DNA from: an uncultured bacterium
GTDB lineage: Bacteria; Verrucomicrobiota; Kiritimatiellia; CAIKKV01; CAITUY01
Reading direction: 5' to 3'
DNA length: 32,920 bases
Assembly: GCA_903958395.1 (NCBI GenBank)
Contig: CAJBSZ010000412.1
Location: 1 to 32,920 of the forward strand
In this document: positions 1 through 32,920 of the stretch, one piece after another
Position numbering within the stretch: position 1 is the first letter of the stretch
Layout: every line of letters begins with the position of its first letter
Notes under the pieces: generated by a model
Seen by the model: only the letters and a program-made list of their open reading frames with translations
Database searches by the model: none
Told to the model about the DNA's origin: nothing
Program-made: the position numbers and the translations under genes

Positions 1-366
1 CCTGAGCTTGTCGAAGGAGCCAGTCGAAGGGGCGACGCCGCTGAAGCTAGGGAGTGACATCCTAGGTGCGACGGGCTCGCAAGCTCGCCCCTCCAAGGGG
101 AAAGAGCTGGCGCGAAGCACAGTGGAGGGCGGATGTCCCCAGCTGTTGCCGACCGAATTATGACCGCGTGCCGTTCCTGAATTAAATCTGATGAAAAGGG
201 TCAAGATTTCCGCACTCTGATCGTGAAAAGTCCCCAGTGCCGTCGTATAATTTCCTGATATTTTCCAGTGCCGTCGAAAAAGTTTCAGGCAGTTACGACG
301 AGGTTGGGTGGATCGTTTTGTTTCACTCCTTCTTTGGGCTGCTCCGGTTATGGATGCAGGTCATCT
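1..366. other. Gene-free repeat-rich leader region
   Basis: I see no supportable gene here. The stretch holds short dispersed-repeat-like pieces. A hairpin near 83-112 has arms AGCTC and GAGCT around CCCCT-CCA-AGGGG. A similar CCCTCC/GGAGGG near-palindrome recurs at about 441-456. The duplicated 12-mer at 234-276 is listed separately. Such pieces are typical of intergenic mobile debris, but no complete element is visible. Confidence 0.5.
234..276. repeat. Duplicated 12-mer, possible IS21-like element end
   Basis: CCAGTGCCGTCG occurs at 234-245 and again at 265-276, 31 bp apart. Each copy is preceded by a pyrimidine run, and the second is followed by an A-rich run. Multiple short terminal repeats of this general form are known at the ends of IS21-family elements. 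No istA/istB-like gene is next to it in this window, so at most this is a solo end or a remnant. The family assignment is from memory and weak. Confidence 0.3.
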
Positions 367-591
367 TTACGACGTGAGTAATTTCATCGCCTCATTGAAT
401 GTGACGCCTCTGATTTTCACAAAAAAGTCTATGGCATTACCCTCCAAGGAGGGGTACTTATTGGTTGACGCCGTCAAATGAGTCGCGCATGATTTGGTTG
501 ATGGAAGCGGGGAACGGTTGCAGTCCGGGCGCAAGCCTTTTCCGATTGTTCCTTTGCGGTAGGTGGCTGTGATATGAGACACGAAATTCAT
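367..591 (-). pseudogene. Possible CHC2/primase-like zinc-finger fragment
   Basis: On the minus strand the last 30 or so codons read GNAIDFFVKIRGVTFNEAMK, ending in LLTS and a stop. This resembles the end of a CHC2-type zinc-finger domain, where a GxxIDFxMKxxGxSFxEAxxLL pattern follows the last cysteine. The upstream half of the open frame has no CHC2 cysteine arrangement and is interrupted by a CCCTCC/GGAGGG palindrome, so this would be a broken relic rather than a working gene. It overlaps the start of the DUF2442 gene on the other strand. The match is short and could be chance. Confidence 0.3.
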
Positions 592-930
592 TCAGTAATC
601 TCGTTTCAGGCAACGGCGCCATACACATTGCGGCTGGTGTTTGAAGACGGGAGTATTCAAGTCATAGATTTTCTACCGATCCTGGCTGGCGAACTGTTCG
701 GCCCCTTGCGAGAGTTGAATCTGTTTAATCAAGTGAAGCTTGATCCAGAAGCAAGGACCGTGGTCTGGCCGAATGGGGCGGATTTTGACCCCGCTCTATT
801 ACACGATTGGCCGAAGCATGTCGCAGAATTTTCCGAAAGGGTCAAGCATTGGGACCATCAAGATTCCCGCAAAGTGGCCGAGCCCACTCCCGCTTATGGC
901 CGGATCAAGACGGAGTCCGGAAGAGACTGA
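574..930 (+). CDS. DUF2442 domain protein
   Basis: A 118-residue protein. Residues 5-85 fit the DUF2442 pattern: a short beta-rich N-terminus (TLRLVFEDGSIQVIDF), then a central GPLRELNLFNQVKLDPE segment, then TVVWPNGADFDPALLHD. Small DUF2442 proteins are common in accessory regions, often beside DUF4160 proteins and toxin-antitoxin genes; their biochemical role is unknown. The usual DUF4160 partner is not present upstream. The C-terminal 30 residues (after about 88) are not part of the domain and may be read-through into non-homologous sequence. ATG at 574 is the first in-frame start. Confidence 0.75.
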   Translation: MRHEIHSVISFQATAPYTLRLVFEDGSIQVIDFLPILAGELFGPLRELNLFNQVKLDPEARTVVWPNGADFDPALLHDWPKHVAEFSERVKHWDHQDSRKVAEPTPAYGRIKTESGRD

Positions 931-1171
931 TCTGGGATTGAAGGGTTTCGGTTCAAGAGCGGGGGCACGTCTCTATATTCTGCAAATGAAGTCTTGCGAG
1001 TGAATGGTTCGGCTCGCGTTTACAGGCCGAGAACCGTCATGTCAGGTGCGACATGCCGGTAATTTCGTCGTTTTCGTTCAGTCGCGCTGACGAAAATGTG
1101 ATATCTGAACGTGAAGGTAGGCCCAGGCGGCTTTCAAGTATTAAGGTAAAAATGCATTCACAAATCAGCGT
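931..1171. other. Intergenic region with two hairpins
   Basis: No gene is supported. A perfect 6-bp stem (CATGTC/GACATG) lies at 1038-1055. A longer inverted repeat lies at 1071-1096, with arms TTTTCGTTCAG and CTGACGAAAA that differ by one extra T, around a TCGCG loop. Neither has a clean T-run on either strand, so they are not convincing intrinsic terminators. They may belong to a dispersed repeat. Confidence 0.45.
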
Positions 1172-1228
1172 TACGGAAAATATTTTTTCCTAGATATAAT
1201 GAACAACCAATGCTATACAGGTTGTTCA
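1172..1228 (+). promoter_or_regulatory. Promoter with palindromic operator of the LacI-type gene
   Basis: A consensus -10 box TATAAT lies at 1195-1200; a weak -35 (TTACGG or TACGGA) lies near 1171-1177. Directly downstream is a perfect inverted repeat: TGAACAACC at 1200-1208, an 11-bp spacer, and GGTTGTTCA at 1220-1228. The repeat covers the expected transcription start and ends at the second ATG of the gene. This is the geometry of an autorepressed promoter. The spacer and right arm are conserved in front of the paralogue at 30025-30044. Confidence 0.7.
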
Positions 1229-2910
1229 TGAGTAGCGCCGTTTCAATTATGGAGGTTGCAAAGGCCGCCGGAGTATCCAAAACGACGGTCTCACGGGTCA
1301 TCAATGGGAAGCTCGACGGGTTCCGGATTGGACTCACCACACAGGCTCGGGTCCGGAGCATCGCCAGCCAGATGGGATACCAGCCGGATCCAGTCGCCAG
1401 GAATGTCGCGCTGGGGAAGGGTGCCCCGCCGCGGCCGTCGCGTCCTCCGATCTCCTCATCCTCGACTCCAACGGCGGTGGTTGGTAGGCGGCAGATGGGG
1501 ATTGTGCTCGCGGCGGACAGTGCCTCACCCACGCTTGCCCTGCTTCCGGAAATGGAGCCGGTGCTGGCCGCAGCGGACTACCGCCTGGTCATGATCACGG
1601 TCCCTGCCGATCCGGCCGCCGCCAGCCAGCGGGTGAACCAGTTGATTCAGGAAGGCATCATCGGGCTCCTTTGCTGTCCAACCATCTACCAGGCCACGGT
1701 CGCGACGGCGGCAGGGCGATGTCCGGTGATTGTCCTTTGGGCCGGAGCCGCCAAGGCGATGCTGGCGACACTGAACGACCCGATGGCCTCTCAGACTCCA
1801 GCCCCCGCGCCGCCGGCCGCCGCGGCCCCTGCCGCTATGACGCCGCCGCCATCCCCAGTGGCCGCCGCTCCGGCGACCAAGCCGACGCCTATCGCACCGC
1901 CTCCCGTTGTGGCAATTCCCCCAGTCGTGTCTGCCCCGACGCCGGTCGTCCCCAAGATAGCCATCCCGCCGGTCATAATCATCCCAGAACCTTTGACATC
2001 GGATCCCCCGGCAGCAGAGCAACCCGACAACGCAATAACCATCTCTCCTCCAGCATCAGAACCGATTCCGATCATGGAGCCAGTCACCGTGCCAGAGGTC
2101 GTCACACCCGAACAACCACCTGTCGCAACGCCGTCCGCCCCAGATCCGCAGCCCACTCCCGAGCCGGAACCTTTCATCGCGCCGACGGTGGATGTAGCCC
2201 CCGAGCTAATTTCCGAGCCAGAACCCCTGCAATCGCCAGCGCCTGAACCGGAACCCATAACATCACCTGAGCCTACAGCAGCCACTCCCACAACAACCGA
2301 GCAACCCGACAACTCAACAACTATCGTCCCTCCCGCCCCCGAACTCACCCCAATCGAAATGCCGGTCGCCGAGCCGGTGTCCGTTGTCATCGATCCGCCG
2401 CCTGATATTGCAGTGCCAGAGCCTACAGCAACCACTCCCTCAACAACTGAGCAACCCAGCAACTCAACAACCATCTCACCTCCCGTCCCGCCACCAGAGT
2501 CGGAACCAGAAGTGATCCCCGCGGTTGATCCGGAACCTTTCATCGCACCGACGGTCGTCGTAGCCCCCGAGCCGCTACCTGTCATAACAATACCAGCGCC
2601 TGAAGCGGCGCCCATAACATCACCCGAGCCAACAGCAACCATTCCCCCAACAACCGAGCAACCCGACAACTCAACAACCATCTCCCCTCCGACCCCAGAA
2701 CCCGCTCCAATCGAAATGCCAATCGTCGAGCCCGTGGCCGTTGTCCCCGAGCCGCCGCCTGTGATTACAATGCCAGAGCCAACAGCGCCCACTCCCTCAA
2801 CAACTGAGCAACCTAACAACTTAACAACCACCTCTCCTCCCGCTCCCGAGGTTTCCGTCGAAACGGAACCGGATGTTGAGAATGTGGGGGATATGGCTTC
2901 CCGTTCTTGA
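1228..2910 (+). CDS. LacI-type HTH protein with half sensor and Pro-rich repeat tail
   Basis: 560 residues from the ATG at 1228. I prefer this start to the ATG at 1210 because the latter lies inside the operator and an AGG precedes 1228. Residues about 6-27 are a clear LacI-type helix-turn-helix ([20 protein letters not shown]), continued by the hinge-like [16 protein letters not shown]. Residues about 89-184 resemble only the first lobe of a periplasmic-binding-type sensor (MGIVLAAD, then [12 protein letters not shown], then [12 protein letters not shown] and [11 protein letters not shown]). The second lobe is replaced by about 375 residues rich in Pro, Glu, Thr, Ser and Ala with internal repeats. 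LacI proteins normally run to about 330-350 residues with two lobes, so this architecture is unusual. It probably binds DNA; ligand sensing is doubtful. It lies directly upstream of the hsdR remnant, and a paralogue lies at 29131-30024 beside hsdM. Confidence 0.75.
2008..2846 (+). repeat. Five degenerate coding repeats in the Pro-rich tail
   Basis: A unit encoding roughly [20 protein letters not shown] followed by PP recurs five times. The GAG codon of its EQP motif is near 2017, 2299, 2449, 2656 and 2806. Spacings of about 262-282, 150 and 207 bp suggest a long period that contains the unit plus a PEP-rich linker. Both DNA and protein copies have diverged, with the last three closest to one another, which fits past tandem duplication inside the tail. 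Confidence 0.7.
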
Positions 2911-2941
2911 TTTATTTGCCAGAAGGTGTAACTTCCCGCAT

Positions 2942-4118
2942 ATGGCTTGCGACGGCAATAATGAGGTAGCTAAGAAAACGTTGTCGGAACGTGACATCTG
3001 TACGAAATTCGTCACCCCCGCTCTCATCGCCGCTGGGTGGGATTTACAATCTCAACTCCGAGAAGAAGTGACCTTTACGGCCGGTCGGGTGATCGTTCGG
3101 GGCTCCCAAGTTACACGCGGGGAGGCCCGGCGTGCCGATTACGTCCTCTATTACAAGCCCGGTATTCCCATTGCCGTTATTGAGGTTAAGGACAATGTCC
3201 ATTCCGTTGGTGCCGGCATGCAGCAGGCGCTCACCGGGGCCGAGTCCCTCGATGTGCCATTTGCCTTCAGCACCAATGGCGATGCTTTTCTGGAACATGA
3301 TCGCACCCGCCGGGAGGGTGAAGTGGAGCGGGAGATCCCCATGACGGCTTTTCCTTCCCCGGCCGAACTCTGGCATCGTTATTGCGTCGCAAAGGGACTG
3401 AAACCCGCCGAACAGGCTATTATCACCCAGGATTACCACGCGGGCGCTTCTGGCAAGGTGCCCCGCTATTACCAGCAGATCGCCATCAATCGCACCATGG
3501 AGGCTATTGCCAAGGGGCAGGATCGCATCCTTCTCGTCATGGCCACCGGCACCGGCAAGACCTATACCGCCTTCCAGATTATCTGGCGCCTGTGGCGCGC
3601 CCGCGCCAAGAAGCGCATCCTTTTCCTGGCCGATCGCAATATCCTGGTGGATCAGACCCGGATCAACGACTTCAAGCCCTTCGAGTCGGCCATGACCAAA
3701 ATCGTCAACCGCCAGGTGGACAAGTCCTACGAGATCTACCTGGCGCTCTATCAGGCCGTCACCGGCACCGAGGAAGAGCGGAACATCTACAAGCAGTTCT
3801 CCCCGGATTTCTTCGATCTCATCATCGTTGATGAGTGCCACCGTGGCAGTGCCGCCGCCGATTCCGCCTGGCGCGATGTGCTGGAATACTTCAAATCCGC
3901 CACCCAGATCGGTATGACCGCCACCCCGAAGGAAACCCGCGATGTTTCCAATATCGATTATTTTGGCGACCCCCTCTATACTTATTCCCTGCGCCAGGGC
4001 ATCGAAGACGGGTTCCTTGCCCCCTACAAGGTCGTCCGCATCGACATTGATAAGGATCTCCAGGGCTGGCGCCCGCCCGCCGGGAAAAAGGACAAGCATG
4101 GCAAACTTGTCGAGGATC
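2942..4118 (+). pseudogene. hsdR: Type I restriction subunit HsdR, 3'-truncated remnant
   Basis: About 392 codons of an HsdR protein remain, starting at ATG 2942. The N-terminal PD-(D/E)xK nuclease is present (D66, then E81-V-K83), followed by the helicase: motif I ATGTGKT (residues 201-207, Lys206), motif II DECH (297-300) and MTATP (325-329). At about 4112-4122 the HsdR reading ends right after the conserved EDR of the linker before the second helicase half. From there the same frame shows only meaningless Pro/Arg/Ser-rich sequence to a stop at 4522, while frame +1 reads the C-terminus of HsdM. The second RecA domain and the C-terminal M-S contact region are missing. HsdR proteins are usually about 800-1000 residues. 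The product would lack a complete motor and should not support restriction. Confidence 0.85.
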
Positions 4119-4536
4119 GGGTCCCTACACCGGTATCAAGACCAATCTACTTTTCTTCACCAAGGGCGAGCCCACCAAGTCCGTCTGGTATTACGAGCAC
4201 CCGTACCCGCCTGGCGCGAAGAGTTACAACAAAACCAAGCCCATCACCATTGAGGAATTCAAGGCCGAGAAGGACTGGTGGTGCAAGGATACAGCGGCCG
4301 GCCGCGCCCGCCGCAAGGAGACACCTTTTGCCTGGCAGGTCAGCCTGGATGAGATCAAGGCCCGCAACTACAACCTCGATATCAAGAACCCCAACGCTGA
4401 AGCCGCCAAGCATGGGGATCCGGAAGTATTGCTCGCCGATTACAAGAAACTCTTGGATGAGGTGGCCGCCGCCCGTGACGCGTTGCGGATCGAACTGGCC
4501 AAGGCGCTGGGGGAAAGTATGAAGGTTGAAGGATGA
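4119..4536 (+). pseudogene. hsdM: 3' fragment of a type I methylase HsdM
   Basis: In the frame starting at 4126 the sequence reads [20 protein letters not shown], then [15 protein letters not shown], and on to a stop at 4534-4536. This is the familiar C-terminal part of an HsdM N6-adenine methylase, about 137 codons. The S-adenosylmethionine motif and NPPF motif are absent because the 5' part of the gene is gone. There is no start codon or ribosome site of its own. With the hsdR remnant upstream, the simplest reading is one deletion from mid-hsdR to late hsdM (order hsdR-hsdM), leaving a short GGGT-like junction near 4119. A metagenome assembly join is an alternative. The stop is 3 bp before the DUF1016 gene, as in an intact operon. 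Confidence 0.85.
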
Positions 4537-4539
4537 TGT

Positions 4540-5739
4540 ATGAAAACTGAATTCCGGAAACCTGCTAAACGTACGCCGCGGCTGTTTGACCGTGTCGCGG
4601 CTATTCTTGAGGAGGCCCGGACCAGCGTTGTACGCACAGTTAACACGCGCATGGTGTTTGCCTATTGGCATATTGGACGTGAGATTGTGCAGGAGGAGCA
4701 GGGGGGGAAGCGGCGGGCTGGGTATGGGGATACGCTGCTGGAGGACCTTTCCTGCCGATTGAAGGAGCGGTATGGGCGCGGTTATTCGATGGCCAATCTG
4801 AAGAACTTTCGGCAGTTTTATCAGGTTTACGAGAATCGTCTTTCATCAATTCAGTACACGACTTGTGCTAAATTGGCAGCCTCCCAGATTCGCTACAAGA
4901 CATGTAGCGAATTGCCGGACCCAGTTACTGCAAGACCTGTATTGAGTGAAGACAACAATTCGTTACCCGAGCAAACTCAGCTGCACTGTGGGTTTGCACC
5001 GCAGTTATCCTGGTCACACTATCGCCTATTGATGCGCGTTGATAATCACCAGGCTCGTGCGTTTTATGAGATTCAAGCCATTCACGAGCGGTGGAAGGTG
5101 GAGGATCTTGAGCGCCAGATCAACAGCCTTATGTTCGAGCGCCTTCTCAAGAGCAGGAATAAGAAAGGCGTGATGGCGTTAGTTCGCAAGGGCTATCAGC
5201 CACAGAAACCGATCGACATTCTCAAGGATCCATTTGTGTTGGAGTTCATGGACCTTCCTGAAGGGCACGAACTAGTGGAGAGCAAGGTAGAGCAGTCGCT
5301 GGTTGGTCACATGCGCCAGTTCCTGCTTGAACTTGGGTGCGGGTTTGCATTTGTCGCGCGACAGCAGCGGTTGACTCTCGACGGCGACCATTTTTATGTG
5401 GATTTGGCGTTCTATCATACCCGGCTCAAATGTTATGTGCTGATCGATCTCAAAGTGGGAAAACTCACCCAGCAGGATCTTGGGCAGATGCAGCTTTATG
5501 TTAACTACTACGATCGAGAGGTCTGCGCCCCGGATGACAATCCGACGGTTGGCCTGATTCTCTGCACAGACCGGAATGAGTCGATGGTCAGGTATACGCT
5601 TCCTAAGGGCCAGAACCAGATTTTTGCCAGCCGCTACCGCACCGCGTTGCCTAGCGAAGATGAGTTAGTACGTCTTCTGCGCAAAGACTGGGACATGGTC
5701 GCACGCGAACAAGCGGCCGTATACGGAGACACCAAATGA
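4540..5739 (+). CDS. DUF1016/YhcG-family PD-(D/E)xK nuclease
   Basis: 399 residues, full length for the family. An N-terminal DUF1016_N domain (about residues 10-185, with VFAYWHIGREIVQEE, then RYGRGYSMANLKNFRQFY and SWSHYRLLMRV) is followed by the C-terminal PDDEXK nuclease-like domain (about 210-385). Candidate active-site residues are D288 (YVDLAFYH) and D303-L-K305 (LIDLKVG), followed by the conserved GQMQLYVNYYD. These proteins are common in type I R-M operons and defence islands and are predicted DNA nucleases or recombination accessories; their exact role is unsettled. AAGGA precedes the ATG by about 7 bp. The gene starts 3 bp after the hsdM fragment and overlaps the next micro-ORF, so it belongs to the R-M operon and appears intact although the restriction and methylase genes upstream are broken. 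Confidence 0.9.
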   Translation: MKTEFRKPAKRTPRLFDRVAAILEEARTSVVRTVNTRMVFAYWHIGREIVQEEQGGKRRAGYGDTLLEDLSCRLKERYGRGYSMANLKNFRQFYQVYENRLSSIQYTTCAKLAASQIRYKTCSELPDPVTARPVLSEDNNSLPEQTQLHCGFAPQLSWSHYRLLMRVDNHQARAFYEIQAIHERWKVEDLERQINSLMFERLLKSRNKKGVMALVRKGYQPQKPIDILKDPFVLEFMDLPEGHELVESKVEQSLVGHMRQFLLELGCGFAFVARQQRLTLDGDHFYVDLAFYHTRLKCYVLIDLKVGKLTQQDLGQMQLYVNYYDREVCAPDDNPTVGLILCTDRNESMVRYTLPKGQNQIFASRYRTALPSEDELVRLLRKDWDMVAREQAAVYGDTK

Positions 5740-5855
5740 GTGGCGACAAACCCACCAGCCGTTTCCAGAAATACCGCCTGACCGAAAAGGGCCGTGCCTG
5801 GCTCATCAAGGTCCGGCCACTTGTGCTGCGTAGCCCAAAGGGCGAAGAAGTATGA
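5736..5855 (+). CDS. 39-residue coupled micro-ORF between DUF1016 and hsdS
   Basis: ATG at 5736 overlaps the DUF1016 stop (ATGA), and its own TGA at 5853-5855 overlaps the hsdS ATG (ATGA). The peptide is basic (SRFQKYRLTEKGRAWLIKV in its first half) and 39 residues long. The LTEKGRAWL piece resembles a wing or helix of small winged-helix proteins, but it is too short to assign. Coupling at both ends argues that it is translated, either as a functional peptide or to deliver ribosomes to hsdS. I do not recognise a family. Confidence 0.65.
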   Translation: MSGDKPTSRFQKYRLTEKGRAWLIKVRPLVLRSPKGEEV

Positions 5856-7504
5856 ACGCTCGCACTTTACTCGACAACTTCGACCTCATCGCCGACGCCC
5901 CAGGCGGTGTTCCGAAATTGCGCGAACTGATCCTTCAGTTGGCCGTCCGCGGTAAACTCGTGCCGCAGGATTCTAAGGATGTATCAGTGCATGTGACGAG
6001 ATCAACTGACACAACAGAGCCTGGACCGAAGTATGCTATTCCGGCGAAATGGATATGGACCCAACTGGGTTGTGTTATCGATTACAACTACGGGGGAAAG
6101 ACCGCCAGTGAGAGGATTCCGGGTGATGCATGGCTACTTGATCTTGAGGATATCGAAAAGGACACCTCGCTCCTGCTTCAACGCGTCCTTGCGGGTGACC
6201 GGAAATCCACGAGTACCAAATCCCAGTTCAGTGCCGGAGATGTGCTATATGGCAAACTGCGTCCCTACTTGAACAAGGTGCTGGTGGCGAATAGCGATGG
6301 ATATTGCACAACGGAAATTGTGCCCATGAAACCGCTCAAAGGAGTGAATCCGCATTACGTTGTCTGTGTGCTGAAGAGTCGAGATTTCCTGGACTTTACG
6401 GCAGCGCGTTCGTATGGAATGAAGATGCCGCGCTTGGGAACTGAAGATGCAAAACGGGCACCTTTCCCTCTCCCCCCTCTCCCCGAACAGAAACGCATCG
6501 TGGCCAAGGTGGACGAACTGATGAAGCGGTGCGACGAGTTGGAATCCCGGCAAAAAGAACGCGTTGCCCACCACAAGACTCTTGTCGCCTCCTGCCTCAA
6601 CGCCCTTTCAGGTACAAAATGCGATCCCGAATTCATAATTCATCATTCAACATTCAACATTCTCTTCTCTTCTCCCGAATCCATTGCCGAACTCCGCAAA
6701 ACCATTCTCCAGCTCGCTGTCAAAGGGCAGTTGGTTGCACAGGATCCCAGGGATGAGCCAGCTACGGTGCTACTAAGAAAGATCGCGGCAGCGAAGAAGG
6801 ACCTATTCAATGCGGGAGTAATCAAAACATCTGATATCAAGGTTCCCATTGAAAAGATGAAAGGTCGATATTCGGTCCCTGGCAATTGGTGTTGGACAAA
6901 TATTGAGAGTGTTTCAGTGGTTGGTACGGGGAGTACCCCCTCGAGATCGAATTCAGCTTATTTTTCGAGTGGTAGTATTCCATGGGTTACGAGTTCGGCT
7001 ACATCAGCAGAGACAATTGATCATACGGATAATCTGATTACCGAGATTGCCCAAAAGGAAACGAGACTGCGATTGTATCCATCGGGGACGGTGATCGTCG
7101 CCCTTTATGGTCAAGGAAAGACCCGGGGGCAATCATCAACACTGGGAATCGCCGCAACAATTAACCAGGCCTGCGCTGCAATTCAGATCCCTTTTGCCGT
7201 AGATACGATTCGAAGCTATGTGCTGTTGGTATTCAAGAAAATGTACGACGAAATTCGCGAAGAAGCTGCCGGTGGTGCGCAACCGAATTTGAATGTGGCG
7301 AAGATCAAAGCAATGGCGGTGCCACTTCCACCTCTCGCCGAGCAGAAACGCATCGTGGCCAAGGTCCACGAACTCATGGTTATGTGCGATGAACTGGAGG
7401 CCAAGTTGACCCAGTCTAACGCGGTTGCGGAGAAGCTAGCGAAGTCGGTGGTGGGGCGGGTGGGAGAAAATGAAAATTGTTGTTGCCTAATTAGTATCAA
7501 TTGA
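5852..7504 (+). CDS. hsdS: Type I specificity subunit HsdS
   Basis: 550 residues, with two target recognition domains and two conserved spacer regions. Spacer 1 has PLPPLPEQKRIVAKVDELMK followed by RCDELE, near residues 207-232. Spacer 2 repeats it as PLPPLAEQKRIVAKVHELMV, near residues 490-515. The duplicated segment is nearly identical in DNA (6487-6512 and 7340-7365). TRD1 spans about residues 60-200, and TRD2 about 340-490 (GSTPSRSNSAYFSSGSIPWV is typical). The subunit would choose the two half-sites of a bipartite target and recruit HsdM and HsdR. Its own hsdM and hsdR are broken here, so it is either orphaned or served by a methylase elsewhere, possibly the one at 30148. Translation is coupled to the micro-ORF by ATGA. 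The stop lies inside the palindrome at 7494-7507. Confidence 0.93.
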   Translation: MNARTLLDNFDLIADAPGGVPKLRELILQLAVRGKLVPQDSKDVSVHVTRSTDTTEPGPKYAIPAKWIWTQLGCVIDYNYGGKTASERIPGDAWLLDLEDIEKDTSLLLQRVLAGDRKSTSTKSQFSAGDVLYGKLRPYLNKVLVANSDGYCTTEIVPMKPLKGVNPHYVVCVLKSRDFLDFTAARSYGMKMPRLGTEDAKRAPFPLPPLPEQKRIVAKVDELMKRCDELESRQKERVAHHKTLVASCLNALSGTKCDPEFIIHHSTFNILFSSPESIAELRKTILQLAVKGQLVAQDPRDEPATVLLRKIAAAKKDLFNAGVIKTSDIKVPIEKMKGRYSVPGNWCWTNIESVSVVGTGSTPSRSNSAYFSSGSIPWVTSSATSAETIDHTDNLITEIAQKETRLRLYPSGTVIVALYGQGKTRGQSSTLGIAATINQACAAIQIPFAVDTIRSYVLLVFKKMYDEIREEAAGGAQPNLNVAKIKAMAVPLPPLAEQKRIVAKVHELMVMCDELEAKLTQSNAVAEKLAKSVVGRVGENENCCCLISIN

Positions 7505-7507
7505 TAC
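7494..7507. promoter_or_regulatory. 14-bp palindrome, likely TAC operator
   Basis: GTATCAATTGATAC is a perfect palindrome that includes the hsdS stop codon and ends 4 bp before the first TAC gene. TATCAAT/ATTGATA within it could double as a -10 region. Toxin-antitoxin operons are usually autorepressed by their HTH antitoxin at such sites, so this is the expected operator. Confidence 0.6.
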
Positions 7508-7511
7508 CATT

Positions 7512-7871
7512 ATGACCGAAATCAATGAACAACAGCGATGCATACCGGCTGCTTGGCGGCAAGAAGTTGTTCGCATTCTCAGATCAGACGACAAGAAAAA
7601 AATACTCAGTACTCAACAAGCTGATGTTGATTGGGAACACACATTTCCAGATGCTTGGCTCTTCAATCGACCGGAGGCCATGGCTAAAGCTCTGGTCGTC
7701 GATGGTATCGAAGGTCGGCATATTACAGATATGGCTCCTCCATGTGATGCCTATGAGTTTTGGTTCTATTTTGATGATCGGAAGTTGCTCGGTAAAATAG
7801 GCCTTCTTCCAGATGGCCAGGTAATCATCATATTTTCAAGTCACATACCGAGAAAGGGAGATAAATTATGA
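7512..7871 (+). CDS. Putative toxin of a toxin-antitoxin-chaperone system
   Basis: 119 residues, first gene of a three-gene overlapping cassette. I do not recognise its family from motifs. The C-terminal half is a beta-rich segment (AYEFWFYFDDRKLLGKIGLL, then PDGQVIIIFSSHIPRKGDKL) that ends like small RNase toxins of the RelE/HigB/MqsR type, with a basic C-terminus and a conserved-looking SSH. Size, first position, ATGA overlap with an HTH gene and the following secB-like gene make it the toxin by context. The assignment is positional, not by homology. ATG 7512 follows the operator directly, with a weak ribosome site. Confidence 0.6.
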   Translation: MTEINEQQRCIPAAWRQEVVRILRSDDKKKILSTQQADVDWEHTFPDAWLFNRPEAMAKALVVDGIEGRHITDMAPPCDAYEFWFYFDDRKLLGKIGLLPDGQVIIIFSSHIPRKGDKL

Positions 7872-8386
7872 AACCGCCAGTACCTGGATGGGTTCGCATT
7901 ATATCACGCGCGCCTGTTATTATTCCCACCGCGACCGGCGATGGTATCGCTGAAACTATCTACAAGGATGTGCCAGCATGGCAGGATCCAGCAACGGGTG
8001 AGATCTACCTTGATGGTGAAGCCCGTGAGATTCTGGACGGGGTCAAGGCTCGCTACATGGGAATCCTCCTCCCTGGCCAACTACGCGATTTGAGAAATGC
8101 CATCGGAACGACACAAAGGGGAATGGCCGAGTTGCTTCAACTTGGCGAAAAGTCATGGACACGCTGGGAGACAGGAGTGGAACGGCCATCACGGTCCATG
8201 AACCTGCTCTTGTGTTCGGTTTATGACGGGAAAGTGGATGTCAACTATCTCCGATCAATGGCCGATCCCGCCATGCGCTCGCAGTTCAGGCGGTGGGCAC
8301 CCTCGGTGATACTTGATGCGCCTTCCTACAAATATTCCGAATCATACAAGGGGTGGACAAATGCAAGCGATGCCCTCGCCGCTTAA
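7868..8386 (+). CDS. HTH antitoxin with C-terminal extension (TAC antitoxin)
   Basis: 172 residues. The N-terminal 60 are a HigA/MqsA-like dimer or toxin-binding part. Residues about 68-110 form an XRE-type HTH (LPGQLRDLRNAIGTTQRGMA, then ELLQLGEKSWTRWETGVERP). After the DNA-binding domain there is an aromatic-rich tail at about 140-172 (APSYKYSESYKGWTNASDAL). TAC antitoxins such as mycobacterial HigA1 carry a chaperone-addiction (ChAD) tail here that makes them depend on the SecB-like partner. The PxYxxxxSYKG pattern recalls the HigA1 ChAD motif, from memory. It would bind the toxin and repress the operon at 7494-7507. It overlaps the toxin gene (ATGA) and the secB-like gene (26 bp). Confidence 0.8.
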   Translation: MKPPVPGWVRIISRAPVIIPTATGDGIAETIYKDVPAWQDPATGEIYLDGEAREILDGVKARYMGILLPGQLRDLRNAIGTTQRGMAELLQLGEKSWTRWETGVERPSRSMNLLLCSVYDGKVDVNYLRSMADPAMRSQFRRWAPSVILDAPSYKYSESYKGWTNASDALAA

Positions 8387-8840
8387 GTGCCGCGGTTATT
8401 TTGTGACAGAGTTGATGGTCACGGCCAACCCGGAGCACAATGCCAAGAACGCGGCTAAACTTGATTTTAAGGATTTGCAGGTTGAGTCTTCGGCTGAAGC
8501 CGTGCCGAATGAATCCGGCACAAGAATCTGGCGACTATTGCTTCATGTTCGTCAGAATGTTGGTCCGGAGAAAAATGCGCCCTACAATTTCGCTATTGTC
8601 CTACTTGGGCATTTCGAGGTGCATCCCGAATATCCCGACGCTAAGGTCCGACAATTGGTGTCAATTAACGGCAGTTCCATTCTCTACAGTGCAGCACGGC
8701 AGATTTTGCGAGATGCCATGCACAACGGTCCATTCTCCGCGCTTTTGTTGCCTACAGTGAGTTTCAGTGCACCGTCCCAGGACGCAGCACCCTCCAAGGT
8801 CGCCGAAGCCAAAGCGGATTATGGGACCGAGAAATCATGA
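8361..8840 (+). CDS. SecB-like chaperone of the TAC system
   Basis: 159 residues from the ATG at 8361, chosen for the GGGGTGG ribosome site 5 bp upstream and the usual overlap with the antitoxin gene. SecB hallmarks are visible: a first strand ending in LDFKDLQVES, the core PYNFAIVLLGHFEV, then LVSINGSSILYSAARQILRD and the final LLLPTVSF. Canonical SecB is about 155 residues and acts in protein export. Located behind a toxin-antitoxin pair, this copy most likely holds the antitoxin's C-terminal tail and protects it from aggregation and proteolysis. A general export role cannot be excluded. Confidence 0.85.
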   Translation: MQAMPSPLKCRGYFVTELMVTANPEHNAKNAAKLDFKDLQVESSAEAVPNESGTRIWRLLLHVRQNVGPEKNAPYNFAIVLLGHFEVHPEYPDAKVRQLVSINGSSILYSAARQILRDAMHNGPFSALLLPTVSFSAPSQDAAPSKVAEAKADYGTEKS

Positions 8841-9103
8841 GATGGAAGGCCGAGCGTTTACCCAAAAGTGTCGCAGGGACAGGTTAATAGACGCATCGCT
8901 CTCGCCCGATCCGGCCCGGGATGTGTGCACTGGAAAATCACAGGCTGAATTGGAGTCACTTTGCGATTTACTCGCGGTTAAACAGTGGAAAACGGATCCA
9001 CATCCAAAGGCTATTATGAAAAGTTCCTGAGAATTAAGATATTGAAAGTCGGATGCATTATTCAGGGAAGTCTCGCATTCACCTCAGATATCGGATCACT
9101 GTA
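8841..9103. other. Spacer between the TAC and STAND operons
   Basis: Only short frames occur here. A 16-codon frame starts at 8837, overlapping the secB stop, and a frame with QAELESLCDLLAVKQWKTDP ends near 9028. Neither resembles a known family. No strong promoter or terminator is evident, although the ATPase gene must start from this spacer. Confidence 0.4.
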
Positions 9104-12100
9104 ATGACAACCGCCCTCTATAATTGGAAACGCTTTTGGTGCCCCCGAGATGGGAAGATGAACCTTGGCGATGATGGTTATCTTGTCGATCCTGATGAAG
9201 CATTTGGGAGTTACGCGCATCCCGATGTGAAGGCCTACTCGGCAATTAATGAGATTCCTTGCTTGGGACTCCTTGGCGAACCTGGAATAGGTAAATCAAC
9301 AGCAATTCAAGAGGTTATTGAAACGGCACGACAGGCTAATAAGCATGTCATTGCAAAAAATCTGCGCCAGTACAGTAGTGAAGAGCGTCTTATTCGTGAC
9401 GTGTTTGAATCCAAAACCTATCAACAGTGGATTGATGGGGATTCCGCGTTGGAGCTGTTTCTCGACAGTCTTGATGAGAGCCTGCTTCGGATGGGCACTG
9501 TTGTTCCAATCCTATGTGAGCAGTTCCGTAAAGCACCAGTGAATCGCTTACGACTTAGGATAGCCTGTCGCACAGCCGAATGGCCACAAACACTGGAAGA
9601 AGTGATGTTGGAATGCTGGGGGAAGAAGGCTTGTGCCACGTATGAACTTGTCCCATTGCGTCGCAGAGATGTTATTACTGCCGCCGAAACAGAAGGTATC
9701 GATTCGCCTCGATTTCTTGATGAGGTCAAACGGTTGCGGGCACAATCACTTGCAATTAAGCCGGTTACTCTACGGTTTTTGCTGAAAACATACCGTCGAA
9801 ATGCGCGACTTTCGGATACGGAGGCTGACCTCTATCAGCAGGGTTGTCGCCTTTTGTGTGAAGAATCACCTGAACGCAAGGATAGCCGGACGCCTTATCG
9901 GTATGATCCTGATCAAAGGTTTGCCGTCGCCAAGCGCATCGCGGCTGTAACTGTATTTTCAAATAGGTATGCCATATGGACTGGCGCAGATGAAGGCGAT
10001 GTGCCTGATGAGGATGTTGCCATTGGTTTGTTAACTTCTGGCTATGAGGTGGTCAACGGAAAGCAGTTTCCTGTCGACCAATTAGCTGTGCTGGAGGCTT
10101 TAAATACGGGCCTATTTTCTTCCAGGGGGCCTGCACGAATGGGATGGGCCCACCTCACTTACTCTGATTTCCTTGCGGCAACCTACCTGATTGACCGTGG
10201 CACACCCTCCGGACAAATCTTGGCACTAATCACCGACAATCTGTCGGGGCAATGCAAAGTTATACCGCAGTTACACGAGGTCGCGTCTCGAATTGCCACA
10301 GCGAATAAAGAGTTATTCGATGCAATCATCAAACACGACCCCGTTGTGTTGTTGCGAAGCGATGTGGCCACAGCTGGGGAAACTCAGCGATTCGCGCTTG
10401 TTCAAGCACTTCTGGATCTATGCCATAGGGGGGAGTTTCCTTTTCGGTGGCTTGATTACTATGACCGTCTTCGTCATCTACGGCATTCGAGTCTAGGGGA
10501 ACAACTTCGCCCATACCTTGCTGATGCTGGATCCAACATTGATGCCCGGCTCCTGGCGCTTCATATAACGGAATCTTGTGCAGTATCCGGATTAACATCC
10601 GAACTGGTCGGTGTCGCCTTCGACAGTTCAGCGCACTTAGAACTTCGCCTGAATGCTATTGATGCAATCGGTGCGACCGCTGACGATAAAACAAAGGCTA
10701 GATTGATCGAACTGTGCAGTGAGAACTCAGGGCACGCCAGCAGACTCCGTGGGGCCGCTTTAATGGCTCTTTGGCCCAGATATATTTCGGCTGAACAATT
10801 GTTTGAAATTATTGATATTCCCACGACAGATAGCGAAATTAATAGGTACTCCTCATTTATCTCTGGTGGCGTAACTAAAAATCTGGGACCAGAGCACCTG
10901 CCTGCAGCTTTGCGGTGGGTAATCCGTCAAACGTGGAGTCGGCATAGTGGCGATACCGCGTATTGCCGCCTGCTCGATAAAATTCTTTTTTCGGCTTGGG
11001 AGTATATGGATGCGTTGGGTGTGCTTCCGCTGTTTGCTCAGGCAATTCACGCGCGAATTCTGTTGGATTATGGGCATTTAGTGGATTCTTCAAATAAAGA
11101 AAGCAATGCATTTTTAAATGATACAACTAAGCGGCGCAAACTTCTCTGTGAACTTGTTCCGCTAATGAAGGATTCCGAGCGGTACATCATCTGTTTGATT
11201 GAACAGCGTACTGGTATCGCGAAACCCGAAGATCTGCCATGGTTGCTCGATCAATTAGATCGTGAGACGAAATCAGAACTATTCAAGGTGTGGGGTATAC
11301 TTTGCAAGTCGTGCTTCGATCTGCGAAATGTTCACCATGTAGAATTGATCATAGACCTTGCGGCGCATAGTCCGGCGGTGCAAAAAGCCTTTGAATGGTA
11401 TTTGCAGCCAGTAGCACTTGATTCGCCCGAGGCGCAAGCAGGCCATGATGAGTATGAACGTGAGCGAGAGTGGCGCAAAACGGATGTAGAACGCCCTCAG
11501 CTTAATCCTCCTCTCGATGAACGCATCCCCCTGTGGCTGAAGCGGAGCGAGGCTGGGGAGCCGGAGATCTGGTGGCATCTAGTAAGGGAACTCACGCTTA
11601 CACCGGAGAGTCATCACTACCATGATGAGTGGGAGCCCGACATAACTGCTTTCCCGGGATGGCAATCGGCTGATGAGGGAACCAGAGCGAGAATTCTAGA
11701 AGCGGCAAGGCAATACATTCTCCACTGCAAAGATCGGTGGGCTGAGTGGATGGAATCATATGAGATAGAGAATTCTGGCTATCAAGCTCTTCGCCTTCTC
11801 CTCATCTTTGATCAGGTGTTTGTTAACAATCTGGAAGCGTCCAACTGGGTAAACTGGATCGCGGCTTTGTTGGATTACCCAAGGGGGCTCAGCGAAGAAG
11901 AGGCCGAGAAGTATCATCGACCCCTTATCGCGATGATTTATAGACTATTACCTGAATCTTTTGTTGTTGCGCTTAAGGCTGGTGTCCGTCGTGAGGCAGT
12001 CAAAGGCCCTATAACATCGTGCCTTGAGCGAGTTGTTCATATTCTCGACGATAGACTGTGCACGTGTTTACGCGTAATGATTGATGATGGCACCATAAAT

Positions 12101-13390
12101 GAAAATTGCGTTCGAGAGTTGATCGTTTTTTTGGTTGCGCATCGCGATCCGGAAGTTGTCAGCATGGTGTGGACGCAAGTCACTGAACCATTACCTGCCG
12201 ATGGAGATCAGCGCAATCGACTTGTGGCCGCAGTTGCGGCATTAGGTGTTGATGTCAGTGCTGAACACTGGCCGAGACTGTGGAATGTTTTCCAATCTAG
12301 CCCGGACTTCGGGCGTTCAGTTGTGGGTATATGGACTAGTGAACATCGAAGGAATACGGTTTTAACCAAGTTATCTGACAATCAATTGGCCGATTTGTAC
12401 ATTTGGGTGTCTCGTCAATTCCCATATAGCGAGGATCCAAGACAAATGGGATATCACGGAATCGGTGCCCGTGAGCAGATTGCCGATTGGCGTGACCAGT
12501 ACCTTCTGCAGCTTCTCAAAAATCGAGGGACATTTTCGGCATGTGCAGCCCTGGTGTCAGTTCAGGCTGCTTTGCCTGAGGTCACGTGGCTTCGCTTCAC
12601 TGTAGCAGAGGCAATTGCCATAGCCCGGAGAAAGAATTGGCGTCCACCACAACCTCCGGAAGTATTAAGATTAGTCAGTGACCGGGACTCGCGTATCGTT
12701 AGCGATCCTAGCCAACTGGTCACTGTAATCATGGAATCATTGAATAGACTGCAATCCGAATTACATGACAAGACCCCCGCTGTTCGAGATGTCTGGGATC
12801 ACTCTCGAAATGGGAATGCCTGGCAACCCATCGACGAGAATGCCTTGTCTGACTATGTTGCACGTTTTCTGAACAGGGATATATCTGCACGCGGTATTGT
12901 TGTTAACCGTGAAGTGGAGATACGGCGAGGGAATGGGCAGCCAGGAGAAACGACGGATATTCACGTTGATGCCGTTGTTGAAGCCGCTGGCGGTGTACGT
13001 GACGTCATAACCTGCATTATTGAGGCAAAGGGATGCTGGCATGCCGAACTTAAGACAGCCCTGCAGACCCAACTCGTCGACAGGTATTTGCACAAAAATC
13101 AGTGTCGCCAGGGATTGTATCTTGTCGGATGGTTTATGTGTGAGGCTTGGGATAAAGATGACTCGCGAAAGAAGGCCACTCCGGATATGACGATTGAGGA
13201 AGTGCGTTCCTTATTTTCTGCTCAAGCTGCTTTGTTATCAGGCGAGGACTTAACCGTAAAATCGTTCATATTAGATCTATCCTTGGATCCACATACGCCC
13301 AAACAAAAGGTGGTAAATGCCAAAGAATTATCAAACTTTCGACAAAAGCCACGTCGAAATGGAGAAAAACGCAAAAGGAGCAATGCGTGA
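9104..13390 (+). CDS. STAND/NACHT-like ATPase with C-terminal PD-(D/E)xK-like nuclease
   Basis: 1428 residues from ATG 9104; an in-frame ATG at 9053 would add 17 unremarkable residues. Walker A is GEPGIGKST (58-66) and Walker B is LFLDSLDE (118-125). R152-IACRTAEW is the sensor-type strand typical of NACHT/STAND P-loop proteins. A winged-helix-like stretch (about 180-260) is followed by nearly 1000 residues of alpha-helical, probably HEAT-like repeats. The last 150 residues carry VNREVEIRRG, then D1289 (IHVDAV) and E1307-A-K1309 (CIIEAKG), plus a trailing Gln-rich helix, matching a PD-(D/E)xK fold. Known bacterial STAND defence proteins (Avs) sense phage proteins through the repeats and activate an effector that is usually N-terminal; here it is C-terminal. 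It heads a likely operon with the next two genes. Confidence 0.8.
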   Translation: MTTALYNWKRFWCPRDGKMNLGDDGYLVDPDEAFGSYAHPDVKAYSAINEIPCLGLLGEPGIGKSTAIQEVIETARQANKHVIAKNLRQYSSEERLIRDVFESKTYQQWIDGDSALELFLDSLDESLLRMGTVVPILCEQFRKAPVNRLRLRIACRTAEWPQTLEEVMLECWGKKACATYELVPLRRRDVITAAETEGIDSPRFLDEVKRLRAQSLAIKPVTLRFLLKTYRRNARLSDTEADLYQQGCRLLCEESPERKDSRTPYRYDPDQRFAVAKRIAAVTVFSNRYAIWTGADEGDVPDEDVAIGLLTSGYEVVNGKQFPVDQLAVLEALNTGLFSSRGPARMGWAHLTYSDFLAATYLIDRGTPSGQILALITDNLSGQCKVIPQLHEVASRIATANKELFDAIIKHDPVVLLRSDVATAGETQRFALVQALLDLCHRGEFPFRWLDYYDRLRHLRHSSLGEQLRPYLADAGSNIDARLLALHITESCAVSGLTSELVGVAFDSSAHLELRLNAIDAIGATADDKTKARLIELCSENSGHASRLRGAALMALWPRYISAEQLFEIIDIPTTDSEINRYSSFISGGVTKNLGPEHLPAALRWVIRQTWSRHSGDTAYCRLLDKILFSAWEYMDALGVLPLFAQAIHARILLDYGHLVDSSNKESNAFLNDTTKRRKLLCELVPLMKDSERYIICLIEQRTGIAKPEDLPWLLDQLDRETKSELFKVWGILCKSCFDLRNVHHVELIIDLAAHSPAVQKAFEWYLQPVALDSPEAQAGHDEYEREREWRKTDVERPQLNPPLDERIPLWLKRSEAGEPEIWWHLVRELTLTPESHHYHDEWEPDITAFPGWQSADEGTRARILEAARQYILHCKDRWAEWMESYEIENSGYQALRLLLIFDQVFVNNLEASNWVNWIAALLDYPRGLSEEEAEKYHRPLIAMIYRLLPESFVVALKAGVRREAVKGPITSCLERVVHILDDRLCTCLRVMIDDGTINENCVRELIVFLVAHRDPEVVSMVWTQVTEPLPADGDQRNRLVAAVAALGVDVSAEHWPRLWNVFQSSPDFGRSVVGIWTSEHRRNTVLTKLSDNQLADLYIWVSRQFPYSEDPRQMGYHGIGAREQIADWRDQYLLQLLKNRGTFSACAALVSVQAALPEVTWLRFTVAEAIAIARRKNWRPPQPPEVLRLVSDRDSRIVSDPSQLVTVIMESLNRLQSELHDKTPAVRDVWDHSRNGNAWQPIDENALSDYVARFLNRDISARGIVVNREVEIRRGNGQPGETTDIHVDAVVEAAGGVRDVITCIIEAKGCWHAELKTALQTQLVDRYLHKNQCRQGLYLVGWFMCEAWDKDDSRKKATPDMTIEEVRSLFSAQAALLSGEDLTVKSFILDLSLDPHTPKQKVVNAKELSNFRQKPRRNGEKRKRSNA

Positions 13391-13441
13391 GGGCGATCAG
13401 AACAACAGCAAGGTTTGGCGTGAATACCAGGAGATACCATC

Positions 13442-14299
13442 GTGGCTGAAGACCTAATTGATTTTTCTGTCCCTCTTGGTCCCGTGTCGGTAAGCATCAA
13501 CGGCCTGTTACGAAAACTGTTTGTCCGAAAGGCCCAGAGTCCCTCGGATATCGTTGCGGAAAGGTTTCTGGTGCTATTTGGTGCACACGGTGTGGCTGTG
13601 TCACAAATCCCACGTCTGCTTCCGCAGGTGGGGCTTGATCACCTTAACTCGCGTGATTCACTCTTGGGTGCTCTTACAAACGATGTGCTGGATGAAACTG
13701 GTAAACTTTTTGGAGTGGAGCGGGAGTGGTTGGATGGCGTTAGCGACCGTCTGTATGCATCTCGAACGATCTATAAGCGCCCGGTGAATTTATTCCGCGA
13801 TCTTGCGACCTTGAAGCGCGATGATGACTGGTTCCCTGTGCGTGTTTTGTATTGCACGAACGAGTTGAACGCGGCCGACAACCGTTCACAGCCCCTTGTT
13901 TTGCTATTGGCGGAGCGAATCGCGGAATTCGGTGACGAAGAGATCATGAAGTACCGGGTCTATTCAGACACTTGGGACTGGAGTTATGGCCCAGCTCGGG
14001 TCCAACTCAAGGCAATGGCCCGACTTGCGTTTCTAGCTTTGGATTGCCCCGTACCCTTGTATCGGGTTGGATCCGGCATAATGGACCGCATAATGGACGG
14101 CAAAGCCGTGCCGCGCAGTTATCTGACGGGGTCACCACTGACGAATCCCTCGCTTGAGGATTTTGCTTTAACGGTAGAGGAAAGCGGCCAGGCTAAAGAG
14201 TGTGAAGAGCTTCCGACGGTATTGCAATATATCCGGGAAACGAAACTGGATGAGGCTGCCGCCAGGACGGTGAGCCAACAAAAGGGAGAAGACTCATGA
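13442..14299 (+). CDS. Companion protein of the STAND operon (HTH-like N-terminus)
   Basis: 285 residues starting at GTG 13442, with AGGAG 8 bp upstream. Residues about 35-100 (ERFLVLFGAHGVAVSQIPRL, then DETGKLFGVEREWLDGVSDR) have the spacing of an XRE-like HTH followed by a short wing. I recall this region in uncharacterised proteins near ATPase defence genes, but cannot name a family. Residues about 110-220 form a mixed alpha/beta domain (FPVRVLYCTNELNAADNR and VLLLAERIAEFGDEEIMKYR) that could bind a ligand or the ATPase. It lies 51 bp after the ATPase and overlaps the GIY-YIG gene (ATGA), so it is co-translated. It may be a regulator or a sensor adaptor; this is inference from position. 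Confidence 0.55.
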   Translation: MAEDLIDFSVPLGPVSVSINGLLRKLFVRKAQSPSDIVAERFLVLFGAHGVAVSQIPRLLPQVGLDHLNSRDSLLGALTNDVLDETGKLFGVEREWLDGVSDRLYASRTIYKRPVNLFRDLATLKRDDDWFPVRVLYCTNELNAADNRSQPLVLLLAERIAEFGDEEIMKYRVYSDTWDWSYGPARVQLKAMARLAFLALDCPVPLYRVGSGIMDRIMDGKAVPRSYLTGSPLTNPSLEDFALTVEESGQAKECEELPTVLQYIRETKLDEAAARTVSQQKGEDS

Positions 14300-14994
14300 A
14301 AAGACGCACGCAATTAGTTTGTCAACACTTGGAGAACATTTCCCGGCAGGCGTTGGAGCGGCATCAGGATATTATCGGGCAGTATGCGCGGGGGCGGCAG
14401 GGGATCTATGCGTTGTATCGCCGGGGAAAACTTTACTATGTCGGATTGGCGACCAACCTGCGGAATCGCCTGAAACAGCATCTCAAAGATCGGCATGGCG
14501 GGTCATGGGATCAATTCTCGGTCTACCTGACGGTCGGCGACAATCACCTGCGAGAACTTGAGGCCTTGATGTTGCGGACAGTCAAACCCTCCGGCAACAA
14601 GCAGAAGGGGAAGTTTGCGAAATCGGAGGACCTGCGCCGGAGGTTTCGCCGGGATATCAAGAAATGCGTTCTGTCGGAGATGGATGGCCTGTTTGGCTTT
14701 AGTCGGAAGGAAAAAAAGCCCGAAACTCACGTTGAAGAAGAGCATGATGGGCGCACCCCGGCGCTCGCGGAATATATCTCCACTCCCATGTTGCTACGCG
14801 CCAGATTCAAGGGCGAAATCCTCACCGCCCGTGTTCGTCGTGACGGAACCGTCCGTTTTGACGGCAAAGTCTACACCTCGCCGTCTATGGCCGCCGCACT
14901 CGCGTGCAAGCGCCGAACCTGTAACGGCTGGACCTTCTGGCAGTATGAGCGCGCCCCGGGTGATTGGGTGGCCATTGACAAATTGCGGAGGTAG
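14296..14994 (+). CDS. GIY-YIG nuclease fused to a RAMA-like domain
   Basis: 232 residues. The N-terminal GIY-YIG domain has GIY at 36-38, YYVG at 47-50, the catalytic-type Arg in LRNRLKQH (56/58), Glu in RELEALMLR (87 or 89) and Asn101 in PSGNKQ, so the active site looks complete. A charged linker (about 125-160) leads to a C-terminal domain at about 165-232 with FDGKVYTSPSMAAALACKRR and CNGWTFWQYE, the signature of RAMA-type domains, which are linked to restriction and modification and thought to sense modified DNA. A nuclease with a modification-reading domain fits cleavage of modified phage DNA or damaged DNA. ATGA overlap ties it to the preceding gene. Confidence 0.8.
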   Translation: MKRRTQLVCQHLENISRQALERHQDIIGQYARGRQGIYALYRRGKLYYVGLATNLRNRLKQHLKDRHGGSWDQFSVYLTVGDNHLRELEALMLRTVKPSGNKQKGKFAKSEDLRRRFRRDIKKCVLSEMDGLFGFSRKEKKPETHVEEEHDGRTPALAEYISTPMLLRARFKGEILTARVRRDGTVRFDGKVYTSPSMAAALACKRRTCNGWTFWQYERAPGDWVAIDKLRR

Positions 14995-15054
14995 CAGGGT
15001 TGTGTTGTCCGAAAATATCGGACAACTGAAGATGAAGTCCAGTGAAGGGCAATT

Positions 15055-15621
15055 ATGACTGTTCAATACAAATCCAGATTGGCGCGAATGTGGTTTCTGC
15101 ATGCCAAAACAACGGCGTCCGGGAAACCCGGCTATTTCTTTTCTATGGACGACGGGGGCGCTTTGGTTGAATCGGTTCCGGATGGCTATGAGATTTATGA
15201 GAACATCAATGGACAGGTGTTCCTGAGAAAAAAGACTACGCAGGTCATCCGGCCTGATGAACTGGCTCTGGTGGAAGCGACATTGCGCAAACACGGGGAG
15301 CCTTGGCGTTACCGGGCGGAGATCAAGAAGAACACCATTACCGTGTACGCGGCTGACGATCTGTCTGGGCTCAGCCGGATGGCGGTCGACTTTGGCCGCC
15401 GTCCATTGACGGAATCCGAAAACGCCCGGTTTGCCTCCTATCAGGCAGTGTTGCGGTTTGTCGTGACCGACAAGAAGTCCCGCACCTTTTGTACAGAGCG
15501 GTTTTGTTTCAAAGGCGGCATCGATGACTGGATCTTCATTGACGGCCCCGATGTGTTGGCGTCACAGATCCGTCAGTATGTTAAACATCTGGGGCAGGAG
15601 TCGTTTTTTGAATTATTCTGA
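15055..15621 (+). CDS. Uncharacterised protein, 188 residues
   Basis: I do not recognise a named family. The protein starts with a Trp/Phe-rich strand (ARMWFLHAKTT), has a conserved-looking GYEIYENINGQVFLRKK segment (about 43-60) and a beta-rich C-terminal half ending in DDWIFIDGPDVLASQIRQYV. No signal peptide or membrane segment is visible, so it is probably cytoplasmic. It lies 60 bp after the GIY-YIG gene and 23 bp before the DUF6933-pRiA4b gene on the same strand, so it may share their transcript. Confidence 0.6.
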   Translation: MTVQYKSRLARMWFLHAKTTASGKPGYFFSMDDGGALVESVPDGYEIYENINGQVFLRKKTTQVIRPDELALVEATLRKHGEPWRYRAEIKKNTITVYAADDLSGLSRMAVDFGRRPLTESENARFASYQAVLRFVVTDKKSRTFCTERFCFKGGIDDWIFIDGPDVLASQIRQYVKHLGQESFFELF

Positions 15622-15644
15622 GGGAGAAAGCGGGAGACATCACC

Positions 15645-16946
15645 ATGATCATGCGGTTGACGGCGAGGTTGGGAAAGAAGATTCATATGGAGCCAGGGAT
15701 TATACTGCCGGCAGATCCCAATCCGTTTGCCGACTGGTCGGCCCGGGTGTTCACGGTCAATCGGGCACAGTACATCCTCATCACCAACACGGTGTCGCTG
15801 TTTTCCGTGGTCTTGCACGGGAAAGGGATCACCGATGACCACACGTTCATCCGGGATGGGTTCGCCATGCTTCGCGAGGTGCTGCAGGAGTATAAAATGG
15901 CACCGTTCTATGAGCGGTTTATCGCCCCGAACGCCGATGTCATTCGCTATTCCAAGGCGCTGAACCGTTCCATTACTGCGTCCATGAACGACCTGGAGCG
16001 AAACGCCGCTTTTTCCATGGGCTGTAGGGGGCTCTCCCCGTTTGACGCGTCGATGCAGTTGAACCGAACCCCCATGGGCACTCTGCATTTCGCCTACCCT
16101 GTGGAGGCGCTTTGCGAACTACGCTCTAAAGTGGCTGGGCTTGACGCCGGGGGCGATCCCGTGGTTCCCCCGGGCGAGACGGTGGGCCAAAAGAGTTCCA
16201 CTCCTGTGGCAGCAGGGGATCCGAAACGGGTGGATTTGCAGCGTGTTCCCCGGAAAGCACCCGCGCCGTCTACGCCTTTTGCCGTTCCACTTTCTTTTAC
16301 CAAGGTGTACCAGTTCAAGGTTACCCTTCAGGAAACCGAGCCACTGGTGTGGCGGCGAATTCAGGTTCCGGGGTGTTATACATTCTGGGATCTCCATTGT
16401 GCCATCACCGATGCTTTCGGCTGGCTCGATTACCACCTTCACCTGTTTACTCTTCCAAACCCATCAACTGACGAGCTCACCCGGTTCGGGATTCCTGACG
16501 AAGAGGATGATGATTTCATGTCATACAAAACCCTGCCGGGCTGGAAGACTCGGATCTCCCGGTTCTTTACGCTGGTCAACAACCGCTCGGAGTATGTGTA
16601 TGACTTTGGAGACAATTGGATCCATTCGGTGGAGTTAGAGGCCGTCATGCAGAAGGAGCCGGACAGCGTCTATCCCCGATGCGTCGGCGGTGAGAACGCT
16701 TGTCCGCCTGAAGATTGTGGTGGGCCAGGCGGATATGAGAATTTCAAGAGGAGCATGCAAGATCACCAGGCGGAAGACCATGATAGCCTTCTGGAGTGGG
16801 CCGGCGGTCAATTCGATCCGGAAGCGTGTGACCTCGGGGTTGTTCGATTCGAAGACCCGCGTATGCGATGGAATATCGCGTTTTGCCACGCTTCAATTCC
16901 GGACGGCATGCGGGTCGCCCAATATCATCAATGGGGAATGAGGTAG
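15645..16946 (+). CDS. DUF6933 - plasmid pRiA4b Orf3-like fusion
   Basis: 433 residues with two modules. Residues about 3-150 (MRLTARLGKKIHMEPGIILP, then VNRAQYILITNTVSLFSVVL) fit DUF6933. After a Pro/Ala-rich linker, residues about 222-415 are a pRiA4b Orf-3-like domain (YQFKVTLQETEPLVWRRIQV, then YDFGDNWIHSVELE and CVGGENACPPEDCGGPGGYE with its conserved Cys and Gly). Orf-3-like proteins are frequent on plasmids and in accessory regions; their function is not known. GGGAG lies 8 bp before the ATG. The fusion suggests the two domains act together. It ends the gene block before a 112-bp gap. Confidence 0.8.
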   Translation: MIMRLTARLGKKIHMEPGIILPADPNPFADWSARVFTVNRAQYILITNTVSLFSVVLHGKGITDDHTFIRDGFAMLREVLQEYKMAPFYERFIAPNADVIRYSKALNRSITASMNDLERNAAFSMGCRGLSPFDASMQLNRTPMGTLHFAYPVEALCELRSKVAGLDAGGDPVVPPGETVGQKSSTPVAAGDPKRVDLQRVPRKAPAPSTPFAVPLSFTKVYQFKVTLQETEPLVWRRIQVPGCYTFWDLHCAITDAFGWLDYHLHLFTLPNPSTDELTRFGIPDEEDDDFMSYKTLPGWKTRISRFFTLVNNRSEYVYDFGDNWIHSVELEAVMQKEPDSVYPRCVGGENACPPEDCGGPGGYENFKRSMQDHQAEDHDSLLEWAGGQFDPEACDLGVVRFEDPRMRWNIAFCHASIPDGMRVAQYHQWGMR

Positions 16947-17058
16947 GCCCCGGATAAATTTCCCGAGCCAATCTGGTTGAAATCGAGGCGGCGGCAAAAT
17001 GTGTAACTGAATCAGCCGCACTGTGCTACATGATGGGACGACGAAGAAAAGGTGTATA

Positions 17059-18123
17059 ATGACTGTGGTAAAGCGTCTCTTGTTTTCGGCCGTGCTGATA
17101 GCCGCGATTCCCGTTTTGACTCTTATAATCGGTGAATTGGTGGTGCGCGTCATACTGTATGTCAAGTATTCGCGAAATACAGGTTCAAGCATGCTTGTGC
17201 TGGATGATGTGCTCGGGTGGCGTGTCGCTCCGGGTTTTGTGTTTCGCGGTGATGTGACGGATAAGTCTGGCAATCAGTACAAGGTTTCCATCACTGTTGA
17301 CGAAGCCGGATGTCGATGGGTGCGAGCGGGAAATTCCAGCAACTCACCTTGCATTTTTTTTGTTGGGGACTCGTTTACCATGGCTGTCGACGCCTCCGAT
17401 GAAAAAACTTACTACGCTTGGATTGCGAAAGTATTGAAGGCGAATGCGGTGGCTATCGGAGGAGGTGGTTACGGCACCTGCCAGGAATTCCTGGTTCTTG
17501 ACAGATTTCTAGACCGCATCCGCCCCGATATGGTGGTGTTGCAGTTGTGTGATAACGATTTCATCAATAATTCCTGTGAATTGGAGTCGTTGAGCACAAG
17601 AAATAACAATTCGATGAGGCGTCCGTATTTGGATGAGTCGGGTCATCTGTTTTACGCCATGCCGGGGGGCTATCCGCGAATATTTCCTCGGCTGAGAATG
17701 TTGGTGAACCGTCATTCGCGATTTCTGTATTTTGTTTTCTCCAGGATTGATCGCTGCCGCTCAGCCAGCGGGGACTCGGTTGAAGATGTCATCGTGCAAA
17801 AAGGTCGTGATTTCCCGCTTTATAATCAGGCAGTTCGTGTTACGGCAGTGGCGCTAGAAATGATTCGTCAACGTGTTCCGAAAGATATCCCTGTTGTGGC
17901 GTTTTGCGCGGGCGACTGTGACGAGTTGCGATCACTTTGCCGGAAGACGGGCATACAGTTTATTGACGGCGTGTCTGAGACGTTGGCGCGGGCAGAACAG
18001 ACAGGTCATTCGGTGCGGGCCGCCGATGGGGCGCATTGGAATGAAACTGGGCATAAGATTGTGGGCGAGTACCTTGCAATCAAGATTGATGAGTTCGGAG
18101 TTAGACGTCGGAGTCGATTGTAA
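17059..18123 (+). CDS. Membrane-anchored SGNH-type hydrolase
   Basis: 354 residues from ATG 17059, which has GAAAAGGTG just upstream. A hydrophobic N-terminal segment (about 6-28) looks like a signal anchor, so the catalytic domain should face the periplasm. SGNH blocks are visible: GDSFT with Ser105 (block I), a Gly-rich GGGGYGTCQE (block II), LQLCDNDFINN (block III), and D323-GA-H326 followed by WNETGHKIVGEYL (block V). The family includes esterases and acyltransferases that act on polysaccharides (AlgX-like). As first gene of a glycosyltransferase operon it may add or remove acetyl or other acyl groups on a surface glycan. The stop overlaps the next ATG by one base. Confidence 0.85.
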   Translation: MTVVKRLLFSAVLIAAIPVLTLIIGELVVRVILYVKYSRNTGSSMLVLDDVLGWRVAPGFVFRGDVTDKSGNQYKVSITVDEAGCRWVRAGNSSNSPCIFFVGDSFTMAVDASDEKTYYAWIAKVLKANAVAIGGGGYGTCQEFLVLDRFLDRIRPDMVVLQLCDNDFINNSCELESLSTRNNNSMRRPYLDESGHLFYAMPGGYPRIFPRLRMLVNRHSRFLYFVFSRIDRCRSASGDSVEDVIVQKGRDFPLYNQAVRVTAVALEMIRQRVPKDIPVVAFCAGDCDELRSLCRKTGIQFIDGVSETLARAEQTGHSVRAADGAHWNETGHKIVGEYLAIKIDEFGVRRRSRL

Positions 18124-18683
18124 TGCAGCGGTCTTCCTTTAATGGGTTATTCGTTCTACGGTTGAAACGAATGGGGCAGGGAGGGGTGACTGTTCTTTCT
18201 GCTTTATTATTGGCATTCATGATTTTGCATGCCGTGAAGTGGGTGTCCCCATTAGGCGCGATGGTCTGGCATTACAAAGGCATTAATTTTGACTTGCCCG
18301 TTTGGTGTTCGTCGGAACCCGGCATTCAAGCAAACTCTCGTGAGCCAACGTATTATTTCCTAAAAAATAGAAAGTTTTCAACTCGCTGGAAAACCTGGTT
18401 GCATGTTCCGGTTTCCACCAATTACACGTTCGCCTCATTGTGCGAGGGTGGCATCAGGGTTTATATTGATGAAAATCTGATTATTGATGGCTGGAATAAA
18501 AAAGGGTTTTATTCCAGCGGAAAACATGCGGATTTAAGGCTTTCAGAGGGGATGCACGCATTGCGGGTTGAGTACTTCAATGACAATCGGGAATCGCGTA
18601 TGCGTCTTGAATGGGAAGGCGGGCCAATACCGCCGCGAACCGTTGTCGGGGGTTCATTCCTGATGAAGAGAGTGAAGGAGTAA
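18123..18683 (+). CDS. PA14-like domain protein with N-terminal membrane anchor
   Basis: 186 residues. One hydrophobic segment (about 21-42) is followed by an extracytoplasmic domain that matches PA14: FSTRWKTWLHVPVSTNYTFA, then GGIRVYIDENLIIDGW, then LRLSEGMHALRVEYFNDN and SRMRLEWEGG. PA14 domains bind carbohydrate or sit in glycan-modifying enzymes and adhesins. Alone and anchored, it probably helps recognise or present the glycan made by the neighbouring enzymes. The start codon overlaps the SGNH stop (TAATG), showing translational coupling. Confidence 0.75.
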   Translation: MQRSSFNGLFVLRLKRMGQGGVTVLSALLLAFMILHAVKWVSPLGAMVWHYKGINFDLPVWCSSEPGIQANSREPTYYFLKNRKFSTRWKTWLHVPVSTNYTFASLCEGGIRVYIDENLIIDGWNKKGFYSSGKHADLRLSEGMHALRVEYFNDNRESRMRLEWEGGPIPPRTVVGGSFLMKRVKE

Positions 18684-18689
18684 TCAGCA

Positions 18690-20567
18690 ATGCCTGTGGG
18701 AGCCCTTTTTTTGGCCGTGATTCAGTGGGCACTGGCCGCATCTGGAGTGGTCGCACTTTCCCTTCATCTATGGAATTTTATGCGATGCGGAAACAAGGCG
18801 CTGGATCTTGCCGTCCTCCTGTTTTTCTTGGTCTTCAACTGCACTTTGATGGTGTTCGCATTGGGGCTTGCTCACGCTCTTTTTGCGACGGCGGCCGCCA
18901 TCCTGGGGGGCGCGATCTTGATCGTTGAGATCCATTATGCAAAGGATCAAATTAAGAAGGCGTTGCATGCGCTTGGTGAGGTTTTCGATGTGTTGTCAGC
19001 CGCGATTTCACGACATCGATTCTTTTCATTTTGTGTTGGGATGGCGGTTCTTTTGGTGGCCGTGCGGATGATGGCGCATGTGTGGTTCTTGTCGCCGTAT
19101 ATTTGGGATGCAATGTCATACCACCTGCCCAAAGTGGCCGACTGGGTTCAGAGTCACAGTCTCTATATGGGTGAGACACCGGTTACCCGAAGTTATTGGC
19201 CGGCTAATTTTGAGGTGTTTCAAACGTGGTTTGTTCTGTTTCTGCATCATGATTGTCTCATCGAGTTGGCGGGTCTTCCCTTTTTCGTAATCGGCGTATT
19301 AAGCGTGTATGCATTGTGTCGCTCATGTCAGGCGGGGCGGAAAGTATCCATTGTCATGGCATTGTCCTATGGCCTCACGCCTGCCTATTACTTGAACGCG
19401 GTATCCTGCAAAAATGATATCGCGATAACCGCCCTTTATCTGATGATGGCTGCCGTTTTGATGGATTTCAAGGTGTCCGGAACCGGTTTCCATAAGCGAT
19501 TCTGGCTACTGGGAATGGCGTTCATGTGGGGGGTTGGCGTCAAGGCCACAATCGTGTTCTTATTGCCCGGGTTAGTGGTATTGGCGCTGTTTTGTGGTTT
19601 CCGTTACAAGGGTAGACTGGGTGAAGACGCGATGATCGGATCCAGAATGATGCTGTTCATTATTTCCGCATCCTGCCTGCTTGGGGCATATTGGTATCTG
19701 AGAAATATGGCGCAGTTCAACAACCCCTTCTATCCTGCTGATTTCCGTATATTTGGCAGAATAGTGACGGGTACCGGGCATGGCGGCGGTCAACAGGGAT
19801 CATTCAGCATTTGTTCGATGGTCGAGAACCTTAAGTCGCTTTCTACCTTTAAAATCTTTGACCCTTCGCTTTCCTATAATCCCGACCTTGAGAATATGGC
19901 TGGATGGGGGTGGTTCGTTTTTGCGGTTGGCTTGCCTTTTTCGGTTGTTGCCTTGTTTATGAGTAAAAACTTTACGGTTCTTTGGGTGTCTTTTGTGGTG
20001 TCCTTGTTGTGTCTTGCGGCATTTGTCACGCCCGATCCGTGGAATACCCGGTTTATGACGTGGTTCCCCGCGCTTTTTGCTGTTGCAACGGCCTGCTGTT
20101 TAGGCCGGATAAGACAGATTCCCATTAGAGAGGGTCTGTATGGTCTGGTTGTCATAGGCGGAAGCCTGAATTATGTTGGGACGATTTCCTCGGGGTACAT
20201 GAGTATTCAGGAATGGAGGAATATGATCTGCACTCCCGTATGGAGCCGCTCGATGCGTCCTGCAAATTTGATTACCTTGGGGGAAAAAGTCCCCGCCAAG
20301 GAAATTCTCGGTTACATTTCCCATTCAAACGGACGAATTTACCAGCTTTATCATCCGGACTATTCAAGAAGAATTCGGTATATGTCCCCTGGTAATGGTG
20401 CCATCAGCGCAAAAATGAGGGATTCGGGTGTCCGGTATCTGCTTGCCTTCGACATGGATGGGGACTGGAAGTCCATTTGTGCGGCAGAGGTCAAGTCCGG
20501 ACAGCTGATGGACATGGGCGAGGGGTTGTATCGACTGGCCGACAATGGGCGGGAACCGCATGAGTAA
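18690..20567 (+). CDS. GT-C-type membrane glycosyltransferase (GT39-like)
   Basis: 625 residues with about a dozen hydrophobic segments from the N-terminus to about residue 500, then a soluble C-terminal part. The loop after the first helices has WFLSPYIWDAMSYHLPKVAD, then SYWPANFEVFQTWF, which resembles the donor-site loop of ArnT/PMT-like enzymes that use polyprenyl-phosphate sugars outside the cytoplasm. Such enzymes add sugars to lipids, glycans or proteins. AAGGAG lies 10 bp before the ATG. The acceptor is unknown. It shares 8 bp with the next micro-ORF. Confidence 0.75.
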   Translation: MPVGALFLAVIQWALAASGVVALSLHLWNFMRCGNKALDLAVLLFFLVFNCTLMVFALGLAHALFATAAAILGGAILIVEIHYAKDQIKKALHALGEVFDVLSAAISRHRFFSFCVGMAVLLVAVRMMAHVWFLSPYIWDAMSYHLPKVADWVQSHSLYMGETPVTRSYWPANFEVFQTWFVLFLHHDCLIELAGLPFFVIGVLSVYALCRSCQAGRKVSIVMALSYGLTPAYYLNAVSCKNDIAITALYLMMAAVLMDFKVSGTGFHKRFWLLGMAFMWGVGVKATIVFLLPGLVVLALFCGFRYKGRLGEDAMIGSRMMLFIISASCLLGAYWYLRNMAQFNNPFYPADFRIFGRIVTGTGHGGGQQGSFSICSMVENLKSLSTFKIFDPSLSYNPDLENMAGWGWFVFAVGLPFSVVALFMSKNFTVLWVSFVVSLLCLAAFVTPDPWNTRFMTWFPALFAVATACCLGRIRQIPIREGLYGLVVIGGSLNYVGTISSGYMSIQEWRNMICTPVWSRSMRPANLITLGEKVPAKEILGYISHSNGRIYQLYHPDYSRRIRYMSPGNGAISAKMRDSGVRYLLAFDMDGDWKSICAAEVKSGQLMDMGEGLYRLADNGREPHE

Positions 20568-20706
20568 AAAAACGGGAGCGCTGATCAAGACTGTGGGACT
20601 GTATGTATTCCTCGTGTTGTGTTGCATGCTGCTGCAGATCTATGGTCGTGGCAAATGGGATACTACAGTCAATTTCGTTACTCAATTGATAAGCAATGGA
20701 AAGTAA
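20560..20706 (+). CDS. 48-residue single-pass membrane micro-protein
   Basis: ATG 20560 overlaps the end of the upstream glycosyltransferase gene, and its stop at 20704-20706 overlaps the start of the next one. The product is a basic N-terminus (MSKKTGALIK), one hydrophobic helix (TVGLYVFLVLCCMLLQIYG) and a short polar tail. Overlap at both ends and a clean transmembrane profile argue for a real gene, perhaps a small subunit of the neighbouring membrane enzymes. No family is recognised. Confidence 0.6.
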   Translation: MSKKTGALIKTVGLYVFLVLCCMLLQIYGRGKWDTTVNFVTQLISNGK

Positions 20707-23029
20707 GGTGCATTTGGAACGTTTTTCTCTATGGGCAAAGCGGGGCATGTCAATAGGGCTTGTTTTGCTGATCGCGTGGATGGTGTCCAAACACGGATGG
20801 GCATTATGGCGGTACGCGCCGGATGGGCACGCTTCTTTATGGCGTTTTTTTGGGGTCACGTTTGCGCTGTGGTTGGCTCCTGGCTTGTGCTGGTTTCGCT
20901 GGGGCGTGAAGGCCTGTCCGTCGTCACTGGACCATTGTCTAGGGGTAGTGGTCGGGAGTGTGACAACCAGTGGGTTGATGGTGTGGGCACTGCACTTTGT
21001 CGGCCTATACTATGTTCAAGTCGCCTGGACCCTTGTGGTTGTCCTTTTCGGGCTTGGTATGGTGGCCTTCCCTTGGCGCTCTCTGGTTAAGGTGCCGGGA
21101 CGTGTGTGTCGCTCCCTTGAATCCCTCTCCTGGGTCGAACTTTCGGCCTTCAGCATGGTTGTACTGTTTGGAGCGACTCTGTGTTTACAGGCGACCGGCG
21201 CACCGCTTACGAGTTGGGATGCCATTGTCTCGTGGGACAAGTGGGCCAGTGACATGGCGGAGCGGCAGGGATTCGGGCGGTATTTGTTGGGTGGGTATCC
21301 TCAACTGTTGCCATCGCTGTGTTCGGTGTCATACAAACTGGCTGGATCGTGGGATGGGGGCTTTCCGGATGAGCAGTTGTTGATGCACGGTTATGCCGCG
21401 CCGTTTGCGATTCTTTTGCTTTTCTCCATCATCAGGCTTTGCCGAACGTGGGGAATTCCGTGGGTTCCCTGTATTCTCCTGAGCATGAGTATTGGATCGC
21501 TTCAAGAATGGTGGATTTCGGGGTATGTTGATGTGCCCGCCACGGCACTGATTGTGTCGGCACTGGTGCTTTTGACCTCTTTGTTGCGGGGGACCTTGGT
21601 CATGAAGAGCCGTTACCTGGCCATTGGCTGGATCGGCGTGATTCTGTTCGGGGTCGGGTTTATCAAGGGTTACGGGCTCCTGTGGGTGATTTTCATTCCG
21701 ATCCTGACGGCGGTGGCGGTCTGGCGGTTGGGCGGGCGTCCGGCTTTGAGTTGGAAGCTTCTGGTAAGCGGGGTTGGATTGGCCGTGTTGTTATTATCGC
21801 CCTTTTATGTTCATCAGCGGTTTTTGACCACCCACATGGAGCAGGTTGACTCCAATTCGCGGCTTCATTCATTTGCCTTGGATGTAAATAAGCCTGGGCT
21901 GTATGACCATTCCGCGAGTGCTGTCCGGGCACGTATTATGGGTGAGGTTGACGGGATTGGTCACGCATGGAAAGCCCGGTTTGCCTTGCTTCCGCCCGAG
22001 GTCCGGCGGGTGCTCATCGGGGTAGGTGTGTTGGGTGGAGCCCTGCCTGGCGGTGCTCCGGCTGTCGCTGGAGCCATGATGCTTCAGTGGTGGGTATGGG
22101 AAAAAACGGCCGCGTATGATTCGCGAAACCTTCTTCCCGCTCTTATCCTCCTTTGTGTCCTGTTTTCCCTGGGTTGGAAAAGGGTGGGAGTTCGAATGGG
22201 TCGGGTCGGGCCTGCACTCGGGGTTATGGCCGCAATGGCCATCACATGGCCTTGGTTGACTCAGGAAGTGACGGAAATTGCGGGATGCATAAAAGATGCT
22301 GGCTCAAGAGGAAGTGTCGGTATATGGGCGGAACGGATTGAATCGAGGTTGCGAAGGGTGTCTCCACACCAGTTTTTTGTTCGCGTAATAGCCGAACAGT
22401 CGCCTTTAGGGAAACGGGCTCATTATATTTATGCTCCAGATGAACTTTATCGTCATCTTGGAGCGCGGGGTATTTATACCCTCAAGGGAAATGTATTTAC
22501 AGACGTGCAACCCGGTGATCTTCTGATCTGTAATAAAAACGAACCGGAACCTGCGGCGTTCACTCCCATTGCCACTTTACGATTTCCGGGATATGAGAAA
22601 TTGCTGTGTGCCAAGCTGGCATTAGTCCCGACCTCGTGGTCCGTGACTCGAAGCGAGGGAGTGACGGTGTCGAACGGGGCTGCTGGGTTGACTGTCACGG
22701 GAGAGGGTTGGTTGACCCTGAAAATTGAATCGCTGATAGCGGCTAATTCCGGAGATTCGATTATTCTTGGGATTCAGTTTGGATCGCCAGAAGAGGCTGC
22801 CGCCTGTTCTTTGGAACTTCCGGATTCTTGGGATACGATTACCAATATTCGATCCCGAGTTTGTCCAATTACCGATGGAGTTTGGATTCGAGCGGTTATT
22901 TGGCTGGATCGTGGGGAGGGATTTGTCCCTGGTAATTCAGTTGATCGAACGGTTCAATTAAGAATACCTCAAAGAGGGTCTATGACAGTTGCAGGCATCT
23001 GGGTCGAGCACTTGAAGGATTCCCTCTGA
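20696..23029 (+). CDS. Second GT-C-like membrane protein, 777 residues
   Basis: A multi-pass membrane protein with about twelve hydrophobic segments to about residue 530 and a soluble beta-rich C-terminal domain (about 560-777). The first large loop contains TSWDAIVSWDKWASDMAERQ, comparable to the WDAMSYH loop of the upstream enzyme and typical of GT39/GT83-like transferases. The C-terminal domain (LTVTGEGWLTLKIESL and later strands) could be a carbohydrate-binding module. ATG 20696 has a poor ribosome site and probably relies on coupling with the micro-ORF. It closes the surface/glycan operon. Confidence 0.7.
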   Translation: MESKVHLERFSLWAKRGMSIGLVLLIAWMVSKHGWALWRYAPDGHASLWRFFGVTFALWLAPGLCWFRWGVKACPSSLDHCLGVVVGSVTTSGLMVWALHFVGLYYVQVAWTLVVVLFGLGMVAFPWRSLVKVPGRVCRSLESLSWVELSAFSMVVLFGATLCLQATGAPLTSWDAIVSWDKWASDMAERQGFGRYLLGGYPQLLPSLCSVSYKLAGSWDGGFPDEQLLMHGYAAPFAILLLFSIIRLCRTWGIPWVPCILLSMSIGSLQEWWISGYVDVPATALIVSALVLLTSLLRGTLVMKSRYLAIGWIGVILFGVGFIKGYGLLWVIFIPILTAVAVWRLGGRPALSWKLLVSGVGLAVLLLSPFYVHQRFLTTHMEQVDSNSRLHSFALDVNKPGLYDHSASAVRARIMGEVDGIGHAWKARFALLPPEVRRVLIGVGVLGGALPGGAPAVAGAMMLQWWVWEKTAAYDSRNLLPALILLCVLFSLGWKRVGVRMGRVGPALGVMAAMAITWPWLTQEVTEIAGCIKDAGSRGSVGIWAERIESRLRRVSPHQFFVRVIAEQSPLGKRAHYIYAPDELYRHLGARGIYTLKGNVFTDVQPGDLLICNKNEPEPAAFTPIATLRFPGYEKLLCAKLALVPTSWSVTRSEGVTVSNGAAGLTVTGEGWLTLKIESLIAANSGDSIILGIQFGSPEEAAACSLELPDSWDTITNIRSRVCPITDGVWIRAVIWLDRGEGFVPGNSVDRTVQLRIPQRGSMTVAGIWVEHLKDSL

Positions 23030-23073
23030 ACGTAAATCCGGTAACAAGTCCAGCCCATCGGATGCAAAGTCCG

Positions 23074-23155
23074 GGTGGACGCCGATCTCCGAGCGGCGTT
23101 CGGCGCAACCGAGAGGTGCCACGTGAATTACCGCGCCCGGAGGTCCCGGTCCACC
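23074..23155. repeat. GC-rich inverted-repeat element (REP/BIME-like)
   Basis: GGTGGAC at 23074-23080 and GTCCACC at 23149-23155 are perfect inverted arms of a compact GC-rich element. Inside, GGACGCCG (23077-23084) pairs with CGGCGTTC (23094-23101), one G-U, around a 9-base loop. It lies between the surface operon and the arsenic operon and may also terminate the former. It differs from the REP copies at 25369-26068. Confidence 0.55.
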
Positions 23156-23194
23156 TGGTCGTGTTTTCGTTTTCGTGAGACGCGAAGCAAGTCA

Positions 23195-23231
23195 TTGACC
23201 TTATGCGCATTATTGCATATTGTACCCTTCA
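23195..23231 (+). promoter_or_regulatory. arsR promoter with operator-like inverted repeat
   Basis: TTGACC at 23195-23200 and TATTGT at 23218-23223 are separated by exactly 17 bp. TATGC (23202-23206) and GCATA (23215-23219) form an inverted repeat over the spacer and -10, as expected for an ArsR site. Transcription would start near 23229-23231, at or next to the ATG, and no Shine-Dalgarno sequence is seen, so the message may be leaderless. Confidence 0.65.
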
Positions 23232-23548
23232 TGAATTACCAACAAGCAAAAGTTCGGGCAGACATTCTGAAGGCGCTGGCCCATCCGGTTCGTGTCCTGA
23301 TTGTCAGCGCGCTCACAGACAGTGACCAGTGCGTGTGTGAGTTGAATAAGCTGGCGGAAATTGATCAGTCGGGCCTGTCGCGGCATCTGGCGAACCTTAA
23401 AAAGGCAGGGATTGTAAGTGACCGTCGTGAGGGGATGAAGGTCTTCTACCATCTGGAAACGCCCTGTATTCTCAAAGCATTCGATTGCGCCGTGGATGTG
23501 ATTAAAGCGGATGTCAAACGAAGGAATGACTATCTCAAGGCGGTGTGA
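23231..23548 (+). CDS. arsR: ArsR-family arsenic-responsive repressor
   Basis: 105 residues, the usual size. A winged helix follows the ArsR pattern: LKALAHPVRVLIVSALTDSD, then C34-V-C36-EL in the position of the As(III)-binding CVC motif, then the recognition helix IDQSGLSRHLANLKKAGIVS and the wing RREGMKVFYHL. It should repress the operon from the site at 23202-23219 and release on As(III) or Sb(III). ATG 23231 is preferred because all upstream in-frame starts lie in the GC-rich repeat and would precede the promoter. It is followed at once by the permease gene. Confidence 0.92.
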   Translation: MNYQQAKVRADILKALAHPVRVLIVSALTDSDQCVCELNKLAEIDQSGLSRHLANLKKAGIVSDRREGMKVFYHLETPCILKAFDCAVDVIKADVKRRNDYLKAV

Positions 23549-23549
23549 T

Positions 23550-24590
23550 GTGAATAACCAGCATGAGGAAGACGTAAGTTTGTTGTTTCTCATCATGAAG
23601 GGAGTCGGGCTGCTCCTGCTTTGGGGAGTGGTGTACTGGAATCTGGAACCCTTTTCAGTCTGGTTGACGTCTGGCGTGCTGGGCTTACCGCCGGATCAGC
23701 ATTTCAGCACCGCTTTGCAGTTCTTTGTGTATGAGACGCCCAAGGTCTTGATGCTGTTGACTTTGATCGTGTTTGTGGTGGGCATCATTCGCTCGTTTTT
23801 CACACCAGAACGGACGCGCCGGATTCTGATGGGTAAACGCGAATCGGTGGGGAATGTCCTGGCCGCTTTACTGGGTATTGTGACGCCATTCTGTTCCTGC
23901 TCGGCCGTGCCGCTCTTTATCGGGTTTGTGACGGCGGGGATTCCTCTGGGGGTGACCCTGTCATTCCTGATTTCGGCGCCCATGGTGAACGAGATAGCTC
24001 TGGTTCTTCTGTTCGGCATGTTCGGCTGGAAGGTGGCCGCCATCTATCTGGGCATGGGCTTGACCATCGCCATGGTGGCGGGCTGGGTTATCGGTCGGTT
24101 GAAGATGGATCGGCATGTCGAGGACTGGGTTTATGCAACCGGTCCCGCGGCGGGGCTTGAAGATGAGAAACTTGATATCACCGCCCGTATCCAGCTCGGG
24201 CGTGATGCCGTGCGGGATATTGTGGGTAAGGTGTGGCTCTATGTCATGATCGGTATTGCCGTGGGGGCCGGGATTCATGGGTATGTGCCGACCAATGCGA
24301 TGGCCTCATTCATGGGAAAAGGGGCTTGGTGGAGCGTTCCGCTATCGGTGGTCATTGGTGTGCCGATGTATTCCAACGCGGCGGGCATCATTCCCATTGT
24401 GCAGGCCTTGCTGGGTAAAGGGGCAGCACTGGGGACGGTGCTGGCGTTCATGATGGCGGTGATTGCACTGTCCCTGCCGGAGGCGATCATTCTGCGCAAA
24501 GTGCTAAAACCCCGATTGCTCGCCGTTTTTTTTGGCGTGGTGGCGATGGGGATCATGGCGGTTGGCTATTTGTTCAATTTTATCATGTAG
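23550..24590 (+). CDS. ArsP-type permease (PF03773 family)
   Basis: 346 residues from GTG 23550, with AAGGCGG about 8 bp upstream; no ATG is closer than 23595. About eight to ten membrane helices are visible. The family motif TPFCSCSAVPLF is present with C115 and C117, and the second half has the matching GVPMYSNAAGIIPI. Members of this family include ArsP, which exports trivalent organoarsenicals such as methylarsenite. With ArsM at the end of the operon, export of methylated arsenic is the natural role; other permeases of the family have unknown substrates. Its start is 1 bp after the arsR stop. Confidence 0.85.
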   Translation: MNNQHEEDVSLLFLIMKGVGLLLLWGVVYWNLEPFSVWLTSGVLGLPPDQHFSTALQFFVYETPKVLMLLTLIVFVVGIIRSFFTPERTRRILMGKRESVGNVLAALLGIVTPFCSCSAVPLFIGFVTAGIPLGVTLSFLISAPMVNEIALVLLFGMFGWKVAAIYLGMGLTIAMVAGWVIGRLKMDRHVEDWVYATGPAAGLEDEKLDITARIQLGRDAVRDIVGKVWLYVMIGIAVGAGIHGYVPTNAMASFMGKGAWWSVPLSVVIGVPMYSNAAGIIPIVQALLGKGAALGTVLAFMMAVIALSLPEAIILRKVLKPRLLAVFFGVVAMGIMAVGYLFNFIM

Positions 24591-24639
24591 TAGAAGGGAA
24601 GAGGCCTCACGCGAAGACGCGAAGATGCGAAAGGAAAAT

Positions 24640-24870
24640 ATGAAAAAAATACAAATACTGGGAACGGGATGCGCGAAGTGTAAGACGCTGATGGCGAACA
24701 CGGAAGAGTCAGTCAAGGCGCTGGGAATCGAGGCCACCATCGAGAAAGTGGAAAAGATTCAGGATATTATGAAGTTTGGCGTGATGACGACCCCGGCGCT
24801 GGTAGTGGATGGGGTGGTGAAAAGCGCTGGTAAGGTGCTAAGTCCTGAGGACATCAAGAAGTTTCTGTAA
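24640..24870 (+). CDS. Small thioredoxin-like redox protein (GCAKC)
   Basis: 76 residues. It begins MKKIQILGTGCAKCKTLMAN, with C11-A-K-C14 as redox pair, and contains FGVMTTPALVVDG, which supplies the cis-Pro loop. This is the 'redox-active disulfide protein 2' / thioredoxin_3 type, cytoplasmic, often placed with ArsP-family permeases. It could reduce arsenic species or the permease's cysteines. ATG 24640 has AAAGGAAA upstream; an in-frame ATG at 24625 is less well placed. Confidence 0.85.
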   Translation: MKKIQILGTGCAKCKTLMANTEESVKALGIEATIEKVEKIQDIMKFGVMTTPALVVDGVVKSAGKVLSPEDIKKFL

Positions 24871-24884
24871 GATGAAAGGAAAAT

Positions 24885-25355
24885 ATGACTAACACTGCAG
24901 ACAGGAAAAATGAGGACGCGGCCTGTGGATGTGGGGGCGGAAGTTGTTGCAGCGGGCGGAGTAAGTGGATCTGGATTCTTTTGGCGTTGGCGGTCGCGGG
25001 GGTGTTGATTGCCAAGAATGCCTCGAAAAAGGATGCGCCACTGGATGTCCCGGCTATGAGTCAGATGAAGGCGCTCCCGCGCTTGGTTGATTTGGGTGCA
25101 GGGAAATGCATTCCCTGCAAGATGATGGCTCCCATCCTGGAAGATCTCAGGACGACACTCGCTGGTAAATTGGATGTTGAGTTTATTGACGTTTGGCAAA
25201 ACCCGGATGCGGGAAAGACATACGGGATCACTGTGATCCCGACCCAGATATTCTATGACGCCCGGGGCAAGGAGCTATTCCGTCATGAGGGGTTTTATGG
25301 CAAGGATGACATCCTGGCAAAGTGGAAAGAGTTCGGAGTCAATTTCGCCATGTAA
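24885..25355 (+). CDS. Membrane-anchored thioredoxin-domain protein
   Basis: 156 residues. The N-terminus is strikingly Cys-rich (ACGCGGGSCCSG), followed by one membrane helix (WIWILLALAVAGVLIA, about 27-43). The thioredoxin fold then has C75-I-P-C78 (GAGKCIPCKMMAPIL) and the cis-Pro strand VIPTQIFYDARG. The topology suggests a cytoplasmic Cys cluster and a periplasmic thioredoxin domain. CcdA, encoded after the transposon, could feed it electrons. The Cys cluster may bind As(III). Confidence 0.85.
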   Translation: MTNTADRKNEDAACGCGGGSCCSGRSKWIWILLALAVAGVLIAKNASKKDAPLDVPAMSQMKALPRLVDLGAGKCIPCKMMAPILEDLRTTLAGKLDVEFIDVWQNPDAGKTYGITVIPTQIFYDARGKELFRHEGFYGKDDILAKWKEFGVNFAM

Positions 25356-25368
25356 GCGATCCAGTTAT

Positions 25369-25499
25369 GGTAGGGCGAGGCGTCCCTGCCGAGCCGGCGA
25401 AAAGGTTTTCATGAAATGTGCCATAAAAATCAAAGGTCCCGACTGGCTCTTCATTGGGGCCTTTACTTGCTCCGGCTCAGCCGGAGGCTTCGCCCTACC
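25369..25499. repeat. Inverted REP pair (BIME-like)
   Basis: Two REP copies face each other at 25369-25396 and 25472-25499, separated by 75 bp. Their outer ends GGTAGGGCGA and TTCGCCCTACC pair, and each also has imperfect internal pairing. This is a typical substrate layout for REP-associated transposases and could also act as a transcript-stabilising or terminating structure between the thioredoxin gene and the transposase. Confidence 0.8.
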
Positions 25500-25535
25500 T
25501 CAAGATTTCAACAAATCCCGACCGGGTAACTCAGC

Positions 25536-26108
25536 ATGACACAACAGGAAAACCTTCCACAGCGCCGTAAATTGCCGCATTTGATTCCGTCATGGGTCGG
25601 GCAAGGTGCGCGGCACTTTATTACCATTAATTGCCATGAGAGAGGTGTTGATCGCCTTTGTACTGGCAACGTGGCGACTGAGTTATTGAGCAGCGCTCGG
25701 CATTACGAAGAGATTGGCCATTGGTATTTGTGGTTAATGGTGGTCATGCCAGACCACGCGCATCTCATCGCCACATTCGACTTGGATCATGGACTTGATG
25801 CAACGGTGAAAAGCTGGAAGGGCTATCAGAAAAGAATGCTGCATGTTAAATGGCAGGCGGGTTACTTCGAGCACCGATTACGCAATGACGATGAGTTTGT
25901 CGAGAAGATGCATTATGTTCGTATGAATCCGGTCAGGAAAGAACTTGTGGCTTCGCCTGATGCCTGGCCGCATAGTTTGGTTCGCGCCGATATGGCTCCA
26001 GGATCGGTCTCGATTCAAGGTGGGGAGCCGTTTATTCGCGCGGCTCGGCAGGGACGCCTCGCCCTACCCGGAGAAGAAAAAAGAAAAGTGGAGGTCGCAG
26101 ATGTTTGA
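25536..26108 (+). CDS. REP-associated tyrosine transposase (Y1/HUH family)
   Basis: 190 residues. The Y1_Tnp fold is recognisable: ARHFITINCHERGVDRL, then WYLWLMVVMPDHAHLIATFD with the HUH-type pair H74-A-H76, the nucleophile Tyr97 in KSWKGYQKR, and FEHRLRNDDEFVEKMHYVRM followed by NPVRKELV. All catalytic residues appear present. It would nick and move single-stranded REP DNA. The last 20 or so codons run through a REP copy and into the start of ccdA, so the natural C-terminus may have been altered by the insertion or is simply read-through. Confidence 0.9.
   Translation: MTQQENLPQRRKLPHLIPSWVGQGARHFITINCHERGVDRLCTGNVATELLSSARHYEEIGHWYLWLMVVMPDHAHLIATFDLDHGLDATVKSWKGYQKRMLHVKWQAGYFEHRLRNDDEFVEKMHYVRMNPVRKELVASPDAWPHSLVRADMAPGSVSIQGGEPFIRAARQGRLALPGEEKRKVEVADV
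26041..26068 (-). repeat. REP copy, exact inverse of 25369-25396
   Basis: All 28 bases match the reverse complement of the upstream REP. It is translated as part of the transposase C-terminus (AARQGRLALPG). Perfect identity over 28 bp suggests recent or actively maintained mobility. Confidence 0.85.
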
Positions 26109-26802
26109 ACAATTATTCACTGAATTGTCACATGCCGTCGAAGGTTCTGCGGGGCTGGCTTTGACCGCCGCCTTTGTGTGGGGCGTGCTCAGCATTTTGC
26201 TTAGTCCCTGCCATTTGGCAAGTATCCCGCTGATCGTGGGGTTTATTGACCAGCAGGGCCGGATTACCACTCGCCGGGCGTTCACCATCTCGCTTCTGTT
26301 TGCGGTTGGCATCCTTATCACTATTGGCGTGATCGGGGCCATTACGGCGGCGGCCGGGCGGATGATGGGTGACGTGGGCCGCTGGGGAAACTACGCAGTG
26401 GCTGTCATTTTCTTCGTTGTCGGGCTTTACCTGCTTGATGTCATTCGCCTGCCCATGCCCGGGGCGGCCCAGCCGGGCATGAAGCGCAGGGGCATGTTGG
26501 CAGCACTTATTCTTGGCTTGGTATTCGGGATAGCGCTCGGCCCCTGCACCTTCGCCTTCATGGCCCCGATGCTGGCGGTGTCGTTTAAACTTGCGGCAAC
26601 AAATCTGACCTACGGTATACTGTTGCTTGTGCTCTATGGTGTGGGGCATTGCGCGGTGATAGTATTGGCCGGCACGTTTACCGAGGTGGTTCAGCACTAC
26701 CTGGATTGGAACGAGAAATCCAAAGGGGCAGTGATTTTGAAAAAGGTTTGTGGCATTCTTGTGTTGTTTGGTGGGCTTTACCTGATCTATACAGCGAGGT
26801 AA
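26101..26802 (+). CDS. CcdA/DsbD-like transmembrane thiol-electron carrier
   Basis: 233 residues from ATG 26101, with GGAGG 6 bp upstream. Six hydrophobic segments are visible. The paired membrane cysteines of the family are present: C37 in LSPCHLASIP and C149 in GPCTFAFMAP. CcdA proteins carry electrons from cytoplasmic thioredoxin across the membrane. The likely acceptor here is the anchored thioredoxin encoded at 24885. Its start overlaps the transposase end by 8 bp, a by-product of the insertion. Confidence 0.9.
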   Translation: MFEQLFTELSHAVEGSAGLALTAAFVWGVLSILLSPCHLASIPLIVGFIDQQGRITTRRAFTISLLFAVGILITIGVIGAITAAAGRMMGDVGRWGNYAVAVIFFVVGLYLLDVIRLPMPGAAQPGMKRRGMLAALILGLVFGIALGPCTFAFMAPMLAVSFKLAATNLTYGILLLVLYGVGHCAVIVLAGTFTEVVQHYLDWNEKSKGAVILKKVCGILVLFGGLYLIYTAR

Positions 26803-26804
26803 CG

Positions 26805-27482
26805 ATGATTAAGGCAACGCCGCATCCCAATTATCCTGCCGAGGCGGGTCGATATGTCCGGGGCAATGATGCCTCTCCGGTGGCCTTGGCCATTGTCCTC
26901 AACACGGATGAGGATAAGATCCCGCCCGATCTGGAGAGACTTGTACGAGTAGGAGCGGAAAACGGGGCGGCCTTGGCTGGCACCGTGCAGACCCCCAATA
27001 TTGGCTTCGAGAAGATTATCTGCAACATCGTTGGTAATCCGAACATCCGGTACCTCGTCCTGGGCGGGCCGGAATCCCCCGGACATCATACCGGGTCCTC
27101 ACTCAAGGCGCTCTTCGCAAATGGGGTGGATGACCGGAAGCGTATCGTGGGGACTGATGCCGCACATGCGGTGCTCCACAACATTCCGGCGGAGTTCATT
27201 CTACGGGTTCTGCAACAGGTGACGCTTATCGATATGCAGTTCGAGCCGGAGCAAGCGATCCGGGACGCGGTTCGTGCCTGTTATCAGGAAGAGCCGGTTC
27301 CGTTCAGGGGTTACTCACTTTGGGATCCAGGTCCGTTCTCCGAACCGCCGTTGGACGGGCGGATTACCTGGCGTGTGACTCAGCCTTGGTCGGAGCCGGA
27401 TAATGACGCGGAACGTGCGGCACTTGACCGGGCAAAAGCGCTTATGGAAAAGCTGAAAGCCAGGAAAGTTAGCAAGCTATGA
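26805..27482 (+). CDS. MtrA-like protein (tetrahydromethanopterin S-methyltransferase subunit A family)
   Basis: 225 residues, ATG 26805, 2 bp after the ccdA stop. The MtrA family core is clear: VALAIVLNT near the start, TPNIGFEKIICNIVGNPNIR, then YLVLGGPESPGHHTGSSLKA (H94/H95) and VDDRKRIVGTDAAHAVLHNI followed by VLQQVTLIDMQ. In methanogens MtrA is the corrinoid-carrying subunit of a methyl transfer complex; the corrinoid-ligand His lies in this part of the protein. There is no membrane anchor and no other Mtr subunit. In an arsenic-methylation operon, a role in methyl or corrinoid chemistry is tempting but unproven. Confidence 0.75.
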   Translation: MIKATPHPNYPAEAGRYVRGNDASPVALAIVLNTDEDKIPPDLERLVRVGAENGAALAGTVQTPNIGFEKIICNIVGNPNIRYLVLGGPESPGHHTGSSLKALFANGVDDRKRIVGTDAAHAVLHNIPAEFILRVLQQVTLIDMQFEPEQAIRDAVRACYQEEPVPFRGYSLWDPGPFSEPPLDGRITWRVTQPWSEPDNDAERAALDRAKALMEKLKARKVSKL

Positions 27483-27655
27483 TTATGATTAATCTCACGG
27501 AGGAAGATGTGGTGCGACTGACGGCGATTCAGATGGATCACGATGCACAGGAAGCCTTGGCGTTTATCCGGGAACGCATTCTGCCGGAAATTCTACACCA
27601 GAAGGGGGCCCGTATAAAAGGCCCCCTTGACGGAGGAACGGGGAGTTTGCGGTAA
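27479..27655 (+). CDS. 58-residue micro-ORF between the MtrA-like gene and arsM
   Basis: ATG 27479 overlaps the MtrA-like stop (ATGA); an in-frame ATG lies at 27485. The product is acidic-helical (MINLTEEDVVRLTAIQMDHD, then AQEALAFIRERILPEIL) and ends in a Gly-rich tail. Its 3' part contains a 9-bp hairpin, and its stop is 17 bp before arsM. I do not recognise a family. The coupling and helical first 45 residues support a real gene. Confidence 0.6.
   Translation: MIMINLTEEDVVRLTAIQMDHDAQEALAFIRERILPEILHQKGARIKGPLDGGTGSLR
27602..27628 (+). terminator. Strong hairpin upstream of arsM (attenuator or processing site)
   Basis: AAGGGGGCC (27602-27610) and GGCCCCCTT (27620-27628) form a perfect 9-bp stem with loop CGTATAAAA. 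No T-run follows (GACGG), so it is not a classical intrinsic terminator. It sits inside the micro-ORF, 45 bp before arsM, where it could tune arsM expression by attenuation, RNA stability or ribosome passage. Confidence 0.5.
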
Positions 27656-27672
27656 GGATTGGAGGAAACATT

Positions 27673-28524
27673 ATGACAGATAAAAAACACAAAGTTAGAG
27701 AGTCGGTGCGAAAGGGATATGCAGCTATAGCCAAGGGCAGGGGATCATGTTGTGGCCCGTCCTCGACTTGCTGCGGGACAAAGGCGTCTCATGAAGTCGC
27801 CAAGAGCGTCGGTTACTCGGATGCCGACCTGGCAACCCTTCCAGAGGGTGCCAACATGGGACTTTCGTGCGGGAACCCAGGGGCAATCGCTGCGCTTAAA
27901 CCGGGCGAGGTAGTGCTGGATCTCGGCAGCGGAGGAGGCTTTGACGTATTTCTTGTGGCGCAACAAGTGGGGGCCAAAGGGCGGGCGATTGGTGTAGACA
28001 TGACCCCGGAAATGCTCGGGAAAGCCCGCTCAAATGCCGAGTTGTTTAAAAAACAGACGAAGTTGGGCAACGTTGAGTTCCGGCTGGGCGAGATCGAGCA
28101 CCTGCCTGTGGCAGATGCCAGCGTGGATGTGGTTATTTCAAACTGCGTAATCAACCTCTCCCCCGACAAGCCTCAAGTTTGGCGTGAAATATCCCGTATT
28201 CTCAAGCCCGGCGGACGGGTGGCGGTTTCAGATTTGGCTTTGCTCAAGCGGCTTCCAAGGAAGATTCTGGTGTCCATTGAGGCCTTGGTGGGTTGTGTTG
28301 CTGGTGCAGTACTGGTGGATGAGACCCGGGCCATGGCGAAAGCGGCTGGCCTGGCGGCGATCACGTTAACACCGAAGCCTGGGTATGTGGATAATATGGT
28401 GGATTGGAACGATCCGCTTTATCGGGGCATCCTCAAACGCCTTCCAAAAGGAGCGAAACTGAGCCATTATGTTGCGAGCATCAATGTCGAGGCACGCAAA
28501 CCAGTCAGGGGTAAGAAACGATGA
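27673..28524 (+). CDS. arsM: Arsenite S-adenosylmethionine methyltransferase
   Basis: 283 residues, ATG 27673 with GGAGG upstream. The N-terminus has the usual Cys-rich SCCGPSSTCCG. The class I methyltransferase core has VLDLGSGGGFDVFLVAQQVG (SAM-binding) and VDMTPEML. Three conserved arsenic-binding cysteines are present: C66 (GLSCGNP), C158 (ISNCVINLSPD) and C208 (GCVAGA). It methylates As(III) to methyl- and dimethylarsenicals using thiols. As last gene of the operon it pairs with the ArsP-type permease. No arsC, arsB or acr3 is present in this cluster. Confidence 0.95.
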   Translation: MTDKKHKVRESVRKGYAAIAKGRGSCCGPSSTCCGTKASHEVAKSVGYSDADLATLPEGANMGLSCGNPGAIAALKPGEVVLDLGSGGGFDVFLVAQQVGAKGRAIGVDMTPEMLGKARSNAELFKKQTKLGNVEFRLGEIEHLPVADASVDVVISNCVINLSPDKPQVWREISRILKPGGRVAVSDLALLKRLPRKILVSIEALVGCVAGAVLVDETRAMAKAAGLAAITLTPKPGYVDNMVDWNDPLYRGILKRLPKGAKLSHYVASINVEARKPVRGKKR

Positions 28525-28573
28525 ATGCAAATAGCCGCGAGTAAGGAGCAAGGTAATGGAATTGAAGAAATCA

Positions 28574-28774
28574 TTAATTCATGAGGATCCTCGTGTGCCA
28601 TCGGCGGCAGAGCGTACATGCGGATATAACAAGGCCCGTGATGATACCAAAAATTGTGCTGATCCACGGATTCGAGGTGATAGGGCAGGTTCCTGTTGAA
28701 CATCCCATAAACCGATAAAGCCCATATCCCAAAACACCACCGATCACGGCCCCCATGATTAGTTTGACGATCAT
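28574..28774 (-). CDS. DUF6132-like small membrane protein
   Basis: 66 residues on the minus strand. Two hydrophobic helices (VKLIMGAVIGGVLGYGLY and STIFGIITGLVISA) flank GCSTGTCPITSNPW with C25 and C30, the signature I associate with DUF6132. The final dozen residues (CRRWHTRILMN) are atypical and may reflect a disrupted 3' end. It converges with arsM. Paired cysteines in a tiny membrane protein suggest redox or thiol chemistry related to the neighbouring cluster. Its start overlaps the stop of the upstream micro-ORF. Confidence 0.75.
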   Translation of the reverse strand: MIVKLIMGAVIGGVLGYGLYRFMGCSTGTCPITSNPWISTIFGIITGLVISACTLCRRWHTRILMN

Positions 28775-28875
28775 ACCATCTCCTTCCCGCTGAATCCCTG
28801 TACGCCATGCTGGTGCAGAACCTTATGCACATCCTCACGTCTGTTATCTGGACAAATAAGTATCAACATTTTCAT
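28771..28875 (-). CDS. 34-residue ORF upstream of the DUF6132 gene, possibly truncated
   Basis: It reads MKMLILICPDNRREDVHKVL, then HQHGVQGFSGKEMV, and stops with TGA overlapping the DUF6132 ATG. The start resembles the first strand and helix of P-II-like or DUF3240-type ferredoxin-fold proteins (MKM-hydrophobic, then an R/K-E-D-V helix and HGVxGF), which are about 100 residues, so this may be a shortened relic. Coupling to the next gene suggests it is still translated. Confidence 0.5.
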   Translation of the reverse strand: MKMLILICPDNRREDVHKVLHQHGVQGFSGKEMV

Positions 28876-28916
28876 GGGTAACTCTTTCTGTCGCAATTAC
28901 TTCTGAATTGAATAAT

Positions 28917-28949
28917 CAATATATCTGAATATAAATATATTGCAATAAT
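28917..28949. promoter_or_regulatory. AT-rich inverted repeat, possible ArsR-type operator
   Basis: CAATATAT (28917-28924) and ATATATTG (28935-28942) are perfect inverted arms around 10 bp, 42 bp upstream of the minus-strand DUF6132 pair. The adjoining minus-strand motif ATTATTGCAATAT (28937-28949) nearly matches ATTATTGCATAT at 23209-23220 in the arsR promoter. A common regulator for both transcripts is a reasonable inference. Confidence 0.5.
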
Positions 28950-29051
28950 CTATTTCACACTATTTCATGCTGACACTTGTTCTTCTCTCACCAGAACAGG
29001 CAACGCCAAACACTTCCCTAAATCCGTTGTCCGAGATGCCCTGATTCTTTC

Positions 29052-29073
29052 TCCGGCCGTTTTTCTGGCCGGA
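29052..29073 (-). terminator. Hairpin downstream of the second LacI-type gene
   Basis: TCCGGCC and GGCCGGA form a perfect 7-bp stem with an 8-base loop, about 58 bp past the stop of the minus-strand gene. The flanks are A/T-moderate but lack a true T-run on the minus strand, so termination efficiency is uncertain. Confidence 0.45.
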
Positions 29074-29109
29074 TTGAATCTGGGTTCAGGACTCGCAGCG
29101 TGATTTGTT

Positions 29110-29129
29110 GCGCAACCTGTTTAGCATTG
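29110..29129. repeat. 20-bp direct repeat, copy downstream of the LacI-type gene
   Basis: GCGCAACCTGTTTAGCATTG, identical in sequence and orientation to 30025-30044. It starts inside a perfect palindrome GTTGCGCAAC (29107-29116) with a central CpG, as in LacI-family operators, and ends 1 bp before the stop codon of the gene. Confidence 0.85.
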
Positions 29130-29130
29130 A

Positions 29131-30024
29131 TTACTTCTGTGTATCGTCGATAGAGGTGATGGGCGATGCAGGTTCTGTTTCAGGCGCTTCTGGAATGGTC
29201 TCTTGAGTTGGGAGTATTGTGTGTGGCGGTTCGATGACGACCGGTTCTGGCTCCAGTGTCATAGCTGGCGGCGTGGTTTCGGGCACAACTACGGGCGGTG
29301 GCGGTATTAAAGGTGGTGAGGTCGGAGGCGGTGTCGCGATGACCGGTTTCGTGATGATTCCTGGTTGCGGCTGTTGTGCATGCGTGGTTGGTGTGATGGG
29401 TGTAATCGACTCTGCTACTACTGGCGAAGGGGTCTCTGTTACCGGTGTTGCCACAGGATTGCTCTGTGCGTCCTGCTCCACGCACTCACCATTCAATACA
29501 TTTACCACGGCCTTGGCTGCACCAGCCCATAACACGATGACTGGGCGTGTTCCTGCCACCGTTTTCAAAACAGTGGGATAGAGGGTGGGACAGCAAAGGA
29601 GTCCTGCGACCCCAGCGGTCAGCAACTCGGCAACGCGCGCTTGGCCGGCTTCAGGATCGTCGGGAACCGTAATAACGATCAACCGGTACCCCGCTCTCGT
29701 GAGAACAGGATCGAGACTGGGAATCAAGGCTAGGGCGTCAGTCGGGCTGGTCGTTGAGAGCACGAGGCAAATGAAGTTGGCCAGTTTCCTGGAAGCTTCT
29801 TGATTAGGAAGATTCGGCCCAAGGCCGGTGCCCCTGCCGAGAGAAATATTCTGGGCGAGCAGGTTTGTCTGGTAACCTAGCTGCTGTGCCACGGCAAGCA
29901 CGCGCGCCTGGGTGGTCGGGCAAATCCGGGTGCTATTTCCCTTCCCATTGATGACCCGTGATACGGTAGATTTCGAGACACAAGCGGCCGCTGCGACATC
30001 CTTTATACTTACTGAAGTGCTCAT
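29131..30024 (-). CDS. Second LacI-type HTH protein with half sensor and Pro-rich tail
   Basis: 297 residues from the ATG at 30022-30024 (reverse strand). The upstream ATG at 30042 lies in the conserved operator, and AGG precedes the chosen start. Residues 6-27 are a LacI HTH (SIKDVAAAACVSKSTVSRVI). Residues about 81-180 parallel the single sensor lobe of the protein at 1228-2910, sharing YRLIVITVPDDPE, GLLCCPTLYP and [12 protein letters not shown] Pro-rich tail of about 105 residues follows, much shorter than the paralogue's and without its tandem units. It is divergent from hsdM (123 bp between starts) and likely represses itself and possibly hsdM from the shared intergenic region. It is an intact paralogue, not a fragment. 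Confidence 0.8.
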   Translation of the reverse strand: MSTSVSIKDVAAAACVSKSTVSRVINGKGNSTRICPTTQARVLAVAQQLGYQTNLLAQNISLGRGTGLGPNLPNQEASRKLANFICLVLSTTSPTDALALIPSLDPVLTRAGYRLIVITVPDDPEAGQARVAELLTAGVAGLLCCPTLYPTVLKTVAGTRPVIVLWAGAAKAVVNVLNGECVEQDAQSNPVATPVTETPSPVVAESITPITPTTHAQQPQPGIITKPVIATPPPTSPPLIPPPPVVVPETTPPAMTLEPEPVVIEPPHTILPTQETIPEAPETEPASPITSIDDTQK

Positions 30025-30044
30025 GCGCAACCTGTTTAGCATTG
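30025..30044. repeat. 20-bp direct repeat, promoter-side copy
   Basis: Identical to 29110-29129 and 915 bp away. Read on the minus strand it is CAATGCTAAACAGGTTGCGC, directly before the start codon. The corresponding segment of the first paralogue (1208-1227) differs at only a few positions, so this is a conserved leader/operator element that is also duplicated behind this gene. Confidence 0.85.
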
Positions 30045-30147
30045 GTCATTTCGTAATGCAAGTCTGTTGAAAAAGAAGAGTCGCTTTTCTATGCGCGCAT
30101 AACTATCTTTCAACTCTTAGGTGGTTACAAAATGAGGCGATTGAAAT
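30045..30147. promoter_or_regulatory. Divergent promoter region with 12-bp palindrome
   Basis: TATGCGCGCATA (30090-30101) is a perfect palindrome. GTTGAAA (30066-30072) and TTTCAAC (30108-30114) form outer inverted arms. On the plus strand TTGAAA (30067-30072), 17 bp and TATGCG (30090-30095) could be an hsdM promoter whose -10 overlaps the palindrome. This is a plausible site for control of the methylase gene. Confidence 0.5.
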
Positions 30148-32826
30148 ATGGCTAGATTGTCACTGGCAAAACTCGAACGGCATCTCTATGGGGCGGCGGA
30201 TATCTTGCGCAGCGCGGGCATGGATGCCGCTGTCTACAAAGACTACATATTCGGCCTCCTCTTCCTGAAACGTTGTTCAGACGTATTTACAGCCGAGCGT
30301 GAAGGGATTGTGCACCAAAAGGTCAAGGAGGGCCTAGCCCGGGAAGCGGTGGAAAAGAAATACGGCGAGAACCCGGACTACTATGATGGTTTCTTTGTTC
30401 CAGAACACTCTCGCTGGGCGTACCTTCAGGAGCGCCTGAATGATTCTACAATCACCTATGGCAGTCTTCTTGACAAAGCGTTGGCTGGCCTGAGTGAGAC
30501 AAACGACTCTCTGCAGCATGTTCTTGATCACATTATGTTCATGAAAATGCAGGGCAACAAGCGTGTCGTCTCGGACGAGGCCTGTAAGGATCTTGTGCGG
30601 CATTTCAATAAGTACCCGCTTCGCAACCAGGATTTCCAGTTTTCAGACCTCCTGGGATCAGCCTACGAGTTCCTGATCAACATGTTTGCGGAATCCGCCG
30701 GAAAAAAGGGAGGCGACTTCTACACCCCGCGCGATGTAATCAGGCTTATGGTGCGACTGCTCGCGCCCCGACCGGGGATGAGCGTCTACGATCCCACCTG
30801 CGGGTCGGGCGGAATGCTGATCATCACCCGTGAGCATATTGAGCAATCCGGCGGTGACCCCACAAACCTCCGTCTTTGCGGCCAGGTGAATGATGCTTCC
30901 GCCTGGTCCATCTGTAAAATCAATATGCTGCTTCACGATATCCAGGGCGCCGACATTCAGCTTCAGGATACCCTGTTGCATCCGATGCACCGGGAGGGTG
31001 GGGAGTTGGAACGGTTTGACCGGGTGATTGCCAATCCGCCATTCAGTCAGAATTACACCAAGAACGACATGGAGTTCCCGGAACGGTTCCAATGGGGGTG
31101 GTGTCCCACCAGCGGCAAAAAGGGCGATCTGATGTTTGCCCAACACATGCTGGCGGTGTGCAAACCGCGAGGCATGGTGGCCACCGTCATGCCCCACGGG
31201 GTGCTCTTCCGAGGCGGCGAGGAGAGGGAGATTCGCCGGAAATTCCTGCAACAGGATTTGATCGAGGCCGTCATTGGCCTGCCGCAGAACCTCTTCTATG
31301 GCGCCAGCATTCCCGCCTGTGTCATTGTCATGCGCCCGAATCTGACGGGGAAGGACACGAACCCGAACAAGCCGGAGAGTCGCCGGGGCCGGGTGTTGTT
31401 CATCAATGCCGATGCTGAATATCTCGAAGGGCGCGCCCAGAACTATCTGCGCCCGGAACATATCGAGAAAATGGCCTCAACCTTCGAGCGCTATGCCGAG
31501 GTGCCGGGTTACTCCAGAGTGGTATCTCTTGAGGAAATCAGTTCTGAAGCGAACGATTTCAATTTGAACATTCGTCGCTATGTGGACAATTCCCCGCCGC
31601 CGGAGGCGCACGATGTTCGCGCACACCTGATGGGCGGAATTCCTGTTTCTGAAATCAAGGGACAGCAACAGCTTTACACGTCCTTGAATTTTTCGCCCTC
31701 CGCCATCTTTTCCGCATCCGCCGGGGACATCCGATATAAGGCTTTCGCATCAGCCGTGACTGACCGTGCCGCGATGGCGACCCTCATCGAGGGCGATAAA
31801 GGGATACAGGCAAGGTTGCAGGAAACGCGGGACGCGCTCGCCGTCTGGTGGGCCAAACATTCCGGAAGCCTGGCCAACATGCCCAAGCGCCGGAATTTAA
31901 ATGCGGTCCGCTCGGAATGCCTGGTGAGCTTCAATGAGGCGATGCTGCCGCTTGGGGTGCTCGATGGGTTCGCCCTTTCCGGGATTGTGGCCACCTGGTG
32001 GACAGATACCCTGCCGGACTTCAAGACCCTGACCGAAAACGGGTTTAAGGGTGTCGTGGAGGGGTGGGTTGACGCCATTGCCGACGCAGTTCAGGATGAC
32101 GATAATACTGGCCCTGCATTTGATCCCTTTACGCATAAGCTGGTGAAGCGGGTGATGGGAGTCTACCTCCAGCAGATCGACCGAACCAAGGCCGATATCG
32201 CCCGCCTCAAAGGCGAGAAGGAGGCCTTTGAACAGAGTAATGCACCTGATGATTTGGATGAAGAAGAACTCGCCTCCTGGAACTATGCCAAGGATCTTGA
32301 GCGTCAGCTCAAGGAACTCAAGGCGGATAACAGAGATGCCTTGAAGGAATTGGCCCGACTCGAAAAACTTGTGGGCAAGAAAAGCGGTGATCAAAAAGCC
32401 GCAGAAAAGGCCCGGGTCGCGCTGAAGCCATATTTTGAGGGTGTGGCCGCACTTGAGACTGAGATTGCCCCATACGATAAAATCAAGACCGATCTGGCGG
32501 CTATCCGTGCGATTTACCGTGAACTCATGGATCGTTTCGTCGCCGAATTGAGGGCGCATTGCAACGCCATGATTGAACCAGAGCGGCAGGAACTGGTCCT
32601 TGAACTCTTTGCCTTGGATCTGCAAGCAGGATTGGAGGCCGCCTTCATCGCAAAGCGGCAGCGTCTGGTCAAATTCCTGGAGAACCTGTGGGACAAATAC
32701 CGGGTGCCGCTTGAGGTATTGAAGCAGGAGCGTACTGCGGTTTCAGAGAAGTTGGACACCCTGTTGGCTGGTTTGGGATATACCAGCAGTTGCCCGGCTA
32801 AAAGAGGCAAGCATGAGTGCGGATAA
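30148..32826 (+). CDS. hsdM: Type I DNA N6-adenine methylase HsdM with long C-terminal extension
   Basis: 892 residues. The N-terminal helical HsdM_N region (about 8-150) is followed by the methylase: ELLG-type entry FYTPRDVIRLMVRLLAP, motif I DPTCGSGG (215-222) and motif IV NPPF (296-299). HsdM of EcoKI type is about 520 residues. Here about 370 more follow, rich in Lys/Glu, with a probable coiled coil near 670-770 (IARLKGEKEAFEQ, then LERQLKELKADNRDALKELA) typical of the longer HsdM subfamily. It methylates adenine in targets chosen by HsdS. No hsdS or hsdR follows within the window; the next gene is cut off. It differs in type from the HsdM fragment at 4119-4536. A GAGG site lies 11 bp before the ATG. 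Confidence 0.93.
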   Translation: MARLSLAKLERHLYGAADILRSAGMDAAVYKDYIFGLLFLKRCSDVFTAEREGIVHQKVKEGLAREAVEKKYGENPDYYDGFFVPEHSRWAYLQERLNDSTITYGSLLDKALAGLSETNDSLQHVLDHIMFMKMQGNKRVVSDEACKDLVRHFNKYPLRNQDFQFSDLLGSAYEFLINMFAESAGKKGGDFYTPRDVIRLMVRLLAPRPGMSVYDPTCGSGGMLIITREHIEQSGGDPTNLRLCGQVNDASAWSICKINMLLHDIQGADIQLQDTLLHPMHREGGELERFDRVIANPPFSQNYTKNDMEFPERFQWGWCPTSGKKGDLMFAQHMLAVCKPRGMVATVMPHGVLFRGGEEREIRRKFLQQDLIEAVIGLPQNLFYGASIPACVIVMRPNLTGKDTNPNKPESRRGRVLFINADAEYLEGRAQNYLRPEHIEKMASTFERYAEVPGYSRVVSLEEISSEANDFNLNIRRYVDNSPPPEAHDVRAHLMGGIPVSEIKGQQQLYTSLNFSPSAIFSASAGDIRYKAFASAVTDRAAMATLIEGDKGIQARLQETRDALAVWWAKHSGSLANMPKRRNLNAVRSECLVSFNEAMLPLGVLDGFALSGIVATWWTDTLPDFKTLTENGFKGVVEGWVDAIADAVQDDDNTGPAFDPFTHKLVKRVMGVYLQQIDRTKADIARLKGEKEAFEQSNAPDDLDEEELASWNYAKDLERQLKELKADNRDALKELARLEKLVGKKSGDQKAAEKARVALKPYFEGVAALETEIAPYDKIKTDLAAIRAIYRELMDRFVAELRAHCNAMIEPERQELVLELFALDLQAGLEAAFIAKRQRLVKFLENLWDKYRVPLEVLKQERTAVSEKLDTLLAGLGYTSSCPAKRGKHECG

Positions 32827-32866
32827 GAATTTTTGATTCGGATAATCTTCGGAGCCTGTAACACCA

Positions 32867-32920
32867 ATGAGTAAAGATCTGACCACATCTGAAATTGACC
32901 GGCAGAACATTCTGAACAAC
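32867..32920 (+). CDS. Start of a gene cut by the window end
   Basis: ATG 32867, 40 bp after hsdM, reads MSKDLTTSEIDRQNILNN and continues past the window. Position suggests another subunit or accessory of the type I locus. The 18 residues are not enough for a family call. Confidence 0.55.
   Translation, partial: MSKDLTTSEIDRQNILNN

What the first reader, a model, noticed from the sequence alone, without database searches (positions are those of the whole stretch)
7494..8840. SecB-dependent toxin-antitoxin-chaperone cassette with an unassigned toxin
Three overlapping genes, a perfect operator palindrome and a SecB-like third gene fit the TAC class. The antitoxin has a C-terminal aromatic tail (PSYKYSESYKG) in the position of the chaperone-addiction sequence. 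The toxin does not show motifs of a family I can name, so it may be a new toxin type.
Basis: partly seen in the sequence, partly recalled or inferred. Interest (0 to 1): 0.65.

Follow-up and report, generated by a model that had tools for sequence, protein, structure and literature searches.

The report
SecB-dependent toxin–antitoxin module with MqsR-like toxin
This is a three-gene bacterial self-poisoning switch, probably an anti-virus alarm, in which a SecB-type chaperone keeps an unstable antidote alive; its "unknown" toxin turns out to be a very diverged relative of the known RNA-cutting toxin MqsR rather than a new toxin type.

Summary
At 7494-8840 there is a 14-bp operator palindrome and three overlapping genes: a 119-aa toxin candidate, a 172-aa MqsA-like antitoxin with a disordered aromatic tail ending in LAA, and a SecB homologue. 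The toxin-antitoxin-chaperone (TAC) reading is supported. Relatives recur across the same phylum (named records: Verrucomicrobia/Lentisphaerae). The operator is near-unique in the genome and conserved upstream of most relatives; relatives without SecB also lack the aromatic, -AA-ending tail.

The "new toxin type" reading is not supported. No Pfam, NCBIfam or PADLOC model matches the toxin. Its AlphaFold model matches E. coli MqsR far better than any other solved structure (Z 10.1, 2.3 Å over 90 of 91 residues). Profile comparison links it, through unnamed toxins of proteobacterial MqsA-SecB cassettes, to MqsR. It shares with those toxins a D/E-x-Y ... K ... S-x-H signature, whereas MqsR ends in SFKE. 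The catalytic Lys56 of MqsR is not kept, and this copy has Leu at the Tyr81 position.

Best reading: a divergent MqsR-type TAC, autoregulated and chaperone-addicted, probably anti-phage (it adjoins a type I restriction locus). Toxicity, RNase activity and SecB dependence are inferred, not shown.

The parts
7494..7507 (.). Perfect 14-bp palindrome GTATCAATTGATAC: operator of the cassette, inferred to be bound by the antitoxin HTH
   Evidence: position, conservation in relatives; near-unique in the genome; operator lies in the spacer of a promoter-like match in L023 and L008; binding not shown
7512..7871 (+). Toxin candidate, 119 aa, MqsR fold (BECR/RelE superfamily); family signature [DE]79-x-Y81, K95, S109-x-H111
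   Evidence: conservation; AF2 pLDDT 84; MqsR 3hi2, Z 10.1; profile link
7868..8386 (+). Antitoxin, 172 aa, MqsA-like without zinc cysteines
   Evidence: (hhalign vs MqsA: probability 98.6, E 6e-16)
7868..8056 (+). Antitoxin N-terminal domain (residues 1-63), inferred toxin-binding domain
   Evidence: relatives L021 and L035 keep only this domain; MqsA-N alone neutralises MqsR in E. coli (PMC2791442)
8072..8224 (+). Antitoxin XRE-type HTH (residues 69-119), inferred operator-binding domain
   Evidence: HTH_31 34.4 bits; HigA2 Z 12.3, MqsA Z 9.7
8270..8383 (+). Antitoxin C-terminal tail (residues 135-172), putative chaperone-addiction (ChAD) region; last three residues LAA resemble a ClpXP degron
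   Evidence: PMC5105189, PMC6377645, PMC8165232, PMC11618068
8361..8840 (+). SecB-like chaperone, 159 aa, the only SecB homologue found in the assembly

Best explanation
A toxin-antitoxin-chaperone operon of the MqsR-MqsA-SecB kind. The first protein is a very divergent MqsR-like RNase toxin. The second binds it through an N-terminal MqsA-like (zinc-less) domain, represses the operon at GTATCAATTGATAC through its HTH, and carries a disordered aromatic tail ending in a ClpXP-type LAA degron. The SecB homologue binds that tail and protects the antitoxin. When the chaperone is diverted (by stress, or by phage capsid or tail proteins as in CmdTAC and HigBAC), the antitoxin is degraded and the toxin blocks translation, probably as abortive phage defence. 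Shown here: anatomy, homology, fold, operator conservation, association of tail and SecB. Inferred: toxicity, RNase activity, tail-SecB binding, degradation, phage trigger.
For: Three-gene order and overlaps conserved in 14-16 relatives in the same class and phylum. SecB passes Pfam; its best plasmid matches are two TAC SecBs next to MqsA genes. Antitoxin is MqsA-like. Toxin has the MqsR fold. Toxin profile links to proteobacterial TAC toxins (score 39.0, shuffles at most 20.2) and those to MqsR (30.2, shuffles at most 21.9). Loci without SecB have tails with 1-2 aromatics and no [AVLI]A end; loci with SecB have 2-9 aromatics (p 0.006) and 11 of 15 end in [AVLI]A (p 0.043). Operator conserved and near-unique; the two relatives whose antitoxin lost the HTH have no operator. 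Defence context: hsdS immediately upstream (stop at 7504), PDDEXK YhcG, HsdM; relatives beside MmeI, DUF1156 methylase, Vsr, and proteobacterial cousins beside DISARM drmA, hsdS and brxL. Published: MqsR-type TAC functions in V. cholerae (PMC5105189) and defends E. coli against T2 (PMC9519451).
Against: Direct profile comparison of this toxin family with MqsR is not significant (2 of 120 shuffles as good). The MqsR catalytic Lys56 has no conserved counterpart and the window copy has Leu93 at the Tyr81 position, so RNase activity of this copy is uncertain. Only three intact SecB-minus loci exist, so the tail-SecB association is small-sample and not corrected for phylogeny. The -AA ending lies inside the secB start in most loci and may partly be forced by the gene overlap. 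No consensus promoter was found at the window operator. No experiment.
Confidence: 0.8

Rival explanations
1. TAC module whose toxin is a genuinely new toxin class that only resembles the MqsR fold and has another target or chemistry.
For: No sequence family match for any of 21 relatives; direct hhalign to MqsR is insignificant; MqsR Lys56 not conserved, S-x-H replaces SFKE, Tyr81 position is Leu in this copy.
Against: Fold match to MqsR stands far above all other BECR toxins; MqsA-type partner; a colinear bridge family links both.
Confidence: 0.12
2. The first protein is not toxic or is a decayed toxin; the locus is a regulator-chaperone pair or a dying cassette.
For: Leu93 replaces the Tyr found in most relatives and essential in MqsR (Y81) (PMC9636575); the neighbouring hsdR-like ORF appears rearranged; some relatives have damaged antitoxins (L010, L021, L035).
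Against: All three frames intact, operator intact, K95, S109 and H111 kept; L003 has the same Leu and an intact pair.
Confidence: 0.08

Closest known systems
MqsR-type TAC / MqsRAC (V. cholerae RC385 TAC, PMC5105189; E. coli C496_10 MqsRAC, PMC9519451; Vibrio/Shewanella/Cupriavidus plasmid cassettes L067-L075 here)
   Same: Gene order toxin, MqsA-family antitoxin with long C-terminal tail, SecB-like chaperone; toxin with D-x-Y, Y-x-K and C-terminal S-x-H; defence-gene neighbours.
   Different: Different phylum; toxin only detectable by profile comparison; antitoxin lacks the zinc cysteines; different operator; SecB only about 23% identical to the Cupriavidus and Thiodictyon SecBs and about 13% to the Vibrio ones.
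E. coli MqsR-MqsA (3hi2, PF15723/PF15731)
   Same: Toxin fold (Z 10.1), toxin-first order, antitoxin domain plan (N-domain plus XRE HTH).
   Different: No SecB and no addiction tail; zinc-binding N-domain; Lys56/Tyr81/SFKE active site not preserved.
M. tuberculosis HigB1-HigA1-SecB(TA) and E. coli HigBAC
   Same: TAC architecture; tail with SecB site and C-terminal ClpX degron; SecB partner.
   Different: HigB-family toxin, HigA-family antitoxin. A HigB-like TAC occurs separately in the same genus (L049, L050).
CmdTAC
   Same: SecB-like third gene; antitoxin ends in LAA and is ClpP-degraded; phage-triggered.
   Different: Toxin is an mRNA ADP-ribosyltransferase; antitoxin unrelated to MqsA.

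Membership tests
TAC (SecB-dependent toxin-antitoxin-chaperone) modules | Three-gene operon toxin-antitoxin-SecB homologue | tested here: met
   SecB 28.9 bits vs cut-off 26
TAC (SecB-dependent toxin-antitoxin-chaperone) modules | Antitoxin with C-terminal, unstructured chaperone-addiction extension | tested here: met
   by sequence and model only: tail 135-172 disordered; aromatic tail tracks presence of SecB
TAC (SecB-dependent toxin-antitoxin-chaperone) modules | SecB binds the tail and is needed to neutralise the toxin | not testable with these tools
   needs rescue and binding assays
MqsR toxin family (PF15723) | Match to the family sequence model | tested here: not met
   no hit for P0001 or any of 21 relatives
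MqsR toxin family (PF15723) | MqsR fold | tested here: met
   AF2 model vs 3hi2 chain D: Z 10.1, 2.3 A, 90 of 91 residues; next best Z 6.6
MqsR toxin family (PF15723) | Catalytic Lys56 and Tyr81 (PMC9636575) | tested here: not met
   by alignment, no structural superposition available: no conserved Lys at the Lys56 region; Leu93 at the Tyr81 position in the window copy, Tyr in most relatives
MqsR toxin family (PF15723) | Homology by profile | tested here: met
   only transitively, A3-A8-A5; the direct A3-A5 comparison is not significant
MqsA antitoxin family | N-terminal domain plus XRE HTH, profile homology | tested here: met
   hhalign probability 98.6, E 6e-16; TIGR03830 E 4e-11 but below its cut-off
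MqsA antitoxin family | Four zinc-binding cysteines (PMC2791442) | tested here: not met
   no CxxC in P0002; some annotated rhizobial MqsA also lack them
CmdTAC | ADP-ribosyltransferase toxin | tested here: not met
   toxin model matches MqsR and other BECR folds, no ADP-ribosyltransferase family hit
HigBAC | HigB-family toxin | tested here: not met
   no HigB family hit; HigB folds at Z about 5 against 10.1 for MqsR

The most novel reading that the evidence does not exclude
Chaperone-addicted MqsR-like toxins of this phylum and of Proteobacteria form their own clade with a rewired active site (invariant K ... S-x-H where MqsR has SFKE, and no Lys56 equivalent). They would cleave RNA with different chemistry or specificity from MqsR and serve as SecB-sensed anti-phage effectors, with side branches that lost SecB, tail, HTH and operator.
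Probability: 0.35. Interest if true: 0.55.

Novelty: new member of a known kind. Interest (0 to 1): 0.36.

Why it matters
It gives a name and testable residues to a toxin family that sequence libraries miss, in this phylum and in proteobacterial MqsA-SecB cassettes whose toxins are annotated only as hypothetical proteins. The family contains natural experiments (SecB lost together with the tail's features; HTH lost together with the operator) that show which part of a TAC depends on which. If the cassettes are anti-phage, as in E. coli, they extend chaperone-sensed defence to another phylum.

Tried and rejected
New toxin class: rejected as best reading after the fold and bridge-profile results. 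HigBAC and CmdTAC membership: no support. Direct hhalign to MqsR: insignificant. Searches of plasmids and phages with the toxin, of IMG/VR viral contigs and of phages with the antitoxin found nothing, so there is no sign of phage carriage. The Pfam MqsR model rang nowhere, control genomes included, so that negative is uninformative; likewise the A8 profile in the phylum. E. coli complete genomes hold no near DNA relative of the Vibrio cassette. Circular contig: no terminal overlap. No consensus promoter at the window operator. The -AA ending as proof of a degron: downgraded, because most copies lie inside the secB start.

Full report
Observation. The window is one whole contig (C412) of a 5.2-Mb assembly. 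At 7512-7871, 7868-8386 and 8361-8840 lie three overlapping plus-strand ORFs of 119, 172 and 159 codons. A perfect palindrome GTATCAATTGATAC occupies 7494-7507, just before the first start codon and overlapping the end of the upstream hsdS ORF (stop at 7504). Two palindromes of at least 14 bp in the window are what chance gives (2.4 expected), but one within the 101 bp upstream of this gene has chance probability 0.0035. The third protein passes the Pfam SecB threshold.

Distribution. Searches with the toxin found matches in 12 of 193 relatives (9-10 convincing), 13 of 387 genomes across the phylum and 15 of 346 of the class; named records behind six of them are Verrucomicrobia, Spartobacteria, Lentisphaerae and a PVC bacterium. 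None was found in plasmid, phage or IMG/VR collections. Nearly every relative is followed by the same antitoxin family, usually then SecB. A scan of 25 genomes finds SecB almost only at these loci or at a separate HigB-like TAC in the same genus; in this genome the cassette's SecB is the only one found.

Operator. The exact 14-mer is within 80 nt upstream of the toxin in the window and nine relatives whose toxins are mostly 30-65% identical, with near-copies in most others. It is the only site with two or fewer mismatches to GGTATCAATTGATACC in this genome, and in the 16 genomes searched almost all hits are at the cassette. In L023 and L008 it sits in the 18-nt spacer of a promoter-like match. 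In L021 and L035 the antitoxin is only about 90 aa, without the HTH, and the operator is absent. Autorepression by the HTH is therefore the natural inference.

Antitoxin. hhalign of six homologues against eleven MqsA sequences gives probability 98.6 and E 6e-16 over residues 29-120, spanning part of the N-terminal domain and the HTH. The zinc cysteines of MqsA are absent, as in some annotated rhizobial MqsA proteins. AlphaFold gives confident N-domain and HTH and a disordered tail from 135; the HTH resembles HigA2 (Z 12.3) and MqsA (Z 9.7). The N-domain fold was not tested separately.

Tail and SecB. Among 15 loci with SecB the tail has 2-9 aromatic residues and 11 end in [AVLI]A; among three loci with intact antitoxin but no SecB the counts are 1-2 and none (p 0.006 and 0.043; not corrected for phylogeny). 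The genomes of those three also lack any detectable SecB. The window tail ends ASDALAA. CmdA also ends in LAA, and its authors say antitoxins of other known TACs do too (PMC11618068); HigA1's ClpX degron is a C-terminal Val-Ala within the ChAD (PMC8165232). However, in about ten of the 15 loci the antitoxin end lies well inside the secB start (20 nt or more of overlap), which may help to fix that ending; of the five with 4 nt of overlap or a start near it, one or two end in AA.

Toxin. No family model matches it or 20 relatives. AlphaFold on seven sequences gives mean pLDDT 84. Foldseek's top two PDB hits are MqsR chains (E 0.06-0.09, so weak alone), and VIA-align gives MqsR Z 10.1, 2.3 Å over 90 of 91 residues, against 6.6 for the next entry. 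Searching with the SecB protein and then with the antitoxin found beside it uncovered proteobacterial plasmid cassettes with annotated MqsA antitoxins, in most cases a SecB gene (some annotated only as a hypothetical third protein, none in Mitsuaria), and a first gene called hypothetical. Their toxins share invariant D-x-Y, K and S-x-H with this family. hhalign: this family vs those toxins E 1e-5, those toxins vs MqsR E 4e-4; 0 of 120 column shuffles reach either score, while the direct comparison is reached by 2 of 120. The Vibrio members begin MVNN and their toxin-antitoxin pair spans 975 nt; the V. cholerae RC385 'MqsRA' TAC shown to work in PMC5105189 was amplified with a primer encoding MVNN over 981 nt, so it is probably of this group (inference).

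Active site. MqsR needs K56 and Y81 (PMC9636575), and Q68 and K96 also matter (PMC2791442). In this family the conserved residues are K95, S109 and H111; by alignment S109 and H111 fall at MqsR S94 and K96. MqsR itself lacks the catalytic histidine of YoeB (PMC2791442), so an invariant His here is a real difference. Position 93, equivalent to Y81, is Tyr in most relatives but Leu in the window and L003. RNase activity is therefore plausible, not shown.

Context and function. Upstream are an HsdR-like ORF, a YhcG-type PDDEXK protein and HsdS; HsdM lies at the far end of the contig, and a large AAA/STAND-like protein follows the cassette. Relatives neighbour MmeI-type enzymes, DUF1156 methylases and Vsr, and proteobacterial cousins neighbour DISARM, hsdS and BREX. 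Since MqsRAC protects E. coli from T2 (PMC9519451), and CmdTAC and HigBAC are triggered by phage capsid or tail proteins (PMC11618068, PMC11980606), abortive defence through diversion of the SecB homologue is the most likely role. This step is inference.

Verdict. A divergent member of the MqsR-type TAC class. The TAC reading stands; the claim of a new toxin type does not. It fails the strict MqsR sequence and catalytic-residue tests, so it is filed as a TAC with an MqsR-like toxin.

Noticed in passing
window 2873-4530: HsdR-like ORF (HSDR_N plus helicase) appears to run, with a frame change near 4170, into a sequence that looks to me like an HsdM C-terminus ([17 protein letters not shown]), while a full HsdM is at 30148-32826: a rearranged or misassembled type I restriction locus.
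   Followed up: partly
window 1210-2910 and 29131-30042 (-): Two paralogous LacI-type HTH proteins with long proline-rich tails flank the two restriction gene blocks.
   Followed up: no
window 9053-13390: 1445-aa AAA/STAND-like NTPase, no PADLOC hit, directly downstream of the cassette; candidate defence protein.
   Followed up: partly
window 14296-14994: GIY-YIG nuclease fused to a RAMA domain, similar to PADLOC candidate PDC-S14.
   Followed up: partly
L021 and L035: Two-gene variants in two genera: toxin plus about 90-aa antitoxin without HTH, no operator, no SecB in the genome.
   Followed up: partly
L049, L050, L055: A separate HigB-like toxin plus HigA-like antitoxin plus SecB cassette in the same genus and elsewhere in the phylum.
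   Followed up: partly
window 7494-7514: The operator ends 4 nt before the toxin ATG (also very close in L002, L004, L015, L034), suggesting leaderless or near-leaderless toxin mRNA; other relatives have a 25-40 nt leader.
   Followed up: no
window 23075-24590 and 27673-28524: ArsR-like regulator, ArsP-like permease and ArsM-like methyltransferase: probable arsenic gene block, judged by eye from the translations.
   Followed up: no

Follow-up and report, generated by a model that had tools for sequence, protein, structure and literature searches.

A soluble MtrA-like protein encoded in an arsenic operon of an uncultured bacterium was found to belong to a family that recurs in arsenic clusters across distant taxa, and it probably works as a corrinoid protein in arsenic handling. 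The window, which is the whole stretch of DNA analysed, comprises 32,920 nucleotides of contig CAJBSZ010000412.1 (GCA_903958395.1). In flooded soils, the amount of toxic methylarsenic reaching rice depends on how arsenic is methylated and demethylated, and the dedicated enzymes known are ArsM, which depends on S-adenosylmethionine (SAM), and ArsI, which needs oxygen. We know of no settled enzyme for anaerobic demethylation, and corrinoid methylation of arsenic has, to our knowledge, been seen as a side reaction. A conserved cobalamin-type protein in ars operons, found in organisms that lack a clear ArsM and commonly encode HgcA, supplies a named candidate gene that makes this question of corrinoid-dependent, anaerobic arsenic chemistry testable, and it hints at an undescribed B12-dependent step in arsenic handling by microbes living without oxygen. 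The fold and the cofactor family are known, and bacterial and archaeal MtrA homologues with a conserved His were noted in 2016. The clade in ars clusters, spanning two domains and co-occurring with HgcA, appears to be unreported, and the searchable literature yielded no paper on arsenic that connects MtrA with arsM, acr3 or hgcA.

Organization of the arsenic operon

The genes of the operon are all on the forward strand, in the order arsR-arsP-trx-trx-[transposase]-ccdA-mtrA-orf58-arsM. The first encodes an arsR/smtB-type regulator (23231..23548; PF01022, 4.5e-14; NF033788, 81.6 bits against a cut-off of 55), whose open frame starts at 23075 and whose domain fits the internal ATG at 23231. It is followed by genes for an ArsP-type permease (23511..24590; PF03773, 259.6 bits against a Pfam cut-off of 32.3), which scores under the SaoE cut-off of NCBIfam, for an ArsE/MTH895-type small thioredoxin (24640..24870; TIGR00412, 107.5 bits against 62), and for a membrane-anchored thioredoxin (24885..25355; PF00085, 1.8e-11). 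A REP-associated tyrosine transposase (25536..26108; NF047646, 81.6 against a cut-off of 80) interrupts the operon between trx and ccdA, and its flanking REP arms (25369-25396 and 26041-26068) form a perfect 28-bp inverted repeat. The 22-bp REP core was present in 25 copies in the host genome at no more than one mismatch (10 forward, 15 reverse), as compared with 0 copies of a reversed control pattern.

The ccdA/DsbD-type membrane protein (26101..26802; PF02683, 1e-12) is ArsG-like but falls below the ArsG model (NF040495, 53 bits, cut-off 200). Only 2 nt after its stop codon (26802), the mtrA-like ORF begins with an ATG at 26805 and ends with a TGA at 27482, encoding 225 aa. Its stop overlaps the start of a 58-aa small ORF (27479..27655) in a shared ATGA, and 17 nt separate the small ORF from arsM (27673..28524), which encodes an arsenite S-adenosylmethionine methyltransferase (NF008823, 314 bits against 263). 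A reading made from the sequence alone (hereafter the sequence-only reading) had described a soluble MtrA relative lying between ccdA and arsM and ATGA-coupled to a 58-residue ORF, and the coordinates agree with that description.

The MtrA-like protein is predicted to have the MtrA cobalamin fold

The protein matches the Pfam MtrA family PF04208 over residues 3-167 (115.3 bits against a gathering cut-off of 25, 3e-33) and passes the NCBIfam soluble-subfamily model NF002126 (170.4 bits against 161). It does not reach the methanogen equivalog TIGR01111 (111 bits against 249). No C-terminal membrane helix was detected in it (top 19-residue Kyte-Doolittle mean 0.93), nor was there a Pfam match to PF03599, so it has no HgcA-type CdhD domain. 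AlphaFold2 modelling on an alignment of 67 sequences gave a pLDDT of 90.6. In a Foldseek search of the PDB, MtrA chains were the sole hits below E=0.001, the first being 5laa (E=1.7e-17), the cobalamin complex of a soluble M. fervidus MtrA homologue, on which the model reached a TM-score of 0.93 on the target length. With this model, the MtrA cobalamin fold is predicted with confidence.

The protein has in common with MtrA of the Mtr complex (PF04208, TIGR01111) the fold, the His ligand and the residues of the nucleotide-tail pocket. It differs in that it is encoded in an arsenic operon, carries no transmembrane helix, has Pro in place of Glu54, an altered meander and a C-terminal segment of its own, and comes from a host without MtrH. 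The cytoplasmic MtrA homologues (NF002126; 5laa) are soluble like the window protein, which passes the cut-off of NF002126 and has 5laa as its best structure match. However, 5laa comes from a methanogen and is almost the same as the MtrA of that organism, whereas the ars family forms a separate, long-branched clade.

Cobalamin-site residues are largely conserved

In 5laa, His84 is the cobalt ligand, contacts to the nucleotide tail come from Asp17-N, Lys52-N, Thr53, Gly57-O and Asn64, and Tyr18 and Val61 enclose the base from either side (PMC4915002). The GHHTG region, which the sequence-only reading had described as kept, is present in the window protein, and its first His (H94) aligns with His84 and is the predicted lower Co ligand. 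Residues were counted, in 5laa numbering, over 81 sequences, namely the window protein and the best 80 of 450 relatives. Gly57 and Asn64 were found in 81/81, His84 and Thr53 each in 80/81, and position 18 was Tyr in 71/81 and Phe in 9/81. Position 52, a Lys in 5laa, is now Gln, and the contact made there in 5laa is through the backbone. Glu54, which hydrogen-bonds and steers the His ligand in MtrA, was replaced in 29 of the same 81 sequences (Glu 52/81, Pro 22/81 including the window protein, Ala 7/81). The GAIP(Y/F)xEN meander was also altered, reading DAAHAVLHN in the window and taking other forms, such as APHPFLFN, elsewhere. A His at position 111 was considered as compensating for the lost Glu54 and was rejected, the states at 54 and 111 being uncoupled by eye.

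These patterns indicate that the cobamide pocket is preserved and that drift has occurred in the elements presumed to transmit the movement of the His in Mtr. The kept site residues and the predicted fold both suggest that the protein binds a cobamide. The drift, together with the frequency of thioredoxin-like genes among the neighbours, would also fit a protein that has lost the cobamide and whose fold now binds arsenite or serves as a redox partner of the thioredoxin and CcdA proteins of the cluster. We consider this quite improbable, as the His ligand and the nucleotide-tail pocket are nearly invariant and the family lacks a multi-Cys site. The only conserved Cys standing out in the family were C73 and C159, and no obvious metal or arsenic site was seen in it.

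The MtrA-like family recurs in arsenic clusters

A scan of the genome collection with a five-sequence alignment yielded 450 relatives, of which the best 80 by similarity to the query were kept. Since these were chosen for likeness to the query, Spirochaetota were taken as a less biased sample. The carriers among the best 80 of 450 were members of Spirochaetota, Methanobacteriota (Methanoregulaceae and others), Chloroflexota, Actinomycetota, Thermodesulfobacteriota, Planctomycetota, Nitrospirota, Kiritimatiellota, Aerophobota and further phyla. A locus was counted as an arsenic cluster if a core ars gene, or at least two ars-type genes, lay within 6 kb. By this rule, 52/80 homologue loci (best 80 of 450), spread over about ten bacterial and archaeal phyla, were arsenic clusters; the 28 loci without one included some short contigs. 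In the same set, the neighbours within 6 kb were ACR3 (41/80), ArsR (39), the ArsE-type thioredoxin (37), ArsP (35), DGC (24), CcdA (19), LMW-type ArsC (17), ArsM (10) and ArsA (3). For one member, the ACR3 identity was confirmed with TIGR00832 (455 bits, cut-off 283). The phylogenetic tree placed every ars-linked row in one clade of 74 rows (SH-aLRT 97%), 53 of them ars-linked with the window included, and all seven sequences outside the clade were unlinked.

The family was found in 11/247 Spirochaetota genomes, a count that leaves out a twelfth, partial match. ACR3 was encoded somewhere in the genome of 10/11 carriers, and in 8/11 it lay within about 2.5 kb of the MtrA-like gene, for which the chance under random placement is about 4e-20. 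The MtrA-like family is therefore a real, recurrent component of arsenic clusters across distant taxa, and the proposed tie between a corrinoid-type protein and arsenic handling is well supported by both the linkage and the kept cobalamin residues.

Within the phylum of the window, the gene was present in 1/388 genomes, which suggests that it was probably acquired here by transfer. The host genome carries ACR3 and ArsC on a different contig without an MtrA-like gene, and no second MtrA was found in it. Probable transfer would suit a neutral passenger hitchhiking on mobile ars clusters, but this explanation has very little to recommend it and is the least probable of those considered, because among the best 80 of 450 the linkage recurs over about ten phyla with varying gene order, and a labelled ars-cluster gene often lies close by on the same strand (within 250 bp at 41/80 loci). 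No close relatives were found in viral contigs by the scan or in phages by tblastn, and the plasmid search returned larger MtrA-domain relatives only, those of Planococcus being fused to DUF4346. Some of the MtrA-like proteins outside the ars clade (L073, L074, L078, L079 and L080, together with L075) have a C-terminal or adjacent Cys-containing domain without a Pfam match, and a membrane protein with an SCCGAP motif is encoded near two of them (L075 and L078).

The link with ArsM is incidental

The sequence-only reading had seen, in the position beside arsM, a hint of an unrecognised step such as methyl donation or organoarsenical handling. The operon common to both genes in the window is consistent with a protein that donates methyl groups to ArsM or assists it, and arsM does co-occur elsewhere, near 10/80 homologues (best 80 of 450). 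However, ArsM takes its methyl group from S-adenosylmethionine and therefore needs no corrinoid donor. ArsM scored over its curated cut-off in 20/247 Spirochaetota genomes and in 0/11 carriers, an absence that is not statistically significant (p=0.6). The MtrA-like family is thus kept without ArsM in these carriers, and as arsM is also rare near the homologues, its link with the family is incidental while that with arsenic is real. The partnership with ArsM is accordingly very unlikely, although the arsenic part of the earlier proposal holds and cobalamin binding is predicted. ArsM (NF008823) resembles the MtrA-like protein as its neighbour in the window and in performing methyl chemistry on arsenic, but it is SAM-dependent, belongs to an unrelated family and is rarely co-located.

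Carriers frequently encode HgcA and other corrinoid proteins

HgcA is the mercury-methylating corrinoid protein. It was found over the curated cut-off in 24/51 carrier genomes (50 reached via the family loci, plus the host). In four cases it was encoded in the same cluster (L018:887-2125, L029:9124-10194, L033:4710-5759 and L036:10924-12009; 392-443 bits against 275) together with ACR3 and the MtrA-like gene, and in L036 an hgcB-like ferredoxin frame adjoins it. A CdhD match among the cluster neighbours, considered as a hidden methyltransferase, turned out to be HgcA. Among Spirochaetota, HgcA was present in 7/11 carriers and 31/236 others (p=2.5e-4) and a match of the type of CFeSP, a corrinoid protein of the acetyl-CoA pathway, in 8/11 and 19/236 (p=1e-6), in tests that ignore phylogeny; the enrichment could reflect a shared anoxic habitat. 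In the 247 Spirochaetota genomes, HgcA (38) and ArsM (20) never occurred together (p=0.05, phylogeny ignored).

The location of hgcAB beside ars genes has been reported (PMC7438021), and the part of that paper treating hgcAB-ars contains no mention of an MtrA-like gene. The family adds one more corrinoid element to this recognised linkage. HgcA (NF040863) is likewise a corrinoid protein, linked to arsR, acr3 and arsC (PMC7438021), and it co-occurs with the MtrA-like protein in hosts with corrinoid-methyl metabolism. It differs in its unrelated domain (CdhD plus a membrane part), and the MtrA-like protein has no HgcB-type partner.

The host genome has no HgcA over the cut-off. It does encode a full acs cluster, comprising CODH, ACS, both CFeSP subunits, RACo and a pterin-binding methyltransferase, and 17 classical B12-binding domains. 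The co-occurrence with HgcA and CFeSP is what would be expected if the protein, without acting on arsenic itself, stored, delivered or guarded cobamide for proteins such as HgcA, CFeSP or MetH during arsenic stress. Its form as a small, soluble cobamide-binding domain, with the corrin ring exposed in the homologue, would also suit such a role. This explanation is rather unlikely, since it is arsenic genes that recur nearby, the top neighbour families include none for cobamide transport or synthesis, and about half of the carriers have no HgcA.

A possible corrinoid-dependent arsenic biotransformation

It is close to an even chance that the family marks a second dedicated, corrinoid-dependent arsenic biotransformation in anaerobes beside ArsM/ArsI, either methylation or demethylation, whose MtrA-derived carrier accompanies acr3 in both Bacteria and Archaea and lies in clusters together with HgcA. 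Our tentative model, to which we give somewhat less than an even chance, is a soluble corrinoid carrier with the MtrA fold that methylates thiol-bound As(III) in the ars clusters of anaerobes. The protein would hold the cobamide base-off with H94 below the cobalt, and cob(I)amide would receive a methyl group from the acetyl-CoA pathway, through its methyl branch, or from another methyltetrahydrofolate methyltransferase. From the exposed methyl-Co(III) face, the methyl group would then pass to thiol-bound As(III), giving methylarsenite, which might exit via ArsP-type permeases while unmethylated As(III) would leave via ACR3. The role of such a protein towards arsenic would match that of HgcA towards mercury, and ArsM would not be required.

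That the protein works specifically by methylating As(III) is plausible but falls a little further short of even. The direction is slightly favoured by the frequency of ArsP partners, by the parallel with HgcA, and by two known reactions: arsenite is methylated non-enzymatically by methylcobalamin in the presence of glutathione (Zakharyan and Aposhian 1999, as given in PMC6950371), and the methanogen MtaA methylates arsenic from methylcobalamin (PMC13262295). Counting against the model are the replacement of Glu54 by Pro, the altered meander, the lack of an obvious arsenic or metal site and the 28/80 unlinked loci (best 80 of 450). In addition, no methyltransferase that would charge the protein was found beside the mtrA-like gene, and the host genome had no match to MtrH (PF02007).

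The main rival is the reverse reaction, in which the corrinoid protein would take methyl groups from methylarsenicals and be the anaerobic equivalent of ArsI, the C-As lyase that depends on oxygen, and As(III) would be pumped out by ACR3 while the methyl group entered one-carbon metabolism. Among the best 80 of 450, no partner is as common as ACR3, which would export the product, and arsM is seldom present; 0/11 Spirochaetota carriers have a clear ArsM. Anaerobic demethylation of DMA has no known enzyme; methylotrophic methanogens carry it out with enzymes that are unclear and for which corrinoid proteins have been proposed (PMC10579292), and methanogens are frequent among the carriers. We nevertheless regard demethylation as unlikely, because no recurrent substrate methyltransferase of the MtaB/MttB type stands out among the top Pfam neighbour families of the cluster, and the window cluster itself carries arsM, a maker of methylarsenicals.

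Other MtrA-domain proteins and small ORFs

The MtrA-domain proteins of Planococcus plasmids and a Paraburkholderia replicon share with the window protein a metal-related context, which is a heavy-metal ATPase with an ArsR/SmtB regulator on Planococcus pA30H1 and a MerR-type regulator in Paraburkholderia. They differ in being larger, with a Cys-rich N-terminal part, and the Planococcus ones are fused to PterinBD-DUF4346. MtrA-domain proteins with Cys-rich N-terminal parts were observed at L003:464-1840, L005:7350-8729 and L004:7569-8750, in a heavy-metal-ATPase plasmid cluster or next to a MerR-type regulator.

In the window, an ORF at 29131-30042 has a LacI DNA-binding head and, after it, a tail rich in proline and threonine. 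No forward terminator was found at the end of the 58-aa ORF, where a GC-rich stem scored no better than shuffles (z -1.5). The 58-aa ORF has no Pfam or NCBIfam match, and jackhmmer retrieved diverged relatives of it in eight other loci (L008, L011, L016, L021, L023, L035, L058 and L067), mostly arsenic clusters. A specific pairing with mtrA was rejected, as relatives occur elsewhere in ars clusters. The frames span about 55-100 aa and have a common DxDxxxALxF-type core, and the existence of these relatives indicates that the ORF is a real small protein of an unnamed family found mostly in ars clusters.
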